Origin: an uncultured Chlorobiaceae bacterium | Lineage (GTDB): Bacteria; Bacteroidota; Chlorobiia; Chlorobiales; Chlorobiaceae | Reading direction: 5' to 3' | Assembly: GCA_903869365.1 (NCBI GenBank) | Contig: CAIPYV010000022.1 | Location: 1-64,000, forward strand | Length of the DNA stretch: 64,000 nucleotides | Shown here: positions 1-64,000 of the stretch, piece by piece | How the letters are laid out: every line of letters begins with the position of its first letter | Position numbering within the stretch: the stretch's first letter is position 1 | Position numbers and translations under genes: made by a program | The notes under the pieces: generated by a model | Told to the model about the DNA's origin: nothing | The model's input: only the letters and a program-made list of their open reading frames with translations | Database searches by the model: none

Positions 1-100
1 CAAGCAGTTTGTCATATCTTGTTGAGCTGGTTATCAAACATTTGTTCATAGGGCTGCTTTGTCAGGATGCTTTACTGATTACTGACATTACCAAAAAACA

Positions 101-439
101 TTACAGTTTTGAAGCAATCAAAGCTATACCCGCAATGATGAACAGCGAGCCAGAAAGGTGCCAGACAGAAACTGTTTCATGAAGAAAAAATATACCAATC
201 AATGTGGTGCCGACGACGAGAGCTCCAGCTGCTATCGGAAATGCAAACGATAAAGGGAAGAGTCTGAGAATTCCCATCCACATCAAGGCGCCTGTACCGT
301 AGAGAGCCAAGCCAATGATAAAAGTAAGAGTTTTCCACCCTTCTGCAGCTTTCATAAAATATAAGCCAGAACAACTTGTGACGACATAGATCACAAACAG
401 AATGACGGAAAAAAAAGGGTTAGTCAAGTTTATCTTCAC
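101..439 (-). CDS. SMR/DMT-family small membrane protein (ArnE/EmrE-like)
   Basis: A 112-residue protein made almost entirely of four hydrophobic helices, the size and layout of the small multidrug resistance family. Helix 1 covers about residues 9-28, and the last (about 94-110) follows an HETVSVWHLSG segment typical of EamA/SMR proteins. Its start overlaps the end of the upstream polyprenyl-phosphate glycosyltransferase gene by 20 bases, so the two are translationally linked. In ArnC-ArnE/F and GtrB-GtrA pairs a GT2 of that kind loads a sugar on undecaprenyl phosphate and a small four-helix protein flips it. I therefore infer a lipid-linked sugar flippase rather than a drug pump. The fold is confident; the substrate is not visible. 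Confidence 0.75.
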   Translation of the reverse strand: MKINLTNPFFSVILFVIYVVTSCSGLYFMKAAEGWKTLTFIIGLALYGTGALMWMGILRLFPLSFAFPIAAGALVVGTTLIGIFFLHETVSVWHLSGSLFIIAGIALIASKL

Positions 440-1397
440 AAATCCACCTCGGACGATTTTTTACCGTTGTATAAATTTGACCAATATACTCACTGACGAC
501 ACCGAGACAGATAAGTTGTATACCACCAATAAAATAGATCGGGGCAATGGTTGAGGCCCATCCAGGAACGGTGTCACCAAAAAACAACACCTTCCATAGT
601 GCGTAGAGCAACATGAACATACTGCCAAAAAAAATCAAAAAACCGATGAGCGTTACAATCCGTAAAGGGACAATGCTGAACGACGTAATGCCGTGCAAGG
701 CAAGACGAATCATTTTGCTTACAGTATATTTTGACTGACCGATTTTTCTCTCTCTGACATCAAAATTTACTGTACTTTTCCTGTATCCCAGTAAAAGACA
801 GGTTGCCCGTAAAAAATTATTTGGCTCAGGGAAAAGGGAGAGTGCCTCAAGTGCCCGTTTACTGAGCAGGCGGTAATCGGCATGATCAGGAATAATGTTA
901 ACTCCCATGGTTTTCATGAGCATGTAAAAGCCTGATGCGGTCTGTTTTTTCAGCCATCCATCGGTTTTTCGATCGTTTCTGACACCGAGAACGATATCTG
1001 AACCTTTCCGAAATTCACAAAGAAACTTTTTAATTGCTGAAGGATCCTGCTGCAGGTCGGCATCAAGAGAGATAGCAGCATCACACTCATTGGTCACTGC
1101 ATTCAGGCCAGCCAGAAGTGCAGCCTGATGACCGAAATTCCGGGAAAGTTTTAATCCTTTAATTGCATGACTATCGCGGTGAAGACGAACAATTATGGGC
1201 CAGGTTTTATCGGTGCTTCCATCGTCAACAAAGAGGATAAAAGAGTTTTTTTTTAAAACTCCCTCATGGGTCATCTCTGTGATCAATGAGGTAAGTTCCG
1301 ATGCGGTAAGTTCAATTGATTCGTTTTCATTGAAACATGGGAGAACGATAGCCAGTCGAATTGGCAGGTTTATCTCTTCTTTATTGAGACTATTCAT
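420..1397 (-). CDS. GT2 polyprenyl-phosphate glycosyltransferase (GtrB/ArnC/DPM1-like)
   Basis: About 325 residues. The N-terminal GT-A domain shows the nucleotide-sugar motifs VDDGSTD and DADLQQDP and the SRNFGHQAALLAGL segment of bactoprenol glycosyltransferases. Two C-terminal transmembrane helices follow, and the protein ends in the YIGQIY...RP motif of the GtrB/DPM1 class. It likely moves a sugar from a nucleotide donor onto undecaprenyl phosphate at the inner face of the membrane. A longer open frame exists upstream, but I chose the Met at 1397: the product then begins just before the GT2 fold, and ATG overlaps the stop of the giant glycosyltransferase gene by eight bases, indicating translational coupling. 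The downstream SMR-like gene is the probable flippase partner. The sugar is unknown. Confidence 0.85.
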   Translation of the reverse strand: MNSLNKEEINLPIRLAIVLPCFNENESIELTASELTSLITEMTHEGVLKKNSFILFVDDGSTDKTWPIIVRLHRDSHAIKGLKLSRNFGHQAALLAGLNAVTNECDAAISLDADLQQDPSAIKKFLCEFRKGSDIVLGVRNDRKTDGWLKKQTASGFYMLMKTMGVNIIPDHADYRLLSKRALEALSLFPEPNNFLRATCLLLGYRKSTVNFDVRERKIGQSKYTVSKMIRLALHGITSFSIVPLRIVTLIGFLIFFGSMFMLLYALWKVLFFGDTVPGWASTIAPIYFIGGIQLICLGVVSEYIGQIYTTVKNRPRWICEDKLD

Positions 1398-4300
1398 TGA
1401 ATGGAAACTTCCAGTGAACTTTAGCAAAAAAATACCGAACAGTAAACTCTGTTGTCGACACAAAACGCCCTGCCCAACGATCATGCATGGTTATGTGTGC
1501 ATAGTTCTTCAGCCACGGTTTAGGCACTTTTCCAAACTGCTTCTGGAACATATCATTAATTTCTCTGTGTACCTTCACCTTCGAGCCGAGTGTTTTGTTG
1601 TCGGCATAGAGTCTCGAGCCTGCCAGTTTATGCTCAAGATAGGCAAATTTAACTCCGGCTCTGGATAGTCTCAGCCAGTATTCGTAATCCATACAGTAAT
1701 GCAGCGACTCATCAAGCAAGCCGTGTTGTTCAACCAGCTTTCTCCTGAAAAAGACCGCTGGCTGGCAGATAAAGCAGGTTTCATTGAACCGTTCACTGTT
1801 CCATGGTTCAGTGGGGTAGGACTCAAATGGACGGTCATGAACATCGATGTGGTCAGCCTGTCCGTAAACAAGATCAATTTCAGGGTGTTCTGTAAAATAG
1901 GCAACGACACGGGCTATGGCATCAGGGTAATAGATATCATCGGAATTGAGCCAGCCGATAATGTCTCCTTCTGTCGTGCGTATTCCTTTATTAATTGCAT
2001 CACTCTGCCCTTTGTCCTTCTCCGAAAACCACTTTACCGGCGGACTGAACTTCTGGAGAACGTCTATCGTGTTATCGGTGCTGCCTCCATCAAAGACCAC
2101 ATGCTCTATGGCGGGCCAATGTTGATTTGCTACACTCATCAGGGTACGGCCGATGAACTGCCCTTGATTAAAGGAGGGGGTAACAATGCTGACGGTAAGA
2201 GAAGATGCTTCAGGTATGCAAGGTTTATTATTCTTTTGCCAGACATCCCATACGTTTTCTTGAACCTCACCCTTTTTGTCCGCGGTCATAGCATCTTCAA
2301 AAAGCTCCCAATACTCTCTGGCCATCCTTTCCTGATCTGAGAATTCAGCTGCCCGTTGGAGACCAGCCTGTATAAGCTGCGTGCGGAGTTGATCCTTTCC
2401 AGCCAAAAACAGCATAGCCCAGGCAATCTGCTCAGGACTGGTCGGGTCAAACAGAAGTGCCGCATTTGCTGCTATTTCCGGAAGCGACCGGGTATTGCTG
2501 CAGGCAACTGGAACTCCAGCTTCCATTGCTTCAATGACTGGTAAACCGAATCCTTCATAGAGGGAAGGAAAAATCATGCCGGCAGAGTTCGAAAGAAGAA
2601 GTGCAAGCTCATCGTCTGGCAGATATCCTGGAAAGATAACCCGACGTTCAAGCCCCATATTGCGAGTTTTCTTTACCAATACCTCTTGCCGCTCTCCGGG
2701 TGCTCCAGTACAGACAAGCTTGATTTCTGCATCAAGACCTTCGTTGCAGGCCATACCAAATGCCGACAAAAGAGTTTCGTGGTTTTTATGCTTCCAGAAA
2801 TTGGCAGTGTAGAGCAGGTACTTTTGCTTCTCAAGACCAAGGCGATGCAATAACTTATTAACTGGGAAAGTTTTGGATTGAATACGCTGCGCCATACGCA
2901 GGTAAATGGTGCGGATGATGGAGGGGTCAATATTGCCGTGATCAATGGCCGAGTTTCTTGAATATTCTGAAATTGCCGTAATCGCCACAGCCCGTCGACA
3001 GGCATCCATGAAAACCCGGTCACGGTGAATAACTTCATCAGGGGTAAAAAACTCAGGGTAGGTTTTGTACTGCAGATCGTAAATCGTACAGACTGCCGGA
3101 ATTCCAGGTTCAGCATTATGCAGTGAGGTGAACGGGCAAAAAAGCAGGTCTACACCCATATCATGGAGCAAGCTGCCAGATGCCGGCCGAAAGATTTTCA
3201 GTCGCTTCAATGCACTCCTTTTCCAGCCCCATAGCGTGCGCTCCGACCATGATGAGAGGCGATCAAGCGGTTTTGCCGAGGCATTTCTCATTGGCTCTTC
3301 AGCAAGCACCATCACTCGCTTCATATTCGGGCGATCAAGAAAGGATAATTCTTTGTGAGAACTTTCTCGAGTAAGTAAAATAAACTGGGTATCGGGCTTC
3401 ATTCTGGCGAGCATGCGCAGCAGTTCGAGCACAAATACCTTTGCACCACCGTTCTCCCCTCCGGACAGAACAGGGGTAAGATCAACAGCGATATGCTTTG
3501 GTGAAACAGGCACTTGTGGAAAATCTGCCTGAATAAGCGGCATAGCGCAGCAACTCTTTTCCCATTGATAGAGCCAGTTGTTATTCTGACTGTCTGTCAG
3601 CAGGTTCATGAGCTGGGCGGAACTCTCTTTCCATGTCAACCACGGCATTCCTTCCGAATGGGTAACCGTACCTTTTCTGATGTCAGCAATCCATTTAATC
3701 AATACAGAGGCAAGCTTCAGACGAGATTTTCCGTTGAAATAGGACGCATGTTCACCGGCAACTTCACGGAAGACCGGAAGATCGCGTGCAAGTATGGGAC
3801 GACCCTGCTGAGCCGCTTCGATAAGTGGCAGGCCAAAACCCTCACCTTCTGACGCCATTATGACACCATCAGCAATGGTATAGAGCTTCTGAAGAGCCTC
3901 ATCACTGATATTCTCGTACCAGAAGAGATGCTGGTTCAGCTGTTTATGCTCCCAAATGTCTTTGGCCAATTTTTCAACCATCCACCCCTTTTTTCCCGCA
4001 ATGACCAAGTTAACCTCCACGCCGGTCATCCAGAGCAGTTCAAATGCTTTCAGCACTTGCAGATGCCCCTTGCGCGGTTCAACGGTGCCAACCATGACAA
4101 TGGTTGGTGCCGAAGCAAGTTTCTGTATATCGGTGTTGAAACCTTCTGGAAAACCCTCAGTCGGAATGCTTTTTTCAATGTCGGCACCTAAATGGAACCA
4201 CCCGATACTGAACTTTCGGCAGCGTAGGGGCTGAACACTATCAAACCAAGCCTTTACGTCATCGGCTACGGAACGCGAAATGCATAAAGCCCCGTCGCAC

Positions 4301-6660
4301 TGCGCAACAATATCCATCCATTCGGAGTGATGCTTGTCTACAGTCGGCGGGAAAAAATTCGGGAAGCGGATTGGCAGCAAGTCATAGACTACAAAATAAA
4401 CCAGCCCGCCGTCTCGTCGAAATTGTTCAAAACATTTACGGCCATGTCGCACATTATGGCAAAGGTCGAGGCCAAGAAAAATATCTCCAGCGTGCATCTC
4501 AACGGGAGTGTCTTTGAGCAGAGAGCAGGGCTTTTGATCAATACCGAGAAGGTTTAAGGTAAACTGTCGCGCATAGCAGTAATAAACCCCACGTTCACCC
4601 TGCTCCATAAAGACAGGTTCGATGCGGAAACCATGCGGCGGCGCTTCAAGCAGTTCTTTGAGAATACTTCTTACTACTCTCTGAATGCCGGTTTTCAGAT
4701 CTTCCACAACGAGTGCGGAAATATCGATCAGCAGTTGTTTCTGTCTGCATTGTTCAGGAAAGGTTTCTGCAACAGCCTCGGCAATGGCAAAAAGGTCTTT
4801 TTCGTCATCAGGAATGTCAAGATTGTGAGCAAGTTCGTGCACAATGGAATGGCGCATGCTTTCAGGGCTGCAAGAGAAGCGTTCGATTGCTGATGCATAG
4901 AGGTCAGCAATCCGTGACGGAGTTCGTTGACTGAGCACATAGGCTCTGCCATTCTCCCCTAATTGCTTTCGAAGTGAAACATTGGAGTACAGCATCTCAA
5001 GTGCACCTTTCAACTCCTCGATTCTGACCTTGTCAGGCAGCATCAAGACGCAGGTCTCAGGCAACTCTCTCAAGCTGCCATTGGCATTCACAACAGTAGC
5101 AAGGCCATAGTTCAAGCTGTCCAAAGCCGAAGCGGAACTTTCGCCACGCGACATTGTGCGCAGCTGGATACCGATGTCAGCTGAGGCAAGGTAAAGGCGA
5201 TACTTTTCCATGGGTACCCATCCTGTCATCTGAATGCGTTTCCCAACGTTGCTTTGTTCAATGATCGCCTGCATGTTGCTGCAGTAGTCGTTTTGAGGTA
5301 CCTCACCAACAAACATGAGAACACAATGCTCATTGGCGGCAAGACTCGATTCGAGCCAAGCCTTAAGCAGAAGGTCGCTCAGCTTGTGTATTCCCGGCAT
5401 ACCGAAACTGCATACGACAAAGTGATCTTTGTCAATATTGAGTGTATGCCGAGCTTCAGTCCGATCAAGACTATAAGCTGGAGAACGTAAAAGAGGAATG
5501 ACTGCACAACAGTTACTATCGCTTCCTCCGTACCATTCAGCACACAATGCTCTCGAGTATTCGGAATGGAGAATTATCCCCGTTGCACGCTCTAAAATGT
5601 TTAAATTGCAGGGGTACGCTGCCGTTATATCACCGGGTTTCGTTTCAGGAGCAAAAAGGCGGCGAAGAGCAGAATAACCATGTGAACGGTAGAGCTCCGC
5701 CGTAAAGATCTCGTCGGCAAGGCTCAAGTGGCTGCGATATTCAAGGATGTCGGAAAGGAAAAAATCGTGGAGGACTACAACCCCGGGAACCTCATTGAGT
5801 AAATTGAACATGTGCAGGTGAAACGGGGAGTTCCCGATATGGTAGAGGACACGGTCATAGCTTGCAGCATGCTTCATGAACCAGTCCACTGTACGGATGG
5901 GGCAGTTTTCTTTAACCCAGTCGGACGATATCTCATGATGGTTAACGACCACATCAATCTCATAATGGCGTACAAGCTCAGGTAAAAGCTCCGCGCTGTA
6001 GTCGCTGATACCCGATCGTTCTGGAGGGAGGGGTGAAATATAGGCAAGTCTGGGGCGTCGTGCGAGCTTTGGCGAAACTGCTGAAAGCGTATGCCACTTT
6101 TCGAATGCACGGAGAGCCCGCTGAGACTGGAGATCAAGAGGATCGTCATCTTGTTGTGCAATGGCCACAATGTGCTCGTCATCAATGCCAAACTGATCTA
6201 TGAATGTGCTGCGTGATTGCCCGGAAGAAGTCAAAAAAAATATGTTATCCGCTTCGTTCAGCCCCGAAAGGTCTGCTGAAGAGGTATCAGGCATCAGGAT
6301 ACAGTATTTCAGGCTGGCTGAACAGTCAGCAAGAGGTGACATTTGGAAGGGTTCCATGACGAGCACCATATCAGGGTACAAGCTTGACAGAAAACTCTTT
6401 TCCAGCATATCAGCAACCTTCGGTAACCATAGAGGATGGGTCAGGGATGTTGGTTTTTCTGGTGAAAACCACGGGCGAATGTTCTCCTGCGGCAAAATTT
6501 CATCAAAAGCGCCACGTATCTGTTCAACCGTTATTGCTGATAACCCATCAAGCGCAATAATGACCTCGTGTTCGTCTCTGTTGCGGCACAACTCCTGAAT
6601 GAATTCAAGGCAACCGAGGTGCCCGACCCAGGCATTCTGCAAAGCGACAACAATCCTCAT
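1390..6660 (-). CDS. Giant multidomain glycosyltransferase (GT4-GT4-GT4-GT2)
   Basis: A 1756-residue protein with four consecutive catalytic-type domains. An N-terminal region (about 1-200) resembles a poor GT-B half. GT4 domain 1 spans about 203-595 and has a degenerate donor-site motif near residue 507. GT4 domain 2 spans about 641-1025, with EGEGFGLPLIEA near 938. GT4 domain 3 spans about 1056-1455, with LYEGFGLPVIEA near 1367. A GT2 GT-A domain fills about 1488-1750, with DGGSTDN near 1524 and the DxD-like NSDD near 1572. Domains 2 and 3 look catalytically competent. No signal peptide or membrane helix is evident, so it probably works in the cytoplasm on a lipid-linked or protein acceptor, adding several sugars in turn. 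It lies between a methyltransferase gene and a polyprenyl-phosphate GT2 on the same strand. Acceptor and sugars are unknown. Confidence 0.9.
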   Translation of the reverse strand: MRIVVALQNAWVGHLGCLEFIQELCRNRDEHEVIIALDGLSAITVEQIRGAFDEILPQENIRPWFSPEKPTSLTHPLWLPKVADMLEKSFLSSLYPDMVLVMEPFQMSPLADCSASLKYCILMPDTSSADLSGLNEADNIFFLTSSGQSRSTFIDQFGIDDEHIVAIAQQDDDPLDLQSQRALRAFEKWHTLSAVSPKLARRPRLAYISPLPPERSGISDYSAELLPELVRHYEIDVVVNHHEISSDWVKENCPIRTVDWFMKHAASYDRVLYHIGNSPFHLHMFNLLNEVPGVVVLHDFFLSDILEYRSHLSLADEIFTAELYRSHGYSALRRLFAPETKPGDITAAYPCNLNILERATGIILHSEYSRALCAEWYGGSDSNCCAVIPLLRSPAYSLDRTEARHTLNIDKDHFVVCSFGMPGIHKLSDLLLKAWLESSLAANEHCVLMFVGEVPQNDYCSNMQAIIEQSNVGKRIQMTGWVPMEKYRLYLASADIGIQLRTMSRGESSASALDSLNYGLATVVNANGSLRELPETCVLMLPDKVRIEELKGALEMLYSNVSLRKQLGENGRAYVLSQRTPSRIADLYASAIERFSCSPESMRHSIVHELAHNLDIPDDEKDLFAIAEAVAETFPEQCRQKQLLIDISALVVEDLKTGIQRVVRSILKELLEAPPHGFRIEPVFMEQGERGVYYCYARQFTLNLLGIDQKPCSLLKDTPVEMHAGDIFLGLDLCHNVRHGRKCFEQFRRDGGLVYFVVYDLLPIRFPNFFPPTVDKHHSEWMDIVAQCDGALCISRSVADDVKAWFDSVQPLRCRKFSIGWFHLGADIEKSIPTEGFPEGFNTDIQKLASAPTIVMVGTVEPRKGHLQVLKAFELLWMTGVEVNLVIAGKKGWMVEKLAKDIWEHKQLNQHLFWYENISDEALQKLYTIADGVIMASEGEGFGLPLIEAAQQGRPILARDLPVFREVAGEHASYFNGKSRLKLASVLIKWIADIRKGTVTHSEGMPWLTWKESSAQLMNLLTDSQNNNWLYQWEKSCCAMPLIQADFPQVPVSPKHIAVDLTPVLSGGENGGAKVFVLELLRMLARMKPDTQFILLTRESSHKELSFLDRPNMKRVMVLAEEPMRNASAKPLDRLSSWSERTLWGWKRSALKRLKIFRPASGSLLHDMGVDLLFCPFTSLHNAEPGIPAVCTIYDLQYKTYPEFFTPDEVIHRDRVFMDACRRAVAITAISEYSRNSAIDHGNIDPSIIRTIYLRMAQRIQSKTFPVNKLLHRLGLEKQKYLLYTANFWKHKNHETLLSAFGMACNEGLDAEIKLVCTGAPGERQEVLVKKTRNMGLERRVIFPGYLPDDELALLLSNSAGMIFPSLYEGFGLPVIEAMEAGVPVACSNTRSLPEIAANAALLFDPTSPEQIAWAMLFLAGKDQLRTQLIQAGLQRAAEFSDQERMAREYWELFEDAMTADKKGEVQENVWDVWQKNNKPCIPEASSLTVSIVTPSFNQGQFIGRTLMSVANQHWPAIEHVVFDGGSTDNTIDVLQKFSPPVKWFSEKDKGQSDAINKGIRTTEGDIIGWLNSDDIYYPDAIARVVAYFTEHPEIDLVYGQADHIDVHDRPFESYPTEPWNSERFNETCFICQPAVFFRRKLVEQHGLLDESLHYCMDYEYWLRLSRAGVKFAYLEHKLAGSRLYADNKTLGSKVKVHREINDMFQKQFGKVPKPWLKNYAHITMHDRWAGRFVSTTEFTVRYFFAKVHWKFPFNE

Positions 6661-6799
6661 TCAATGATACTATTAATAATGCAGGGTACGTTCTCTTGCG
6701 GTAGCAGCCAGGCACCCCATCATGAAAAAATCCAGTCAGCAGCGCTCAAGTTCTGCAAGGGTTTTAATAAAAACAAAATCCCTCAATCTAACAAAAAAG

Positions 6800-7735
6800 C
6801 TATGATGTTTTGTTTTTCGTGATTACGCGAGATGCAAGCAGTTGAAGGTAGGTCCGGTTTACCATTTCAGTGTATTCGTTTAAAGGGATTGGATGCACCT
6901 TGTCATCAGCGGTTTTGTCGATGGTATTCAGTGACGGTTCCGGCAACTTAGCAGCAGCAGGAGGCAATAGATATGAATCATTCAAACGGTTTATGGCAGA
7001 TACTGCCTCAAGCATTGCGAGTGAGGGGGCCGGTGGCTTGAATGCTATCAGAGCGTAATCGGGTGCCTGAAGTAACCGGGAAGAGATTATGTCTGCCAGC
7101 CGGTTATAGAGCGCAGCTTCCGGTGCTTCTCCAGCCATCATGCTCAATGGCTCTCCTACCGTATTGCGATTTACCCGTGCGATCAAGGGCGAAGCAAACC
7201 CAGTCTGGATGGCAAGAAATTGTAAAAGATGAGGTGGTACGGGGCGGAGATGGGTCGGGTCAATAAAAAAATTGCAGCTTCCGACCGTTACATTTTCGGG
7301 GTTGGGTGTTTCAAGGATGAAAATCCCGCCAGGGGCCAGCATGTCGAACACGGCTTCAAAAAAAGAGGTATGTCTTTCAGGTGGTATATGTTCAATGAGA
7401 TGAAAGCCTGTGATGAGGCTGTAGCAGATTTCATGCTCGCGATCAACAAAACTGAACAGATCAGCTTCTTCAACGGTCAAACCGTTTGTTCTGCAGTGCT
7501 CAACAAACTTTGGATTGTAATCAATACCGAGAGCCGGTATGCGGTTTTCGTTCAAGAGTTCAAGCCACTCCCCACGTCCGCATCCGAGGTCAAGGGCATA
7601 AGCACTGCTCTCAATAGGCAGAAGATTTGCCAACGGAAGGTAAACAGAGAGTCGCTGCTTGATTTCATTGAGTGGGCCTCTAAAAAATGACTCAAATGCT
7701 TCGTAATTAAACGGCGAATATAAAGTGTTCATCAT
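6800..7735 (-). CDS. Class I SAM-dependent methyltransferase
   Basis: A 311-residue protein with the Rossmann-type S-adenosylmethionine motif LDLGCGRGEW near residue 50, an acidic ribose-binding position in the following strand (ALGIDYNP), and the post-motif FHLIEHIPPE typical of Methyltransf_23-like enzymes. It precedes the giant glycosyltransferase gene by 139 bases on the same strand, so a role in methylating a sugar or capping a glycan chain is likely; chain-terminating methyltransferases in O-antigen clusters have this setting. It starts with two Met codons in a row (7735 or 7732). The C-terminal 90 residues are proline- and alanine-rich and not part of the catalytic core. The substrate is inferred only from context. 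Confidence 0.85.
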   Translation of the reverse strand: MMNTLYSPFNYEAFESFFRGPLNEIKQRLSVYLPLANLLPIESSAYALDLGCGRGEWLELLNENRIPALGIDYNPKFVEHCRTNGLTVEEADLFSFVDREHEICYSLITGFHLIEHIPPERHTSFFEAVFDMLAPGGIFILETPNPENVTVGSCNFFIDPTHLRPVPPHLLQFLAIQTGFASPLIARVNRNTVGEPLSMMAGEAPEAALYNRLADIISSRLLQAPDYALIAFKPPAPSLAMLEAVSAINRLNDSYLLPPAAAKLPEPSLNTIDKTADDKVHPIPLNEYTEMVNRTYLQLLASRVITKNKTS

Positions 7736-8083
7736 TTGGCAATTATTTACATCAAAGTTATCTGAAACGCAGTGGGAGTTGCATTGATTGCCTACAGAGA
7801 TAAAAAAGGTAACAACTCAGCATGGAAGTGACGAACATTTTTTTGATTCGGATAATTTTTTTTTATCTTGAAGAAGTGTGTTGACTTCGACGTAGAATAA
7901 CAATGGGGGGGGAAAATATGAAAAAGAGATGTTGAAAAATATCAGTTCTTATTTTGTATTGGCGATTTAATATTTATTTTTAGCAAAACAGCACGTTTTT
8001 TTATGGTGGTGCGTGCCCATTGTTACGTTATTACAATGACTTCTTCTGAAAAAATCAAACCAACAAATAAACAGTAAATTACT
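7736..8083. other. Divergent intergenic region upstream of the surface-protein gene
   Basis: About 350 bases between the methyltransferase (minus strand) and the 1244-residue surface protein (plus strand). It is AT-rich and holds no credible gene. A poly-T run and a GGGGGGG run occur near 7857 and 7905. No clear Shine-Dalgarno sequence precedes the ATG at 8084; the stretch before it is A-rich. It probably holds promoters in both directions. Confidence 0.6.
7932..7960 (+). promoter_or_regulatory. Possible sigma70-type promoter for the surface-protein gene
   Basis: TTGAAA at 7932-7937 and TGTATT at 7955-7960, 17 bases apart, would start transcription about 115 bases before the ATG at 8084. The -10 element matches consensus at only four positions, so this is a suggestion. 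Confidence 0.3.
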
Positions 8084-11000
8084 ATGGCTGATTACACTAC
8101 CCAAATTGAGCAACTGTATGTTGCCTATTTTGATCGACCCGCCGATGTTTATGGCTTAGCCTTCTGGAACAACAGGCTGAATACCGGTGGCAGCATTTCC
8201 GAAATTAGCAATCAGTTTTCAACGTCAGCTGAATATCTTGCAACCTTTGCAGGTCTGGATCTTTACCAGACAGTAACAAGAGTCTACCAGAACCTCTTCA
8301 ATCGTGCTCCTGATACCGCAGGTCTGGTATACTGGGTAACTGCTCTCACCAACCATAGTGTTACTATTGCCAATGTTGTTGAGGTCATCACCAATGCGGC
8401 ACTGGCTAATCCTGCTTCAGAGGTTGATCACGTTTCCATTGTCAGTAAAGTAGCAGCGGCAACCGCATTTACGCACGCTTTGGTTACCCCTGAGCAGATT
8501 GCAGCGTATTCCGGATCCGGTCCGGCTTTGGTAGCGAAAGAGTGGCTGGCTCCAATTCATGATGCAGCAACGTTAGCATACGCCTTGGATCCTGTTCATC
8601 TCAGCGCAGCAATTGCTTACATTGAAGCAACACCATCGTCTACCACACCTCTTACTACAGGTCAGGATAATCTCTATGGTACTGCAGGAAATGATGTCTT
8701 CACTTCCACTCAGGCCACCTTGCAGCTTGGTGATTCAGTTCATGGCGGTGCAGGTCAGGATAAGCTTACAGTCGATATCTCAGGTGCTGGTATCGCTCTG
8801 AACGGATTTGCTACAGACAGTGTAGAGACTATCCAAGTTAAATCGCTTTCAACAAGTGCATCAACTGTCGACTTTTCTGATGTTGTGGGTTTAACCCAGA
8901 TTGTTTCCAATGAGACCGACGGTGCTCCTTTGACCTTCCAGGATATTCAGTCAGTCAATGGTGTAGCCATCAAGATTATTGATACTCTTGAGACGCACAA
9001 CTTCACCTATGATACACATGCATACACTTCAGGTGTTGATGCAGTTGATTTGACTTTACAGGAGATCCGTAATGCGGAAATTCATTTCGCTACTACTCAT
9101 GGTACATTAGGCGACTCACTGGTTGATCAGGTGAACATTCATTCAGTGAATGTTATTAATAAGGTTGCAGATCTCAAGGTTGGCGGCAACTTGAATGTTA
9201 TCAACATCGACGGTAATGCTGATCTGAGAATTGTTGCTGCGCTGGATCCAAATCTCACAACGGTTGATGCTCATGGACTGAATGCCAATCTCAGGCTTCT
9301 TTTGTCAGATGAAGCGCGTGATATTACAGTTACTGGAGCGCAACTTGATAACTATCTTGATTTTGGTGCTGAAAGCCATAAGAAAACGGTTATCACTTGG
9401 GGCGGAGATGACACCATTTTAGCATTGAATGGTTTAAATAACATCAACGCAGGGGATGGTGATAACACAGTTTATTCCGGTGCTGCCAACGATACGATTA
9501 CCACAGGAGCTGGTGATGATTTCATATCAGATCTTGGTGGGAATAATACGATTTCTTCTGGTGGCGGTAATGATGTCGTAGATCTTTATCATCCAAAAAC
9601 CGATCTTGGCAATGACTCTATTGTTCTCGGTTCCGGTGACGACAGGCTTATCATAGATGCACACGATCTTGAGGTTTACGATACCATTATAGGAGGTACC
9701 GGTATTGATACCATTGAACTTCATAATTTCGGTTCAAGCGATGCTCTTGGTCATGTACTTGCTGCCGAGACTCAGAGGACATCTGGTATTGAAGTATTCG
9801 ATTTACGCGACACGGAAATTACTCTCGCATTGACTGATCACCTGGTTGAAACAGCTGATGGCAACTCTCTTACCGTACGGACTATTGATTCAGCTGAAGA
9901 TTACGTTGTTGGGCAGACCATTGATATCAGAGGTATAACTACGCCACAATTTCATGTTGGCCTTCAAGGTGGCGTTGTGAGAGATACCGTTATTGCTAAC
10001 GAGTATACTGTAAATAGTTCGAGTTCATTAGCTTTCGGGGATGGACCGGCCCAAGATACTCTTGTTATTTATGGTGATGCAAATATCAGCGCAACAGACA
10101 CGATCAATATCACCGGCCTGGAGCGTATTGAGCTTAAAGCTGACACCACCGAGCCATCTACATGGAGCATTGATCTTACCACAGGCTTGCTTGAGCAGAC
10201 GACTGGCACAGCACCACTTTATATCGTTGTAAGTCCGAATACACCTCAGGGCAGTATCCTTTACTTGAATACGGTTGGCTTGAATTCGGCTATTGACGTC
10301 TATGTAGAACGGAATTCCAACGTCAAGGTCGTTGTCAATGGCACACCGATTGTTGTAAGTGGAATTGTTTCCAACGCTACGTATAACAATGCTAATGCGG
10401 CTGGAGAGTTGTTTGTTCAGACAGAGCTTCATTTTACAACGAATGCAGACAGCCTTGTTGGTTCAAGTTTCAATGATACCTTCTATGCTGACAGCACAGC
10501 TCAAATCGGACCTGCTGATTATGCTAATGGTGATGGTGGTACAGCAGATGAGCTTGTTCTTGGTGCAGGACTTTATAATGGTGATACGATCAGACATCAG
10601 TTTGATGATGCCAAGATTAAAAACATTGAGGTACTTACCATCAGTGACAATCCAGGTTATGCTGTCTGGTTCTCTGATGCAGATTCTTATGATTTCAACA
10701 CCTTTAACCTGACAGCAGGCGATGATGTTGTTACTCATGCACAAAGTGGACATACCTTTAATACAGGAGCAGGGGACGATCTCGTTACTTTGGAACTTGG
10801 CGCTCTTGGTGTTACGGTCAATGGTGGTAGCGGTTATGATGAGGTTCATTTCACTGACGGTGCGGGTTCTATTCCAGGATCATCATCACTCTTTATCTCT
10901 GAAGTTGAGTATGTGCACGGCAGTAATGAGAATAATACTGTAACTATTCTTGGCACTAATACCGTTGGAGTTCATCTTGATCTCTTTGCAGGTAACGATG

Positions 11001-11818
11001 TTGTTCAAGGTTCAAGTCATGCTGATAATCTTACAGTTGACGGTGGGACTGGGGTAGACGTTGTCTACGGTAATGGCGGGGATGATACACTTTTCGTTCA
11101 GCATGTCGAATTAGTTTATGGTGACAGAGCTGATTCAGGCGATCATTCTAATATAAAGCCTGCTGACTTTGTCGGTGGAAATGACACTATTACCACAACG
11201 CATGATGTTCTTGGTGATACACCTGATACGGTTATTGGTGGTGCGGGAAATGACACGATTACATTGCTGAACTCCGCAAAAGACACTGTTGTATTTGGTT
11301 ATGAAGCAGAACACACAGGTAGTGTACCAGTTGCAGTGTCGAGTGGTAACGATACCATCTATCATTTTGCTGCTGGTGCCATTAATCCAGGGCCAACAGA
11401 AGATGTTCTTGATTTCAGTGGCTTAATTGCTCACTCTTCTAAAGGATTCTTTGCTACTGATGTAGTCAGAGATAATTTGCATTTTGGTATTGATCTGGTA
11501 CATGATGGTAACTATAACATAGCTGTAGTCTGGAATGCAAACGCTACAGAAATCGTTGACAATGCCGGTACAACATTTACAACATTCTGGGCTCCTGGGC
11601 ACATTGCGATTGCCAACAACGGCGAAGCAGTTATTGCCTTTACTGCTGATGCAGAGGGAGACAATGTTGAAAATGTAACACTTGCTTATGTTTGCGATAC
11701 CGATGCTGGTGCAGGCCAGACATGGGAAGTAACCATTATCGGTACGGTTCACTTCGACCAGTTGACTGGACTGAACTCTTCTGGAACGCTTAATGCCGAG
11801 AACTTCCACGTTGCATAA
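8084..11818 (+). CDS. DUF4214 / RTX-like surface protein, probable type I secretion substrate
   Basis: A 1244-residue acidic protein with no N-terminal signal peptide. Two DUF4214 units occupy about residues 4-55 and 58-110, each with the YFDRPAD.GL.FW or LFNRAPDTAGL.YW signature. From about residue 193 on there are degenerate calcium-binding nonapeptide (GGxGxDxux) repeats, densest near 438-530 and 965-1066, for example TTGAGDDFI and IGGAGNDTI, mixed with long beta-rich stretches. This is the architecture of RTX adhesins and S-layer-like proteins exported by PrtD/HlyD/TolC machines. All three components are encoded 3-9 kb downstream on the same strand. The last residues are a short hydrophobic tail, consistent with an uncleaved C-terminal secretion signal. 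A terminator follows, so it is transcribed apart from the exporter genes. Adhesin versus S-layer cannot be decided here. Confidence 0.85.
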   Translation: MADYTTQIEQLYVAYFDRPADVYGLAFWNNRLNTGGSISEISNQFSTSAEYLATFAGLDLYQTVTRVYQNLFNRAPDTAGLVYWVTALTNHSVTIANVVEVITNAALANPASEVDHVSIVSKVAAATAFTHALVTPEQIAAYSGSGPALVAKEWLAPIHDAATLAYALDPVHLSAAIAYIEATPSSTTPLTTGQDNLYGTAGNDVFTSTQATLQLGDSVHGGAGQDKLTVDISGAGIALNGFATDSVETIQVKSLSTSASTVDFSDVVGLTQIVSNETDGAPLTFQDIQSVNGVAIKIIDTLETHNFTYDTHAYTSGVDAVDLTLQEIRNAEIHFATTHGTLGDSLVDQVNIHSVNVINKVADLKVGGNLNVINIDGNADLRIVAALDPNLTTVDAHGLNANLRLLLSDEARDITVTGAQLDNYLDFGAESHKKTVITWGGDDTILALNGLNNINAGDGDNTVYSGAANDTITTGAGDDFISDLGGNNTISSGGGNDVVDLYHPKTDLGNDSIVLGSGDDRLIIDAHDLEVYDTIIGGTGIDTIELHNFGSSDALGHVLAAETQRTSGIEVFDLRDTEITLALTDHLVETADGNSLTVRTIDSAEDYVVGQTIDIRGITTPQFHVGLQGGVVRDTVIANEYTVNSSSSLAFGDGPAQDTLVIYGDANISATDTINITGLERIELKADTTEPSTWSIDLTTGLLEQTTGTAPLYIVVSPNTPQGSILYLNTVGLNSAIDVYVERNSNVKVVVNGTPIVVSGIVSNATYNNANAAGELFVQTELHFTTNADSLVGSSFNDTFYADSTAQIGPADYANGDGGTADELVLGAGLYNGDTIRHQFDDAKIKNIEVLTISDNPGYAVWFSDADSYDFNTFNLTAGDDVVTHAQSGHTFNTGAGDDLVTLELGALGVTVNGGSGYDEVHFTDGAGSIPGSSSLFISEVEYVHGSNENNTVTILGTNTVGVHLDLFAGNDVVQGSSHADNLTVDGGTGVDVVYGNGGDDTLFVQHVELVYGDRADSGDHSNIKPADFVGGNDTITTTHDVLGDTPDTVIGGAGNDTITLLNSAKDTVVFGYEAEHTGSVPVAVSSGNDTIYHFAAGAINPGPTEDVLDFSGLIAHSSKGFFATDVVRDNLHFGIDLVHDGNYNIAVVWNANATEIVDNAGTTFTTFWAPGHIAIANNGEAVIAFTADAEGDNVENVTLAYVCDTDAGAGQTWEVTIIGTVHFDQLTGLNSSGTLNAENFHVA

Positions 11819-11886
11819 GCAGTAACAAGAGTGAGATCATGTAAACAGCGAGTAAAAGTGCTTATATGATCAGAAGTAATGTTAAA

Positions 11887-11927
11887 AAGACTTGCTCCTC
11901 ATAGTTGAGGGGCAAGTCTTTTTTTTT
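11887..11927 (+). terminator. Rho-independent terminator after the surface-protein gene
   Basis: A 15-bp stem (11887-11901 with 11906-11920, one G-T pair) with a four-base loop is followed by an uninterrupted run of T to 11927. It ends the transcript of the 1244-residue protein and separates it from the downstream GT4 gene. Confidence 0.93.
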
Positions 11928-11953
11928 GTGCAATCTTCAGACAAAAATCTACA

Positions 11954-13213
11954 GTGAACATTCTTTTTATCCATCAGAACTTTCCAGCTCAATTCAAGTC
12001 CCTTGCCCCCGCATTAGCAGCTCTCGGGCATGACGTCCGTGTTTTCGTCCTGAAAAAATCTCTTTCACCTGAACTCAAGGGGATTACTCAGATTGTGTAT
12101 GAAGTTAAAAGGCGCAGTACGCCCGATGTGCATCCATGGCTCATCAGTTTTGAATCGCAGATCATTCGTGGTGAAGCAGTTTTTCTTGCGGCTAAAAAAC
12201 TGAAAGCGGAGGGATATAGGCCAGACGCAATTATAACCCATCCGGGATGGGGCGAAAGTATGTTTGTGAAGGATGTCTGGCCTGCAGTTAAACTGGGCAT
12301 ATACTGTGAGTTTTATTATCAGGCTCAAGGTGCTGATCTCGACTTTGATCCGGAGTTTAGTGAAAACGATGAAGCCGATGTGTGCCGGATGCGCATGAAA
12401 AACCTGAACAATATGCTGCATTTTCCCGTTGCCGATGCAGGCATAGCTCCAACCTACTGGCAGGCACTCACGTTTCCCCGATCATTTCATAAAAAAATAT
12501 CCGTCATTCATGACGGAATTGATACCCGTAAAATTACTCCCTATGCAGCTGCAAACCTGCAGATAAAGACAGCAGCCGAGATATTGATTCTGAAAAAATC
12601 CGATGAAATCATCACCTTTGTCAACAGAAACCTTGAACCATACCGAGGTTTTCACATTTTCATGAGAGCATTGCCGAATCTTCTGAAAAGAAGACCAAAT
12701 GCCAGAGTTTTGATCGTTGGAGGAAGTGGGGTGAGTTACGGTCCAAAACCGAAAGAGGGTGGAAGCTGGAGGGAGGTTTTAACAGAGGAAGTGCGAGGGA
12801 AGATCAGTGATGCTGACTGGTCGAGAGTCCATTTTATGGGCAATATTGCCTATAACCATTTTATTCCACTGCTGCAGGTCTCAACTGTCCACCTCTATTT
12901 CACCTATCCCTTTGTCCTGAGCTGGAGCCTGCTTGAGGCGATGAGCGCTGGGTGCGCCATTATTGCCAGTAATACAAAACCAGTACAGGAAGTAATCAAG
13001 CATGATGTTACAGGACGGTTAGTTGATTTTTTTGATGTACCAGGGTTAGTCAACGAGGTGTGCACCCTGCTTGATGATCCTGCATCGCGTGCCCGATTAG
13101 GGAGTGAAGCGCGGGCGTATGCAGTAGCAAACTATGATTTACAAACCATCTGTCTTCCTCGTCAAATAGCCTGGATCAACAAACTCTGCGCACAGCATAA
13201 CCCAGTACCATAG
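11954..13213 (+). CDS. GT4-family glycosyltransferase (PF12000-type N-terminus)
   Basis: A 419-residue GT-B glycosyltransferase. It begins with the Rossmann motif ILFIHQNFPAQF. The middle of the N-terminal half has HPGWGESMFVKDVWP and CEFYYQ, typical of the Glyco_trans_4_3 family, and the C-terminal half has the donor-binding region ending in LEAMSAGCAIIAS. GTG at 11954 is the only start that keeps the first beta strand; no clear ribosome-binding site precedes it. It is the first gene after the surface-protein terminator and runs in the same direction as the exporter genes, so glycosylation of the secreted protein or of a surface glycan is a reasonable inference. Sugar and acceptor are unknown. 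Confidence 0.88.
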   Translation: MNILFIHQNFPAQFKSLAPALAALGHDVRVFVLKKSLSPELKGITQIVYEVKRRSTPDVHPWLISFESQIIRGEAVFLAAKKLKAEGYRPDAIITHPGWGESMFVKDVWPAVKLGIYCEFYYQAQGADLDFDPEFSENDEADVCRMRMKNLNNMLHFPVADAGIAPTYWQALTFPRSFHKKISVIHDGIDTRKITPYAAANLQIKTAAEILILKKSDEIITFVNRNLEPYRGFHIFMRALPNLLKRRPNARVLIVGGSGVSYGPKPKEGGSWREVLTEEVRGKISDADWSRVHFMGNIAYNHFIPLLQVSTVHLYFTYPFVLSWSLLEAMSAGCAIIASNTKPVQEVIKHDVTGRLVDFFDVPGLVNEVCTLLDDPASRARLGSEARAYAVANYDLQTICLPRQIAWINKLCAQHNPVP

Positions 13214-13290
13214 GTGATTGGTTGTGAAACAAAGAAGAAAAGGTTTATCTTTGTACACATTTGTTAATACATAGATGAAAACCATTCTTC

Positions 13291-13998
13291 ATGAGGACAC
13301 CTGAGGATGCTGAACTCTTCGAAAAAAAAGAAGAGTCAATAAAGATGTCATGCCTTCTTGCGGAAAAAGAGCGGACATTGGAGAAGCTTAAAATTTCTGT
13401 AGCACAATTTCAGCAGCGATATAATGCAGAGATCAGTCAAAAGTATGTTGAGCTAAAAAGTCTTAAAGCAATATTCTCTCCGTATGGTCCCAACAGCAAG
13501 AGTTCAACATATCGAGCATCATCGGCAATATCAATCGAAGCTCAGGGTGTTCGGCATAACGTTCAAGAAACGAAAGAAGCAAAGAAAGTCTATAGAAGCA
13601 TTGCTGCTGTCATTCATCCCGATAAAGCAACTGCCACAGGCTCTCATGCTCTGCGAACAAGGCTGATGGCTGCATTGAATGATGCCTACCAGCGAAAGGA
13701 TGTCATCGGGATGCAGCGTCTTTTCAGCCAATGGCAGGAAAGTCCTGAGGCAGTTGAAGGTGAAGGCAGTGCGGCTGATCTGCTGAGAATGAATCGGCTG
13801 ATTACTCTCATCAAAAAACGTCTTGCGGATATTGACCAAGAAATTTTCAGGATAACTCACTCTGATATCTATCGGTTAATGCTTAAAGCGTCTGAAGGGG
13901 ATAAGAGAGGCAGAGATATTCTGGCTGAAATGTCGACGACTATCAATAAAAAAATTCTGGATGCCCAAAATCAACTTCTGCTGCGCTTATACGGTTAG
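13291..13998 (+). CDS. J-domain-like (DnaJ-type) protein in the secretion island
   Basis: A 235-residue, probably soluble protein. The N-terminal 60 residues are highly charged and likely coiled coil. Around residues 98-135 lies a J-domain-like segment: AKKVYRSIAAVIHPDKAT with the diagnostic HPD tripeptide, then a helix ending in LNDAYQRKDV as in DnaJ helix III. The C-terminal half is helical and unfamiliar. An ATG at 13275 opens only a ten-codon frame, so 13291 is the likely start. J proteins stimulate Hsp70 ATPase and hand over unfolded clients. Since type I substrates must stay unfolded until export, a cytosolic role in keeping the 1244-residue protein export-competent is attractive, but inferred only from position. 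Confidence 0.7.
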   Translation: MRTPEDAELFEKKEESIKMSCLLAEKERTLEKLKISVAQFQQRYNAEISQKYVELKSLKAIFSPYGPNSKSSTYRASSAISIEAQGVRHNVQETKEAKKVYRSIAAVIHPDKATATGSHALRTRLMAALNDAYQRKDVIGMQRLFSQWQESPEAVEGEGSAADLLRMNRLITLIKKRLADIDQEIFRITHSDIYRLMLKASEGDKRGRDILAEMSTTINKKILDAQNQLLLRLYG

Positions 13999-14013
13999 GT
14001 CTCTGCAAGGAGA

Positions 14014-14529
14014 TTGCGCAGCTTAACATCTCATTTCAAGAAAGTATTGGTATTGCTTAAAAAAGTTACCTACAGATATATCGAGGTCGAAGATCGCATT
14101 CTTATGCTGGCTGAGTTGGATGGAGGGGAGCCGGTAGTGTTCTGGTTAACGCTCCGTCTCAGTGTACGGCTGGTCAGGGAACTTCTCTCTCATCTGGAAC
14201 GCATGGTACCACGGTCTGGTTTGGTTGATACGGGTTTGATGCTGGCCTGTAAGCAGCGGGATGCAGAGTGGAGGCACGAAGCCTCAGAGCCGGTGCTTTA
14301 TAGCCCCTCTTTATTCAAACTTTTACCGGAAAAAGTCGGTCTTGCGTATTCTGCGCAACATGCAGCCCTGATGTTTCAGCTTGGTGACGGACAGGTGACA
14401 CAGCTGCACATGAGCCTGATGGAGCTTCGGCAGTGGCTGGCGATTATGTATCGGCAGTTTCAACGTGCAGGGTGGCCAATGGAGGTTTGGCCTGAATGGT
14501 TCACGCTGTCAGAGGGCTGCAGAAACTAA
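14014..14529 (+). CDS. Unknown protein of the type I secretion island
   Basis: A protein of about 171 residues that I do not recognise. It has no signal peptide or membrane helix; the sequence is rich in Leu, Arg and Trp and seems to form a compact alpha/beta domain, with YRYIEVEDRILMLAEL near the N-terminus and alternating strands and amphipathic helices after it. The frame opens at TTG 14014, only one base after an AAGGAG, which is too close for normal use. In-frame TTG codons at 14047 and 14053 are alternatives, so the N-terminus is uncertain. It lies 15 bases after the J-domain-like gene and before the DUF6447-type gene. Placement suggests an accessory cytosolic factor of the exporter or its substrate. 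Confidence 0.65.
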   Translation: MRSLTSHFKKVLVLLKKVTYRYIEVEDRILMLAELDGGEPVVFWLTLRLSVRLVRELLSHLERMVPRSGLVDTGLMLACKQRDAEWRHEASEPVLYSPSLFKLLPEKVGLAYSAQHAALMFQLGDGQVTQLHMSLMELRQWLAIMYRQFQRAGWPMEVWPEWFTLSEGCRN

Positions 14530-14699
14530 TACTCTTTCGTTGATTCGGAGAGTGTTGTGCATTCTCAGCCACGTCGGTGGTGCCAAAAAGTAGTTGATAT
14601 GTTTTGAGTTTATCAGTAAATAATTATACTATAACTTTCTCAAGTGAGTGATTTAAGAATTATTTAATATTTTATAGAGAACTGGCAAGGAGTTTTTTT

Positions 14700-14906
14700 A
14701 TGGCTAAAGTAAAAAAAGAGGAACCGGCAGTAACTGTTAATGGAGTGAAATATCTTATTGCTGATTTTTCTGAAGAGGCGAAAAGACAGCTTTTAAATGT
14801 TCAGGCTGTTGAATCCGAGATTTCTCATCTCCAGGTTCAGCTGGCAATTGCACAGACGGCTCGCAATGCCTATCAGCAGGCATTCAAATCAGCCCTGCCT
14901 GCATAA
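14700..14906 (+). CDS. DUF6447-type small protein
   Basis: A 68-residue protein with the pattern of the DUF6447 family: a short beta hairpin (VTVNGVKYLI), an SEEAKRQL helix start, and a C-terminal helix with LQ.QLAIAQTARNAYQQAFKSAL. It has no signal peptide or membrane segment. A good AAGGAG precedes the ATG. Members of this family tend to lie beside type I secretion genes and RTX-like proteins; the function is unknown to me. The upstream 170 bases are AT-rich with no gene and may carry a promoter. The following PrtD gene begins 79 bases downstream. Confidence 0.75.
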   Translation: MAKVKKEEPAVTVNGVKYLIADFSEEAKRQLLNVQAVESEISHLQVQLAIAQTARNAYQQAFKSALPA

Positions 14907-14984
14907 TTTGAGGATGGTTATTACTAAGGAATAATATGTTTGAACGCCGATTGAAATGATGTGTTATTATGAATATGAGATGTT

Positions 14985-16709
14985 TTGCTTGTGAAAGGAA
15001 ATAAAGTCAAATCACCCTTACGCGATGCTCTTGGAGCATTGTCCCCTTCTCTTAAGCGGGCCTTTTTTTTTAGTTTATTTGTCAATGTTCTGGTGTTGGC
15101 ACCAAGTGCTTATATGCTGGAGGTCTATGATCGGGTTGTCAACAGCCGCAGTCATAAGACGCTGCTTATGCTTACGCTTCTTGTTGTTGGAGCCTATGCT
15201 CTGCTTGAGGCATTGGAGTGGGTTCGTCGTCAAGTGATGCATGATGCGGGGATGGAACTTGACAAGGAGCTGGGGACGCGTGTGTTCAGCGCTGTTTTTT
15301 CAGCCCGGCTTTTAAATCTTCCCGTAGTAGGCGCGCAGGCCTTGCGTGACCTTAAAGTTATCCGTGAATTTCTTCCTTCCCAGGCTCTTCTGGCTTTTGT
15401 CGATGCTCCACTGGCTCTGTTGGTTCTTATCCTGATTTTCTCGATGAATGCTACTCTTGGGTGGTTTGCTGTGGCTGGTGCCGTTGTTCAGTTCGCGATC
15501 GGTGTGGTCAATGAGCGCCGTATTCGTGAACCGCTTCTTGCTGCCAATCGGAGTGCAGTGGGTGCTCACAGTTATGCTGAAGGTGTGATTCGCAATGCTC
15601 AGGTTATTGAATCGATGGGAATGATCGGCGACATCCATAAGCGCTGGATGGGTCGTCAGCAGGATTTTCTTATTCAGCAGGCTGTTGCGTCCGATCATGC
15701 AGGTACTAATTCGGCGTTATCAAAATTGGTGCAGAGTCTTTTAAGTTCTCTTCTCCTCGGTATGGGTTGCTGGCTGACGCTGAAAGGTGAACTGCATGGC
15801 TCGGGTATGATTGTGGCGTCGATTCTCGGTGGAAGGGTTCTTGCACCGCTTGTACAGATTATCGGAAGCTGGCGTCAGGTGGAGAGCACCATGGAGGCTT
15901 ATAAACGTCTGGACGGTTTGCTCAAGGAGTTTGCTGTCACTGAGAAGGGAATGTCGTTGCCGGCACCGAAGGGTTTTCTTTCTGTTGAGGGCGTTTTGGC
16001 CGGCGCGCCGAGAAGCTCTGTACCGATTCTCAGAGGGATCAGTTTCAAAGTTGCTCCAGGAGGGTCGTTAGCGATTGTCGGTCCTTCTGCTTCAGGCAAA
16101 ACGACTCTTGCCCGTTTGCTGGTAGGGATATGGCCGGCGATGCAGGGTAAGGTGCGGCTTGATGGGAATGATATTTATCAGTGGGACAAGGAGGAGCTTG
16201 GGCCCTATATCGGTTATTTGCCTCAAAATGTTGAGCTGTTTGAGGGTACCATTGCTGAAAATATTGCACGCTTTGGGGAGCCTGATGCATTAAAAGTCAA
16301 AGAGGCATGTCGTATGGTCGGTCTTGATGCCTTTATTGAGCAGTTGCCCAAGGCTTACGAAACCCAGATTGGTGATGATGGCTCATTTCTTTCGGGTGGG
16401 GAACGTCAGCGTGTCGCATTAGCGCGAGCAGTGTATGGAATGCCGAAGTTTGTTGTGCTTGATGAGCCGAACGCAAGCCTTGATGAAGCGGGTGATGCAG
16501 CTTTGCTCAATGCCGTGAAGCTTTTAAGGACACATGGTACGACGGTTATCGTTATTACGCATCGTTTGAATATTTTGGGGGCAATAGAGCACATGCTTGT
16601 TTTGGTTGATGGTCAGGTTCAGCGTTTCGGCACCTGTCAGGAGGTTCTGGCTGCTCTGCAGTCACCACCGCCCACTTCGCAGCCATCCAACCAGCAGTCA
16701 CCGAGCTAA
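14985..16709 (+). CDS. Type I secretion ABC permease/ATPase (PrtD family), first copy
   Basis: A 574-residue fused transmembrane-ATPase exporter. The membrane domain starts around residue 22 (LFVNVLVLAPSAYMLEVYDRVV, a PrtD-family signature). The nucleotide-binding domain has Walker A GPSASGKTT near 365, the signature LSGGERQR near 468, Walker B VVLDEPN near 488 and the switch histidine in ITHR. It would energise export of the RTX-like protein through HlyD- and TolC-type partners encoded next. The start is either TTG 14985 or GTG 14991; neither has a clear ribosome-binding site. A second, clearly different PrtD gene follows 24 bases later, an uncommon arrangement compatible with a heterodimeric exporter. 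Confidence 0.92.
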   Translation: MLVKGNKVKSPLRDALGALSPSLKRAFFFSLFVNVLVLAPSAYMLEVYDRVVNSRSHKTLLMLTLLVVGAYALLEALEWVRRQVMHDAGMELDKELGTRVFSAVFSARLLNLPVVGAQALRDLKVIREFLPSQALLAFVDAPLALLVLILIFSMNATLGWFAVAGAVVQFAIGVVNERRIREPLLAANRSAVGAHSYAEGVIRNAQVIESMGMIGDIHKRWMGRQQDFLIQQAVASDHAGTNSALSKLVQSLLSSLLLGMGCWLTLKGELHGSGMIVASILGGRVLAPLVQIIGSWRQVESTMEAYKRLDGLLKEFAVTEKGMSLPAPKGFLSVEGVLAGAPRSSVPILRGISFKVAPGGSLAIVGPSASGKTTLARLLVGIWPAMQGKVRLDGNDIYQWDKEELGPYIGYLPQNVELFEGTIAENIARFGEPDALKVKEACRMVGLDAFIEQLPKAYETQIGDDGSFLSGGERQRVALARAVYGMPKFVVLDEPNASLDEAGDAALLNAVKLLRTHGTTVIVITHRLNILGAIEHMLVLVDGQVQRFGTCQEVLAALQSPPPTSQPSNQQSPS

Positions 16710-16733
16710 CTCTAATCCGGAAGCAGATACTTC

Positions 16734-18443
16734 ATGAAACCTGATTTTTTTGACCGCAGTGCATTGACTCGCAAGCTCTGGACCTTTCGCAAGGAGTTTT
16801 TATGGGTGGGCATTTTCAGTATGATTGCCAATGTGCTTATGCTTACGCCGACACTTTATATGCTTCAGGTCTACGGGCGAGTTATGAAGAGTGGCAGTGA
16901 GCTGACTCTTCTGATGGTTACCTTATTCCTTGTGTTTTTTTATGGCGTGATGGCCTTTGCGGAATGGTTACGGTCGCGTCTTCTTGTGCGGATAGGGGTA
17001 AGGCTTGATGAAGAGCTTAACTCACAGGTGTTCAACTCAAGCTTTGAGGCCTATCTGAACCGTACCAAGCACAATGTCAATGAAGCGTTTTCGGATTTGA
17101 CCAATATTCGTCAGTTCCTGACAGCTAACGGTGTCATAGCGTTTTTTGATACTCCTTGGACCCCGATTTATATAGCGGTTATTTTTTTACTGAATCCATT
17201 TCTTGGCTGGCTTTCAATTTTATTTGCAGTACTTCAGGTTGGTTTGACCATGCAGAGCCATCGGATTACAACAAGAGAGATTGAAAGTGCAACAGATTCA
17301 GGCAATGACAGCCACCGCTTTGTCCAGAGCAAGCTTCGCAATATTGAGCCGGTGCACGCTATGGGTATGGTGGGTAATTTTCGTGATCGCTGGTTCAGGC
17401 TGCATGATGTTTCGCTCGCAAAAGCCGAATCATCAATGGAGAGACAGCATCGTCAACAAGCTGTTGCCAAGTTTGTCCGCTATACGATGCAGTCACTCAC
17501 CCTTGGAGCGGGAGCCCTGATGGTTATTGAGGGGAAGATGTCTGCCGGTTCGATGATTGCTGCCAATGTTCTGATGTCGAAGGCGCTTCAGCCTCTTGAT
17601 CTTGTTGTGGCTACATGGAAACCTTTTGTTCAGGCCCGTACGGCTTTCCGTCGTCTGGAGAAGCTCCTTGAAGAATTTCCAGAGCGTCAGCCTGGTGCAA
17701 AGCATCAGGATCCTTTGGGAGAGATAAGGCTTGAGGCTCTTTCCGCGACTGTTGAGGGTCGTGAACAACCTATTTTACAAGATATCAATGTCGTGTTTCC
17801 TGCAGGCAGGGTTGTTGTCGTTGTCGGTCCTTCGGGTTCCGGCAAATCAACACTTGCGCGTTGTCTTGTGGGTATCTGGCCTGAACGTGATGGAAAGGTT
17901 CTTATTGATGGTGAGCCGATAGAAAGCTGGGACAGGATAGAACTGGGTCCGCATATTGGTTATCTTCCTCAGGATATTGAGCTTTTTGATGGCTCGATTG
18001 CTGAAAATATCGCTCGTTTTGGCGAACTTGATTCAGAGAAAGTGATTGAGGCTGCAAAACGTACCGGTATTCATGACATGGTTTTACGTTTTCCGCATGG
18101 TTATGATACGCAAATAGGTGAGGCTGGCGGGATTCTTTCGGGAGGTCAGCGGCAGCGTCTTGGCCTGGCCCGGGCGATGTACGGTAATCCGGAAATTGTG
18201 GTGCTCGATGAACCTAATGCCAATCTTGACGATGCTGGAGAACGCTCCCTGCTTGAGGCTGTGGCCGATTTAAGAAGGTCCAACAAAACCGTGATTCTCA
18301 TTACTCATCGTCCGAGTATTCTTGGTGCGGCTGATCTGCTGGTCGTGATGCGGGATGGCAGAATTCTTCATTGCGGACCTCGAAATGATGTATTGGCGGC
18401 TCTTAATCCAAAAAATACAACGCCTAAGCTGTCTAAAGCCTGA
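16734..18443 (+). CDS. Type I secretion ABC permease/ATPase (PrtD family), second copy
   Basis: A 569-residue PrtD-type exporter with the same layout as its upstream neighbour: a membrane domain beginning with MIANVLMLTPTLYMLQVYGRVM, then an ATPase domain with Walker A GPSGSGKST near 364, signature LSGGQRQR near 467, Walker B VVLDEPN and switch ITHR. All catalytic motifs are intact in both copies, so neither is an obvious pseudo-half. They differ across the membrane domain and are not a recent duplication. The gene sits 24 bases after the first exporter and 33 bases before the HlyD-type gene, so all are likely one operon. Either the two form a heterodimer or each serves its own substrate. Confidence 0.92.
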   Translation: MKPDFFDRSALTRKLWTFRKEFLWVGIFSMIANVLMLTPTLYMLQVYGRVMKSGSELTLLMVTLFLVFFYGVMAFAEWLRSRLLVRIGVRLDEELNSQVFNSSFEAYLNRTKHNVNEAFSDLTNIRQFLTANGVIAFFDTPWTPIYIAVIFLLNPFLGWLSILFAVLQVGLTMQSHRITTREIESATDSGNDSHRFVQSKLRNIEPVHAMGMVGNFRDRWFRLHDVSLAKAESSMERQHRQQAVAKFVRYTMQSLTLGAGALMVIEGKMSAGSMIAANVLMSKALQPLDLVVATWKPFVQARTAFRRLEKLLEEFPERQPGAKHQDPLGEIRLEALSATVEGREQPILQDINVVFPAGRVVVVVGPSGSGKSTLARCLVGIWPERDGKVLIDGEPIESWDRIELGPHIGYLPQDIELFDGSIAENIARFGELDSEKVIEAAKRTGIHDMVLRFPHGYDTQIGEAGGILSGGQRQRLGLARAMYGNPEIVVLDEPNANLDDAGERSLLEAVADLRRSNKTVILITHRPSILGAADLLVVMRDGRILHCGPRNDVLAALNPKNTTPKLSKA

Positions 18444-18476
18444 TCCTATTTTTGACAAATGTTTTAAAGTATAACC

Positions 18477-19649
18477 ATGAGTATTCGTGATGTTTTGGCA
18501 ATAAAAAAATCTGTATCGGTAGAACAGACTCAAGGTGAGAAGTATCACAGTCCTAAAAAAACCATACGGTTAGGATTTTGGATATTGCTTGTCGGATTTG
18601 GCGGGTTTCTCCTCTGGGCTGCATTTGCGCCACTTGATGAAGGTGTTCCCTGTCAGGGCGTTGTCAGTATAGCCACCAAGCGTAAGGTGGTGGAAAATCA
18701 GCGCGGGGGGAAAGTTGAAAAGGTAAATGTCCGGGAGGGTCAGATGGTCAAGGAGGGGGATATACTGATGGTCCTTGACAACCAGACGGCCAAAGCTCGT
18801 TATGATGAGGTTCATCAGCACTACCTCGGGATGAGGGCGGCAGCGGATCGCCTGATCACAGAGATGAATGGAGGCAGTTCGATTACGTTTCACAAAGACC
18901 TGCTGTCTGATCCTGAGCGGGGAATTGCTGAACAGAATATGCGCAACCAACGCCAGCTTTTTGCATCTCGCCGGCAGACGTTAAAACTTATGCATGATCA
19001 GCTTGCAAGTATTACAACGTTAGCAGCCGAGGGTTATGCTCCCCTGAGTCAGCAGCGTGATCTTGAATTGAAGATTTTGGAGTTCAAGTCAAGTACGGCG
19101 TCTCAGTTTTCTCAGGTGCAGCTGGAAGTGGAGGCTGATGCTGAAAAGACCAGAGCCCTTGCTCAGGAGCTTGCTGAAACTGAGGTTCGCTCACCGGCAA
19201 CAGGGCAGGTTGTGGGGTTGCTGGTGCAGTCTGTAGGAGCAGTGATCCAGCCGGCCCAGAAGATTATGGATATTGTGCCTCTTCATGAGGGTCTTCTGAT
19301 TGATGCAAGGGTCAATCCTCAACTTATCGACAGCATTCGTAAGGGTCTACCGGTTGATGTCAACTTTTTTTCATTTTCTCACTCCCCACAGCTTGTTGTG
19401 AAGGGTGAGGTTGAGTCGCTTTCGAAAGATATTGTGACTGATCCCGGAGTTAATCCCGCGGCTCCCGCGGCTTCCTATTATCTTGCACGAATTTTTGTGA
19501 CACCTGAAGGGATGAAGGTTCTGGGTAAGCGTCAGATGCAGCCGGGTATGCCGGTGCAGGTTGTCGTCAAGACTGGTGAACGCTCGCTGTTGACCTATCT
19601 TCTTGATCCGTTGGTTAAGCGTATTAACGTATCAATGAAAGAAGAGTAA
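18477..19649 (+). CDS. HlyD/PrtE-family periplasmic adaptor of type I secretion
   Basis: A 390-residue membrane fusion protein. A cytosolic N-terminus of about 30 residues leads to one transmembrane helix (LGFWILLVGFGGFLLWAAFAP), followed by a lipoyl-like half (VENQRGGKVEKVNVREGQMV), a coiled-coil hairpin with several Gln-rich heptads, the second lipoyl half (VRSPATGQVVGL) and a beta-barrel domain. It would anchor in the inner membrane, contact the PrtD ATPases and bridge to the TolC-type channel encoded next. Size and domain order match PrtE/HlyD adaptors. It is 33 bases after the second PrtD gene and 75 bases before the outer-membrane factor gene, completing the apparatus. Confidence 0.93.
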   Translation: MSIRDVLAIKKSVSVEQTQGEKYHSPKKTIRLGFWILLVGFGGFLLWAAFAPLDEGVPCQGVVSIATKRKVVENQRGGKVEKVNVREGQMVKEGDILMVLDNQTAKARYDEVHQHYLGMRAAADRLITEMNGGSSITFHKDLLSDPERGIAEQNMRNQRQLFASRRQTLKLMHDQLASITTLAAEGYAPLSQQRDLELKILEFKSSTASQFSQVQLEVEADAEKTRALAQELAETEVRSPATGQVVGLLVQSVGAVIQPAQKIMDIVPLHEGLLIDARVNPQLIDSIRKGLPVDVNFFSFSHSPQLVVKGEVESLSKDIVTDPGVNPAAPAASYYLARIFVTPEGMKVLGKRQMQPGMPVQVVVKTGERSLLTYLLDPLVKRINVSMKEE

Positions 19650-19724
19650 GAAAGAGTGGCTCAGTATTCTCTTGAAATTATGGGATTGCTATGATGGTCA
19701 ACTAAATGTTATGAGTCAGAGGAT

Positions 19725-21074
19725 ATGAAGTTATTGACGCGGTTAATGGTTGTTGCAGGGATATTGTATGCTTTACCTCTCTCTGCACAGACGGTAAATT
19801 TATCGTCACTTTATCAAAGCGCTTTAGAGTATGATGCTCAGGTACGTGGAGCCAAGGCTGATTATCAGGTCTCCAAGGAGGAGATCAATAAAGCGATATC
19901 TCAATTTCGCCCAATTGTACGTGTCAACGGGTCAAGGGGTAGAAATGAGACGAAGAGCGTTTCTCCAGGCTATTATGCCGGGACGTATAATCGCAATGAT
20001 CAGTTTTACAATTCCATAAATTATGGTGTTTCGGTTCAACAACCGCTGTTTAATATGTCAAGTATTGCTGGCTATAAACAGGCAAAAGCGGTAACGGCAA
20101 AAAGCGATGCTGTGGTTCAAAATGAAACTTCAAATTTGATTATCCGAATTGCTGAAGCCTATTGTAATGCTTTGTATGCTGAGGATAATCATGAGTTCAG
20201 CAAGGCGCATATTCGTGCATCATTAGAGCAGCTGCAACAGACAAAGCGGCGTTTTGAAAAAGGATATGGTACGATCACCGAGATAAGCGAGGCTCAAGCG
20301 ACTTATGATCTGGCTTTGGCTGATGATGTTGATATCGTCAATAGTCTTGAGTTCAGTCGTCGTGAACTGGAGCATTTTACTGGCGTTTATCCTGATGCTT
20401 TATGCAAAGTTGCGCCTGAAAAACTGGTTTTGCAGAGACCTGAACCGGATAACATTGAGTCGTGGATCGAGCTTTCACGTGTCATGAATCATGAGGTTGC
20501 TGCTGCACGTCAGGAGATTCAGATAGCAAAAACGGAGATTATGAAGCAGCGGGCGGTTCGTTATCCCACGATAAATCTTTCGGGTGGGAGAAATTATTCG
20601 GAGAGCGATAACAACTATACCATCGGATCCACGTACGATACCTATTCGATCAGCCTTCAGATGAGTATGCCGATTTATACTGGTGGTTATGCCAGTGCAT
20701 CGGTTCGTCAGGCACAATCAAAACGACTGAAAGCCCAGGAACAGCTGAGCTGGCAGGAACGTGGCACTGAGTCGAATGTACGTAAATATTACAATGGTGT
20801 TATAAGCAGCATCGCTCAGATTAAGGCTTATGAGCAGGCCGTTAAATCCGGAGAGATTGCTTTTACTGGAACTAAAAAAGGGTTTGAGGCTGGTTTGCGT
20901 ACCAACACTGAAGTCCTTGATGCTGAGCAGAAGCTCCTTTCAAGCAAACGGAACCTGGCAAAATCACGGTATCAATATATTTTGAACTTTCTTCAGCTTA
21001 AAGACAGTGCCGGTTCATTGGCAACAAGCGATGTTGATGAGGTGAACGGTTGGCTGAGCGAGTCCAAGATGTAG
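19725..21074 (+). CDS. TolC-family outer membrane channel
   Basis: A 449-residue outer-membrane efflux protein with a clean signal peptide (residues 1-21, ending PLSAQ). The two internally similar halves of the family are visible: coiled-coil helices rich in Ala, Gln and Glu alternate with short beta strands, and the C-terminal half carries YPTINLSGGRNYSESD and the late motif RTNTEVLDAEQKLLSS characteristic of TolC proteins. It would be a trimeric channel receiving substrate from the PrtD/HlyD complex. It is the last gene of the exporter operon. The 247 bases after it are AT-rich and contain no gene or convincing terminator. Confidence 0.93.
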   Translation: MKLLTRLMVVAGILYALPLSAQTVNLSSLYQSALEYDAQVRGAKADYQVSKEEINKAISQFRPIVRVNGSRGRNETKSVSPGYYAGTYNRNDQFYNSINYGVSVQQPLFNMSSIAGYKQAKAVTAKSDAVVQNETSNLIIRIAEAYCNALYAEDNHEFSKAHIRASLEQLQQTKRRFEKGYGTITEISEAQATYDLALADDVDIVNSLEFSRRELEHFTGVYPDALCKVAPEKLVLQRPEPDNIESWIELSRVMNHEVAAARQEIQIAKTEIMKQRAVRYPTINLSGGRNYSESDNNYTIGSTYDTYSISLQMSMPIYTGGYASASVRQAQSKRLKAQEQLSWQERGTESNVRKYYNGVISSIAQIKAYEQAVKSGEIAFTGTKKGFEAGLRTNTEVLDAEQKLLSSKRNLAKSRYQYILNFLQLKDSAGSLATSDVDEVNGWLSESKM

Positions 21075-21321
21075 TTTTGTGCTCTGAGCGACTATGGCTC
21101 TATAACCGATTGAATCACTCTTCCTCTCTCAGGACGGATCATATCTTATAACACATCTTTCTTTCATTATTTTGTAAGCACATTCATCAGATCTTACAAT
21201 GATCGATAAAAATATTAAATATTCTTTCAGGCATTAACTGACAAATATGTTATTGCGATATCGGTTTACAATATAGCCGGTATTTTTTCATACAATCAGT
21301 CTCACAACCATAGGTAACATA

Positions 21322-22209
21322 ATGGCACAAAGAGAAAAGGTAAATGATATATCTGTTTGTGGTATGATCACGTTATACTCTCCTCCTGAATCATTATTTC
21401 ACAACATCTCTACATATATTGATTATATAGAAAAGCTTTACATTGTTGATAATTCAGTTGATTATGATGATAATATGTATGCTGAATTACTTCATACATA
21501 TCCAAAAGTTGAAATAGTGGCTTCTGGTAAAAACATTGGTGTTGCCGCTGCTCTCAATTTATGCATTGCTGTTGCCTTGCAGAATAAATATCAATGGATG
21601 CTGACTATGGATCAAGATAGTTTCTTTGATGCTGATCAGGCTAAACATTACTTTTGCTCATTGACATGTATTGATAATAAAAAAAAGGTTGCTTTATTAT
21701 CTCCTTCTCATGAAAGAGTATTGATGGATAGTGACGTTTGTGTTTATCAACAAAAAGAAGTAGTTATGACTTCTGGAAACCTGTTAAATTTATTGTTAGT
21801 TAAAGATATTGGATTATTTAACGAAGATTTATTTATAGATTCTGTTGATCATGATTATTGTCTCAGAGCTCATATTCTTGGATTAGATGTTCTTCAAGCG
21901 AAAAACTGTTTTATTCAGCATGAGGTTGGTAGGTTGTACAGCAGTTCCCTTTTATTCGGATATAGAAAAAGAACATTTTACATTCATTCTCCAAAAAGAA
22001 TGTATTTTATTGTTAGAAACAGTTTGTATATGGGGAATAAATATAGAAAAGCATTTCCTGAGTTTATAATAAAACAAAATAAAGCTGTTTATGAAAGAAT
22101 ATCAAAATCACTTCGTTATGGTGATAATAAAAAAAATTATATGAAATATATTATTAAGGCATATATTGATTATTACTTCAATAAATATGGAAATCAGGTT
22201 AATCTCTGA
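21322..22209 (+). CDS. GT2 glycosyltransferase, rhamnosyltransferase-like, AT-rich
   Basis: A 295-residue GT-A glycosyltransferase. VDNSVDYDDN follows the first strands, NIGVAAALNLCI is the motif shared with RfbF/RfbN rhamnosyltransferases, and TMDQDSFF is the DxD-type metal and donor site; VDHDYCLRAH lies in the acceptor half. No membrane helix is evident. Its codon use is strikingly AT-rich (many AAA, AAT, TAT, ATA) compared with the exporter genes before it, pointing to separate acquisition. A two-domain GT2 gene follows 41 bases later on the same strand. It likely adds a deoxyhexose to a surface polysaccharide; the sugar is a family-level guess. Confidence 0.85.
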   Translation: MAQREKVNDISVCGMITLYSPPESLFHNISTYIDYIEKLYIVDNSVDYDDNMYAELLHTYPKVEIVASGKNIGVAAALNLCIAVALQNKYQWMLTMDQDSFFDADQAKHYFCSLTCIDNKKKVALLSPSHERVLMDSDVCVYQQKEVVMTSGNLLNLLLVKDIGLFNEDLFIDSVDHDYCLRAHILGLDVLQAKNCFIQHEVGRLYSSSLLFGYRKRTFYIHSPKRMYFIVRNSLYMGNKYRKAFPEFIIKQNKAVYERISKSLRYGDNKKNYMKYIIKAYIDYYFNKYGNQVNL

Positions 22210-22250
22210 TTCATCGATTTACTGATAACAAAATATGTCAATTTTGTATC

Positions 22251-24041
22251 ATGAAGCCAATTTACAGACTATTTATTTCTTTTAAAAAGCGGTTCTTATC
22301 TCTTAGAAAACTATTGTTGCATAGCTCAGCATCGAGGGGTTGTCCAGATGCCTATGATTATAGCAAGTGGATTCGTCGATTCGATACTCTTGGTGAAAAA
22401 AATCTGTTACTGATCAAGGATGAGATTGGTAATATTCCCTCTCCCCCAATAATTTCTATTATACTGACGGTCGAAAATCCTGTTATAGAATTTCTTGAAG
22501 AAGCAATCAAATCTATTCAGGATCAAATCTATCCCCATTGGCAACTCTGTATTACATGTAACGGCAGTGCAGCTACAGAAGTTACAATGCTCATTGATAA
22601 ACATGTGCATGCGGATCAGAGGGTCACGTGTTATTTGCATGAAGACAGCAGTCGTTTTTACTCTATTACTAATGCAGCTATTCAACTTGTAACGAATGAA
22701 TATCTTACCTTTATAGATCAGCATGATCAATTACATCCACTTGCTTTGTATTGGAGTGCAAGGGAAATTATTACATACACTGATTCTGCTCTGATCTATT
22801 CGGATGAGGACAAGATCGATCGTTATGGTCTGAGGAAAGATCCGTATTTCAAGTGTGATTATAATTATGAGCTGCTTCTGTGCCAAAACATGATTCGTCA
22901 TCTTGGCGTTTACTCTACAGCATTAGTCAAAAACATTGGAGGTTTTAGAGAGGGGTTTGAAGGCGTTGAGGATTATGATCTTGCCTTAAGAGTTGTTGAA
23001 CAGTTGCGGGCTGAGCAGATTCGCCATATCCCTCGTGTTCTTTATCACGTAAGAATCAATGATACAGGAAAGAGTTCAAAAGCATCGTTGCTGGCTGTAA
23101 AACATCATTTTGAACGGATGGGTATAAGCGCTACGGCAGAAGAAGCTCCGGAAATTCCTGAATGCAACCGTATACATTATGCAATTCCTGTTTCTCAACC
23201 ATCCGTTGATATTATCATACCTACTCGTGACAAGGCAAACCTGCTACGAAGCTGTATTGATTCATTGCTTTCAAAAACCACCTATAACAATTATTCAATA
23301 ACTCTTGTTGATAATGGATCCACTGAACAAGATGCTCTTTCTCTTTTTAACACCTGGGAAATGGACCATCGATTTCGCATACTCCGCGACAGAGAAACAC
23401 CGTTCAACTATTCAAGACTGAATAACAGGGCTGTAAGGAGTTCTCGAGCTGACTTTGTTTGTCTGATGAATAATGATATCGAAATTATTTCTCATGATTG
23501 GCTGCATGAGATGATTGGCCATGCATTGCAGCCTGGCGCAGGTGCAGTTGGTGCGCGTCTATGGTATCCAAACGGGACTCTTCAGCATGGAGGTGTGATA
23601 GTCGGTTATGGTGGTGTTGCTGGTCACGCACATAGAGGTCTGCGAAAAGGGAGTTCAGGATATTTTGGCAGAGCTTGTCTCCAGCAGGAATTTTCCGCAG
23701 TAACAGCGGCATGCCTGGTTGTCAGCAGAGTTCATTATCTGAGTGTCGATGGTCTTGATGAACATAATTTAGCTGTTATGTTTAATGATGTTGATTTCTG
23801 TCTGAAACTGAACGCCAAAGGGTTGAGAAATGTGTGGACGCCTTATGCGGAAATGTTTCACCATGAATCTGTCTCAAAGGGTCGTGATGGTACCGTAGAA
23901 AAAAAAGAAAGAGCAAAAAAAGAGGTGCATTATATGCGCCAAAAATGGTCAAATTTCATTCTCCATGATTCGGCATATAATCAAAATCTTGCGCTTGATA
24001 CCGATGAGTTTTCATTGGCCTGGCCTCCACGTCGGGATTAA
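22251..24041 (+). CDS. Two-domain GT2 glycosyltransferase
   Basis: A 596-residue protein with two GT-A regions. The N-terminal unit (about residues 60-300) starts with PPIISIILTVENPV and contains YSDEDKID, a DxD-like site. The C-terminal unit (about 315-560) starts with SVDIIIPTRDK, has VDNGSTEQDA, the DxD-type MNNDIEI, and the acceptor-side GARLWYPNGTLQHGGVI motif typical of long O-antigen and rhamnan GT2 enzymes. Such tandem proteins often make two successive linkages in one polysaccharide. Composition is less AT-rich than the gene before it. No neighbouring transport gene identifies the product. Confidence 0.87.
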   Translation: MKPIYRLFISFKKRFLSLRKLLLHSSASRGCPDAYDYSKWIRRFDTLGEKNLLLIKDEIGNIPSPPIISIILTVENPVIEFLEEAIKSIQDQIYPHWQLCITCNGSAATEVTMLIDKHVHADQRVTCYLHEDSSRFYSITNAAIQLVTNEYLTFIDQHDQLHPLALYWSAREIITYTDSALIYSDEDKIDRYGLRKDPYFKCDYNYELLLCQNMIRHLGVYSTALVKNIGGFREGFEGVEDYDLALRVVEQLRAEQIRHIPRVLYHVRINDTGKSSKASLLAVKHHFERMGISATAEEAPEIPECNRIHYAIPVSQPSVDIIIPTRDKANLLRSCIDSLLSKTTYNNYSITLVDNGSTEQDALSLFNTWEMDHRFRILRDRETPFNYSRLNNRAVRSSRADFVCLMNNDIEIISHDWLHEMIGHALQPGAGAVGARLWYPNGTLQHGGVIVGYGGVAGHAHRGLRKGSSGYFGRACLQQEFSAVTAACLVVSRVHYLSVDGLDEHNLAVMFNDVDFCLKLNAKGLRNVWTPYAEMFHHESVSKGRDGTVEKKERAKKEVHYMRQKWSNFILHDSAYNQNLALDTDEFSLAWPPRRD

Positions 24042-24147
24042 TTTATCCTTGCAGCGTTGCTCACTATCGCTTTGCGTTTGAGAATTTTGTAATCGTGCAA
24101 GGGTAGTGTATTTTTCAGATTTATTATGCACAGGCTTTTGAAGATTT

Positions 24148-24567
24148 ATGAAAGAAGATATTCGCTGGAAACAACGGTTTGATAACTTTGGGCGTGCTTT
24201 TAAGCTACTGCAGTCTGCACTGACCAGTCGTGCTCTTGATGACTTTTCTGATCTTGAGCAGGAAGGTATTATCCAGAGGTTTGAATACACGTTTGAATTG
24301 GCATGGAAGACTATGAAGGACTATCTTGAGAATAGCGGTCTCCTTGTTACTCCCGTTACTCCAAGAGCAGTGATCAAAGAAGCGTTTGCTGCAAAAATAA
24401 TTGATGATGGACAGGTTTGGATTGCTATGATGCTTGACAGAAACCTGCTTTCTCACACTTATGATACCAAGACATTCAAGAATGTGCTTGTTGCGGTCAG
24501 TGAAAACTACCTGCCTCAATTTGAACAATTGCACCAATGCTTACAACAACAGCTTAAGGATTCATGA
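24148..24567 (+). CDS. hepT: HepT toxin, HEPN-domain RNase (HepT/MntA pair)
   Basis: A 139-residue four-helix HEPN protein of the HI0074 (nucleotidyltransferase substrate-binding) type. The active-site signature RX4HXY is complete: R, then NLLS, then H, T, Y in RNLLSHTYD near residues 98-106. In characterised HepT the Arg and His cut RNA, and the Tyr of this motif is AMPylated by the partner MntA, which silences the toxin. The stop overlaps the start of the MntA-like gene by four bases (ATGA), the normal order for this family. It lies just after the two-domain GT2 gene and is unrelated to it in function. Toxin activity in this organism is inferred from the intact motif. Confidence 0.87.
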   Translation: MKEDIRWKQRFDNFGRAFKLLQSALTSRALDDFSDLEQEGIIQRFEYTFELAWKTMKDYLENSGLLVTPVTPRAVIKEAFAAKIIDDGQVWIAMMLDRNLLSHTYDTKTFKNVLVAVSENYLPQFEQLHQCLQQQLKDS

Positions 24568-24884
24568 AAAGCTCAAGTTTGACAGAGCATGAACTGCATC
24601 TTATGCATGGAATATTTCAGCAGTATCCTGATATTACTCGTGTCATTCTCTTTGGTTCACGTGCGAAAGGAAGTGCAAAGCCCTATTCTGATATTGATAT
24701 TGCCATTGAAGGAGTTGAAAAGGAACGAGATGTTGCCGAAGTTGCCATGATGCTTGACAACCTTCCTCTTCCGTATATATTTGATGTCAAATCTTTGGCA
24801 TCTCTTCAATACCTTCCACTCAGGGAACATATCGACAGGGTAGGTATTACCATTTATAAGAAAGAGTTTAATACTGAATGCTGA
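24564..24884 (+). CDS. mntA: MntA antitoxin, minimal nucleotidyltransferase
   Basis: A 106-residue minimal nucleotidyltransferase with the GSX10DXD motif intact (GSRAKG...YSDIDIAIEG, near residues 33-50). In known HepT/MntA pairs it transfers AMP from ATP to a tyrosine of HepT. It overlaps hepT by four bases. Its last residues are odd: the frame ends ...TEC with TGC-TGA inside a short repeat (TGCTGAGTACTGAGG) that recurs in this window, so the C-terminus appears to have been re-set by that element. The catalytic core is unaffected. Confidence 0.87.
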   Translation: MKSSSLTEHELHLMHGIFQQYPDITRVILFGSRAKGSAKPYSDIDIAIEGVEKERDVAEVAMMLDNLPLPYIFDVKSLASLQYLPLREHIDRVGITIYKKEFNTEC

Positions 24885-24893
24885 GTACTGAGG
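24879..24893 (+). repeat. Dispersed TGCTGAGT-type repeat at the mntA stop codon
   Basis: TGCTGAGTACTGAGG covers the last Cys codon and the TGA stop of the mntA-like gene and continues downstream. Related copies lie at 39615-39712, 43695-43730 and 45851-45867. Confidence 0.6.
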
Positions 24894-25040
24894 TGGAGAA
24901 GATTCTCACTGTGTTCGAAATATAACAACACCAGCAAATCACAGCCATGGACATGGTGCAAGTTACAATAGTTTTGTCTATCAAGGGGGAATGCTTATAC
25001 TTTGCACGATATACGGTAAAACAACGCAGGAGATGAAATC

Positions 25041-25292
25041 ATGATAGCGATCAGCGCAACAGAGTTACGCAAGAATCTCAGAAAATACTTGGATTGAGCA
25101 ACCAAGGAAAAAGTTGTTGTCCGGTGTAGCAAAACTGAGACCGTAGAGATTGTACCTGGGCAAAAAATCAGTGACAATGATGAGTATTTCTCCAATCCAA
25201 AAGTCCTTGAAGCCATTGAACGGGGAAGAGCAGATGCCAAAGAGGATATTCGTTATTGGCATAAAGTTGGTGACAAGGTAATTCTCCAATAG
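25041..25292 (+). pseudogene. Phd/YefM-type antitoxin gene interrupted by TGA
   Basis: From ATG 25041 (after an AGGAGA) the frame encodes MIAISATELRKNLRKYLD, the classic start of Phd/YefM antitoxins, then hits TGA at 25095-25097. Beyond it the same frame continues for 64 more codons (ATKEKVVVRCS..., ...ISDNDEYFSNPKVLEAIERG) to TAG at 25290, with the C-terminal pattern of the family. A single C-to-T change from CGA (Arg) would explain the stop. Natural read-through is unlikely, as the adjoining toxin frame is also broken. I treat it as a decayed antitoxin. Confidence 0.8.
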
Positions 25293-25358
25293 ATCAAGTG
25301 CATTCTGTTGGAATGATCAGATCATCCAACCACAGGAACAGGCAAGGTTGATTCATGA
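25293..25358 (+). pseudogene. Remnant of a YoeB/RelE-type toxin gene
   Basis: Directly after the antitoxin stop, in the same frame, the translation reads IKCILLE, a stop, then SDHPTTGTGKVDS and another stop. HPTTGTGK matches the central motif of YoeB/Txe toxins (…HPTTGTGKPE…). Both ends of the gene are lost or scrambled. With the interrupted Phd-like gene before it, this marks a dead toxin-antitoxin locus. The fragment is short, so family assignment rests on one motif plus context. Confidence 0.55.
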
Positions 25359-25633
25359 TACCACAGTGACTGTTTTTATCAGCAAATTCCTCATTTCGCA
25401 CTCCAATCGGTGGTAAGAAAGGGTGAATTGCAAAAGGCTCCTCGGGGTGAACGGTAGCAGCTTAACAGTGTTGAGTTTGAGAACTGTATGTTATGAATAA
25501 CCTCCCCTCTGTGAACTAAATTGGTTGAGATGTTGTTGTTGACTGTACATCTTGACTGAGAGGGGTTCTCTTTTTTTTATAAAATCTTTATATTGTATAG
25601 ATATTTTCCAATAATAAATGAAAGGAGCAAGAC
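25359..25633. other. Gene-free stretch upstream of pal
   Basis: I see no gene here. An imperfect GC-rich inverted repeat (around 25499-25510 and 25558-25566) before a run of T near 25571-25578 could be a weak terminator. An AAGGAG lies just before the pal start. Confidence 0.4.
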
Positions 25634-26104
25634 ATGAAAGCGGTTATACCTGTGTTGAGAAGTTTGTCAATTCCAGCGATGTTGTTTCTCGGGGCTTGTT
25701 GCTGTGGTGGTAAGGATGTTGTCAAGGTATCTGCTCCTACATCATTTCCACCTCCGCCGGTTCATGTTGTTGAATCCACTCTCAGGGATGTGTTTTTTGA
25801 TTTTGATAAATCAGATCTCAGGAATGATGTTGTTGAACAGTTGAAACTCAATGCACGCTGGTTGAAGGAAGATGCTTCAAGAAAAGTTATCATTGAAGGT
25901 CATTGTGATGAAAGAGGCACGAATGAGTATAATCTTGTTCTTGGTGAACGTCGTGCCAACAGTGCCAAAGATTACCTTGTCAAATTCGGCGTTGAGTCTG
26001 GACGTCTTAAGACTATCAGTTATGGAGAAGAAAAACCTTTTGCGGAAGGCCATAACGAAGCTGCATGGGCCCAGAACAGAAGGGTTCACTTTGTCGCTGA
26101 ATAG
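25634..26104 (+). CDS. pal: Peptidoglycan-associated lipoprotein (Pal/OmpA family)
   Basis: A 156-residue lipoprotein. The signal peptide ends in the lipobox LGAC, so Cys22 would be acylated; two more Cys follow directly. The C-terminal OmpA-like domain (about 50-155) has VFFDFDKSDLR, IEGHCDERGTNEYN and LGERRANSAKDYL, including the Asp and Arg that bind diaminopimelate in peptidoglycan. It anchors the outer membrane to the cell wall. The usual tolQRAB neighbours are not here; instead exported proteins of unknown function follow. A strong terminator ends the transcript 26 bases after the stop. Confidence 0.93.
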   Translation: MKAVIPVLRSLSIPAMLFLGACCCGGKDVVKVSAPTSFPPPPVHVVESTLRDVFFDFDKSDLRNDVVEQLKLNARWLKEDASRKVIIEGHCDERGTNEYNLVLGERRANSAKDYLVKFGVESGRLKTISYGEEKPFAEGHNEAAWAQNRRVHFVAE

Positions 26105-26129
26105 TGATCATGTTTTTTTACTTATCACC

Positions 26130-26155
26130 AACCCCGGCTCATCACCGGGGTTTTT
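26130..26155 (+). terminator. Rho-independent terminator after pal
   Basis: AACCCCGG (26130-26137) pairs with CCGGGGTT (26145-26152) around a seven-base loop, followed by T residues to 26155. Confidence 0.93.
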
Positions 26156-26347
26156 GTGTTTGATGGTGAGCCTTGCCTCAAAATAACGGCAAAATATTTT
26201 TTTCATAGCATAGTGCTAATCTATTGAACTTTTGGGTGTCATATATCTTCTTTTGTATATTGTAGTGAGAAGTTAAATTTTGTTAGCTCTATTGGGAGTG
26301 ATATCATTGAAAGCAGTGGACAGGTAAAGGATGATGTAGCAAGGTCG

Positions 26348-26995
26348 ATGCAAGAAAAACCAAGGAAAAAGCTTGGGTTTTTAATTGTTCGAGTCGTTTT
26401 ATTGGTGATTGGCATTTCATTACTTATAAACCTACCTGTGAAAGCTGACAAAGGAAAGGTCTCCAGCAGCTCATTTGCTTCAAGTTCCTTTGCAGGAAGC
26501 TATTCTTCTGCAAGCTCGTCAACAGCCAGTTCGTCGACAGCACAAGAAGTTTCAGCTGGTAATGTATCGTATGGGGAATATACGTCTCGAACGTCGGAAT
26601 CAGATGAACTGGTCGTTAAAACTGCATCAATAAGAAGCTCAGGGCCAATAGGTTTTGGGATACTGTATACTGGGGATAACTATGGACACCTTACTGTACG
26701 AAAGACAAAACATGCCACAGAGGTCATATTTAGTGTCGACAAAGGAAAACTAAACAGTTTTCATCAAGGGTCTGTTATCAAGGTAACATTTGATCAATAT
26801 AAAACGCTCTCATTTTCAGGTAGTGTAACGTCAAAAGAGAGCTCATCAAACATCGTACTGACTGACACGAAAATTTTTTTACAGGCTTTAAAAAACACCA
26901 AGAAACTTATCGTTGAAGTTGAGTTTATTACGGGAGGGAAAAAAAGGTGTGAATTTGATGTTTCAGCATTTGATCTGAGCAAGATCGGATTATAG
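26348..26995 (+). CDS. Exported or membrane-anchored serine-rich protein
   Basis: A 215-residue protein of unknown function. A basic N-terminus (KPRKK) precedes one hydrophobic helix (about residues 10-30) that could be a signal peptide cut near VKA or an anchor. Residues 37-70 are very rich in Ser with Ala and Thr, a flexible linker. The rest is a beta-rich domain ending in a segment of the pattern ...FLQALKNTKKLIVEVEFI..G...CEFDVSAF, which resembles the C-terminal ends of several small periplasmic proteins of proteobacteria that I cannot name. It stands alone behind the pal terminator. A wall- or membrane-tethered binding domain is a guess. Confidence 0.75.
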   Translation: MQEKPRKKLGFLIVRVVLLVIGISLLINLPVKADKGKVSSSSFASSSFAGSYSSASSSTASSSTAQEVSAGNVSYGEYTSRTSESDELVVKTASIRSSGPIGFGILYTGDNYGHLTVRKTKHATEVIFSVDKGKLNSFHQGSVIKVTFDQYKTLSFSGSVTSKESSSNIVLTDTKIFLQALKNTKKLIVEVEFITGGKKRCEFDVSAFDLSKIGL

Positions 26996-27068
26996 GATCG
27001 ATTATTCAAGCCTGATTTGCCGACTGGAGACAGAAAGACAATTTCTATACCACTTACCATATATCAGC

Positions 27069-27587
27069 ATGATTAAGAACAATAGTTTGCTTGTTGCAGG
27101 AATTGCCTGTATGCTTCTTGGGCTTCCCCAAAGTGATATCCGTGCTGAAGATATCAGACATACCAGTGACGAGAAAAGTCAGAATTTTGTTATTGATGAA
27201 CAGATAAGCTTTATTTTTTTACCAGATTATGGCTTTTCAGTTTCTGAAAAAAGCCCATACGACATTATTTTTTCTGAGAATCTCTATTATCTTTTTCGTG
27301 ACGGGGTCTGGTATCGTTCTGCTTTTTACCGTGGCCCGTGGAATGTTGTCCAGAAGGACGGGGTTCCTTTTATCATAAGCAGTCACCGCTGGGAGGATAT
27401 AAAGCTGCTTCGTGATGAATACCGCAGGAGGCGTAATATTATGTATTGGGAGGAGAGTGACCGGCACAACAACAGGAACCAAAGACAACAACAAGAACTA
27501 CATGATCCGAGAATAATAAAGGGACAATCGAACAGAATGGAGAAGGATGTCATTATTCGTACAGAAACGAGCAGCTATCAAAAATAG
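27069..27587 (+). CDS. Exported protein of unknown function with a LFRDGVWY motif
   Basis: A 172-residue protein with a signal peptide of about 26 residues (ending IRA). The mature part begins with a beta-rich domain containing YYLFRDGVWYRSAFYRGPW, a pattern of aromatic residues around Gly and Trp seen in a group of small periplasmic proteins from anaerobes. The last 70 residues are highly charged (runs of Arg, Asn, Gln and Glu) and probably disordered. No catalytic motif is visible. The stop codon lies inside the loop of a perfect hairpin shared with the convergent gene. Confidence 0.75.
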   Translation: MIKNNSLLVAGIACMLLGLPQSDIRAEDIRHTSDEKSQNFVIDEQISFIFLPDYGFSVSEKSPYDIIFSENLYYLFRDGVWYRSAFYRGPWNVVQKDGVPFIISSHRWEDIKLLRDEYRRRRNIMYWEESDRHNNRNQRQQQELHDPRIIKGQSNRMEKDVIIRTETSSYQK

Positions 27588-27597
27588 GATAGCTGCT
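27570..27597. terminator. Hairpin between convergent genes, overlapping a stop codon
   Basis: A perfect 10-bp stem (AGCAGCTATC at 27570-27579 with 27588-27597) and an eight-base loop that includes the TAG of the 172-residue protein gene. It lacks a long T run in either direction, so it may be a weak bidirectional terminator or an RNA end-protecting structure. Confidence 0.4.
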
Positions 27598-27607
27598 GTT
27601 CTATCAA

Positions 27608-28744
27608 TTATTCAATACCTTGCTCTTTCAGTTCGCGGTATCTGTCACAGCCTTCTTGAAATCCGTTATCACATGCTTTTCCAAACCACTCTTTAGCTAT
27701 ATGCTTATCAGCTTTAACTGCTTGACCATTGGCATACAATAACCCAAGATTATACTGTGCAGGTGCATACCCCTGAAGAGCGGAAGATTTATACCATTTC
27801 AAAGCCTCATCCATATTCTGGCTTACTCCCTGGCCGGAAGCATATAAAAAACCGAGGTTGCACTGGCCTCCTGGATGTCCCTGGAAAGCAGCTGCCTGGT
27901 ACCACTTGAAGGCTTCAGCCATATCTTTTTTTACTCCCTGACCATTAGCGTACATGACTCCCAGATTGTTCTGTGCGCTGGCAAGTCCCTGTGCAACAGC
28001 CAGATTATACCATTTCAACGCCTGATCAAATTTTTGACCAACTCCTTGACCATTAGCATACATAGCACCAAGATTGCATTGACCAAGTGCATATCCCTGA
28101 TCGGCTGATTTCTGGTACCATTTGAAGGCTTGATGTAAATTTTGAACAACTCCCTGACCATTGGCATATAATGCGCCAAGATTGTTTTGAGCTGCGGCGT
28201 TCCCCTCTTCAGCAGAGAGCCTATACCACTTGAAGGCTTCCTCAAAATTTTGGGTGACACCCTGGCCTTTTTCATACAACATGCCAAGATTGCATTGGCC
28301 AGCAGGATGTCCCTGAGTTGCAGAAGACTGATACCATTTTAATGCTTCAGTATAGCTTTGTGCAATCCCTCTTGCTTTTTCATACATTGCACCAAGATTG
28401 TTCTGGGCAGAGGAATTACCCTGGCCAGCAGAGAGTCTATACCATTTCAATGCTTCAGTATAGTTTACCCTGACTCCCTGACCTTTTTCATACATCTCAC
28501 CAAGTTTGTTTTGAGCATCTGCAAGCCCGAGATCGGCCGCTAATTTATACCATTTAAGGGCTTCTGGGTAGCTTTGAGCGACACCTTGACCAGAAGCATA
28601 CTTTTGAGCAAGCTCATACTGGGCAATGACATTGCCTTCTGCAGCTGCACTTCGTTTTCTTTCAATCTTGCTGATGGAATCTGCCTGAACTGTCCCAGCA
28701 ACAAGTATCATGCATACAGTACAAACAAGAGCTTTGTTAATCAT
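27608..28744 (-). CDS. Exported Sel1-repeat protein (nine repeats)
   Basis: A 378-residue protein with a signal peptide (about 1-22, ending VQA) and nine consecutive 36-residue Sel1-like repeats plus a partial tenth. Each follows the pattern AQ.NLG.MYANGQGV.Q...EALKWY..SA..G. Sel1 repeats are a TPR subclass that builds a curved helical scaffold for protein-protein contacts. The repeats are very alike at DNA level (108-bp period), so copy number may vary between strains. The product is probably periplasmic. It is convergent with the preceding gene and may share a role with the exported proteins around it, but no partner is identifiable. Confidence 0.92.
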   Translation of the reverse strand: MINKALVCTVCMILVAGTVQADSISKIERKRSAAAEGNVIAQYELAQKYASGQGVAQSYPEALKWYKLAADLGLADAQNKLGEMYEKGQGVRVNYTEALKWYRLSAGQGNSSAQNNLGAMYEKARGIAQSYTEALKWYQSSATQGHPAGQCNLGMLYEKGQGVTQNFEEAFKWYRLSAEEGNAAAQNNLGALYANGQGVVQNLHQAFKWYQKSADQGYALGQCNLGAMYANGQGVGQKFDQALKWYNLAVAQGLASAQNNLGVMYANGQGVKKDMAEAFKWYQAAAFQGHPGGQCNLGFLYASGQGVSQNMDEALKWYKSSALQGYAPAQYNLGLLYANGQAVKADKHIAKEWFGKACDNGFQEGCDRYRELKEQGIE

Positions 28745-28846
28745 GGTATTTATTAAGAGCGATGAGATAATAGAATAAATCGAAAGGATCTTCCCTCATG
28801 TAAATTTACAAAAAGGATTAACGACAAGGAAACGATATTATTGCAA

Positions 28847-28878
28847 TAAAAAAACCAATGGAGGAACACTCCATTGGT
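28847..28878 (-). terminator. Rho-independent terminator, minus strand
   Basis: ACCAATGGAG (28854-28863) pairs perfectly with CTCCATTGGT (28869-28878) around a five-base loop. Read on the minus strand the stem is followed by seven T. It ends the transcript of the 116-residue secreted protein. Confidence 0.92.
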
Positions 28879-28909
28879 CAAATGCTGTCTTGCAATGAAG
28901 ATAAACAGC

Positions 28910-29260
28910 TTAAGGAAGAACTACTGTTGTGCTGTGTCCACCGCCACCGCCAGAAGTTGTTGTCGTTGTTGATGTACCAATGTAAGCTGCAGATCCAGAG
29001 ATTGTAGCACCGTTTGAAGAAGTGGTGTTACTGCTGCTCACGTTAGAATTACCAAGTGTGTTCAAATTAGAAGATGAGCTTGATATGGAACCAACTGTTG
29101 ATCCAAATCCAGTTCCACCAGCAACTGCCAATCCGCCAGTCTGTGTTGTTGTAGTAGTAGAAGAATGTCCACCGCCACCCCAACTGCTAATAGTGATTCC
29201 TGCCATTGCTGGAGAAGCGAATCCAACAACTAATGCCAATGAAAGCAATGTTTTTTTCAT
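28910..29260 (-). CDS. Small secreted Gly/Ser/Thr-rich protein
   Basis: A 116-residue protein with a clear signal peptide (1-20, ending AMA). The mature part is almost entirely Gly, Ser, Thr and Asn, with GGGGH.STT at both ends of the sequence (SSWGGGGHSSTTTTT and SGGGGGHSTTVVLP), so it looks like a symmetrical unit. No Cys, no catalytic motif. Low charge and high Thr/Ser content fit a structural fibre, a surface-coat component or an O-glycosylated peptide. It is followed by a strong terminator and preceded, 78 bases upstream, by another low-complexity secreted protein. I do not recognise a family. Confidence 0.75.
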   Translation of the reverse strand: MKKTLLSLALVVGFASPAMAGITISSWGGGGHSSTTTTTQTGGLAVAGGTGFGSTVGSISSSSSNLNTLGNSNVSSSNTTSSNGATISGSAAYIGTSTTTTTSGGGGGHSTTVVLP

Positions 29261-29338
29261 ACTATTATTAGTTTAGTTTGTTTGAAATAAATGCCTCTTT
29301 GTTACCAATTTAACCACCGAGGCCCTGTGGGTTAAAAT

Positions 29339-30391
29339 TTATTTATCCGAAAGGATAACCGTCAAGCTGACAATCGGTACAGCCTCTGTAGCTCCTTTAT
29401 TTCCACCTAAGGCTCCTGCAAGGCCTGATACTACATTACCTGGAAAGAAACTTCCTGATGATAATGCCTGAGCTGCTACACCTTTCGAATGCACCCCATA
29501 CGATGACGCCGCCCAGCTTGACTTGATGTAGATATTCAAACCATGGTATTTGTTACATACATAGGTCTTAATATCAGACTTCAGGGTTGAGCCATCAACA
29601 TCATTACCTTTATTTAAACGAGGCGAAATCGTTATAGATCCCAAACCTTGCGGTACTGGTGATTTTTCATCAAGAAAAATAAAATTGTTGGCGCCAGCTC
29701 CCTTGTATTTTTCAATATTGTAATCCGTTACGCAAACAATAGTTGTTTTGCAACTTTTCCCATCGGCGGAGTCTCTTTGATCAGGCGACCAGGATTGAGC
29801 AAGGAGAAGATTGAGATTTGCGGATTGCGCCATACCTCCCTGAATATTATATAAATGGGGATTTTCAGTCTGAGCCATTGTCCCCAACAATCCTTGCGGT
29901 ACAATTGTAGTGTTGTCACCTGATTTCAGTACAAGGGTATTACCACCATTAGTTGCTGTTGATGATCCTGCACTTGCCGTTGCTGACCCTGCACTTGCCG
30001 TTGCTGATCCTGCACTTGCTGATGCTGTACCGCCAGCTGCATTTCCACCGGTAGCGTTGGAACTACCTCCAGCAGCAGTCGAAGCACCACCGGTAGCGTT
30101 AGAATAACCTCCGGTAGCGTTAGAATTTCCGCCAGCCCCTCCAGTAGCATTAGAGGACCCACCAGCCCCACCAGCGGAATATGAAGTAGATGAACCACCA
30201 GCACCGCCAGCCGATGTATTCATATTTCCTATCCCATAAGACATTGCAGTAGCACTACTACCTATAGTTTGTGTACTGTTTGTCGTGACATACTGTGAGC
30301 TGTTTGTTGTATTTATTACATCACCAGCATAAGCTTCAGATGCTATGCACGCTACACATAAAAAAGATATAGATAATTTTTTCATTCTCAA
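29339..30391 (-). CDS. Secreted protein with Gly/Ala/Ser/Asn repeats and a unique C-terminal domain
   Basis: A 350-residue protein with a signal peptide (about 1-22, ending AYA). Residues 59-150 form a low-complexity region with four SNATGG units and three or more ATASAGS units, encoded by near-identical DNA repeats. Residues 151-350 form a folded domain with an SCKTTIVCVTDY segment and a further Cys in YVCNKYHG, unlike anything I can name; the mature N-terminus also has Asn/Thr/Ser-rich strands. NAT sequons in each SNATGG unit are notable, but bacterial glycosylation there is only a possibility. It may share a transcript with the 116-residue protein after it. It could be a surface fibre subunit or a linker-plus-binding domain. 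Confidence 0.75.
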   Translation of the reverse strand: MRMKKLSISFLCVACIASEAYAGDVINTTNSSQYVTTNSTQTIGSSATAMSYGIGNMNTSAGGAGGSSTSYSAGGAGGSSNATGGAGGNSNATGGYSNATGGASTAAGGSSNATGGNAAGGTASASAGSATASAGSATASAGSSTATNGGNTLVLKSGDNTTIVPQGLLGTMAQTENPHLYNIQGGMAQSANLNLLLAQSWSPDQRDSADGKSCKTTIVCVTDYNIEKYKGAGANNFIFLDEKSPVPQGLGSITISPRLNKGNDVDGSTLKSDIKTYVCNKYHGLNIYIKSSWAASSYGVHSKGVAAQALSSGSFFPGNVVSGLAGALGGNKGATEAVPIVSLTVILSDK

Positions 30392-30873
30392 TATTGATAG
30401 GTGCGTTAACTTTACACATTTACCTTAATGTTTGACTAAAATTAAAGAAAATACAAGCAAACAAAAAATAGAAAAGCATATTTTTTCCCTATAAATACAT
30501 GCATTGATGTAATACGGATGTATCTGATGATTTTATTTTAGAAAAAAATCACTTAATACCGAAAAGAGTTAAAATAAAAATGGCTTCAAATCTGATGATT
30601 GGGATAGATGGGAAAATTATATGGATAAAATTAGTCTTATATACATCGATTACACGTTATGTTCAAAACAGCAGGAAATAAAGCCGACTACCCAATATTT
30701 ACGCTTAATGGGTCAATAGTTGTATAGTATAATAATACCGTGGGTAATGATGCCAGCAACGGTTGCAAATCTGGGGCACGATCAAAGGTTGCCTTGTCGA
30801 TGCGGGATGACTCTATAAGTGTTTTGCTTGGCGTTGCTGAGTGTCAGGATGAAAAAAAAGCTCAATATTGCAG
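30392..30873. other. Intergenic region without a supported gene
   Basis: About 480 bases, AT-rich, between the low-complexity secreted protein and the AT-rich glycosyltransferase-like genes. It must hold the promoter of the 29339-30391 gene. A short plus-strand frame from 30740 encodes nothing recognisable. A change of base composition occurs here, which suggests a junction of regions with different origin. No inverted repeats of an insertion element were found. Confidence 0.5.
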
Positions 30874-31635
30874 TCAAAATAAATTTGGCCTATTCAGGCG
30901 TACTGCAATATTATTGAATAGTCTGATTTTAGAAAAGTTATGATGGATGTAGCTGCTGTGTTTAAAGGTAGCTCTCAAGAAGTGGTTTTGGCGCATCCAT
31001 GAGTCAACCTTTTTTTCGAAGGATTCTCCACCATGCCTGGGGTAGCGTTCAGAAGCCTTGTCGTAATATTCATAGATGCGTTGTTTGAAGTCTGCTGTAC
31101 GAATTAAATACATTTGATCAGAAAAACCATAACCATAATAGCATTCACTGTCTTCATATTCAGACTCTGTTTTAGCCGCGTTATAATCATGATTCCAGGC
31201 AAGATTAAATACTTTAACGTTTGTATTCGTATTTAACACTTCAATTCCTGAAGCTAACCAATTATGTGCAACTTCATGCGCAAGTGTGGTATCACTTGAA
31301 AAATGTAACAAATATTTTGTTTCGGTTAAATATATAGAAACCAATTCTGCTATTGAGTAATAATATCCTTTCCCTAATATATTTTTGTTGAGGTTAAAAT
31401 ATTCAAGTGCTAATTCTGAAAATTCATCTACATTTATAAATTTATCAATGATGCCATTCTCTATCATTGTATTGGCAGTGTTTTCAACTAATGAGCGATT
31501 ATTGACATTATTTATATATAAAACCTTCTTATCAAAATTGTAATGACAAAGATTAATTGTCTCTCGCAAACGAGAGGTGTTCATGATTAATTTCCAGTCA
31601 TTTTCCCAGACTTTGGTTTCAAACGTAACTGACAT
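30874..31635 (-). CDS. Glycosyltransferase-like protein, AT-rich, unclassified
   Basis: A 253-residue protein with the look of a GT-A-like sugar transferase: YLLHFSSDT near residue 108 sits where a donor-binding DxD usually lies, followed by NLAWNHDYN, YGFSDQMYLIRTADF and the RYPRHGGESFEKKVDSWMR segment that I associate with predicted capsule or LPS transferases. There is no membrane helix. The gene is strongly AT-rich. It is the last of three similar-composition genes on the minus strand (starts 40 bases after the next upstream gene ends). Substrate unknown; a role in the same glycan as the fucose genes is inferred. Confidence 0.65.
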   Translation of the reverse strand: MSVTFETKVWENDWKLIMNTSRLRETINLCHYNFDKKVLYINNVNNRSLVENTANTMIENGIIDKFINVDEFSELALEYFNLNKNILGKGYYYSIAELVSIYLTETKYLLHFSSDTTLAHEVAHNWLASGIEVLNTNTNVKVFNLAWNHDYNAAKTESEYEDSECYYGYGFSDQMYLIRTADFKQRIYEYYDKASERYPRHGGESFEKKVDSWMRQNHFLRATFKHSSYIHHNFSKIRLFNNIAVRLNRPNLF

Positions 31636-31675
31636 AACTTATATTGTAGATCTGAGTTGTAAACACGATGATAAA

Positions 31676-32443
31676 TTATTTACTATCTGGAGTAAGTGCA
31701 ATATAGTCAAAATAAGATTTATTTCTGCTTACGAAAAAGCGCTTTAGAGAATCTTTTGCTTTGTCTATCAGGGTGTACCTATTTTCCAATCCTTGAGTTC
31801 CGGATACTCCTCTGACGATGGGAGCAACAGGAAGCATAAAATGCTTGAGTTTCTTTGCAATAATAATATCCCTGAAGCAGTGTTCAAGCCAATGCCGTTT
31901 CGCTTCTCTGACGTCGAGATATGCTAATGAAAAGTGGTCTCTGTAATAATCTTTGTCCACAATATAAAAAGAGGTATCTACCGATTTAAACCGCATCAGT
32001 TTTTGGCTTTTCATATAGGAAAAATAACAATCACACAAAAAAGTTCCATTCCAATATTGGAGACATTCAAGAAAATTATCAACCCAGAGCTTGGATGTGC
32101 ATTTTACAAAGATTTCAGCATTGTTGAGGAATATAGAATGTTGCAGAGCATGGTTTATAATTTCACCTTCGCCGTAACCTTTCCCATAACGCGCAACTAA
32201 TTCACTGTTGTTCTTGAAAAAGAGACACTCAATTTGCTGGTCTGGAAATTTGGCGTGTATTATCGTTGTAAAATCATAATTCGATCCATCACAAATTACA
32301 ATTTTAATTGCTTTTGAGATGGTGAACCATTTTTCGATTGCTTTCATGGTTAATGCAATACGAAGATTCTGATCTTTTATTTGGGTGTTTTTTGCAGAAA
32401 CTGCTACACAGGAGGTCAGGAGTAAAGGAGGTACGTTCATCAT
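31676..32443 (-). CDS. Predicted glycosyltransferase, AT-rich
   Basis: A 255-residue protein. Features include an N-terminal strand, IKIVICDGSNYDF, a YGKGYGEGEIINHALQHS segment and the following KCTSKLWVDNF, which together recall a family of small uncharacterised GT-A transferases in polysaccharide clusters. No signal peptide, no membrane helix. It lies 14 bases after the end of the next upstream gene and 40 bases before the following one, so the three AT-rich genes form one unit. No ribosome-binding site is evident before the doubled ATG at 32443. Exact family and substrate uncertain. Confidence 0.65.
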   Translation of the reverse strand: MMNVPPLLLTSCVAVSAKNTQIKDQNLRIALTMKAIEKWFTISKAIKIVICDGSNYDFTTIIHAKFPDQQIECLFFKNNSELVARYGKGYGEGEIINHALQHSIFLNNAEIFVKCTSKLWVDNFLECLQYWNGTFLCDCYFSYMKSQKLMRFKSVDTSFYIVDKDYYRDHFSLAYLDVREAKRHWLEHCFRDIIIAKKLKHFMLPVAPIVRGVSGTQGLENRYTLIDKAKDSLKRFFVSRNKSYFDYIALTPDSK

Positions 32444-32457
32444 AACGGTTTAAAATA

Positions 32458-33468
32458 TTAAAGCAGAAGATCATTGATTGTCGTTAAAATGTTCCCCGCA
32501 GTTATTTTATTTTCTATACGTAATGCATCAACCGTTTGGGCAAGCTTTATACCTCCAAAAATCTTTTTGTAATAATAAGTATAGTTTTCAACGACATCTT
32601 TGATCAGCAATGGCAAATCATCAAGAGCCGCCCAAAGAATAGATTCGTGATATAATAATTTTTCTGTTAACGGTGCAATTTCGCTGATGACTATGGTGCC
32701 GCAAAGTAAGGCAGGTAATATGCGCAGTTCTTCTAATGTGTGATGTGCATCGGTTTGCCTGATATTTATCAGAATTTTAGTTCTTCGATAAATCGACTCA
32801 ACATTGCTAAAGGAGTTATTAATATTTTCAGGATAAATTCCATAAGAGTTAAGGATCGATATAAAATTTTTTCTATACGGCTCTTCAGGATTTCCAAACA
32901 TGGTTATTAAAGAGAGATCTCTCTGAGAATTATAGTCATCACTTTTATATCGGTATAATAACGGCCAGAAATGAAAGAGCTTTTGAGATAAATCATTATA
33001 TTTTCCGGAACTTGTTATATTTATTATATTTGCCTGGCTATAGTCAATAACAATGTCTGCTTGGATGAGTTGTTTATAGTCGGCAATACGTACAAGGTAT
33101 CTTTCATCGTTTTTTTGACCAAGAGGAATGATGCCCCTTACTGCACCATCCGAGTGTCGTCCGCCAGGTTTAACAAGAGTATGTTCGGGTTGAAGGAGAA
33201 TTCGTATTGTTTTGTACTTATCAGGAAATGTCCATTGGAAGGGACCGAAAATAATATTACAACGATCAGAACATGGTATGGTGCTGCTTAGTTGATTGAC
33301 GCAGTACAAGTAGTAATCCCGGACTGTTTTGTTGTATTCCGGGTAATAAGCAAGAGCTGCATTCTTAAGCTTTGTAATATGCAACTGTTTTCGTCTGAAT
33401 GAGTTACGTATGATGCTGTGTACATGTAGTGCACTCTTTACTGTTGTGCGATAAAATTTCATGATCAA
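32458..33468 (-). CDS. Predicted GT-B-like glycosyltransferase, AT-rich
   Basis: A 336-residue protein whose C-terminal half looks like the nucleotide-sugar half of a GT-B enzyme: SLITMFGNPEEPYRK, then a region with RTKILINIRQTDAHHTLEELRILPALLCGTIVISE, where the EELRILPALLCG block takes the place of the usual EX7E donor motif. The N-terminal half has a basic start and IRILLQPEHT. It starts the AT-rich trio, 44 bases after gmd ends. No membrane helix. Its place next to GDP-fucose synthesis suggests it acts on the same glycan; that is inference. Confidence 0.6.
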   Translation of the reverse strand: MIMKFYRTTVKSALHVHSIIRNSFRRKQLHITKLKNAALAYYPEYNKTVRDYYLYCVNQLSSTIPCSDRCNIIFGPFQWTFPDKYKTIRILLQPEHTLVKPGGRHSDGAVRGIIPLGQKNDERYLVRIADYKQLIQADIVIDYSQANIINITSSGKYNDLSQKLFHFWPLLYRYKSDDYNSQRDLSLITMFGNPEEPYRKNFISILNSYGIYPENINNSFSNVESIYRRTKILINIRQTDAHHTLEELRILPALLCGTIVISEIAPLTEKLLYHESILWAALDDLPLLIKDVVENYTYYYKKIFGGIKLAQTVDALRIENKITAGNILTTINDLLL

Positions 33469-33512
33469 TAATCAGGATCAGCATAACTCATTCGACTTAT
33501 GAAAAAAATATA

Positions 33513-34643
33513 TCAACTCTCCTTGCTTACCGAAATAGTGTAGCCGTGTGTTTTCAATAATGCCTGTCGTTTTGCAAGATCAAGGTCGTGCTCGATCATC
33601 TCTTTTATCATCTCATCAAGCGTTATTTCAGGTACCCAGCCAAGATCTGCTTCAGCCAGAGACGGGTCGCCAAGAAGCGTTTCAACCTCTGCCGGACGGA
33701 AGTAGCGTGGGTCAACCGTGACAATCACGTCACCCACGTGTACTGCTGGTGCTTTGTCGCCTGTTACTGCAGAGACAATACCCTTTTCATGTTTCCCTTC
33801 CCCTTCAAAGGTAATGGTAATGCCAATCTGAAGAGCTGCTTTTGTTATGAATTCGCGGACGCTATACTGGACGCCCGTTGCAATGACATAATCTTTTGGA
33901 TTCTCCTGCTGCAGCATCATCCATTGCATGCGGACATAATCTTTTGCGTGCCCCCAGTCGCGTAGAGCGTTCATGTTGCCGATATAGAGGCAGTGCTCAA
34001 ATCCCTGTGAAATATTTGCAAGGCTGCGAGTAATCTTTCGTGTCACGAAAGTTTCGCCCCTTCGCGGTGATTCATGGTTGAAAAGAATTCCGTTGCAGGC
34101 GAACATGCCATACGCTTCACGGTAGTTTACTGTTATCCAGTAGGCGTAAAGTTTGGCGACTGCATAAGGACTTCGTGGGTAGAAAGGTGTGGTTTCACGC
34201 TGTGGGATTTCCTGTACTAATCCGTAGAGTTCAGAGGTTGATGCCTGATAATATCTGGTTTTCTTTTCGAGTCCGAGAAAACGGATTGCTTCGAGAAGTC
34301 GCAACGTCCCCATGCCATCGACATCGGCTGTATATTCCGGGGATTCAAAGCTGACCGCTACATGGCTTTGTGCTCCAAGGTTATAGACTTCGTCGGGTTG
34401 TATTTCTGCAATAATACGGGTCAGGTTGCTGCTGTCGGTGAGATCTCCATAGTGGAGCACAAAGTTGCGATGGTTTACATGCGGATCTTGATAGAGATGA
34501 TCAATGCGCTCAGTATTGAGAGAGCTGGCTCGACGCTTAATTCCATGGACTTCATAACCTTTTTCAAGCAGAAGCTCAGCTAAATATGAACCATCCTGTC
34601 CAGTTATGCCCGTAATGAGGGCGACTTTCTGTGTTTTCATCAT
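33513..34643 (-). CDS. gmd: GDP-mannose 4,6-dehydratase
   Basis: A 376-residue short-chain dehydrogenase of full length. The NADP motif [12 protein letters not shown] is at the N-terminus, with [15 protein letters not shown] typical of Gmd; catalytic STSELYG and [15 protein letters not shown] (Tyr and Lys) follow. It converts GDP-D-mannose to GDP-4-keto-6-deoxy-mannose, the first step to GDP-L-fucose. The start overlaps the end of fcl by four bases (ATGA), so the two steps are made together. GDP-mannose synthesis genes are not in the window. Confidence 0.97.
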
Positions 34644-35611
34644 GATGTATAGGTGTTCAAAAAATCGTTGTAGGCTAAGGAAAGCCCCTGTTTCAAAGTG
34701 ACTTTGGCTTTCCAGCCTAAAGTATTCAGGAGGGTACTGTCCATTAATTTGCGAGGAGCACCGTCTGGCTTTCCGGGGTCGAATTTAATCTCTCCCTGAA
34801 ATCCGATGGTATCTGCAACGGTTTCGGCAAGTTTGAGGATAGTGATGTCATCGCCGTAGCCGACATTGATGTGGCTTTGCATTGGGTGAGTGTGGGCGGC
34901 GAATGTGGCGTACTCAAGGTTCATGATATGCACGCAGGCAGCGGCCATATCGTCAACATAGAGGAACTCCCTGCGTGGACTTCCGGAACCCCAGACGGTA
35001 ACTGCAGGAGAGTCAGTTATTTTGGCATCATGGATACGGCGGATAAGTGCCGGGATAACATGGCTGTTTTCGGGATGGTAGTTGTCGCCTGGCCCATACA
35101 GGTTGGTCGGCATGACGCTGCGGTAATCGGTACCGTGACTTTCATGGTACTGACGGTTATAACTTTCACAGAGTTTAATGCCGGCAATCTTGGCAATGGC
35201 ATAAGGTTCATTTGTGGGTTCAAGTGTTCCGGTCAACAAAGCGCTTTCGTTCATGGGCTGTGGCGCAAGTTTTGGATAAATACAACTTGAACCCAGCAGG
35301 AGAATTTTTTTTACCCCTACCCTCCAGGCCTCATGAATAACGTTTGACTCAATCATCAGGTTGGTATAGATGAATTCGGCCGGATAGGTGTTGTTAGCAT
35401 GAATACCGCCGACTTTTGCCGCAGCAAGATAGATCTGATCAGGTTTCTCCGCTTCCAGAAAGGCACGCACTCCTGCTTGATCGGTAAGGTTGAGTTCGGA
35501 ACGGCTTCGGGTGATGATGTTTTTCTGTCCGTTCTGAGCGAGTGTGCGCAGAATGGCTGATCCAACCATACCCTGATGGCCGGCTACGAATATTTTTGGT
35601 TGATTATCCAT
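34640..35611 (-). CDS. fcl: GDP-L-fucose synthase
   Basis: A 323-residue NADPH-dependent epimerase-reductase. The dinucleotide motif [10 protein letters not shown] is at the N-terminus; GSSCIYP and YAIAKIAG provide the catalytic Ser, Tyr and Lys, and the Cys and His of the epimerase step are present. It turns the Gmd product into GDP-L-fucose. Length and motifs match WcaG/Fcl. It overlaps gmd by four bases. The GT10 fucosyltransferase gene 63 bases upstream on the same strand is the obvious consumer of the product. Confidence 0.97.
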
Positions 35612-35674
35612 TAAGAAAAAAAAGTTTCGATCCTGAAACGCATATCGTTCTTGAAAATAAGCAAATGAAGGAAA

Positions 35675-36625
35675 TTATACGGCATTACCAAGGAGATTGC
35701 GAATAAATTCTCGAAATGGTTCAATTGATGGTTTCGTAAGCAGTAAAGGCTCTTCAGCATAGGCTGCCAACTGTTTTTGAGCATGTAAAGCCTCATAGAG
35801 CACATCGAAATTGCTCCATTTAATTTGTTCAAGATTAAGAAAAGCCTTCGGGTTAAAATCTGCTGATACCTTGCTGTCTGTCCAGGTTATTGGCAATGAC
35901 TCGCCAAGAAAGGCTTCAGGAATTTTTTCAGTGTAATAACCGGGGTGTAACTTGTTTTCAGGACAGAGATTAAATGCGTAGTTATTGAGAAGAGTAAGTT
36001 TTTCAAATCCACTGTTGGTGTGGTTCTTGATTTTTTTATCAAAATATTTCCCGAATCCATCGATGGCAATGACTTTTTGTATTGCGTGAAACATTTGTTT
36101 TCTTGGTCCGTTCAGATGAGATGCAAAGATTACTGCTTTTTGAGGCCTGGATAAAAATTTGTGTCCAAGAGGCTGCATCATTCTGCTGATACTGAACAGT
36201 TTACCGAATCGTTTATTTTTATTTCCCTGCAAACCTTCATGCGACCAGTCTACCATTTCCATCCAGTATGGCAGTCTATAATGCTTGTTGTTATCTTCTG
36301 AAAAGTCAAAAGATATTGAATAGTCGGTTTTGACACTGTCGTGGCGTAAGTTTTCGCAGGTGTGAAAGAGCGTTAACGGTTTGTAATGTCTGTTATTAAT
36401 ATATTTAGTGATCAAAGAGTGACAGTGATCGGGAAGGAGTACCGATGTCCCTTTTTTTAAAATCCATTTGAGTGCGTTCATTGGTTTGCCAATGATCAAG
36501 ATATCGCATTTATCGGGATCAACCCACACAATATCGAATCCTAAACTGGATATAAGCAGTGGTAGTAACGAGTCTTCCTTATAGGTATAATATTGTCCTA
36601 TCGTAGACAGTTTTAATGGTTTCAT
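35675..36625 (-). CDS. GT10 alpha-1,3-type fucosyltransferase
   Basis: A 316-residue GT-B protein of glycosyltransferase family 10. The family hallmark is clear near residues 216-234: YAFNLCPENK...GYYTEKIPEAF, followed by LPITWTD, equivalent to the GDP-fucose-binding motif of FutA and FucT enzymes. The N-terminal acceptor half has FSEDNNKHYRLPYWMEM, also typical. It uses GDP-L-fucose to fucosylate a sugar, usually GlcNAc in a surface glycan. Its start overlaps the upstream beta-propeller gene by four bases. Its neighbours gmd and fcl make the donor, so function is well supported; the acceptor is unknown. Confidence 0.92.
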   Translation of the reverse strand: MKPLKLSTIGQYYTYKEDSLLPLLISSLGFDIVWVDPDKCDILIIGKPMNALKWILKKGTSVLLPDHCHSLITKYINNRHYKPLTLFHTCENLRHDSVKTDYSISFDFSEDNNKHYRLPYWMEMVDWSHEGLQGNKNKRFGKLFSISRMMQPLGHKFLSRPQKAVIFASHLNGPRKQMFHAIQKVIAIDGFGKYFDKKIKNHTNSGFEKLTLLNNYAFNLCPENKLHPGYYTEKIPEAFLGESLPITWTDSKVSADFNPKAFLNLEQIKWSNFDVLYEALHAQKQLAAYAEEPLLLTKPSIEPFREFIRNLLGNAV

Positions 36626-37590
36626 TGAGTGACAGATTTGATCGTGAACCCATCAACCAGGGCAATCCACTCTCCAGAAATGCTTTGATGAGCATCAATA
36701 GTATGCATTCCGTCACTGTTCCAACATTCATTTCCTGGTTGTACAACGGGTTCCTTTTCTGGCGGATCTTCTTTATATCTCTTTTCTGTCAATTCAGTAA
36801 TTCGGATGGCCCAAACTTTTGAACCGTAGCAGGGGGTTTCATCCTGAGCGTATCGGTATAATTCTCCGTCATTGTTGATCACTTTTCCACCTGGACGGGC
36901 ATAATTGGGACTTTGTCTCATTACCGGGCTTTTTGGGTGTTCTTTCCATGGGCCAGTAAGTGTCTTGGAGGTAAAAAGATGGAGGTTTTTGCTTTTGGGT
37001 GCGTAACTGAACAGATACCAGCGCCCCATGTAATTGAGAATCGAGGGATCGACAAGTGCTGACATACGGCCTTGGCCTTTGATGAGTGTTGCTTTATGCT
37101 GCCATTTGTCAGGAAATTGCAATGCCTCGTAAAGTTGTATCCCTCCTGATTCGTAACATTCCGGTATCATGTAATAGCAGTTATCCCAGAAAAAAACAGA
37201 GGGGTAAGAGAGGTGGAAGCGTTCTTTGAGAACGACCTTGCGGTATTGCCATTGCATCATGTTGCTGCTGAAGGCATAGGCGATTTCGCCACTATTTCTC
37301 TTGTCATTCAGTACTTCAAAGAAAAGATAGTAGCCGCTGTGGTTCTGGATCATGAATGGGTCGGCAACGAAACGGGCATTGATGTCTGTAACATCTCTTG
37401 CGCTGAGTATCGGGTTGCTGAAGCCTATTGGGGGAAAGAGCCTGATCGGTGAAGGACCTTGATAGATGCCGATTGCCCAGGTTTCACGACTACGGCGATC
37501 TATTTTTTTTTGGAGATGTTTTCGATAGCGTGCAATGAAGAGCAGAGCAGCCAAGTTTAAAAGGATCAGCAGAGAGGTAGTTATAAGCAT
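36622..37590 (-). CDS. GINT1/GH43-like beta-propeller protein with N-terminal membrane helix
   Basis: A 322-residue protein: one N-terminal hydrophobic helix (about 2-19), a basic stretch, then a five-bladed beta-propeller fold of the GH43/62 type, with DPFMIQNHSGYYLFFE, YPSVFFWDNCYYMIPE and LVDPSILNYMGRWYLF marking successive blades. This resembles the domain found at the N-terminus of plant glucosamine inositolphosphorylceramide transferase (GINT1_N), which occurs in bacterial glycan clusters. The typical GH43 catalytic acids are not fully assured. It would be membrane-anchored and bind or trim a glycan. Its stop overlaps the GT10 start (ATGA). Confidence 0.8.
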   Translation of the reverse strand: MLITTSLLILLNLAALLFIARYRKHLQKKIDRRSRETWAIGIYQGPSPIRLFPPIGFSNPILSARDVTDINARFVADPFMIQNHSGYYLFFEVLNDKRNSGEIAYAFSSNMMQWQYRKVVLKERFHLSYPSVFFWDNCYYMIPECYESGGIQLYEALQFPDKWQHKATLIKGQGRMSALVDPSILNYMGRWYLFSYAPKSKNLHLFTSKTLTGPWKEHPKSPVMRQSPNYARPGGKVINNDGELYRYAQDETPCYGSKVWAIRITELTEKRYKEDPPEKEPVVQPGNECWNSDGMHTIDAHQSISGEWIALVDGFTIKSVTQ

Positions 37591-37616
37591 GACACAGAAT
37601 AGGCAGGGGTTGTTGG

Positions 37617-39524
37617 TCAGGCAGTCATGAGTGTTTCCTGAGCTGTTGGCTTGACTGCAAACTGTATGTCATAGAGCATTTTATAAACGCCGTTTTTCTC
37701 TAGAAGCTCTTGATGGTTGCCAGATTCCATGACGTTACCGCGTTCCATGACAATGATTTTGTCGGCGTTTTTAATGGTGGAGAGGCGGTGAGCTACCACA
37801 AGGGCGGTTCTGTTTTCCATAGCGTTGTCTATTGCCTGCTGAACAATTTTTTCGGATTCGTTGTCGAGCGCACTGGTTGCTTCGTCAAAGATCAGCAGTT
37901 CAGGGTTTTTTACCATGGCACGGGCAATGGCAATTCGTTGGCGCTGACCTCCGGAAAGCTGAAGCCCTCGATCGCCGATCATGGTCTGGTATTGCTGTGG
38001 TTTATCCTCTATAAATTCGTGTGCATTTGCCAGTCTGGCAGCCTGTTCTATTCTTGAATGGTTGATTTCATCGTGGACACCATAGGCAATATTCTGTTCA
38101 ATGGTGTCGTTGAAAAGTATCACTTCCTGACTGACTATGCCGATCATCTGGCGTAGCTGTTTATAGTCAAACTCACGGATATCAATACCGTCAATGGTGA
38201 TGCGTCCTGAATCGACATCGTAAAAGCGCAGGAGGAGATCAACGGCTGTGGACTTACCGGAGCCGGACTGGCCGATCAGTGCGACCATTTCTCCTTTCTT
38301 TATCTCGAAGGAGACGTGGTTGAGAACATTGGGGGCGTCTGGTTCTTTGTTGTATTTAAAACAGACATCTTCGAAGGTGATATTGCAGGAAAAGGTGTTG
38401 ATTGAGCGGCTGCCGTTGGTTACATTGGTGTTGGTATCGAGTACTTCGAAAAGGCGTTCAATAGAGATCATGCCCATTTGAATTGATAAATTGGCATCGC
38501 CCAGCATTTTAATCGGTCCCATGGTGGAGTAGAGGGTAAAGGCAAAGACGAGCAGTTCATTGGCGGTCATTGAGCCTTCGAATACCTGGAGTCCCCCGAA
38601 CCAGAGGACCATTGCAATGGCAGCAATGAGGAGCGTTTCGTTGAGTGGACTGATAATATTGCGAATCCTTGACATTTTTATACTCAACTGCCTGAAATCA
38701 TTGGTGAATGACATGAACTTCGCGAGTTCAATTCCCTCAAACGCCGTTGATTTGATAACCTTGATGCCGTTGAACTTTTCCTGCAGAACGGAGTTCATGT
38801 CGCCCATTTTGGTCTGGAAGCTCTGGGCAAGGCCTTTGATATTTCGGCCCATAAAATTGATAACATAAAAAATCGACAGGGAGGTAACTGATGCAAAAGC
38901 GGTCAGTTTCCAGCTGAGTGCGAGAAGAACACCGATATAGACAAATATTGAAAAGGGGTTCTGCAGAAAATTGACAAAGGTTGAGCTGATGCTGTTATTG
39001 ACGTTTTCTACATCATTATTGACGTAGTTCATCAAATTGCCTACCCTGTTTTTGTTGAAATAATCGAGATGCATTTCGATGATGCTGTGAAATACTTCAT
39101 CCCTGAGCTTTTTTGCAGTTTTGGTCTGTATCCTGAAAATAATCTGGCCGTTGAGGTAGATGAAAAAATTTTTCAGGGCAAATGCAAGAATCAGGAAAAA
39201 GCAGATTTTCAGAAGCGCCAATTGTTTGGTTGGTGCCTGGAACATCTGCTCAAATTCAAGCAGTGCCCAGTTTTTTAACTTTTCTGCACTGGTGGTATCT
39301 TTTGAGAGCTGAAGCGGTTGTTGTACAGAAGTGGATGTTTTAGCGTCGGAGGTTTGCTGGATTGCAGGCGATGATGAAAAAACGGCATTCAGCAGGGGAA
39401 GAATGGAGTAGATCGATACGACGCTGAACAGTGAGGTCAAAACGCTGACAATAACAACCAAAATAATTTTTCCCTTGGAAGGGGCCATATACCGCAGCAT
39501 CCTCATCAATATTCCGAACTTCAT
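37617..39524 (-). CDS. ABC transporter, MsbA-like (lipid or glycolipid flippase)
   Basis: A 635-residue homodimer-type exporter: six transmembrane helices in the first 340 residues, then an ATPase domain with Walker A GQSGSGKST, signature LSGGQRQRIAIARA, Walker B LLIFDEATSALD and switch AHRLST, all intact. The region before the membrane core includes a periplasmic loop rich in Ser, Gln and Thr. Members flip lipid A or lipid-linked oligosaccharides. It precedes the propeller and fucose genes by 26 bases on the same strand, so flipping a lipid-linked fucosylated glycan is the likely task; lipid A transport is the alternative. Confidence 0.88.
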   Translation of the reverse strand: MKFGILMRMLRYMAPSKGKIILVVIVSVLTSLFSVVSIYSILPLLNAVFSSSPAIQQTSDAKTSTSVQQPLQLSKDTTSAEKLKNWALLEFEQMFQAPTKQLALLKICFFLILAFALKNFFIYLNGQIIFRIQTKTAKKLRDEVFHSIIEMHLDYFNKNRVGNLMNYVNNDVENVNNSISSTFVNFLQNPFSIFVYIGVLLALSWKLTAFASVTSLSIFYVINFMGRNIKGLAQSFQTKMGDMNSVLQEKFNGIKVIKSTAFEGIELAKFMSFTNDFRQLSIKMSRIRNIISPLNETLLIAAIAMVLWFGGLQVFEGSMTANELLVFAFTLYSTMGPIKMLGDANLSIQMGMISIERLFEVLDTNTNVTNGSRSINTFSCNITFEDVCFKYNKEPDAPNVLNHVSFEIKKGEMVALIGQSGSGKSTAVDLLLRFYDVDSGRITIDGIDIREFDYKQLRQMIGIVSQEVILFNDTIEQNIAYGVHDEINHSRIEQAARLANAHEFIEDKPQQYQTMIGDRGLQLSGGQRQRIAIARAMVKNPELLIFDEATSALDNESEKIVQQAIDNAMENRTALVVAHRLSTIKNADKIIVMERGNVMESGNHQELLEKNGVYKMLYDIQFAVKPTAQETLMTA

Positions 39525-39614
39525 AAGCTCCCTGATCGTGTTTTGTTTATCGTAACTCTTAATATAGTGTATAAATCAGAATAATCAGTTTTAGTTAACA
39601 GTGCCGAGAAAGAG

Positions 39615-39712
39615 AGTGCTGAGTGCTGAGAAGGAAAGTACTGAGTTGGGGCTCATCGTTCCCTGATGTGTCATGAAGCGGCAAGCCACTCAGCACTTGG
39701 CACTCAGGACTT
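39615..39712. repeat. GAGTGCTGA-type repeat with an inverted copy at the GT9 stop codon
   Basis: AGTGCTGAGTG (39615-39625) is repeated in inverted form as CACTCAGCACT (39687-39697), 61 bases away, with further partial units (TACTGAGTT, GCACTCAGGAC). The inverted copy holds TGC-TGA on the minus strand, the last Cys codon and stop of the GT9 gene. Confidence 0.75.
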
Positions 39713-40745
39713 CTAAAAGATTGTGGAGGGCGGCGGTTACTTGTTTGGGGTCGATATCGATGATGTCGGGTGTTGGGGATATAATGATATCTTGAAGGGT
39801 GCTCAATGGGCCGAATTGGGTCCGATCGGCGAGGTGCTGGCGGTAGAGGGCTATGATTGGTGTGTCGGAACATGCCGCAATATGGACGAGGGAGGTGTCG
39901 GGGGTGATGAGGAGCTTGAGCTTTTTGACAATTTCGCCGACTTCATAGATGTTTTGTGTTGAGGGTGATTGCAGGACGTTGGGATGCGGTTGTTCAAGCT
40001 TTCTTTTTTCTTCAAGTTCTTTGGGAGCTGAGAGGATAATAAAGGTTTCGTCGGTGAAACTCTTGATCAGTTGAGACCATTGCTCATGGGTTCGGTGTCC
40101 TCCGATGTGCCCGGCACTGATGTTGATACCGATATATTTGCCGGGCTGGATTGTTTTCAGAAATGAGGCGGTTGCAGTGCAGACCGGCATAGGGGGCAGG
40201 TAGGGTCTGCATGGTTCTCCGGTTGTTGAACCGATGGCGCTTAGAAGAGAAAGATTTTTGGCTGATTCGTGGGTATTGGGTTCAAGAGTGATGAGCTGAT
40301 CAAACAGTCCTTCATGATGAGGATTGAAGTGGCCAATTTTGTGTCGGGCCCGGATAAGCAAAGACTGGATAAGAAAGTGGGTTGAAGGGTGGTCTTTGGG
40401 ATTGAAGAGGAGATCAAACTTTTTTGAGAGAATCCCCTTGTAGTAACGTTTCATGTTTCTTTTGGCGTGGTAAACTTCCGTGACATTGGGGTCGGCACTG
40501 AAAAAGTTGAAGATGATCTTGCTGAAAGCGATGATGTATATTGAAAGCTCAGGATACTCTCTTCGGAGGGTGCCGATAAGGGGAGTGAGTAAAATGCAAT
40601 CGCCATAGCATTCCCTTGCGAGAATGACGATGCTTTCGGGATTTCCATGAAAAAGCGGTTGTGTGTGCGGTCGTTTTCCGATTACCTGGAGGGTGCGGGC
40701 AAAGTTTTTACGGAAGCGAGTATGATCTTTTTTTTTCGCGCTCAT
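39690..40745 (-). CDS. GT9 glycosyltransferase (heptosyltransferase-like)
   Basis: A 351-residue GT-B protein of family 9 (RfaF/WaaC-like). The first strand reads PESIVILARECYGDCILLTPLIGTLRR, the typical ADP-heptose transferase opening, and the donor region has YIGINISAGH...R and ITPDTSLVHIAACSDTPIIALY near the C-terminus, the hallmark of GT9. It probably adds a heptose or related sugar to the LPS core. It is encoded 21 bases after a GT4 gene and before the MsbA-like exporter. The C-terminus (EVLSAKC) is read from a dispersed repeat that contributes the stop codon, so the original tail has probably been replaced. Confidence 0.9.
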   Translation of the reverse strand: MSAKKKDHTRFRKNFARTLQVIGKRPHTQPLFHGNPESIVILARECYGDCILLTPLIGTLRREYPELSIYIIAFSKIIFNFFSADPNVTEVYHAKRNMKRYYKGILSKKFDLLFNPKDHPSTHFLIQSLLIRARHKIGHFNPHHEGLFDQLITLEPNTHESAKNLSLLSAIGSTTGEPCRPYLPPMPVCTATASFLKTIQPGKYIGINISAGHIGGHRTHEQWSQLIKSFTDETFIILSAPKELEEKRKLEQPHPNVLQSPSTQNIYEVGEIVKKLKLLITPDTSLVHIAACSDTPIIALYRQHLADRTQFGPLSTLQDIIISPTPDIIDIDPKQVTAALHNLLEVLSAKC

Positions 40746-40766
40746 TTTCCTGGACTATGACTTGAT

Positions 40767-41840
40767 TTATATTGTTAATGTTTCAAGAAGTTGCTCGTAT
40801 TGGGCAACGACGGTCTGGAGTGTAAACTTTTCTTCGATAATTTTTCTTGCTTCTCTTCCGGCTTGTTTATAATCAGATTGTAATAAAGTTACAACACCAT
40901 CAGCAAGTTCTTTACTGTTGTCGGGGTTAACAATAATACCTGATCGGTTATTGATGATGATATCGGCCAGTCCGCTGCCGGATGTTGCGACTACCGGTTT
41001 TGCGGATGCCATGGATTCCAGTGCGCTCATGGACATGCCTTCTTCGGGCGACGGCATTATGGTTATATCGACTCCGCAGAGTATTTCAGGGATATCTGTT
41101 CTGAAACCGGTAAAGGTTACCTTATCGGACACTGTAAGTTTTTTTGTCAGATCTTTGAGTTTTTGTTCCATACTTCCTGTACCGACGATTATAAAATGGA
41201 TCGGGTTGATTTTTTGAACGATGTACGGGATGGCACTGATAAAACATTCCAGGCCCTTGTTTTCATCGAGCCGGCTTATGACGGCTGCCACGTATTGTTC
41301 AGGGTGAAGGGTGTTATTGTTTTTGTTTGGTATTCTGAAACGGTGAAGATCTATTCCATCATAGATAACGGTGATTTTATGGTCAGGGATGTTAAAATCT
41401 TCCTTGAGTTCACGTTTGATTTTGTCTGAAACGGCTATAATTCTGTCAACAAGTTTATTGTAAAGGAGTCTGTTGATCTGTTTTTTTATTCCTTTTTTCC
41501 GGTAAGGGACGTTGCGTGTTAACATCACCACTCTGTGGGATAACCTGCCAGCCAATGACGCGACCCAATAAAATTTTGGTGAACAGATTTCGATGACATC
41601 AATGTTGTTTTTTTCTATAAGCTGTATAAGTTTCGGGATGATAAGGAGGTTGAGATCAGATTTTGGATTAATGGTGCAGACCGGGATGTTTTCTTCAGGG
41701 AGACGTCTCGACAGGCCACTTTCCGGTAAACAGCAGACAGTTACTCGATGACCACGTTTAAGAAGCTCTTGACTGTATAACAGGATTCTGTTTGCTCCAC
41801 CCGACCAGTGCGGCGTTGCGTCAAATATCAGGATATTCAT
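40767..41840 (-). CDS. GT4 glycosyltransferase
   Basis: A 357-residue GT-B glycosyltransferase. The N-terminus MNILIFDATPHWSGGANRILL is the acceptor-side Rossmann motif with the GG loop; the donor half has VAAVISRLDENKGLE, VGTGSMEQKLKDL, VTFTGFR and the EX7E motif in MPSPEEGMSMSALESMASAKPVVAT. It likely extends a surface polysaccharide or LPS core. It leads the minus-strand glycan cluster, with the divergent CPBP gene 84 bases away. The sugar is unknown. Confidence 0.92.
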   Translation of the reverse strand: MNILIFDATPHWSGGANRILLYSQELLKRGHRVTVCCLPESGLSRRLPEENIPVCTINPKSDLNLLIIPKLIQLIEKNNIDVIEICSPKFYWVASLAGRLSHRVVMLTRNVPYRKKGIKKQINRLLYNKLVDRIIAVSDKIKRELKEDFNIPDHKITVIYDGIDLHRFRIPNKNNNTLHPEQYVAAVISRLDENKGLECFISAIPYIVQKINPIHFIIVGTGSMEQKLKDLTKKLTVSDKVTFTGFRTDIPEILCGVDITIMPSPEEGMSMSALESMASAKPVVATSGSGLADIIINNRSGIIVNPDNSKELADGVVTLLQSDYKQAGREARKIIEEKFTLQTVVAQYEQLLETLTI

Positions 41841-41924
41841 GAATGGGTGCCTGAATTATCGGGGTTTCGAAACGTTAAAGTATAACATTCCAAGAGATTT
41901 CATTGTTACCGATCGTTATAATCT

Positions 41925-42863
41925 ATGCAGGCATTTTCTTCTTCAGATCCTTTTGCGACAAGGCGACTCTCCTTTTTCGCCAATACGCTTTTTGTAATTG
42001 GTATCATGTTGCTTTACATGCTTGCCGGTGCTCTGCTTTTTCCTTTTGTCAACGGTGGTGGCAAGGGTTTTTCGCTCTCTCATTTTGACCGGAATCTGCT
42101 GCTTTCCATACGCTTTCTTCAGGCAGGTGGACAGATACTGGTTCTTGCCATGCCTGTTATTCTGCATGCTGCATGGCATACAGGAAAGAAAAATCCCTTT
42201 TCACTCGAGAGTCTTGCTTTTTTAGGGATACGCAGGAATGTAAACTTTAGTGCTGCCGTTTTGGCTGTCGGTGGTATTTTTCTGCTTCAGCCTTTGCTGT
42301 ATTCTATTACTGCAGTTCAGGATATGTACCTCTGGCCTGCTCTTGGTGCTGAGGGGGGAGAAGTAGCTCATCAGCGGGATGTCATGGAGTCGTTTATCAG
42401 AGAGCTTGCTTTGGTGCGGACGGTTCCGGAGTTTGTTGCCGTTGCTTTTGTTCTTGCCGTTACTCCGGCGTTTTGTGAGGAGCTGCTTTTCAGGGGTTAT
42501 ATCCAGCAGAATTACAGTGCTTCCATGAAGTCAGGTTGGGCAGTTTTTTTGACAGGCAGTGTGTTTGCTTTTTTTCATTTGAGTGCAGCAAATCTTGTTC
42601 CTCTGGCTTTGCTGGGGTGGTATATTGGCTATATTTACAGTAAAACAGGTAATCTGGGAGTGCCGTTTTTTGTTCATCTTCTGAATAATTTTGTGGCTCT
42701 CCTTTTTCTTTTGTTTACGGCAGGCGGGAATTTGCCAGGGCCGGTTCAACCGGAATTTTTGCTTCATGCCGTTTGGTGGTGGCTGGTAGTTGGGGTGAGT
42801 TTGCTGCTGTTTGTGATGGTTGTCTTGAGGTTTTCTGATGATCGGTTTTTTAACAATGGATAA
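41925..42863 (+). CDS. CPBP-family intramembrane glutamic endopeptidase
   Basis: A 312-residue polytopic membrane protein with about eight helices. The CPBP (Abi, formerly CAAX) motifs are present: EELLFRGYIQQ (Glu-Glu-x3-Arg), an FxxxH in FAFFHLSAAN and a second His-Asn motif FFVHLLNNFVAL. The family includes Rce1-type proteases, bacteriocin-immunity proteins and other membrane enzymes; the bacterial substrate is usually unknown. It ends one base inside the start of cdsA (TAATG), so the two are co-translated. Confidence 0.9.
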   Translation: MQAFSSSDPFATRRLSFFANTLFVIGIMLLYMLAGALLFPFVNGGGKGFSLSHFDRNLLLSIRFLQAGGQILVLAMPVILHAAWHTGKKNPFSLESLAFLGIRRNVNFSAAVLAVGGIFLLQPLLYSITAVQDMYLWPALGAEGGEVAHQRDVMESFIRELALVRTVPEFVAVAFVLAVTPAFCEELLFRGYIQQNYSASMKSGWAVFLTGSVFAFFHLSAANLVPLALLGWYIGYIYSKTGNLGVPFFVHLLNNFVALLFLLFTAGGNLPGPVQPEFLLHAVWWWLVVGVSLLLFVMVVLRFSDDRFFNNG

Positions 42864-43684
42864 TGGGTAAGCTGTTAAGCGTTAATTTATTGCAGAGGGT
42901 CGTTGTGGCTCTTGTGGGTATTCCTTTTCTGCTTTGGCTGATCAAGGTGGGAGGGGTTTGGTTTTTTTGTTTTTTTTTATTGCTGGCGCTGCTTGCTGGT
43001 TTTGAGTTTCATCGTCTTGCACGTCATAAGGCTCATCCGCCGGCGCTTTGGATTGTTCTGGTGATAACGCTGCTTTTTCAGGTAAATTTTTATCAGCAGT
43101 TTGCTGAGGTTTGGGAGCTTTTGCTTGGTGTGATGCTTGCACTTCTGGTGATGGAGCTGTTTTTGAAAGATGGATCTCCACTGCTTAATCTGGGCTCGAT
43201 CTTGCCAGGTTTGCTTTATGTTAATCTTTCTTTTGGTTCGCTTCTGAGACTTCGCTTCTCAGAAGCTGATGGAAAAGGGGAAATTCTTGTTTTTCTGATG
43301 TTTTTTTGTGTCTGGTCGGCGGATATTTTTGCCTATTTCGGAGGGAGTACGTTGGGGGGAAGATTTATTCACCGCAAATTGTTTGAGCGCCTGAGTCCGC
43401 ATAAAACATGGGAGGGCTTTTTATGCGGCCTGGCTGGAAGTGTTTCTGCTGCGATGATCTATGGGAGTTTTGTTCCGCAGCTGCCATTTAAAACTGCATT
43501 TTTGACGGGATTATTGATTGGTCTGGCAAGTCCTGCAGGTGACTTGATTGAGTCGATGTTTAAAAGAGATGCTGGTGTAAAGGATTCTTCGGGTTTGATT
43601 CCCGGGCATGGGGGGGTGCTTGACCGGTTTGATACCATCATGTTTGTGTCGCCGTTTATCTATTTTATTGCTTTTCATGTTTGA
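42863..43684 (+). CDS. cdsA: Phosphatidate cytidylyltransferase
   Basis: A 273-residue membrane enzyme with about eight helices. The CdsA signature is complete near the C-terminus: SPHKTWEGFLCGLAGS, then GDLIESMFKRDAGVKDSSGLIPGHGGVLDRFD, with the metal-binding aspartates. It makes CDP-diacylglycerol from CTP and phosphatidic acid, the precursor of all phospholipid headgroups in this cell. Start and stop overlap with the preceding CPBP gene by one base. A short tandem repeat follows it. Confidence 0.96.
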   Translation: MGKLLSVNLLQRVVVALVGIPFLLWLIKVGGVWFFCFFLLLALLAGFEFHRLARHKAHPPALWIVLVITLLFQVNFYQQFAEVWELLLGVMLALLVMELFLKDGSPLLNLGSILPGLLYVNLSFGSLLRLRFSEADGKGEILVFLMFFCVWSADIFAYFGGSTLGGRFIHRKLFERLSPHKTWEGFLCGLAGSVSAAMIYGSFVPQLPFKTAFLTGLLIGLASPAGDLIESMFKRDAGVKDSSGLIPGHGGVLDRFDTIMFVSPFIYFIAFHV

Positions 43685-43694
43685 TTTTTTTTGC

Positions 43695-43730
43695 GATGAG
43701 TGCTGAGGGATGAGTGCTGAGGGATGAGCG
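43695..43730 (+). repeat. Tandem GATGAGTGCTGAGG repeat
   Basis: Two exact 14-base units (43695-43708, 43709-43722) and a partial third follow cdsA. The unit shares GAGTGCTGAG with the repeats at 24879, 39615 and 45851. Confidence 0.8.
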
Positions 43731-43819
43731 AATGTTTTTTTTATATTATCGGTTTAAGAAAGTGTGCGGGGAGCATTTTGCCCACGGTCAGGAGTATTAA
43801 TCCCGAAGAGGTTTAACTG

Positions 43820-44290
43820 ATGAAAATTGAAAGTCTTCTTTCTGAAAAACATATCGCCTTGAATCTTGAACTGGCTCTCAAAAGTCAGGTTATTGAAAAA
43901 ATGCTTTCTCTTGTGGCCGATCATGCCGGAGTGAAAGATATTGAGAAGCTTCGGGAGGATGTGCTGAAGCGTGAAGAGGAGATGTCAACAGGTATCGGTA
44001 AGAGTATCGCTTTGCCTCATGCTAAAACGGACGGAGTCATTGAGCCGGTTATGGCGTTTGCGACGCTCAGTGGTGAGATGAATTTTGATTCTATTGATCA
44101 AGAGCCAGTTCGCCTGGTGTTTCTTCTTGCAACGCCGGAGGATATGCTTGCAGAGCATTTGAAGCTTCTTGGCCGTATTACCAAACTGGCAGGTCGTGAA
44201 GATTTTCGTCAGAGTCTTCTTCTTTCCACGTCACCTGCTGAGGTGATTGAGCTGTTCAGGGAAGGGGAAAAGGATTTTCCACAGATATAA
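43820..44290 (+). CDS. PTS EIIA-Ntr-type protein (PtsN-like)
   Basis: A 156-residue EIIA domain of the fructose/mannitol/nitrogen class. The phosphorylatable histidine lies in [12 protein letters not shown] near residue 68, after the GIGKS turn that holds it. No sugar-specific EIIB or EIIC and no EI or HPr gene are in the window, so a regulatory rather than transport role is likely. It ends 28 bases before the hisS start. A frame reaching back from hisS overlaps its end but is not used. Confidence 0.9.
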
Positions 44291-44318
44291 TATTTACGAT
44301 ACAGAGGATTGTTACTAT

Positions 44319-45611
44319 ATGTCGCAGTACCAGGCTGTCAAGGGCACAAGGGATATTTTCCCGGAAGAGGCTGCTCGATGGAAGTATGTTGAAGGAGTAG
44401 TGCACTCTCTTGCATCAATCTACGGGTTCAATGAGATACGTACGCCGGTTTTTGAGTATACCGAGCTTTTTCAGAGAGGAATAGGATCAACAACGGACAT
44501 TGTCGGAAAGGAGATGTTTACGTTTCAGCCCGATCCTAAAGGGCGTTCTCTGACTCTGCGGCCTGAGATGACTGCCGGGGTGATGCGGGCAGTGCTTCAG
44601 AACAATTTGCTTTCGTCGGCTCCTGTGCACAAGCTTTATTATATCAGTGAGTTGTTTCGCAAAGAGAGGCCTCAGGCGGGCAGGCAGCGTCAGTTTTCCC
44701 AGTTCGGGGCGGAACTGATTGGCGTTTCTTCGCCGGCTGCTGTGGCTGAAGTTATGACGCTGATGATGCAGGTTTTTGAGTCGCTTGGTCTTCATGGCCT
44801 GAAGCTTAGAGTGAATACTCTCGGGGACTCGGAAGACCGGCTGCGGTACAGGGAGGCGTTGCAGGGTTATTTTGCACCTTTTCACCATCTGCTTGATGAG
44901 TCTTCGAAAGAGAGGCTCGAAAAAAATCCGCTTCGAATTCTTGATTCAAAGAATCCTGCTGTTCAGGATATTGTTGCCGGGGCGCCGAGGTTGTATGATT
45001 ATCTCAATGACGCTGCTGTTCAGGATTTTGAGAAGGTATTGTTTTACCTTGGAGAGCGGGGTATTGCATATACAATAGATCACCGGCTTGTCCGGGGGCT
45101 TGATTATTATTGTCACACTGCTTTTGAGGTGACAAGTTCAGAACTTGGCGCGCAGGATGCCATTGGTGGCGGAGGGCGATATGATGGTCTGGCCAGGGAG
45201 CTTGGAGGCTCTTCGGATGTACCGGCATCTGGGTTTGCCGTGGGTATGGAGAGGCTTTTGATGACGATGGAAAAACAGGGGCTTTTTGCTGCGCTTACTC
45301 CTCGTGCTCCGCTGGTTTATGTTGTTGTGCAGAGTCAGGAACTTGGAGATTATGGTTTGCAGATCGCTTACCAGTTGCGCAAGGCTGGCATTATGACTGA
45401 AATTGATTTGGCGGCAAGGAGTATGAAGGCGCAGATGAGGGAGGCAAACAGAATTCGGGTTTCCTATGCATTGTTTGTTGGTGCAACTGAAGTTGAGACA
45501 GGTTTGTATGCATTGAAGAATCTTGTTACTTCTGAACAGACGACACTTTCTCTTGAGGCTGTCCTTGAAATTCTCCGCGAACCGGCTGCGAAGGAGTTGC
45601 TTGACTTATGA
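44319..45611 (+). CDS. hisS: Histidyl-tRNA synthetase
   Basis: A 430-residue class II synthetase. It starts [20 protein letters not shown], the normal HisRS N-terminus; motif 2 region [20 protein letters not shown], the histidine motifs [14 protein letters not shown] and [10 protein letters not shown], and a C-terminal anticodon-binding domain ([11 protein letters not shown]... to the end) are all present. The open frame extends back to 44247 through the ptsN-like gene, but ATG 44319 fits the family and has AGAGGA upstream. The stop overlaps the next gene by four bases. Confidence 0.97.
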
Positions 45612-45862
45612 CTGTAAAACGACATAAGGTGATGCTTTATGGAAAAAAAGAGTGCTGCTTGTGCGATGAGGCTATGGAGGTGCTGTTGAAAGTTGATGCC
45701 GTTGTGTCGTTTGATCTGGAAAAGATTGATATCTCTGATAATCCCGAACTGCTTGCTGAGTTCGGGATTAAAATTCCGGTTGTTTTTGTTGATGGGGTTC
45801 AAGTCTTCAAGTATCGGGTTAATGAAGGTCGGTTGCTTGCTTTACTTAGAGCTGAGTGCTGA
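45608..45862 (+). CDS. Glutaredoxin/thioredoxin-fold protein (DUF836-like)
   Basis: An 84-residue thioredoxin-fold protein with a CxxC-type active site CCLCDEA near residue 18 and the cis-proline loop KIPVVFVDG near residue 55. This is the small glutaredoxin-like (DUF836) class. It would act as a thiol-disulfide exchange protein in the cytosol. It overlaps hisS by four bases (ATGA). The C-terminus (LLRAEC) and stop are contributed by the dispersed TGCTGAGTGC repeat, as in the mntA-like and GT9 genes. Confidence 0.85.
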
Positions 45863-45867
45863 GTGCA
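45851..45867 (+). repeat. GCTGAGTGCTGAGTGCA repeat at a stop codon
   Basis: Two overlapping seven-base units across the end of the thioredoxin-fold gene; TGC-TGA within it is the final codon and stop. Confidence 0.7.
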
Positions 45868-45897
45868 ACTATATGTTATGAATGTCGTTCCCTAAGA

Positions 45898-46113
45898 ATG
45901 TTGAAATTTATTTTTTTTGTCATTGTTTTCTTTTTGGTCATGCGTGTGGTTGTGCGTGTGTTGAGGGGTGGTTTGCGTTTTTTTATTATGGGTAATCGTA
46001 AACGTTCTGAGGGTTCAGCGGCTTCTTTTTCTTCCGGGAAGAGGGTCGAGGAGGCTGATTATGAGGTGATTGAAAGCAATCTCAACAATAATGAGCGGAA
46101 GGTGCAGAAATAA
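45898..46113 (+). CDS. Small membrane protein, DUF4834-like
   Basis: A 71-residue protein: one N-terminal transmembrane helix (KFIFFVIVFFLVMRVVV), a basic cytoplasmic flank, then a polar tail ending in an acidic EEADYEVIES segment. This layout matches DUF4834-type proteins of the Bacteroidetes/Chlorobi group. The frame is open to 45856, but ATG 45898 gives the cleanest membrane N-terminus. Function unknown. It precedes the nusA operon promoter region. Confidence 0.6.
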   Translation: MLKFIFFVIVFFLVMRVVVRVLRGGLRFFIMGNRKRSEGSAASFSSGKRVEEADYEVIESNLNNNERKVQK

Positions 46114-46125
46114 GGTGTTTTGCTG

Positions 46126-46154
46126 TTGAAAGTTTTTTTGTACATTGGTAAACT
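46126..46154 (+). promoter_or_regulatory. Probable sigma70-type promoter of the rimP-nusA-infB operon
   Basis: TTGAAA (46126-46131) and TAAACT (46149-46154), 17 bases apart, place a transcription start near 46161. The terminator-like hairpin at 46189-46210 would then lie in the leader of rimP. Confidence 0.5.
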
Positions 46155-46188
46155 TGATTTGACGACGGGTGGCATTATCTTATCTGAG

Positions 46189-46210
46189 AGTGGGGGTTCC
46201 CCACTTTTTT
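46189..46210 (+). terminator. Terminator-like hairpin upstream of rimP, possible attenuator
   Basis: AGTGGGG (46189-46195) pairs with CCCCACT (46199-46205) around a three-base loop, followed by a T run. It lies 32 bases before the rimP start. It either ends transcription from upstream or regulates the operon from its leader. Confidence 0.75.
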
Positions 46211-46241
46211 GTTTTCTAAAAAAAGTTTGTGCGGGGTTTTC

Positions 46242-46763
46242 ATGCAAGAGCGCGTCAGGAATTGTGTTCTCCAGATTATAGCTGATTCGGTCGGTACGCG
46301 GGGTGAAGGTGCTTATTTTATTGATGTTACGGTTAAAGGTTCTCTGAAGAGCCGGAAAATTGAGGTGCTGGTTGATGCTGATGATGGTATCCGTATTCAT
46401 CAGTGTGCCTATCTTAGCAGAAGGATCAGGGAACGACTTGAGGGAGATGATGAGCTTCTTGATCTGATTGGTGAGAATTTTGATCTTGTTGTCTCTTCTC
46501 CCGGACTTGGTGAGCCGATTATCCTGCCCCGGCAGTATATACGGCATGTCGGGAAGTTGATGAGGGTTATGTATAGAACTGACAGTGGTGATGAGGTGGA
46601 GCTGAATGGTCATCTTCTTGGTGTCTCGCTTCAGGAGGATGGCAAATCAAGTATCACCATAATGCCGGAAAAGAATAAAAAGAAGGGGCATCAGCCCGAA
46701 GCGGAAGGTATGACTCTGTATCTCGATCAGGTAGTCCGCGCGATTCCTGAGGCGGAAATATAG
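46242..46763 (+). CDS. rimP: Ribosome maturation factor RimP
   Basis: A 173-residue RimP. The N-terminal half has the family pattern GAYFIDVTVKG...KIEVLVDADDGIRIHQCAYLSRRI and the DFDLVVSSPGLGEPI block (here NFDLVVSSPGLGEPI), followed by the SH3-like C-terminal half. It assists 30S subunit assembly. A TTG at 46209 opens the frame earlier, but ATG 46242 is the natural start. It leads the operon rimP-nusA-infB-rbfA-truB-ribF, the classical order. Confidence 0.95.
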   Translation: MQERVRNCVLQIIADSVGTRGEGAYFIDVTVKGSLKSRKIEVLVDADDGIRIHQCAYLSRRIRERLEGDDELLDLIGENFDLVVSSPGLGEPIILPRQYIRHVGKLMRVMYRTDSGDEVELNGHLLGVSLQEDGKSSITIMPEKNKKKGHQPEAEGMTLYLDQVVRAIPEAEI

Positions 46764-46816
46764 CTGGTTTCTACGGGTAGTAAATTTTCTTTTAAACATG
46801 CACAATCAAGAATGAG

Positions 46817-48358
46817 ATGGCCAAAAAGAAGATAAAAGATGAGGGTCAGGACAGGAGGTTGCAGATTTCAAGTGCTTTTGGTGAAATCGAGCAGTCCAAG
46901 ATCTTTCTGGATAAGCGTACGGAAAGTGCGGCTGTCAAAATGGATATTGCCGATCTTCTCAAGGATATTATCCAGAAGCAGCTCAGGAAGGACTATGATC
47001 CTGAAGTTGAATCCAACATTTTCATCAACCCCGAACGTGGGGACTTTGAGGTCTATATTCTGAAAAAGATTGTCAAGGAAATAGACATTGAAAGTATTGA
47101 GATCACCCTTGATGAGGTTCGACGAATTGACGATTCTCTTGAAATCGGGGATTATTATGAAGAGGGCCCTATAAAGCTTGAAGATTATTTGAGTCGCAAA
47201 TCCATACAGATTATCAAGCAGTCTGTACAGAAAAAAGTCCGTGACCTTGAGCGTCTTGTTGTTTATGAAGAGTGTCTTGAAAAAGTAGGTGAAATTGTTG
47301 CTGGTGAGGTGTACCAGGTTCGTGCCAATGAGGTTATTTTCACCTATAACACGTCGAAGGATCATCGTGTTGAGCTTGTCTTGCCGAAGGCGGAGATGAT
47401 GAAAAAGGATAATCCCCGCCGAACTCCGAGGATGAAGCTCTATGTCAAGCGTATTGAGCGTGAGAAGGCAAAAGTAAGGCTTGATGACGGGAGTATGATT
47501 GAGCGTGAAAAAGCTGATGGCGGTATGAAGGTTATTGTTTCGAGAGTTGATGACAGGTTTTTGTATAAACTTTTTGAACATGAGGTTCCTGAAATTCTGG
47601 ATGGTCTCATTGTGATCAAGGCTATTGCAAGGGTACCGGGTGAACGGGCAAAGGTTGCCGTTGAATCGACCAGTGCAAGGATTGATCCTGTTGGTGCGAC
47701 TGTCGGATATCGTGGCAAGCGCATTCAGAGTATTGTCAAGGAGCTGAATAACGAAAATATTGATGTTATTTATTATGCTGATGAGCCGGAGATTTATATT
47801 TCAAGGGCGATGCAGCCGGCGAAAATTGATCCGCTGACGGTTCATGCGGATGTCAAAACACGGAAGGCAAGGGTGATGCTCAAGCCTGATCAGATCAAGT
47901 ATGCGATCGGTAAAAACGGCAATAACATCCATCTTGCGGAGAAACTTACGGGTTATGAGATCGATGTGTATCGTGATGTGATTGACAAGTCGCTGGAAGA
48001 TCCTACGGATATTGATATTATTGCGTTTCGTGAGGAGTTTGGTGATGATATGATTTACCAGCTTCTGGACAGTGGATTTGATACGGCTAAAAAGGTTCTG
48101 AAAGCTGGCGTTGACGAGATTGAGCAGGCGCTCCTCGGGCCTTCTAAACCTGAAGAGCAGACAATTTTTGGTAAAACGTTCAAGACAGCTGTAAAACCGA
48201 AGGAGCGTAAAATTACCGAGGAAGAGAGGCGCTATTGGAGGAAGATTGCTGAGAATATTTATAAAACCATAACAGAACAGTTTTCTGAATCGGATTTGCA
48301 GGGTCTTTTTGATGATGATGCTGAACCGGAACAGAAAGATGTGGCGGTGGATGAATGA
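46817..48358 (+). CDS. nusA: Transcription factor NusA
   Basis: A 513-residue NusA with the N-terminal polymerase-binding domain, an S1 domain (about 150-215), and two KH domains (ESTSARIDPVGATVGYRGKRIQSI near 295 and IKYAIGKNGNNIHLAEKL near 360). The C-terminus continues past the KH domains with a helix-hairpin region, without the two acidic repeats of E. coli. It modulates pausing, termination and antitermination. It follows rimP by 53 bases; it is a plausible target of the hairpin upstream of the operon. Confidence 0.97.
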   Translation: MAKKKIKDEGQDRRLQISSAFGEIEQSKIFLDKRTESAAVKMDIADLLKDIIQKQLRKDYDPEVESNIFINPERGDFEVYILKKIVKEIDIESIEITLDEVRRIDDSLEIGDYYEEGPIKLEDYLSRKSIQIIKQSVQKKVRDLERLVVYEECLEKVGEIVAGEVYQVRANEVIFTYNTSKDHRVELVLPKAEMMKKDNPRRTPRMKLYVKRIEREKAKVRLDDGSMIEREKADGGMKVIVSRVDDRFLYKLFEHEVPEILDGLIVIKAIARVPGERAKVAVESTSARIDPVGATVGYRGKRIQSIVKELNNENIDVIYYADEPEIYISRAMQPAKIDPLTVHADVKTRKARVMLKPDQIKYAIGKNGNNIHLAEKLTGYEIDVYRDVIDKSLEDPTDIDIIAFREEFGDDMIYQLLDSGFDTAKKVLKAGVDEIEQALLGPSKPEEQTIFGKTFKTAVKPKERKITEEERRYWRKIAENIYKTITEQFSESDLQGLFDDDAEPEQKDVAVDE

Positions 48359-48425
48359 TGCACACTGTCACTGACGGAAACATTGGATAAAGAGTAAAGA
48401 GTTTTAAAATCCAGAGGAGGATGTA

Positions 48426-51167
48426 ATGGCCCTTGAGGACATGGAAAAAAAGTACCGAATAAGTGATATAGCAAGAGAACTGCAGGTGAGTCCGCAGGAA
48501 GTATTACTTTTTGTCAAAAAGGAAGGGGGCAAAGTGGCCTCTACATCCTCTATGGTAAGTGAAGAAATGCACACCAAGATATTTGGCCATTTCAGCGTTG
48601 AAAAGAAAATGGTCGATGAGACCAAAAAAATCAGAGAGGAAAAAGAGAAGCGCTTGACGAGGCTTGAGGAGCAGTCAAGAAAAACTTATGAAAAAGAGAA
48701 GCATCTCAGCGAAACACTCAGTCCTCCTCCGGCTCCCGTAGTTGTTGTTGCGGAAGAGAAAAAAGAGGTTGTTCAGGATGTCGTCACAGCGCTTGTTCCG
48801 GATCTTGTTCCAGAGCCGGAAATTTCTGTGGTTGAAGTTCCTGAAGTTCCTGAAGTTCCTGAAGTTCCTGAAGTTCCTGAAGTTCCTGAAATTTCTGAGG
48901 TTTCTGATATGCCTGAAATCATCGAACCTGAGCCTCAAAAAGAGGAGCCGTCGGTCAACGAGCATCTTGTTTCTTTTGACATTCCGCAGATGATGGGAGG
49001 TCTTACTGTTCTTGGTACTCTTGACATTCATGCCGGAAGGAACAAGAAAAACCGTAAAAAGAATTTCCAGGAGCAGGCTGATGCTTTGAAAGATGAGTTT
49101 GTGCCGAAGCCAGTTGAGGATGTTCATGTCGAAGAGAAAGCTGTCGCACCAAAGAAGCCTGCCAAGGTTGTCAGTGAAGTCAAGCCTAAGCCTGTAGTGG
49201 CCGGGGATAGTGCGAGTATCAAAAAGAAAAAAGGCAAGAAGAAAAAGAAGCCTGAAGTTGACGATAAGGTTATTACGGCGAATATACAAAAAACGATCAG
49301 TGGTATTGAGGATCGCAGCAGTACAGGTTCACGCCAGAAATTCCGCAAGATGCGCAGAACCGAGCGTGAGCGAGAGCATGAAGAGGATGAGGCTTTTCGT
49401 GAGTCGCAGCGGATGGTTGTCAGGGTTACCGAGTATGCTTCACCGCATGAACTTGCGGAGCTTATGGGGATTACAGCAAAGGAAATTATTCAGAAGTGTT
49501 TTGCTCTTGGCAAGTTTGTCACCATCAATCAGCGGCTTGACAAGGAGTCTATTGAACTGATAGCTCTTGAGTTTGGTTTTGAGGCGGAATTTATTTCTGA
49601 GGTCGAGGCAACTGCGGTTATTGTGGAGGAGGATCAGGAATCTGATTTACAGACCCGACCTCCGGTTGTTACTATCATGGGACATGTCGATCACGGAAAG
49701 ACCTCCCTGCTCGATTATATACGCAGCAGTAAAGTTGTTGCCGGTGAATCCGGTGGTATTACCCAGCATATTGGCGCTTATGAGGTAGCGGTGGAAGGCG
49801 GCAGAAAAATCACCTTTCTTGATACACCCGGCCATGAAGCGTTTACCGCGATGCGGGCAAGGGGTGCGCAGGTGACTGATATCGTTATTCTTGTGGTTGC
49901 TGCTGATGACAGTGTTATGCCTCAGACTATTGAGGCGATCAACCATGCCAAGGCGGCTGGCGTTCCTATTGTTGTCGCTCTTAATAAAATTGACAAGGTC
50001 GAAGCGAATCCTGAAAAGATTAAAACCCAGCTTTCGGAAGCAGGGGTGCTTGTTGAAGAGTGGGGTGGAAGCTATCAGTGTCAGGAGATTTCAGCCAAGA
50101 AAGGTATCGGTATTGCCGAGCTTATGGAGAAAGTGTTGACTGAAGCTGAAATGCGCGAACTCAGGGGTAACTACTCGCCAGAAATCAATGCAAGCGGTAT
50201 TATTGTTGAATCTGAATTAGATAAGGGCAAAGGCGTTATTTCAACAGTTCTTGTTCAGCGTGGAATTCTTAAGGTAGGCGATCCTTTTGTTGCTGGAAAT
50301 ACCATGGGCAAGGTTCGTGCCCTTATGGATGAGAGAGGCAAGCGAATTCTTTTTGCCAATCCGTCACAGCCGGTCAGGGTGCTTGGATTTGAGGATCTTC
50401 CTCAGTCAGGTGATGCTTTGACGGTTATGTCGACCGACAGGGACGCGCGTGATTTGGCGCAGAAGCGGCAGGTCATACGCCGTGAGCATGATTTCCGTCG
50501 CAGTACGCGTGTCAAGCTTGACAGTATTGCCCGTCAGATCAAGGAAGGTTTGATGAAAGAGTTGAGTGTCATTATCAAGGCAGATACCGATGGGTCTATT
50601 CAGGCTCTTGCTGATGGACTGATGAAAATACAGAATGATGAGGTCAAGGTGCAGATCATTCACCAGGGTGTCGGTCAGATCACTGAAACTGATGTTCTTC
50701 TGGCTGCGGCTTCTGATGCCATTATTATTGGCTTCAGGGTACGACCGAATGTCAACGCCAAAAAGCTTGCCGAAAAAGAAGATCTTGATGTCCGTTTCTA
50801 CAGCGTTATTTATCATGTGCTTGAAGATGTCGAAAAAGCGCTTGAAGGTATGCTTTCTCCCGAACTTCATGAAGAGAGCCTTGGTTCTCTTGAGATACGT
50901 CAGATTTTCAAGGTGCCTAAAATCGGCAATGTCGGCGGATGTTATGTGCTTGAAGGAAAGATTTTCCGCGATTCGAAGGTACGTCTCCTTCGTGACGGTG
51001 TTCAGATTTATGAAGGACAGCTTGCTGCGCTCAGGCGTTTCAAAGATGATGCCAAGGAGGTCGATGCCGGTTATGAGTGTGGTATGAGCCTGAAAAATTA
51101 TGATGATATCAAGGTTGGCGACATTGTCGAGGCCTATAAGATTGTTGAGAAAAAACGAAAACTTTGA
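48426..51167 (+). CDS. infB: Translation initiation factor IF-2
   Basis: A 913-residue IF-2. The first 400 residues are the variable N-terminal extension: an IF2_N motif at the start ([18 protein letters not shown]), a Val-Pro-Glu repeat near residue 140, then Lys-rich stretches ([15 protein letters not shown]) and a second IF2_N-like segment ([17 protein letters not shown]). The GTPase domain starts near 415 with GHVDHGKT (418), DTPGHEAF and NKID; domains II, III and the C-terminal fMet-tRNA-binding domain complete it. It delivers initiator tRNA to the 30S subunit. Confidence 0.97.
48837..48890 (+). repeat. Six perfect 9-base repeats inside infB
   Basis: GTTCCTGAA is repeated six times, encoding (Val-Pro-Glu)6, followed by diverged copies. 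The proline-rich spacer lies in the disordered N-terminal arm of IF-2, so length changes would be tolerated. Confidence 0.9.
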
Positions 51168-51185
51168 ACCGCTTATTGTTGATTT

Positions 51186-51545
51186 ATGTCGATACGTACC
51201 GATAGAGTTGCATCACTTCTGCAGCAGGAACTTGGAGCAATCCTTCAAAAGGAACTGCCTCGTGGTGGTGCGATAGTTACCATTGTTGATGTGAAGGTTA
51301 CTGGTGATTTAAGCATCGCAAGGGTCTATGTATCGATTATCGGTACAGCGAAAGAGCAGGAAAACGCAATGACATTTTTGCGGGATGAAACAAAGAGTAT
51401 CAGAATGATTCTTTCGTCGAAAATCCGGCATCAATTCAGGCGTATTCCTGAACTTGAATTTCATGAGGATCACTTGTACGAACGTGCAAACAGGATTGAG
51501 CAGCTTTTGAATGAAGTGAGAAAAAACGGTGTGGAGCATAAGTGA
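51186..51545 (+). CDS. rbfA: Ribosome-binding factor A
   Basis: A 119-residue KH-like protein with the family pattern: MSIRTDRVASLLQQELGAILQKEL, VTIVDVKVTGDLSIARVYVSI and the C-terminal PELEFHEDHLYERANRIEQLL. It binds 30S precursors and assists 16S rRNA 5-prime maturation. It follows infB by 18 bases. Confidence 0.95.
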   Translation: MSIRTDRVASLLQQELGAILQKELPRGGAIVTIVDVKVTGDLSIARVYVSIIGTAKEQENAMTFLRDETKSIRMILSSKIRHQFRRIPELEFHEDHLYERANRIEQLLNEVRKNGVEHK

Positions 51546-51571
51546 CTGCATCTCTCTTGTAAATAGAATGT

Positions 51572-52303
51572 ATGGATAACACCATAACTGAAAGCAGGCA
51601 GGATGAGGGCGATTTTCTCCTCATTGACAAGCCTTTTGACTGGACATCGTTTGATGTGGTTGCTAAAATCAGAAATACGTATAAAAGTGCTGGTCTGAAG
51701 CGCAAGGTTGGCCATTCAGGGACTCTTGATCCAAAGGCAACCGGGTTGCTTATTCTTGCTACTGGAAGAAAAACCAAAGAAATTGTCGGTCTTGAAGTGC
51801 TTGACAAGGTTTACGATGGTGCAATAAAGCTTGGCGTCATGACGGAAAGCCATGATATTGAAACTTCTGAGTATGGTCATTGCAGTGTCGATCATCTGAC
51901 GGAGATGCAGATCAACTCTCTGGCGACGGAATTTGAGGGGAGACACCTGCAGCAGCCTCCTATGCATTCAGCGGCCTGGCACAATGGAAAAAGGCTCTAC
52001 GCTCATGCACGCAAGGGAGTTGTCATCAAGGATCGAAAAACAAAAGAGATTGTTATCCATCGCTTTGAGGTTACCCGCATTGAGCTCCCGATGGTTTATT
52101 TTGTTCTGCATGTCTCCAAAGGAGCCTATATCAGGGTTATCGCCCATGAGTTCGGCGCTGCACTTGGCGTCGGCGGGTATCTGGCGTCTCTCCGGCGTCT
52201 CTCTATCGGTAATTACCAGCTGAGTTCTTCGAACACCGTCTCAGAGACCGTTGAAGCAATTCTTCATCAGGCAACAACCACTCATCAGGGTGAAGGGAGA
52301 TAA
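51572..52303 (+). CDS. truB: tRNA pseudouridine-55 synthase
   Basis: A 243-residue TruB with catalytic aspartate in the motif HSGTLDPKATGLLIL and the second conserved stretch QQPPMHSAAWHNGKRLYAHAR. The C-terminal PUA domain is absent, as in many short TruB forms. It makes pseudouridine 55 in the T-loop of tRNA. It is encoded between rbfA and ribF, the classic order. Confidence 0.95.
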   Translation: MDNTITESRQDEGDFLLIDKPFDWTSFDVVAKIRNTYKSAGLKRKVGHSGTLDPKATGLLILATGRKTKEIVGLEVLDKVYDGAIKLGVMTESHDIETSEYGHCSVDHLTEMQINSLATEFEGRHLQQPPMHSAAWHNGKRLYAHARKGVVIKDRKTKEIVIHRFEVTRIELPMVYFVLHVSKGAYIRVIAHEFGAALGVGGYLASLRRLSIGNYQLSSSNTVSETVEAILHQATTTHQGEGR

Positions 52304-52312
52304 ACAACAGGT

Positions 52313-53275
52313 ATGCGTATTGTTGAGTATGACAATGGCCTTGTTTGCAGCTATGGCTCCGGATCTCCTATTGATCTGTCGCCCATCGATTCGGCGATAA
52401 CAGTAGGCTCTTATGACGGAGTGCATAAAGGTCATCGGCAGATTATTGCCCGAATGGCAGCTATAGCCCGATTACGCCATCTCACAAGCGTCGTTGTGAC
52501 TTTTGAGCCACATCCAAGAAGAGTACTCAAGGGGCCGGTATCCGGTCCGCTTGGACTCCTGACCACTCTTGAGGAAAAAATAGATCTCCTTGCCGAGGAG
52601 AATATTGATCTTCTTTTCGTGATCCGCTTTACTCCGGATTTTGCATCGCGCACCTCTGATGATTTTATCCGCAATGTTCTGGTCAAACTGCTGGGTGCAA
52701 AAATCATCATTATCGGTTATGATCATGCGTTCGGTCGTGACAGGAGCGGGAGCCAGAGAACGCTGGAACAGCTGGGAATTGAGCTTGGTTTTGATGTGAA
52801 GGTTGTCGAGGAGGTTCTTATCGGCCAGAAACATTTTTCGAGTACCAGGATAAGGAGACTGCTTGAAGCAGGGAAGATTGATGAAGCGAATGAATTTCTC
52901 GGTTCTTCCTATATGGTCAGCGGGAGTGTGGTTGATGGTGAGAAGCGCGGACGCGATATCGGGTTTCCTACCGTGAATTTGAGGCTTTCTGATTCTGACA
53001 AGCTGCTACCTCGTTCGGGTGTCTACCATACTCAGACGGTGATCGACGGAACACTGTATAACGCTATGATGAATGTCGGGGTTCGCCCTACGGTCTCTTC
53101 GGAAGGGATTAAAACAGTGGAGGCCAACATTCTGGGATATCGTGGTGATCTTTACGGAGCCAGCCTGAGGTTCAAGCTGCTCAGGTTCATCAGGGAAGAG
53201 AGGAAATTTTCGTCACTGGAAGAGCTTAAAATTCAGCTGGAAAAAGATAAAAAAACGGTGGAGTTGTATTGTTAA
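52313..53275 (+). CDS. ribF: Bifunctional riboflavin kinase / FAD synthetase
   Basis: A 320-residue protein with both domains. The N-terminal nucleotidyltransferase starts with VGSYDGVHKGHRQII (HxGH-type) and has GYDHAFGRDRSGS; the C-terminal riboflavin kinase has GRDIGFPTVNLRL and the NVGVRPTV segment. It makes FMN and FAD. It starts nine bases after truB. No FMN riboswitch precedes it. Confidence 0.96.
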   Translation: MRIVEYDNGLVCSYGSGSPIDLSPIDSAITVGSYDGVHKGHRQIIARMAAIARLRHLTSVVVTFEPHPRRVLKGPVSGPLGLLTTLEEKIDLLAEENIDLLFVIRFTPDFASRTSDDFIRNVLVKLLGAKIIIIGYDHAFGRDRSGSQRTLEQLGIELGFDVKVVEEVLIGQKHFSSTRIRRLLEAGKIDEANEFLGSSYMVSGSVVDGEKRGRDIGFPTVNLRLSDSDKLLPRSGVYHTQTVIDGTLYNAMMNVGVRPTVSSEGIKTVEANILGYRGDLYGASLRFKLLRFIREERKFSSLEELKIQLEKDKKTVELYC

Positions 53276-53323
53276 TAATATTATATTGCGGGTCAACCGA
53301 TTTAATATAACAAACGAAGAGAT

Positions 53324-53593
53324 ATGAGTCTGACAAAAGAATTTAAAGCAGAAGTCATTACGCAGTTCGGCGCTTCTGAGAAGAATACAGGAAAATCTGA
53401 GGTTCAGGTTGCCTTATACACTCGCAGGATCACTGATCTTACCGGTCATCTTCAGCTGCATCCAAAGGATAAGCACTCCCGCCGTGGCTTGCTTATGCTT
53501 GTCGCCAAGCGCAAGAAAATGCTGAACTACCTGAAAAATATCGATATCGATCGTTACCGTAAAGTAATCGGTGAACTTGATCTTCGCAAATAA
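53324..53593 (+). CDS. rpsO: Ribosomal protein S15
   Basis: An 89-residue S15 with the family signatures KNTGKSEVQVALYTRRITDLTGHLQ and the C-terminal HSRRGLLMLVAKRKKMLNYL. It binds the central domain of 16S rRNA. It starts 48 bases after ribF. Confidence 0.97.
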   Translation: MSLTKEFKAEVITQFGASEKNTGKSEVQVALYTRRITDLTGHLQLHPKDKHSRRGLLMLVAKRKKMLNYLKNIDIDRYRKVIGELDLRK

Positions 53594-53637
53594 GCGGGTC
53601 AATTAGAGCGGTATCTTTTTAACAAACTGGGGATACT

Positions 53638-54525
53638 ATGTTGGAAAGTATGACCGGATACGGCAGCGCGGAGTCAGTCGAAAGCGGTGTGAAGATTCTT
53701 GTTGAGTTGCGTTCAGTTAACAACAGGTTCGCTGAGATCAGTGTCAAGCTTCCCCGTCAGCTTCTCTCGTATGAGCTTGAGGTTCGTGAAATGATACGGG
53801 CCTATTTTCAAAGAGGTAAGATCTCTGCCTTTGTTCAGCTTCAGCTTGATGAAGAACAGCCAATCTCTCTGGGTATCAATGTTGCCAAGGTAAGAGCGTA
53901 TAAAGGCTTGCTTGATGCACTCCATAAAGAAGCTGAGCTCGATAGCCCTATTCACCTTGAGCATCTGCTACGGTTTCCTGATATCTTCGATAATGGAGCT
54001 ACATCGCTCGACAGTTCTGATGATCTATGGCCGGGAGTCAAAAAACTTCTGCAGGAAGCCATTGACCGTCTTAAAGCAATGCGGCGCAGGGAAGGTGAAG
54101 AGCTCTCTATAGACTTTCGCGAAAGAATTGCCGGGATAGAAAAAACTCTTGTTTTTGTTACTGCTCTTGCGGCTGATAATCTTGAAACCGTACGGAAAAG
54201 GCTTGCCGCGAAAGTTGAGGCTGTTGCTGGAAAGGATCTGGCTTACAGTCGTGACCGTCTTGAAATGGAGCTGGTCCTGGCGGCCGACAAGCTTGATATT
54301 ACGGAAGAGTTGACCCGTTTTGCCAGCCATAACAAGTTTTTTATCGAGGAGCTGAAAAACGATGAGAGTGGTACCGGCAGGAAACTGAATTTTCTTCTTC
54401 AGGAACAGTTGCGCGAAGCGAACACTATTGCATCAAAATCCCAGCATGCGGAAATTTCCCAGAAAATTGTACAGATTAAGGAAGAGCTTGAGAAAATAAG
54501 GGAGCAACTGCAAAATATAGAGTAG
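53638..54525 (+). CDS. YicC-family endoribonuclease
   Basis: A 295-residue YicC protein. The N-terminal domain begins MLESMTGYGSAESVES and has VELRSVNNRFAEISVKLPR; the C-terminal domain (DUF1732) has a long coiled helix and the end motif NTIASKSQHAEISQKIVQIK. Members are now recognised as metal-dependent endoribonucleases acting on small RNAs. ATG 53638 follows GGGGAT. The stop lies two bases before gmk, the usual YicC-gmk pairing. Confidence 0.94.
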   Translation: MLESMTGYGSAESVESGVKILVELRSVNNRFAEISVKLPRQLLSYELEVREMIRAYFQRGKISAFVQLQLDEEQPISLGINVAKVRAYKGLLDALHKEAELDSPIHLEHLLRFPDIFDNGATSLDSSDDLWPGVKKLLQEAIDRLKAMRRREGEELSIDFRERIAGIEKTLVFVTALAADNLETVRKRLAAKVEAVAGKDLAYSRDRLEMELVLAADKLDITEELTRFASHNKFFIEELKNDESGTGRKLNFLLQEQLREANTIASKSQHAEISQKIVQIKEELEKIREQLQNIE

Positions 54526-54527
54526 GA

Positions 54528-55118
54528 ATGACCATGGTTGAAGAGCGGAAACAGCAGGGAAAACTGATTGTTTTTTCAGCTCCATCAGGTACCGGAAAAT
54601 CCACCATAGCCAAACTGGTGCTTGAGAGAATACCGAACATGAGATTTTCGGTGTCGGCCACCACGAGGCAGAAAAGAGCTGGAGAGGTAGATGGTCTCAA
54701 TTATTTTTTTCTGACGAAAGAAGCATTTGAAGAAAAAATTCGCACCGGTGGTTTTATAGAGCACGAGTTCTTTTTTGGAAACCATTATGGTACACTGCTG
54801 GATAAAACAGATGAAGTTATTGCATCAGGCACCAATATACTGCTTGATCTTGATGTGAAGGGTGCATTGAATCTCAAAAGGATTTTTCCTGATAATTCAT
54901 TATTGCTGTTTATCAAACCCCCAAGTATGGAGGTTTTAACGCAAAGACTTCAAGGGCGGGAAAGTGAAGATGAGGAGAGTCTTCATGCTCGTCTTGAGAG
55001 AGCAAGGCTGGAGTTGGAATACATGGACCAGTTTGATCAGGTGGTCGTCAATGATGATCTTGAGAAGGCGGTTGATGTTACTGCAGCTATCATCACGAAA
55101 TTTCTATCAAACACGTAA
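54528..55118 (+). CDS. gmk: Guanylate kinase
   Basis: A 196-residue P-loop kinase. Walker A FSAPSGTGKSTIAKL, the GMP-binding SATTRQKRAGEVDGLNYFF, and the lid motif RL.GRESEDEESLHARL are present. It phosphorylates GMP to GDP. ATG 54528 and 54534 are both possible. It is followed 11 bases later by rpoZ, as in many bacteria. Confidence 0.97.
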   Translation: MTMVEERKQQGKLIVFSAPSGTGKSTIAKLVLERIPNMRFSVSATTRQKRAGEVDGLNYFFLTKEAFEEKIRTGGFIEHEFFFGNHYGTLLDKTDEVIASGTNILLDLDVKGALNLKRIFPDNSLLLFIKPPSMEVLTQRLQGRESEDEESLHARLERARLELEYMDQFDQVVVNDDLEKAVDVTAAIITKFLSNT

Positions 55119-55129
55119 AATATCGTCCA

Positions 55130-55483
55130 ATGTCGGTTAAACCCGTTGACCTGAATAAGTTGAGAAGTGCACACTCGAATTTGTATGAGACGGTGGTTGC
55201 TATTTCAAAAAAAGCAAAAAAATTGCATGATGAAGAGCGTGCGGAACTTGAAGACAAGCTTCTGCCATATAAGGAGATGATACGCAATCCAAGCAGCGAA
55301 TCTGAATCGGACAAGATATTTCCTGAACAGATAGCGATAAGTCTGGAATTTGAATGTCGTGAAAAGTCATCGCATAAGGCCGTTGCTGAGTATTTTGATC
55401 ATAAATACGATTATACCATAGAAAAACCTGTTGAAAAAAAGGTTGTGCTCATTGAAGAAGATGATGAAACTGACGGGGATTAA
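55130..55483 (+). CDS. rpoZ: RNA polymerase omega subunit
   Basis: A 117-residue protein. The segment LRSAHSNLYETVVAISKKAKKL corresponds to the core helix of omega; the C-terminal half has the acidic tail (LIEEDDETDGD) common in Chlorobi and Bacteroidetes versions. The gmk-rpoZ order supports it. The product helps assemble and stabilise the beta-prime subunit. The next gene begins inside its end. Confidence 0.82.
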   Translation: MSVKPVDLNKLRSAHSNLYETVVAISKKAKKLHDEERAELEDKLLPYKEMIRNPSSESESDKIFPEQIAISLEFECREKSSHKAVAEYFDHKYDYTIEKPVEKKVVLIEEDDETDGD

Positions 55484-55958
55484 TCAGATTACCCTTCGGG
55501 TCAATGACTTGGGTCTGGCTGAAGAATTTTACGGTGGTATTCTTGGCCTAACGCTTGATCACAGAGTTGGTGCAAATATTTCCTATCTGCGTCTTAACTC
55601 GGATCTGCTTGTGCTTGTGAAGGCGGAAACCCCGGGTTCTCTCCAGGCAAGGGATATCAGAGTCGATCATTTCGGCTTCAGACTTTCTTCAGATGCAGAA
55701 GTGGATGCCGCTGTTCACTATCTGGAAGAAAGCGGGGTCCATATCGTTACCCGACCGGCACATCGTCGGGAAGGAAGAGCGTTTTTTGTGATGGATCCGG
55801 ATGGAAATCTTGTGGAGTTTTATTCCATGCATGATGCCGGCATACAGAGCGACAGCGTGGATATTGATTTTTCTTCGCCGAATACTCATGCTCTGCCAGC
55901 CCGGAAGAAAATGGTGGAAGAGATGGAGTCCAAAAAAACCCGCCGTTCCAGAAAGTAG
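55461..55958 (+). CDS. VOC-superfamily (glyoxalase/dioxygenase-fold) protein
   Basis: About 165 residues. The VOC fold is evident: INQITLRVNDLGLAEEFYGGILGLT in the first beta-alpha-beta unit, then VDHFGFRLSSDAEVDAAVHYL and FFVMDPDGNLVEFYS in the second, with His and Glu metal ligands at usual positions. Such proteins act as glyoxalases, dioxygenases or resistance proteins; the substrate here is not decided. I start at the ATG pair 55461/55464, inside rpoZ, because the earlier start at 55431 adds residues foreign to the fold. The last 40 residues are basic and disordered. Confidence 0.85.
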   Translation: MMKLTGINQITLRVNDLGLAEEFYGGILGLTLDHRVGANISYLRLNSDLLVLVKAETPGSLQARDIRVDHFGFRLSSDAEVDAAVHYLEESGVHIVTRPAHRREGRAFFVMDPDGNLVEFYSMHDAGIQSDSVDIDFSSPNTHALPARKKMVEEMESKKTRRSRK

Positions 55959-56050
55959 CTGTAATACTGTAGCCTTTTCAAGAGCGAAAAAGAGGGCAAT
56001 CCCTATGTTGTAAAGCGAAATTTATCAATTTGAAGTTTTGATGTTATTGT

Positions 56051-56098
56051 TTTACATTTCCTTACTGAGTAGTAAGGAAATGTAAATAAAGTAAGGAA
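56051..56098 (+). promoter_or_regulatory. Palindromic operator of the vapBC-type operon
   Basis: A perfect 16-bp inverted repeat (TTTACATTTCCTTACT at 56051-56066 with 56071-56086, four-base spacer), plus a third half-site AGTAAGGAA at 56090-56098 just before the ATG. A TTGAAG/TACATT promoter (56030-56058) overlaps it. This is the expected site of autoregulation by the antitoxin-toxin complex. Confidence 0.8.
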
Positions 56099-56105
56099 TG
56101 CGCTG

Positions 56106-56354
56106 ATGCCTATTGCAACGATAACAAATAAAGGTCAGATAACCATTCCCAAAGAGGTTCGGGATGTAATGGGGCTTCATTCCGGTGATAAGCTTGATTT
56201 TTTCTGCGAAAATGGGGGGAGGCTGATTGTCAGGCCTCTCAAAAAAAATGTTGATGATCTCTACGGTAAACTTTTTAAGCCGGAAAGAGAACCGCTATCA
56301 ACAGAAGCCATCAACGATGCCATTCGCTGGAAATTTAAACAACAACGGCAGTGA
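56106..56354 (+). CDS. vapB: AbrB/MazE-type antitoxin (VapB)
   Basis: An 82-residue protein with the swapped-hairpin AbrB domain in residues 1-48: ATITNKGQITIPKEVRDVMGLHSGDKLDFF. The C-terminal tail is charged and would wrap the toxin. As dimers such antitoxins bind the palindrome in front of their gene; a perfect one is present. The stop TGA lies directly against the ATG of the PIN toxin gene. Confidence 0.9.
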   Translation: MPIATITNKGQITIPKEVRDVMGLHSGDKLDFFCENGGRLIVRPLKKNVDDLYGKLFKPEREPLSTEAINDAIRWKFKQQRQ

Positions 56355-56765
56355 ATGAACGCCCTTGATACCAATATTATAGTCCGTTTTCTGGTACGTG
56401 ATGACCAGAGTCAGGCTGAGTCAGTCTATCGTTTGTTTAAAAAAGCTGAGAATGAAAAAAAGGTCTTTTTTGTCTCAAGCCTGGTTCTTCTTGAACTGCT
56501 CTGGGTTCTTGAGTCTGTTTATGAAATCTCGCGACATGAAATCCTTGATGCACTTGAAGAACTCTTGCTGCTTCCTATTCTGGTTTTTGACGACCAGCCC
56601 GCAGTAAGGTCTTTTCTTTCTATAGCGCGCAAAAATAATATTGATCTTTCAGATTTGTTAATATCTCTTGATACTCTCTCATCCGGTTGTGACAGTGTGT
56701 TAACTTTCGATAAAAAAGCGGCTAAATCCGATTTTTTCACTCTCCTTGAGAAACAGGATTTGTAA
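56355..56765 (+). CDS. vapC: PIN-domain toxin (VapC-type ribonuclease)
   Basis: A 136-residue PIN-domain protein. The acidic metal-binding residues are in place: D5 in ALDTNIIVRFLV, E47 in VLLELLW, D100 (or D97) in NNIDLSDLLIS, D119 in VLTFDKKAAK. VapC toxins cut tRNA or rRNA with magnesium. It begins directly after the AbrB-type antitoxin stop and converges with the GlmU-like gene nine bases downstream. Intact motifs suggest a working toxin. Confidence 0.9.
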   Translation: MNALDTNIIVRFLVRDDQSQAESVYRLFKKAENEKKVFFVSSLVLLELLWVLESVYEISRHEILDALEELLLLPILVFDDQPAVRSFLSIARKNNIDLSDLLISLDTLSSGCDSVLTFDKKAAKSDFFTLLEKQDL

Positions 56766-56774
56766 TAATTTTTG

Positions 56775-57512
56775 CTACACCTGCTTCAGCAATAGACGTT
56801 CTGCTTCTTTAAGCTGTTCGGGGGTGTTGATGCCGATTATTTCGTCGGGATTGTCTGTTTTAAAAGCGCATACCCGCTTGCCGCTCTGGAAGCAGATACT
56901 GAACACATCGGTCAAATAGTATTCGTTCTGGGCGTTGTCTGTTGTGATTTCTGCCAGAGCCTCGAAAAGGACAGGTGCATTGAACACATAAATACCGGAA
57001 TTTATTTCACGGACGACAAGTTCTTCTGCGGATGCATCCTTTTGTTCAACAATTTTAAGGACGATGTCACTCTCATTCTGCCGAATAACTCTTCCATATC
57101 CTGTTGGATCAACCATATCAGCGGTCAGGACGGTTGCTACGGCATTTCTTGCATGGTGAAATGCAATGAGGTTCTGCAGAGTCAGGGCATTGACCAATGG
57201 GGCATCTCCGGAGAGGATGAGGACCTCTCCCTGAAAGTTGCCGAGCTGATTTTCTGCCTGCATGACAGCATGGCCGGTTCCAAGCTGCGGTTCCTGAAGT
57301 GCTGTGCACACCCGGTATCCGGTTGTCGCGGCTTTTACCAGTTCTGACTGGTGTCCGATAATAAGGATTACTTTTTCTGGTTCGAGAGCGAATGATGTAT
57401 CCAGAACATAGTCGATGAGCGGACGCTGGTTTGCCCGGTGCAGCACCTTGGGGAGGTCTGAATGCATTCGAGTGCCTTTTCCGGCAGCCATGACGATTAC
57501 TGCAAGTGCCAT
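56775..57512 (-). CDS. GlmU-like uridylyltransferase without acetyltransferase domain
   Basis: A 245-residue nucleotidyltransferase matching only the N-terminal half of GlmU: IVMAAGKGTRMHSDLPKVLH (the UTP site), QLGTGHAVMQA, LSGDAPLV (the metal site) and REINSGIYVF. The C-terminal left-handed beta-helix acetyltransferase is absent, not merely truncated here, since a natural stop follows. It would make UDP-GlcNAc, so an acetyltransferase must exist elsewhere or the acetyl is added at another step. It converges with vapC and precedes panD on the opposite end by 32 bases. Confidence 0.88.
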   Translation of the reverse strand: MALAVIVMAAGKGTRMHSDLPKVLHRANQRPLIDYVLDTSFALEPEKVILIIGHQSELVKAATTGYRVCTALQEPQLGTGHAVMQAENQLGNFQGEVLILSGDAPLVNALTLQNLIAFHHARNAVATVLTADMVDPTGYGRVIRQNESDIVLKIVEQKDASAEELVVREINSGIYVFNAPVLFEALAEITTDNAQNEYYLTDVFSICFQSGKRVCAFKTDNPDEIIGINTPEQLKEAERLLLKQV

Positions 57513-57544
57513 GTGTTGTTTATCAGTGGGTGGGGTTCAGGGAA

Positions 57545-57931
57545 TTAGGATAACGGCTCGTCTTGCTCACCTACATGGTGTCGACTCTTCGGGTTGTTCT
57601 CTCTGTCGACAATAAGCACCATCGGTTTATGGATGCGTGCTTCTGCAGGTTCCATGGTGGCAAAAGTCATGATAATGATCTCATCGCCAACAAGGGCACA
57701 ACGGGCGGCTGCTCCATTGAGCTGAATTTCCCTTGATCCATGCGCTCCTTTGATAATGTAGGTTTCAAAGCGTTCGCCATTATTGTTGTTGACAACAAGT
57801 ACTTTTTCGTTGGGAATCATATCGACCATTTCAAGAAGCTCATTGTCAATGGTGATGCTTCCTTCATATTCGAGGTCGCCGCTGGTTACTATAGCGTTGT
57901 GAATTTTAGATTTTAACACATGTAATTTCAT
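57545..57931 (-). CDS. panD: Aspartate 1-decarboxylase
   Basis: A 128-residue PanD proenzyme. The self-cleavage site Gly24-Ser25 lies in YEGSITID, yielding the pyruvoyl group; the rest follows the double-psi barrel pattern ([29 protein letters not shown]). It makes beta-alanine for pantothenate. It lies 19 bases after the LptC-like gene. Confidence 0.96.
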
Positions 57932-57950
57932 GAACAGACAACCTTCAATA

Positions 57951-58496
57951 TTATTTTATAAATGCGTTTCCGCTTCCCCGGAAAATCCGGTATTTTTTTA
58001 AGGATTGATCACTCTCAAAACCCTGCCCGGTGATGGTTTCATCCGGTTTGATAATGGTAACAAACTTATCTGAACGAATCATTTTATCATTGCTTGTCCG
58101 TTTGACATACTCTGTTTTAATGACCGTCGTGCTTCCGGAAGTAATAACAACATGGCCTTGAGCCTCAATATCCTGATTATCGTGCATAACTGCCTTTTCG
58201 GCAGTTATGGTTGTCGATGGATTGCCTGTGATGTCAAAGAGAGTAATGGTGATTCCTTGATCAAGATGATGCTCATTACCGGAGTTTATTTTGTATTCTG
58301 CTCCGTGTCCAGCTTCTATGATCCCGCGTTTTACACCGGATTCCGTAAGGGTAAGGCGGACAGTCCAGCTTTCCTGTACGGGATGGCTGATACCTATAAA
58401 GCCCGTTTCGGGAGAGCGGCGCCCCTTATCAGGATCGCCGCACCCAGATGTCATGATAACAAGAACATGAAGAAAAAGAACAGTAACTCTTTTCAA
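57951..58496 (-). CDS. LptC-like lipopolysaccharide export protein
   Basis: A 181-residue protein with an N-terminal hydrophobic helix ending near MTSGC (a weak lipobox), then one beta-jellyroll of the LptC/OstA type: [26 protein letters not shown] and [16 protein letters not shown], the standard repeated strands. LptC sits in the periplasm and hands LPS from the LptBFG exporter to LptA. It lies 12 bases after the OmpH gene. Length matches LptC. Confidence 0.85.
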
Positions 58497-58508
58497 CTCA
58501 GGAGATAA

Positions 58509-59060
58509 TTACTTGATATTCAAATGGTTCATTACCTTGAAGGTGAGATCGTGTTCAGGTGTTACATAGACTGCAGCACTTTTCTCAATAACAAGGGTGA
58601 TTCCTTCATTTTTTGCAATTGATTCAATAGCAGAGAGTACTTTCTGGCGAATCGGTATTAAAAGCTCCTGCTGTTTCTTTTCCATAATACTTCCACGTCC
58701 GAACTTTTCCTGCTGGTATTTTTCGAGTGACTGTCCCTTCAGGTTCAGCTCCTTTTCTTTCTGGTCTCTTGCTGTTTTTGACAAGGAAGCTGCTTGCTGA
58801 CGGTATGCTGCAACTGATTTCTGATAGTCCTGGGTCAAGCGGTCAAGCTCTTTCTGGAGAGGTGCAGCGGTTGATTGTAACGTGGTTTCTGCTTGTTTTG
58901 TTTCAGGGAGCTGCTGCAGAATTTTGCCGGAATCTACAACACCGACTTTTCCACTTTCCTGTGCAGCAAATGAACGGGGAGAAACCAGCACAAGGCTCAG
59001 GGCAACCGCCATAATGATACGGCGAGACATTGTCATAAATCGTTTTGAATGCTTCATCAA
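58509..59060 (-). CDS. OmpH/Skp-family periplasmic chaperone
   Basis: A 183-residue Skp-like protein. A signal peptide (several Met choices; cut after SFA) is followed by VGVVDSGKILQQLPE, a long coiled coil (residues 50-130, rich in Gln, Lys, Glu and Leu), and the C-terminal strand KNEGITLVIEKSAAVYV. As trimers such proteins shield unfolded outer-membrane proteins. The gene leads ompH-lptC-panD on the minus strand. Confidence 0.92.
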   Translation of the reverse strand: MMKHSKRFMTMSRRIIMAVALSLVLVSPRSFAAQESGKVGVVDSGKILQQLPETKQAETTLQSTAAPLQKELDRLTQDYQKSVAAYRQQAASLSKTARDQKEKELNLKGQSLEKYQQEKFGRGSIMEKKQQELLIPIRQKVLSAIESIAKNEGITLVIEKSAAVYVTPEHDLTFKVMNHLNIK

Positions 59061-59231
59061 TATTTCATGGTTAAGGTTATCATTTTACTATCTCGATACC
59101 GTATAATGCTGAAGTGGTCACAATTATACAATCAAAGGTAAGAATTCCCTGTTAAAAAACTATAAAAAGCTGAAACGCCTTCATTTATAAAGGCTATGAG
59201 TGGTTAACCTGTTGTTAATGTTGAGGATAAG
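59061..59231. other. Short intergenic region between dprA and ompH
   Basis: 171 bases with no gene. An A-rich promoter-like stretch faces ompH. A weak GCCTT/AAGGC hairpin near 59178-59196 downstream of dprA is a poor terminator candidate. Confidence 0.4.
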
Positions 59232-60368
59232 TTAAAAAGTTTTTTTTTGGAACAATTGTCCGGGTTGCTGGATGATGGCAGTTTTCTGTTCCAGTTCAAA
59301 AAGGTGTACCAGAAGGGAGGATATATCAATGGACGTCACGAATGCAAGTGTGTCGATATGCATGGGTTCGGTGCCCATACTCTGCAGGATGGTCTGTTCC
59401 TCAGGGGTAAGATGGGTGAGAGGCATGTGTTCCTTCTGATCTTGTTTCGGGGAATGACTTTTGATGAATCGCGTGCCGAGTTCGGTTATGATATCCTCCC
59501 CATTCATGACTGCTTTTGCCAGCCCTTGCTGTATAAGCCTGTTGGTTCCCCTTGATGATGCTGAAAAAATGCTTCCGGGTACGGCAAAAACTTCCCGATT
59601 CTGCTCAAGGGCCGCGGCGGCAGTGATCAGCGATCCACCTTTCAGGTCGGATTCTATGACGATGGTTCCGGCAGATATTCCGGATATAATGCGATTCCGT
59701 TTAGGGAATTTTCCTGGAGAGAGTTCTGAACCAAGCCACTCTTCTGAAATAAGTGCTCCATGTTCAATGATTTTCGGCCATAATTTTCCTTTTGGATCGG
59801 TATAGATGGTATCAACACCGCTGGCAAGAACGGCGATGGTGAGCCCCCCGTACTCCAGAGCTGCGGCATGTGCTGCCATATCGATACCATAGGCCATTCC
59901 GCTGTTGATGCTTATTCCTTTGCTGACCAGCTCACGGCAGAGCAATGCCGCACTTTGCCGACCGTAGAGCGATGCATGTCTGGTACCGACAACGGCAAGA
60001 CCTGGAGAGTCTGCGGGTGGAAGTGTTCCTCGCACAAAGAGGCAGGGAGGTGGATCATATATTTCCCTTAAGAGTACAGGGTAATCCGGGTCCAGAATTG
60101 TTACGGCTGTTGCATTCAGGCGGTGAAGTCGGGTAAATTGCTCTTCCACGGCTTTCTCTGCTGTCTGAAGGGTTGCTGTATGGTGAAGAAAATTATAAAT
60201 CTGCCGTGCAAGAGGTTCTCCGATTCCTTGTACTTGCATAAGGTCTGCAACATCGGTTGACAAAACATCTGTCAACCGATGTTGCAGATGCTCTGTAATT
60301 GCTTTGATTCTTGCAGGTCCGATACCGGGGATAAGAGTCAGGACAAGAAGCAGCGTGTTGTTTTCCAT
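59232..60368 (-). CDS. dprA: DNA processing protein DprA
   Basis: A 378-residue DprA. An N-terminal helix-hairpin-helix (LIPGIGPARIKAI) precedes the Rossmann core with AVVGTRHASLYGRQ, SGMAYGIDMAAH, TIVIESDLKGGSLITA and EVFAVPGS. A C-terminal winged-helix-like part covers the last 60 residues. DprA loads RecA onto incoming single-stranded DNA in natural transformation. It is 32 bases after the polyprenyl synthase gene. Confidence 0.95.
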   Translation of the reverse strand: MENNTLLLVLTLIPGIGPARIKAITEHLQHRLTDVLSTDVADLMQVQGIGEPLARQIYNFLHHTATLQTAEKAVEEQFTRLHRLNATAVTILDPDYPVLLREIYDPPPCLFVRGTLPPADSPGLAVVGTRHASLYGRQSAALLCRELVSKGISINSGMAYGIDMAAHAAALEYGGLTIAVLASGVDTIYTDPKGKLWPKIIEHGALISEEWLGSELSPGKFPKRNRIISGISAGTIVIESDLKGGSLITAAAALEQNREVFAVPGSIFSASSRGTNRLIQQGLAKAVMNGEDIITELGTRFIKSHSPKQDQKEHMPLTHLTPEEQTILQSMGTEPMHIDTLAFVTSIDISSLLVHLFELEQKTAIIQQPGQLFQKKTF

Positions 60369-60400
60369 GTAACCTTGTGGTTGAGAGAAGGTATGGATGG

Positions 60401-61414
60401 TTAAAAGTCTCTTTTCATGAGAATGTTGGCAAACCCTTTCAGGTACTCTCTTCCTTCAGCATGAGGGAGGTTATCAATTGCCGACAGTGCTTCTTCGGTA
60501 TCACTGTTGATCAAGGCAGCAGTTTCTTCAAGGATTCCGTAGCGTTCATAGACTGTTTTGACCTCTGAAACCTTGTCGGCACTGATGCCCTTATTGATGA
60601 TGACGGAGTGCAGAAGATCATGGTCAGCGCCAGTTGTCAGTTCGAGAGATCGGAGGAGAAGGTAGGTCTTTTTACCGTTAATGATGTCGCCTCCAGCCAT
60701 TTTGCCCGATTTTCCGTTTACAGCCATGATGTCGAGATAATCATCCTGTATCTGGAATGCCCTTCCGATTTTTTCGCCGAACATTACAAGATTCTGAAGT
60801 TGTTCATCCGTTGCATTACCGGCAACGCCTCCGGCTTCAAGTGAGGCTGAAATAAGGCGACCGGTTTTTTTGGAAATCATGTCGAGATAGTCAGCAATAG
60901 TGGCATCTTGCTTCTCCTCAAGTTCCATATCGAGCGCCTGCCCTTCACAAATGGTTATATTGGCGTGATTAAGAATATGAATCAGTTCTGCATGCCTCGT
61001 TGTACTGGCTTTCAAGGCGAGTTCATAAGCGTATGCAATCATCATATCTCCAGTCAGAATGGCGGAATTGATGTTCCATTGTTTATGAACGGTAGGTCTG
61101 TTGTGGCGGAGTTCTGCCTGGTCCATGATATCGTCATGTATCAGGGTGAAGTTATGGAGAATTTCAACGGCAAGCGCAACATTGAGAGCAGTTTCTGAAA
61201 AACCGCTAACAGCTTCTGAGGCAAGAAGGGTCAGAAATGGACGGATTCTTTTGCCATTTCCTTCAAGAATATACCGGGCTGGCGCGTAAAGGGTTTCAGG
61301 AAGCTCCTTTTCGAAACAAGCTTTGAGAGCATTGTTAATTCTCGAATGGTAGAGATGGTACTTTTTTTCTACAAGCTCCTGTGTTATTGGCATATTCATG
61401 ATGAAATTGGTCAT
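60401..61414 (-). CDS. Polyprenyl (farnesyl/geranylgeranyl) diphosphate synthase
   Basis: A 337-residue all-helical prenyltransferase with both aspartate motifs: [19 protein letters not shown] and [22 protein letters not shown]. It condenses isopentenyl diphosphate with an allylic diphosphate; the product is likely the C20 unit for chlorophyll tails and carotenoids. Start 61414 overlaps the fni stop by four bases (ATGA), so both are made together. Product length cannot be fixed from sequence. Confidence 0.93.
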
Positions 61415-62484
61415 TGTTTAAGGATAAGGCTTTTTTGGCGAAGCTCCATTATGCTGGCGGAACCGGTAAGGAACATGACAGCCCTGAGGTCGTTCAGCCA
61501 TGTTTCTATAGTGGCTTCAAGAGCTTCCTGATGAAGTGCTTTGAGGATACCGTTGGCGGAAGCGGCAAGATGTGCTCCAAGCGCTAAGGACTTGGCGATA
61601 TCAGTGCCGCTCTGGATTCCTCCTGAGGCAATGATTTCAATGGTGCTGAATTCCGGATGCTCCTTTTTGAGTGTGCTGATATCAAGGAGGCATTGAGCAG
61701 TAGGAATTCCCCAGTTCAGCAGTTCTTCGAGAGCAGAGATGCTGAAACGGGTATCGTGCCCGAACTGTCTGGTATAGCGGATTTCTTCAACTTTCTGCCA
61801 ACTGGTTCCTCCAGCGCCGGCGACGTCAATAACTTTTACACCAGCTTCAATGAGCCGGGTTGCAGAAGATGCCGAGATACCGCATCCGACCTCTTTGACC
61901 ATAACTGGTACCGGAATTTTAGCGGTAATGATGGAAAGCTGTTGAAGAAAATCTTTGAAATCAGTATTTCCTTCGGGTTGAAAGAGTTCCTGAGCGGCAT
62001 TCAGGTGAACGATCAGTCCATCGGCTTCCAGAAGTTCGAGCATGATGTTGATTTCTGTATCAGTCAGGCCTTTTGCGATTTCCGGTGCTCCAATGTTGGC
62101 AAAAATCTGAACAGAAGGGGCGTACTTTCTCACAATAGCAAAACTGTCGCGGTAAGCACTGTTTTCAAGTGCCTGCCGCATGCTGCCGACACCAAGCGGA
62201 ATCCTGAAATGTTCAGCGGCTTCTGCAAGGCGCTGGTTTACGGTTGCCGCTTCGCTGTATCCTCCAGTCATGGAAGATATCATCAATGGTGCACCGATTT
62301 TTTTGCCCAGAAAAGTTGTTGAAAGGTCAATGTCGGAGAAACAAATTTCAGGGAGAGCATTATGCTCAAATTCGAACCGTTCCAAACCTGTGGTTTTGCG
62401 GTTAAAGGCAATGTCGCCATGCAGGCATATCTCTACGTGGCTGTGCTTGCGTTCCACTATTGTCTTACTTGTTCTGTCGTTCAT
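61411..62484 (-). CDS. fni: Type II isopentenyl-diphosphate delta-isomerase (FMN)
   Basis: About 357 residues, TIM-barrel. N-terminal [14 protein letters not shown], then [12 protein letters not shown] and NIGAPEI, the conserved [35 protein letters not shown], and the phosphate-binding [21 protein letters not shown]. It interconverts IPP and DMAPP with FMN and NADPH. The frame opens earlier (62541), but ATG 62484 has AGGGG before it and fits the family N-terminus. Confidence 0.95.
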
Positions 62485-62772
62485 GCCGCCCCTGATAGGT
62501 ATTTTGTCAAGATGTCTTGATACTTGATGCAAAAAATTCAACTTAACAAAAATATTCCATATTCATGAGCATACAATAACAGAAGAGGCAGTGCCGTCTC
62601 TTTCGCGCTATTTCGAAAGAACCAGCAGTGCTTGTTATCAGGAGTCAGCGGGTTTTTGCTTTGCTGTTTTGATGCTTAAGAAGAAATCAGGCTTGAGCGC
62701 GTAAAATACCGATGTAAAAAAGCGTAGGTTGTATTATTTTAAAAGCGGAAAGGAAACAGGGATGGAGATTTG

Positions 62773-63069
62773 ATGGAGAGGATATTTGCAAAAAGTACAT
62801 TGAGAATATATTGGGAAACACATCCCGATGTAGAACAATATTTGAAAACATGGTATGATACAGCGATGAATTTATTCTGGAAATCGCCGAATGATGTCAA
62901 GCAGACGTATGCTCATGCAAGTATTTTAAAGGATAATAGGATTGTTTTTAATATCAAAGGTAACTCATATAGGTTGGTCGCTAAATTTAATTTTGAGAAA
63001 CAATGGATTTTTATTCGATTTATTGGTACTCATCAAGAATATGATAAGATTGATGCCAATATAATTTAA
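62773..63069 (+). CDS. higB: HigB-type mRNA interferase toxin
   Basis: A 98-residue protein of the HigB_toxin family: RIFAKSTLRIYWETHPDVEQ, IVFNIKGNSYRLVAKFNF and FIGTHQEYDKID are diagnostic. Such toxins cut mRNA on the ribosome. ATG 62773 has GGAG before it; the frame also allows a TTG one codon earlier. The antitoxin gene follows by 12 bases, the toxin-first order typical of higBA. Confidence 0.92.
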   Translation: MERIFAKSTLRIYWETHPDVEQYLKTWYDTAMNLFWKSPNDVKQTYAHASILKDNRIVFNIKGNSYRLVAKFNFEKQWIFIRFIGTHQEYDKIDANII

Positions 63070-63081
63070 CTACCATAACCT

Positions 63082-63450
63082 ATGAATATTGAACCGATAA
63101 AAACAGATAATGATTACCTGATGGCATTAAAAAGATTGGAGGTTATTTTTGATGCGCTTGTTGGGACGGAAGAGAGTGATGAGGCAGATATACTTGGCTT
63201 GATGATTGACGATTATGAGAAAAAACATTATCCTGTAGAGACTCCTGATCCGATTGAGGCCATAAAAATTCGAATGGAAGAAATGCAATTGACACAGATT
63301 GATCTTGTTGATGCATTCGGTGGGAAACATAAGGTTTCTGAAGTACTTAACCGCAAGCGAAAGTTGACAGTGGAGATGATCAGAAAATTGACCCCAAAAT
63401 TAAATCTTTCAGCTGATTTATTAATTCATGATTATCAATTGATGAGATAA
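63082..63450 (+). CDS. higA: HigA-type antitoxin with helix-turn-helix
   Basis: A 122-residue protein. The N-terminal half (IKTDNDYLMALKRLEVIFDA) contacts the toxin; the C-terminal half is a Cro/C1-type helix-turn-helix (MQLTQIDLVDAFGGKHKVSEVLNRKRKLTVEMIRKL). It neutralises HigB and represses the operon. It ends eight bases before the next gene. Confidence 0.92.
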   Translation: MNIEPIKTDNDYLMALKRLEVIFDALVGTEESDEADILGLMIDDYEKKHYPVETPDPIEAIKIRMEEMQLTQIDLVDAFGGKHKVSEVLNRKRKLTVEMIRKLTPKLNLSADLLIHDYQLMR

Positions 63451-63458
63451 GGATCTTC

Positions 63459-64000
63459 ATGCTGAAAACATTGTTTGCTATAGCTGTGCGTCATCTGCTT
63501 GGACGTCGGCGTCAGACCTTGACTACTATTTTTGGTGTTGCCATCAGTACTATGGTGCTGATTACCACCAACTCCCTTACCAGGGGACTGCTCGATTCCT
63601 TTATTGAAACTATTGTCAATGTAGCCCCGCATATAACAGTCAAGGGGGAAAAAATGCGTCCAATGCCGGTTAACCTTATAGATGGCCAGAGTATATCCGA
63701 GGTGGCATTTGTTGATAATAATATTCATAAGCAGGAGCAGGAAGAGGTACGGAATTATCGTCAGATTCTCAGCGTTTTCAGTTTGCCTCAGTATAAAAAA
63801 CAGGTACTTGCCTCTTCACCCTATGTTGAGTCAAAAGTTATGGCTGTAAAAGGAAGCCGCAATCAGCCTCTTCTTCTTAAAGGCGTTCTTATTGACAGGG
63901 AAGATGCGATCAGTGGAATCCGGAAAAAACTGCTCGTTGGGGATATTGCCATGTTTGAAAAAACGACCAATGCACTTCTTGTGGGACGTACTGTGGCGAG
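63459..64000 (+). CDS. ABC transporter permease of the FtsX/MacB/LolC type, partial
   Basis: An open frame from ATG 63459 (AAGGA before it) runs off the window edge after 180 codons. It starts with a basic, then hydrophobic segment (LFAIAVRHLLGRRRQTLTTIFGVAISTMVLITTNSLTRG), the first helix of FtsX-like permeases, followed by a periplasmic domain with VAPHITVKG and YVESKVMAVKG typical of LolC/E and MacB N-terminal periplasmic cores. It is eight bases after higA but is not related to it. The substrate is unknown; lipoprotein release or efflux are both possible. Confidence 0.85.
   Translation, partial: MLKTLFAIAVRHLLGRRRQTLTTIFGVAISTMVLITTNSLTRGLLDSFIETIVNVAPHITVKGEKMRPMPVNLIDGQSISEVAFVDNNIHKQEQEEVRNYRQILSVFSLPQYKKQVLASSPYVESKVMAVKGSRNQPLLLKGVLIDREDAISGIRKKLLVGDIAMFEKTTNALLVGRTVA

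Follow-up and report, generated by a model that had tools for sequence, protein, structure and literature searches.

Modular architecture and fusion history of a multi-domain glycosyltransferase in Chlorobiaceae, and its genomic association with DUF4214/RTX exoproteins

In a Chlorobiaceae (Chlorobium-like) MAG (GCA_903869365.1) we found a protein of 1756 amino acids, here termed multi-GT, which represents a new, fused form of the bacterial enzymes known to assemble surface sugars and has an unusual fusion history. The analysed window comprises 64,000 nucleotides of contig CAIPYV010000022.1 and starts at the first position of the contig. The ORF is intact, with an ATG start and without internal stops, and occurs once in its own genome; a TM scan revealed no membrane segments in the protein. 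Taken as a whole, the data are probably best explained by a soluble multi-module glycan assembler, similar to WbdA and WsaE, that was fused from separate glycosyltransferases (GTs) and would make a glycan of the surface layer.

Domain-wise Pfam search of multi-GT returned three stretches matching PF00534 and one matching PF00535 (Table 1), in agreement with an earlier sequence-only reading that placed three GT4 domains and one GT2 domain in one chain. That reading counted the four complete domains correctly but overlooked a half GT4 at the N-terminus. Residues 1-195 (module N) have no match in the Pfam search, and their predicted model shows beta/alpha alternation. In the proteins of Thiocapsa marina and of the compared genomes G021 and G009 the homologous region continues into a PF00534 donor half, while in all six full-length proteins this donor-binding C-terminal half is missing. 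Since the homologues are still complete, sequence comparison identifies module N as the remnant of another GT4 reduced to its N-terminal half, and not as a linker. Modules A, B and C each exhibit the two Rossmann halves and PF00534 donor domain of the GT-B class, and the fold of the GT4 modules (including module C) matches that of MshA, BshA and HepE, with the model of residues 1-1045 being of only moderate confidence (pLDDT 70). Module A also weakly matches PF22772 (WsaF_C). Module D has a GT-A fold with a DxD-type motif and a catalytic Asp; its nearest solved relatives in both sequence and fold are the chondroitin polymerase K4CP (2z86) and the fucosyltransferase WrtF (9omh), which at ~20% identity do not allow their donors to be transferred to it.

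Table 1. Multi-GT, its modules and neighboring genes in the window
Feature	Position (strand)	Multi-GT residues	Evidence and remarks
SMR/EmrE-like 3-TM small membrane protein	101-439 (-)		weak SMR/TMEM234 matches; putative Und-P-sugar flippase
GT2 with two C-terminal TM helices, Und-P-sugar synthase type (PgfS/ArnC/GtrB-like)	420-1397 (-)		NF047588, 223.8 bits, below cut-off; TM scan
Multi-GT	1390-6660 (-)	1-1756	
Module D (GT2)	1390-2205 (-)	1486-1756 + stop	PF00535, E 2e-27
Module C (GT4)	2206-3525 (-)	1046-1485	PF00534, E 5e-31
Module B (GT4)	3526-4779 (-)	628-1045	PF00534, E 2e-24
Module A (GT4)	4780-6075 (-)	196-627	PF00534, E 7e-11
Module N	6076-6660 (-)	1-195	N-terminal (acceptor-side) half of GT4/GT-B
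SAM-dependent methyltransferase	6800-7735 (-)		PF13489, E 1e-14; first gene of operon
RTX exoprotein with two N-terminal DUF4214 repeats	8084-11818 (+)		PF13946, PF00353; divergent; putative S-layer-like substrate or partner
Single-domain GT4, directly 3' of RTX gene	11954-13213 (+)		PF12000, E 9e-60; 80% identity in G033
Type I secretion system (T1SS)	14985-21074 (+)		TIGR01842, TIGR01843, TIGR01844, above cut-off
T1SS, PrtD ABC	14985-16709 (+)		
T1SS, second ABC	16734-18443 (+)		41% identity to the first
T1SS, HlyD	18477-19649 (+)		
T1SS, TolC	19725-21074 (+)		

The clean GT4 donor motif (EX7E) reported for two domains was recovered in module B (EGFGLPLIE, residues 940-948, with E940, E948 and also R863/K864) and in module C (EGFGLPVIE, residues 1369-1377, with E1369, E1377 and also K1292), and both DGGSTDN and NSDD were present in module D (D1524 of DGGS, D1574/D1575 of NSDD, and D1658). 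Nearly all homologues keep EX7E in B and C: E940/E948 are retained in 9/9 near and 8/8 far homologues, E1369 in 8/8 near and 68/68 far homologues, and all four Asp residues of module D (DGGS, NSDD, MDYEYW) in 9/9 near and 65/65 far homologues. Modules B, C and D thus keep their signatures across relatives (C and D across phyla too), so that the loss of catalytic residues in three of four domains, named beforehand as the outcome incompatible with the proposal, did not occur. In module A the expected EX7E is indeed replaced, by SRGESSASALD without the first Glu, but the term "degenerate" used earlier is misleading: the substitute motif SRGE[ST]SA..LD, with Glu507 and Asp514, is itself kept in 8/8 near homologues. 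An incomplete EX7E lacking the first Glu is also found in WsaF, an active GT4 (PMC2943079). Every module, including N, is under purifying selection (omega 0.17-0.30 relative to G053).

The methyltransferase, lipid-carrier GT2 and flippase-like genes noted earlier on the same strand as multi-GT are all there. The true start of the Und-P-type GT2 is most likely at 1397, giving an 8-nt overlap with the multi-GT stop. The methyltransferase is linked to multi-GT in five of the six full-length loci and in G009; no obvious coiled-coil ruler was seen by eye in this short protein (311 aa). The SMR/EmrE-like protein retains 84-87% identity in G053 and G033; the Und-P GT/flippase pair near multi-GT is different in G050 and G038 and absent from G016. 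The pair is thus not a constant partner, and it may add a side sugar instead of acting on the multi-GT product. Relatives encode an additional 660-aa membrane protein (7-8 TM) further downstream, which was not found in the MAG, where the contig ends at that side and the more distant downstream genes are cut off.

Comparison of domain arrangements reveals a series from fused to separate forms: NABCD, NABC, NABBCD, CD, B-C'-D, and C and D as separate proteins; Chlorobi include NABCD, NABC, NABBCD, CD and unfused C + D. Outside Chlorobi, 50/73 loci encode C and D by two adjacent genes, which suggests that assembly without release is not obligatory; the earlier proposal that one chain builds a defined oligosaccharide remains plausible from sequence, given the signatures kept in the four complete modules, the purifying selection, and the methyltransferase and Und-P GT neighbors. 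In Paraburkholderia and Nostoc the C-D genes adjoin methyltransferases, Wzm, and Wzt with a CBM, i.e. an ABC-transporter-dependent polysaccharide locus, and in Thiocapsa marina the order is Wzm-Wzt-methyltransferase-multi-GT, with an N-type first module. Methyltransferase homologues of ~40% identity occur near C-D pairs in several other phyla, and a plasmid search with C-D gave weak GT2 matches and nothing more. Ten Chlorobi genomes yielded neither a Wzt_C domain nor a Wzm-like match, though the search for the latter had no positive control within the genus. The route by which the ancestral system exported its product is thus missing or unrecognised in these Chlorobi.

Functional precedents are provided by WbdA/WbdD and WbbB, the polymerase-terminator systems of ABC-transporter-dependent O-antigens (E. 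coli O8/O9a, Klebsiella O3/O5/O12; PMC11231755), and by WsaE and WsaF of the Geobacillus stearothermophilus S-layer glycan (PMC2943079). Like the former, multi-GT combines several GT modules in one chain, apparently one per linkage, with a candidate terminator (a methyltransferase, which would terminate chains) encoded alongside, and its C-D relatives lie in Wzm/Wzt loci; it differs in its order GT4+GT4+GT4+GT2 plus a truncated half module, in the absence of Wzt_C/Wzm matches from the ten Chlorobi genomes, and in the short methyltransferase without an evident ruler. With WsaE/WsaF it shares multidomain soluble GTs combined with a methyltransferase; however, WsaE carries the methyltransferase and two GTs in one chain, whereas here the methyltransferase gene is separate, and the coat-like protein beside multi-GT is an RTX/T1SS substrate.

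What the sequences show directly is the set of modules, the conservation of their motifs, the series of architectures, the gene order and the co-occurrence; from these we infer the following scheme, of which the RTX link is the weakest step. Multi-GT would be a cytoplasmic enzyme with the sites A, B and C (GT-B/GT4) and D (GT-A/GT2). Each module would form one linkage, extending an acceptor on a carrier (most likely polyprenyl) by one sugar after another, and the product is probably methylated by the neighboring methyltransferase. Multi-GT would have originated by fusion of GTs that are encoded individually elsewhere. The starting point was presumably the methyltransferase-GT4(C)-GT2(D) set found in ABC-transporter-dependent polysaccharide clusters, which was extended N-terminally by B, A and an earlier GT4, since reduced to module N. 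In this Chlorobi clade, the cells producing the glycan would also produce DUF4214/RTX surface proteins that leave by type I secretion, and the glycan most likely serves their surface layer.

The sequence-only reading described the operon genes but overlooked the divergent RTX/DUF4214 gene. Such a gene is divergent to multi-GT in each of the six genomes that carry the complete N-A-B-C core, its N-terminal ~180 aa are conserved in 6/6 loci, and among 65 congeners DUF4214 is found in exactly these six. The glycan could alternatively be an ordinary part of LPS or capsule without a functional RTX link, the co-occurrence reflecting shared ancestry of the region, and we regard this as a serious but less likely possibility. 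Shared ancestry does account for much of the co-occurrence: in the infB tree the full-length carriers fall within one clade of seven genomes, and there were only three independent contrasts (sign test p 0.25). The window also contains gmd and fcl for GDP-fucose as well as a gene resembling LPS heptosyltransferases, and in G009, which has no DUF4214 match, the methyltransferase and multi-GT genes are preceded by an msbA-like ABC gene that shares 69% identity with the one at 37617-39524 of the window. (We considered this exporter as a dedicated flippase and dropped the idea, because the window homologue looks like MsbA.) Against this alternative, both traits differ together in the near-sister pairs G053/G005 and G050/G052, and DUF4214 genes are spread over several contigs; moreover, in G053 the adjacent RTX protein is largely different although multi-GT is 84% identical, which argues against mere hitch-hiking of an unchanged block.

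Soluble GTs are known to glycosylate serine-rich-repeat adhesins and flagellins, and multi-GT might similarly glycosylate the RTX/DUF4214 exoprotein in the cytosol, sugar by sugar, before type I secretion. The constant divergent RTX gene, the T1SS genes located nearby in the window with additional GTs among them, the lack of TM segments in multi-GT and of Wzt_C in the ten Chlorobi genomes, and the glycosylated RTX surface proteins SwmA and oscillin of cyanobacteria (PMC3034196) are consistent with such a target. We nevertheless consider it unlikely, as the C-D homologues sit in Wzm/Wzt polysaccharide loci, 33/38 non-Chlorobi genomes with C-D modules have no DUF4214 match, the neighboring Und-P GT/flippase pair would work in the periplasm, a compartment through which type I substrates do not pass, and the RTX protein is not strikingly rich in Ser/Thr (17.5%). 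The T1SS genes are located elsewhere on the contig in G033 and on another contig in G016. Literature searches on RTX with glycosylation, and on DUF4214 with S-layer and glycosyltransferase, found nothing. Quite improbable is a third alternative, in which several modules have lost activity and multi-GT serves mainly as a scaffold, with sugar transfer only by B, C or D: module N lacks its donor half and module A the first Glu of EX7E, but the motif of A is conserved rather than eroding, omega (vs G053) is 0.25 in A and 0.17-0.19 in the other three complete modules (B, C, D), and these three have essentially invariant signatures.

Returning to the surface-layer glycan, a parallel is offered by the S-layer protein RsaA of Caulobacter crescentus. 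This RTX protein is secreted by a dedicated T1SS and occurs together with a surface polysaccharide; its N-terminal domain serves as the anchor by binding O-antigen (PMC6978808, PMC3034196). PDB sequence and profile searches with the DUF4214 N-terminus detected no relationship to RsaA. A fused multi-GT is not known from the RsaA/O-antigen system. By analogy, the fused enzyme might make a glycan bound by DUF4214 N-terminal domains, so that DUF4214 would be a glycan-dependent surface-anchoring module and multi-GT plus DUF4214 proteins one surface-display system gained and lost together, an idea that we put forward as rather doubtful.

One genus thus shows a multi-module glycan assembler built stepwise, from separate genes to fusions, with modules duplicated, lost and half-deleted, and this series makes the domain order readable as evidence for the linkage order. 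If the DUF4214 link is true, a widespread domain of unknown function would acquire a testable part in anchoring proteins to the surface via glycans, and the green sulfur bacteria would gain a candidate S-layer system.

The multi-GT, the product of a single-copy gene in its genome, was divided into five successive modules (A-C of GT4 type, D of GT2 type). Pfam recognized three GT4 donor domains and one GT2 in this one chain, as the sequence-only reading had claimed, and the neighbors it had named (a methyltransferase, a lipid-carrier GT2 and a flippase-like gene) are all present on the same strand. Prediction of transmembrane regions indicated no membrane segment. The structural model is of moderate confidence for residues 1-1045 (pLDDT 70) and good for residues 1046-1756 (pLDDT 85); in the predicted structure module C resembles MshA/BshA/HepE, and module D the WrtF fucosyltransferase and K4 chondroitin polymerase.

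Location of features in the window, the multi-GT chain and loci (L) of related Chlorobi genomes (G)
Feature	Location	Remark
Und-P GT2	window 420-1397 (likely)	8-nt overlap with multi-GT stop
multi-GT ORF	window 1390-6660 (-)	1756 codons, open throughout
Module N	residues 1-195	
Module A	residues 196-627	
Module B	residues 628-1045	
Module C	residues 1046-1485	
Module D	residues 1486-1756	
RTX/DUF4214 gene	window 8084-11818 (+)	
Two ORFs	window 13291-14529	235 and 171 aa
T1SS operon	window 14985-21074 (+)	
Tandem T1SS ABC genes	window 14985-18443	41% mutual identity
Sel1 protein	window 27608-28744	composed of nine Sel1 repeats
Second glycan region	window 33513-40745	
Metalloprotease, G016	L029:1734-3311	serralysin-like, C-terminal DUF4214 repeats, near multi-GT
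Nucleotidyltransferase/substrate-binding pair, G016	L029:10556-11283	toxin-antitoxin-like; directly downstream of multi-GT, replacing Und-P GT
Stand-alone module D	L026:6310-7179, L030:9411-10274	65-68% identical
multi-GT, G021	L033:2907-5915	two in-frame TAA in first-look search

The sequence-only reading would be contradicted by loss of catalytic residues in three of the four domains among relatives; instead, those of modules B (E940 and E948, 17/17 homologs counted), C (E1369 in 76/76, E1377 in 75/76) and D (all four aspartates, 74/74) are conserved. In module A the EX7E motif is replaced by SRGE[ST]SA..LD, conserved in 8/8 near homologs; the active rhamnosyltransferase WsaF likewise lacks the first Glu of EX7E (PMC2943079). 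Module N has no Pfam match, and since its homologs in G009, G021 and Thiocapsa marina run on into a GT4 donor domain, it is the acceptor-side part of a GT4 that has lost its donor half. It is even shorter in G050 and G016, and its omega (0.30 vs G053) is above that of the other modules, yet well under 1.

Domain architectures among Chlorobi form a series: NABCD in the window, G053 (84% identical) and G033 (68%); NABC in G050 and G038; NABBCD in G016; CD in G013; B-partial C-D in G021; an intact first GT4 and, after it, A and B (the latter at least in part) in G009 and G021 (for G021, the frame used is open over 1002 aa and comprises N with a donor half, A and a portion of B); and separate genes for C and D in G001. 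A genome scan revealed C and D as separate, adjacent genes in 50 of 73 non-Chlorobi loci and fused in one. C-D pairs are accompanied by methyltransferase homologs (~40% identity) in several phyla; in Paraburkholderia dinghuensis and Nostoc linckia they follow Wzm, Wzt with a carbohydrate-binding domain, and methyltransferases, the MTase-C-D order in Nostoc matching the MTase-[N-A-B-]C-D of the window. In T. marina the order is Wzm-Wzt-MTase-multiGT, and the multi-GT starts with a complete N-type GT4. Because of this neighborhood, we derive the parts of the multi-GT from ABC-transporter-dependent polysaccharide assembly; most simply, the fusion would be a later, lineage-specific event.

Downstream of the multi-GT in the window lie the Und-P GT2 and an SMR-like protein; in G053 and G033 a 660-aa protein with 7-8 TM segments comes after these two, and the three look like a periplasmic sugar-modification trio. 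It is accessory, as G050 and G038 carry a different set and G016 none. The tandem ABC genes belong to one T1SS operon, and the pair is conserved in G033 and G016, as are the two ORFs beside the operon, which gave no Pfam match; in both genomes a stand-alone module D directly follows the operon's TolC gene. An msbA-like ABC exporter and a heptosyltransferase-like gene lie in the second glycan region, along with gmd and GDP-L-fucose synthase, both of which exceed the NCBIfam cut-offs.

Each of the six genomes that have the N-A-B-C core carries, divergent to the multi-GT gene, an RTX gene with N-terminal DUF4214 repeats; the methyltransferase gene lies in between in five (exception G038). Among 65 congeners DUF4214 occurs in exactly these six. 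This co-occurrence calls for caution: in an infB tree with 28 genomes (G033 and G013 not among them) the carriers fall within one clade, with only three changes. Both traits differ together in the near-sister pairs G053/G005 and G050/G052, but three contrasts are too few to reach significance. The RTX proteins are alike mainly in their first ~180 residues (window vs G053: 47% over ~200 residues, while the multi-GTs are 84% identical). A glycan-anchor link is attractive, because published work has suggested a surface-anchoring role for DUF4214 (PMC12780176, PMC11970703) and in Caulobacter the O-antigen is bound by the N-terminal domain of an RTX S-layer protein (PMC6978808), but a sequence-profile search found no homology between DUF4214 and the N-terminal domain of RsaA. 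The possible link to DUF4214 surface proteins is testable.

We propose that the complete modules each attach a single sugar to a carrier-bound chain in the cytoplasm. The product would then be methylated, exported and displayed at the cell surface, perhaps in the service of the RTX/DUF4214 layer. As to export, Wzt_C was absent from the ten Chlorobi genomes searched. Alternatively, the RTX protein might be glycosylated directly in the cytosol, or the glycan might be an ordinary part of LPS or capsule. With its modules, conserved motifs, architecture series and gene order, the multi-GT is a real, well-conserved multi-module glycosyltransferase, to be classed with the known WbdA/WbbB/WsaE-like assemblers, and the history of its fusion is instructive.

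What the first reader, a model, noticed from the sequence alone, without database searches (positions are those of the whole stretch)
8084..21074. Complete type I secretion island with two PrtD ATPases, a surface substrate and four cytosolic accessory genes
Seen: a signal-less DUF4214/RTX-like protein, then a GT4, a J-domain-like protein, an unknown 171-residue protein, a DUF6447-type protein, two unequal PrtD exporters, HlyD and TolC, all on one strand. Known: PrtD-HlyD-TolC exports RTX proteins, normally with one ATPase. Inference: the accessory proteins keep, modify or dose the substrate before export, and the two PrtD proteins form a heterodimer or serve two substrates. This unit is the best candidate for an undescribed system here.
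Basis: partly seen in the sequence, partly recalled or inferred. Interest (0 to 1): 0.7.

Follow-up and report, generated by a model that had tools for sequence, protein, structure and literature searches.

The report
Surface-protein export island with helper proteins
A green sulfur bacterium carries an export machine for a large surface protein together with sugar-attaching and small helper proteins, and related helpers sit beside such export machines in unrelated bacteria, which points to an unstudied step that prepares the protein before export.

Summary
The genome is a Chlorobiaceae.

Two ATPases are the rule in this family: all 53 fetched loci holding both have PrtD1-PrtD2 adjacent. Each forms its own clade with intact ATPase motifs; an obligate heterodimer is likely. 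But 40 of 53 pairs have no DUF6447 upstream, so the pair is separate from the helpers.

Of 98 class genomes, 14 have DUF6447 and 13 of these U171. The 21 DUF6447 copies lie in the exporter cluster (17) or near an RTX-type gene (4); U171 is in the exporter cluster in only 7 of 19 genomes. Related sets with GT4 and a methyltransferase sit by DUF4214 substrates and single-PrtD exporters on alphaproteobacterial plasmids; DUF6447 also occurs on gammaproteobacterial ones.

Best reading: a cytosolic pre-export module in which glycosyltransferases modify the RTX protein while DUF6447/U171 hold or deliver it. Association is shown; function is inferred. No paper in the held library mentions DUF6447.

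The parts
8084..11818 (+). 1244-aa DUF4214/RTX surface protein, the probable substrate
   Evidence: PF13946 and PF00353 over cut-off; K+R 2.9%, 1 Cys, Thr 10.9%, C-terminal hydrophobic-Gly motif
11884..11923 (+). terminator-like stem (18 pairs, T tail) between the substrate and the operon
   Evidence: consensus scan; 19 sites found, 13.9 expected in shuffles; this one has the most pairs
11954..13213 (+). GT4 glycosyltransferase, PF12000 type
   Evidence: 40-59% identical homologues near RTX genes or type I systems on the plasmids looked at
13291..13998 (+). J235: J-domain protein with long flanking helical-looking parts
   Evidence: HPD invariant in 6 rows; auxilin J-domain 1.1e-5; 9 of 98 genomes, all DUF6447-positive
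14047..14529 (+). U171: unknown protein, probably 160 aa (171 aa if started at 14014)
   Evidence: no family match; 19 of 98 class genomes; homologues beside T1SS in Alphaproteobacteria
14700..14906 (+). DUF6447-type 68-aa protein
   Evidence: model: beta hairpin plus 41-residue helix, pLDDT 90
14985..16709 (+). PrtD1 type I secretion permease/ATPase
   Evidence: TIGR01842 635.1 bits
16734..18443 (+). PrtD2 type I secretion permease/ATPase
   Evidence: TIGR01842 666.4 bits; 41% identical to PrtD1
18477..19649 (+). HlyD-family membrane fusion protein
   Evidence: TIGR01843 260.2 bits
19725..21074 (+). TolC-family outer membrane channel
   Evidence: TIGR01844 286.8 bits
21257..21284 (+). terminator-like stem after tolC
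6800..7735 (-). MT311: SAM-dependent methyltransferase, divergent from the substrate gene
   Evidence: PF13489; homologues of 36-44% in five alphaproteobacterial stretches and one gammaproteobacterial one of this study (L088, L092, L094, L235, L236; L233); 64% homologue beside a SUB-like gene in G070
1390..6660 (-). 1756-aa multi-domain glycosyltransferase (three GT4-type, one GT2-type stretch)
   Evidence: 64% homologue next to MT311 and a SUB-like gene in G070

Best explanation
This is a PrtD-type type I secretion island for DUF4214/RTX surface proteins, with a dedicated cytosolic pre-export module. SHOWN by genomics: the genes, their order, and their repeated association across Chlorobiaceae and Proteobacteria. 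INFERRED mechanism: (1) the acidic, Cys-poor, Lys/Arg-poor RTX chain stays unfolded in the low-calcium cytosol; (2) the PF12000 GT4 and the divergent methyltransferase/multi-domain glycosyltransferase put a glycan on it there; (3) DUF6447 (beta hairpin plus one long helix, possibly oligomeric) and U171 bind the chain as substrate-linked chaperone or delivery factors, helped in this lineage by a J-domain protein that recruits DnaK; (4) a PrtD1-PrtD2 heterodimer with HlyD and TolC exports it; (5) calcium outside folds it into a surface coat or adhesin. Rough step-wise confidence: dedicated pre-export module 0.6; heterodimer 0.6; protein (not polysaccharide) glycosylation 0.45; DUF6447 as chaperone/adaptor 0.45.
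For: Phylogenetic profile: DUF6447 in 14 of 98 class genomes, U171 in 19 of 98 after dropping one false hit; both 13, DUF6447 only 1, U171 only 6, neither 78, Fisher 6.6e-11, kinship ignored. On the PrtD tree, of 5 independent contrasts in DUF6447, U171 goes the same way in 4.3 on average and never the opposite way. J235 in 9 of 98, all 9 DUF6447-positive. DUF4214 in 7 of 98; 6 of these have DUF6447, U171 and J235. Position: of 21 DUF6447 copies, 13 lie immediately upstream of prtD1, 4 more in the same cluster, 4 near an RTX/DUF4214-type gene elsewhere. Across phyla: DUF4214-GT-DUF6447-PrtD-HlyD in S. dubius and a relative; DUF4214-DUF6447-U171 in S. mediterraneus P4; DUF6447-U171-ABC-HlyD in Pseudosulfitobacter; U171 (2.7e-16) directly upstream of PrtD in Niveispirillum, a locus fetched for its PrtD. 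Glycosylation: GT4 53% identical in two of these loci, MT311 36-44% identical in six stretches; in G038 DUF6447 lies between a DUF4214 protein and two TPR-GT41 proteins, GT41 being the O-GlcNAc-transferase family (recalled). Pairing: PrtD1 and PrtD2 are each one side of a branch with SH-aLRT 100, 53 of 53 adjacent, with one HlyD next in 51 and one TolC in 50.
Against: No expression, binding, glycan or export data. The phylogeny-aware test has only 5 contrasts, p 0.06-0.5. U171 lies in the exporter cluster in only 7 of 19 genomes; in seven others (G044, G052, G059, G062, G066, G068, G074) its full copy is in a different, conserved neighbourhood. DUF6447 is not beside the exporter in 40 of 53 loci, so PrtD1/2 export does not need it in general. 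Eight of 14 DUF6447 genomes have no DUF4214 domain. Two of the DUF6447-linked large proteins (G012, Methyloprofundus) have no Pfam match and one (G037:C92) is under the RTX cut-off. DUF6447-like proteins also occur in marine viral contigs in another context. The U171 model is poor (pLDDT 42.6). The PrtD tree is a quick one and the tool warns that long branches meet. The substrate C-terminal motif is post hoc (15 of 15 against 19 of 230).
Confidence: 0.55

Rival explanations
1. The glycosyltransferases and methyltransferase build a surface polysaccharide or LPS that anchors the exported RTX protein, rather than modifying the protein itself; DUF6447 and U171 would then act only in export.
For: rfb sugar genes lie near several related plasmid loci, with an O-unit flippase in Qipengyuania and a polysaccharide export gene in Leisingera; anchoring of the RsaA S-layer protein by lipopolysaccharide is stated in a passage of PMC11784148.
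Against: Among the genes scanned between 1390 and 24041 of the window there is no polysaccharide flippase, polymerase or export gene; DUF6447 lies directly beside two TPR-GT41 genes in G038; glycosylated RTX surface proteins (SwmA, oscillin) are described in passages of PMC3034196.
Confidence: 0.35
2. The two PrtD proteins form two separate homodimeric exporters for different substrates sharing one HlyD and one TolC.
For: The nucleotide-binding residues are intact in both (52 PrtD1, 56 PrtD2, two single exceptions), so each could work alone; several DUF4214 proteins exist in the genome.
Against: 53 of 53 fetched loci with both keep them adjacent and in the same order, mostly followed by one hlyD and one tolC; both branches are long in the same outlier (G025); independent exporters should be lost singly in some lineages.
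Confidence: 0.25
3. DUF6447 and U171 are not chaperones but small partner proteins, for example subunits of the surface coat or regulators that dose the substrate.
For: DUF6447 is small and follows large substrate-like genes directly; helix-turn-helix regulators are near the Sulfitobacter loci.
Against: Neither shows a signal peptide by eye and U171 lacks the RTX-like composition of the exported proteins; DUF6447 lies next to prtD1 in 13 loci; neither window protein matches a DNA-binding family.
Confidence: 0.2
4. The accessory genes are passengers of a mobile surface-glycan island and have no link to export.
For: The module was found on plasmids in Proteobacteria (only plasmids could be searched there) and is patchy in Chlorobiaceae; horizontal transfer would carry neighbours along.
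Against: DUF6447 and U171 co-occur even where they lie apart in the genome (G052, G059, G062, G068, G074); all 21 DUF6447 copies found in the class lie in the exporter cluster or near an RTX-type gene.
Confidence: 0.1

Closest known systems
PrtDEF/AprDEF-type type I secretion of RTX proteins
   Same: PrtD, HlyD and TolC families over NCBIfam cut-offs, RTX substrate
   Different: two PrtD genes and four conserved genes without a membrane role in one run
Four-component MARTX exporter of Vibrio (RtxB, RtxE, RtxD, TolC)
   Same: two ABC proteins, both of which appear necessary for secretion there (section 5 of PMC3034196)
   Different: here both are PrtD type, far below the HlyB cut-off (248.4 and 289.6 of 725.55 bits)
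SecB-dependent export of HasA
   Same: a type I substrate that must stay unfolded with help of a cytosolic chaperone (section 5 of PMC3034196)
   Different: SecB is a general chaperone (recalled); here small unknown families are linked to the substrate or exporter genes
S-layer export by type I systems (RsaA, Campylobacter Sap, SwmA, methanotroph hauberk proteins)
   Same: large surface proteins and type I exporters; glycosylation reported for SwmA (passages) and suggested for methanotroph coats (passages); DUF6447 adjoins a SapC-family gene on a Pseudomonas plasmid
   Different: U171 shows no profile similarity to that SapC protein; no coat has been shown here

Membership tests
PrtD-type type I secretion system | ABC permease/ATPase of the PrtD family | tested here: met
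   TIGR01842 635.1 and 666.4 bits, cut-off 510.15
PrtD-type type I secretion system | HlyD-type adaptor and TolC-type channel in the same cluster | tested here: met
   TIGR01843 260.2 (208.65), TIGR01844 286.8 (225.15)
PrtD-type type I secretion system | RTX substrate without signal peptide nearby | tested here: met
   PF00353 46.5 bits, cut-off 23; N-terminus read by eye, no signal-peptide predictor was run
PrtD-type type I secretion system | C-terminal secretion signal that works | not testable with these tools
   a hydrophobic-Gly motif is shared by 15 of 15 linked substrates, post hoc
Asymmetric heterodimeric ABC exporter with one degenerate site | degenerate Walker B, signature or H-loop in one subunit | tested here: not met
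   Walker A Lys and Walker B Asp-Glu in 52 of 52 PrtD1 and 56 of 56 PrtD2; LSGG in 52 of 52 and 55 of 56; H-loop His in 51 of 52 and 56 of 56. The only lineage-wide difference at these sites: Glu after LSGG in 41 of 52 PrtD1, Gln in 56 of 56 PrtD2
MARTX four-component exporter | second ABC protein beside the first | tested here: met
MARTX four-component exporter | HlyB-type ABC proteins | tested here: not met
   TIGR01846 248.4 and 289.6 bits, cut-off 725.55
DUF6447 (PF20045) | score over Pfam's gathering cut-off | tested here: not met
   17.9 of 27 bits for the window protein; a Sulfitobacter relative in the same alignment scores 36.0
DUF6447 (PF20045) | shared conserved core (Tyr of the hairpin, QTA and final Leu) | tested here: met
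   17-row alignment with invariant Y18 Q52 T53 A54 L66
J-domain co-chaperones | HPD motif in a J-domain context | tested here: met
   invariant in 6 rows; auxilin J-domain 1.1e-5
J-domain co-chaperones | score over Pfam DnaJ cut-off | tested here: not met
   15.7 of 27.8 bits

The most novel reading that the evidence does not exclude
DUF6447 and U171 are dedicated, substrate-linked export factors of type I secretion: a cytosolic station, comparable in role to type III secretion chaperones, that holds RTX surface proteins while they are glycosylated and then delivers them to the PrtD exporter. The station spread by horizontal transfer between Proteobacteria and green sulfur bacteria, where it was joined to an obligate PrtD1-PrtD2 heterodimer.
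Probability: 0.33. Interest if true: 0.75.

Novelty: new variant of a known kind. Interest (0 to 1): 0.6.

Why it matters
Type I secretion is usually described as three parts plus a substrate. If small unstudied families prepare and deliver RTX surface proteins, and if glycosylation happens in the cytosol before export, that adds a step to the pathway and gives two genes (DUF6447, U171) that can be deleted and tested in culturable marine bacteria. The conserved PrtD1-PrtD2 pair gives a natural case for asking why an exporter would need two different ATPases.

Tried and rejected
DUF6447 model: good (pLDDT 90) but no Foldseek match in the PDB better than E 4.1. Profiles of U171 and DUF6447 against PDB sequences: nothing convincing, best E 0.09 and 0.047. 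U171 against the R. rubrum DUF6447 fusion protein and against SapC: no similarity. U171 in viral contigs: no confirmed relative. DUF6447 in annotated phage records: none, one query. U171 in a sample of the phylum: 20 of 394 genomes hit, all in the same family, one of them weak (G017, 5.4e-4); DUF6447 was not searched in that sample. J235 on plasmids: 3 records, two nearly full-length, not beside type I genes; L220 shows only a generic ABC-domain match. Tandem PrtD outside Chlorobiaceae: not seen in the four plasmid loci looked at for this; a small sample. Rows dropped before counts: G088 from U171 (match inside a 262-aa ABC permease frame); G034 and G090 from J235 (partial matches in longer frames); G003 set apart for DUF4214 (one weak match, 9% contamination). 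Considered and rejected: asymmetric heterodimer with a dead site; two independent exporters; chance adjacency of DUF6447.
Full report
WHAT IS THERE. The window lies in a 2.93-Mb, 136-contig genome. Of three named genome loci with a U171 relative, two are labelled uncultured Chlorobiaceae and one, with a short match, uncultured Bacteroidales. Two corrections: U171 probably starts at 14047 and has 160 residues, since 6 of 19 full homologous frames cannot start earlier; and an 18-pair terminator-like stem with a T tail (11884-11923) separates the substrate gene from a GT4-J235-U171-DUF6447-prtD1-prtD2-hlyD-tolC run that ends before another terminator-like stem (21257-21284) (a consensus scan). 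The substrate is thus likely its own transcription unit. Rfam (gathering thresholds) and tRNA scans of the window found nothing.

THE TWO ATPASES. Of 98 genomes of the class, 58 hold a match to PrtD1 at E up to 1e-60; 53 of the 58 hold two or more such matches, the second one mostly at about 40% identity beside the first. Of the exporter loci that I fetched, 53 hold both genes, and in 53 of 53 they are adjacent in the same order; HlyD is next in 51 and TolC after it in 50. Three fetched loci show PrtD2 without a full PrtD1: L195 has a PrtD1 fragment at the contig start, and in L197 and L198 the contig ends there. The PrtD places of G018, G044 and G071 were not fetched; their matches are fragments or begin at a contig start, G044 being a PrtD1 fragment with a stop. 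In a quick tree of 20 PrtD1, 20 PrtD2 and 11 exporters from plasmids (one, from Qipengyuania, a very long outlier), PrtD1 and PrtD2 are each one side of a branch with SH-aLRT 100; the tool warns that long branches meet. Walker A Lys and Walker B Asp-Glu are present in 52 of 52 PrtD1 and 56 of 56 PrtD2; two single exceptions occur at the signature (one PrtD2) and the H-loop (one PrtD1, G025); 41 of 52 PrtD1 have LSGGE where 56 of 56 PrtD2 have Gln. A heterodimer with two working sites is the simplest reading, but the pair is separate from the accessory genes: only 13 of 53 loci have DUF6447 directly upstream. A two-ATPase type I system is known in Vibrio (RtxB and RtxE; section 5 of PMC3034196 read). 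Searches for a PrtD heterodimer in print (listings, and passages of PMC8277102) showed none.

THE ACCESSORY GENES TRAVEL TOGETHER. U171 is in 19 of 98 class genomes (the tool counts 20; I dropped G088), DUF6447 in 14 of 98, J235 in 9 of 98 (tool count 11; two partial matches dropped), DUF4214 in 7 of 98. DUF6447 and U171: both 13, DUF6447 only 1, U171 only 6, neither 78; Fisher p 6.6e-11, which ignores kinship. On a tree of the exporters, in 5 independent contrasts for DUF6447, U171 changes the same way in 4.3 on average, never the other way (sign test 0.06-0.5; five contrasts cannot reach 0.05). All 9 J235 genomes have DUF6447. Six of the 7 DUF4214 genomes have DUF6447, U171 and J235; the seventh (G003) has one weak match and 9% contamination. 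Of 21 DUF6447 copies, 13 are immediately upstream of prtD1, 4 more lie in the same cluster (two each in G070 and G075), and 4 lie near a large RTX/DUF4214-type gene elsewhere: G012 (2333 aa, no Pfam match, 28% to the window substrate over 358 aa), G037:C92 (882 aa, RTX score under the cut-off), G038:C45 (DUF4214) and G075:C51 (DUF4214 and RTX, about 1.2 kb away). Against this: U171 is in the exporter cluster in only 7 of 19 genomes (G000, G010, G038, G060, G070, G072, G075), in G037 it lies beside a GT4 gene, and in seven genomes it is in a different, conserved neighbourhood; and most of the positive genomes are of one genus.

BEYOND THE FAMILY. In a sample of 394 genomes of the phylum, U171 occurs only in this family (20 hits, one of them weak). 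On plasmids, U171 queries hit 3, 4 and 32 records, all Sulfitobacter, Pseudosulfitobacter or Niveispirillum; 30 of the 32 are Pseudosulfitobacter records with the same match, of which I looked at one (L235: DUF4214 gene, a 76-aa protein that is not DUF6447, then U171). DUF6447 queries hit 12 and 16 records, in Sulfitobacter, Pseudosulfitobacter, Ruegeria, Rhodospirillum, Pseudomonas and Methyloprofundus. With L218, found through U171, that is 18 plasmid records with DUF6447; I looked at 13 (L088, L089, L091-L097, L218, L233, L234, L236). In 11 of 13 DUF6447 is directly beside a DUF4214/RTX-type gene, a U171 gene or a PrtD gene; one of the 11 is Methyloprofundus, whose adjoining 1640-aa protein has no Pfam match and is called RTX-type by composition and a short match to the window substrate. 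In Ruegeria (L092) the nearest ABC exporter gene, not PrtD type, is 3.5 kb away and a protein with substrate similarity 5.6 kb away. In Pseudomonas (L233) DUF6447 adjoins a 704-aa protein of RTX-like composition without a Pfam match and a SapC-family gene, with DUF4214 and PrtD genes on the same stretch. S. indolifex has a DUF6447-like frame after each of three DUF4214 genes, but two of the three look decayed. The Niveispirillum locus, fetched for its PrtD, has a U171 homologue (2.7e-16) directly upstream and a GT4 homologue (47%). In R. rubrum DUF6447 is the C-terminal part of a 405-aa protein.

GLYCOSYLATION GENES. The window's GT4 is 53% identical to those at two of these plasmid loci and 40-47% to two others. 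MT311 has homologues of 36-44% in five alphaproteobacterial stretches (L088, L092, L094, L235, L236) and one gammaproteobacterial stretch (L233); in the five the next gene is annotated as a glycosyltransferase. In G070 a 64% MT311 homologue and a 64% GT1756 homologue lie divergent from a SUB-like gene on another contig than the exporter. A search with GT4 hits 225 plasmid records; of six that I picked from different genera, all six have an RTX, calcium-binding or type I target gene within the stretch shown and four a type I ATPase. In G038 the order is DUF4214 protein, DUF6447, TPR-GT41, GT4/TPR-GT41. This favours sugars on the protein, but a polysaccharide that holds the protein is not excluded. 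Precedents for glycosylated RTX surface proteins are SwmA and oscillin (passages of PMC3034196), and methanotroph coats next to type I genes (passages of PMC11784148).

SUBSTRATES. Fifteen DUF6447- or DUF4214-linked proteins from Chlorobiaceae and plasmids have 0-2 Cys, little Lys and Arg and 9-14% Thr, and all 15 carry a hydrophobic-Gly-type motif in the last 35 residues, against 19 of 230 cluster proteins; the motif was taken from the same sequences, so this is descriptive. The window genome has three other DUF4214 proteins on contigs C121 and C125 and only one PrtD pair, so the exporter may serve several substrates; those three end differently from the window substrate.

READING. The steady neighbours of DUF6447 are a large substrate-like gene or the ATPase; it is predicted as a beta hairpin with one 41-residue helix. 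DUF6447, U171 and J235 have no signal peptide by eye, and J235 has the motif that recruits DnaK. A cytosolic holding and delivery step, joined to glycosylation, explains these facts best. It is an inference; nothing here shows binding or export. No paper of the held library contains the word DUF6447; one paper holds both DUF4214 and type I secretion, on type VI secretion in Serratia (listing only).

VERDICT. The exporter is a PrtD system in a two-ATPase form typical of the family; the accessory module is a real variant, shared across phyla, that I found described in no paper searched.

Noticed in passing
L098-L108 (viral contigs), e.g. L101:7986-8198: DUF6447-like 61-71-aa proteins lie after an ORF of up to 319 aa that reads like a ribonucleotide-reductase small subunit (name recalled) in marine viral contigs, an unrelated context for the same small family.
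   Followed up: partly
L039, L041-L046: In seven Chlorobiaceae genomes U171 lies alone in a conserved neighbourhood (ORFs of about 462, 316 and 105 aa on one side, 511, 380 and 228 aa on the other where the contig reaches) away from the exporter.
   Followed up: no
L091:1794-3011: Rhodospirillum rubrum plasmid gene with DUF6447 fused behind about 330 residues without a Pfam match.
   Followed up: partly
G000:C30:45627-48115 and G000:C82:19389-22099: Two more tandem pairs of ABC exporter genes in the same genome, not close to PrtD by similarity.
   Followed up: no
L233:18001-19067: On a Pseudomonas plasmid DUF6447 is followed 11 bases later by a SapC-family gene, the family named after an accessory gene of a Campylobacter S-layer locus (recalled).
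   Followed up: partly
window 29339-30391: 350-aa protein with Gly/Ser/Asn/Ala-rich repeats and a TTG start, opposite strand.
   Followed up: no
window 26348-26995: 215-aa protein with a Ser/Ala-rich stretch after a hydrophobic N-terminus.
   Followed up: no
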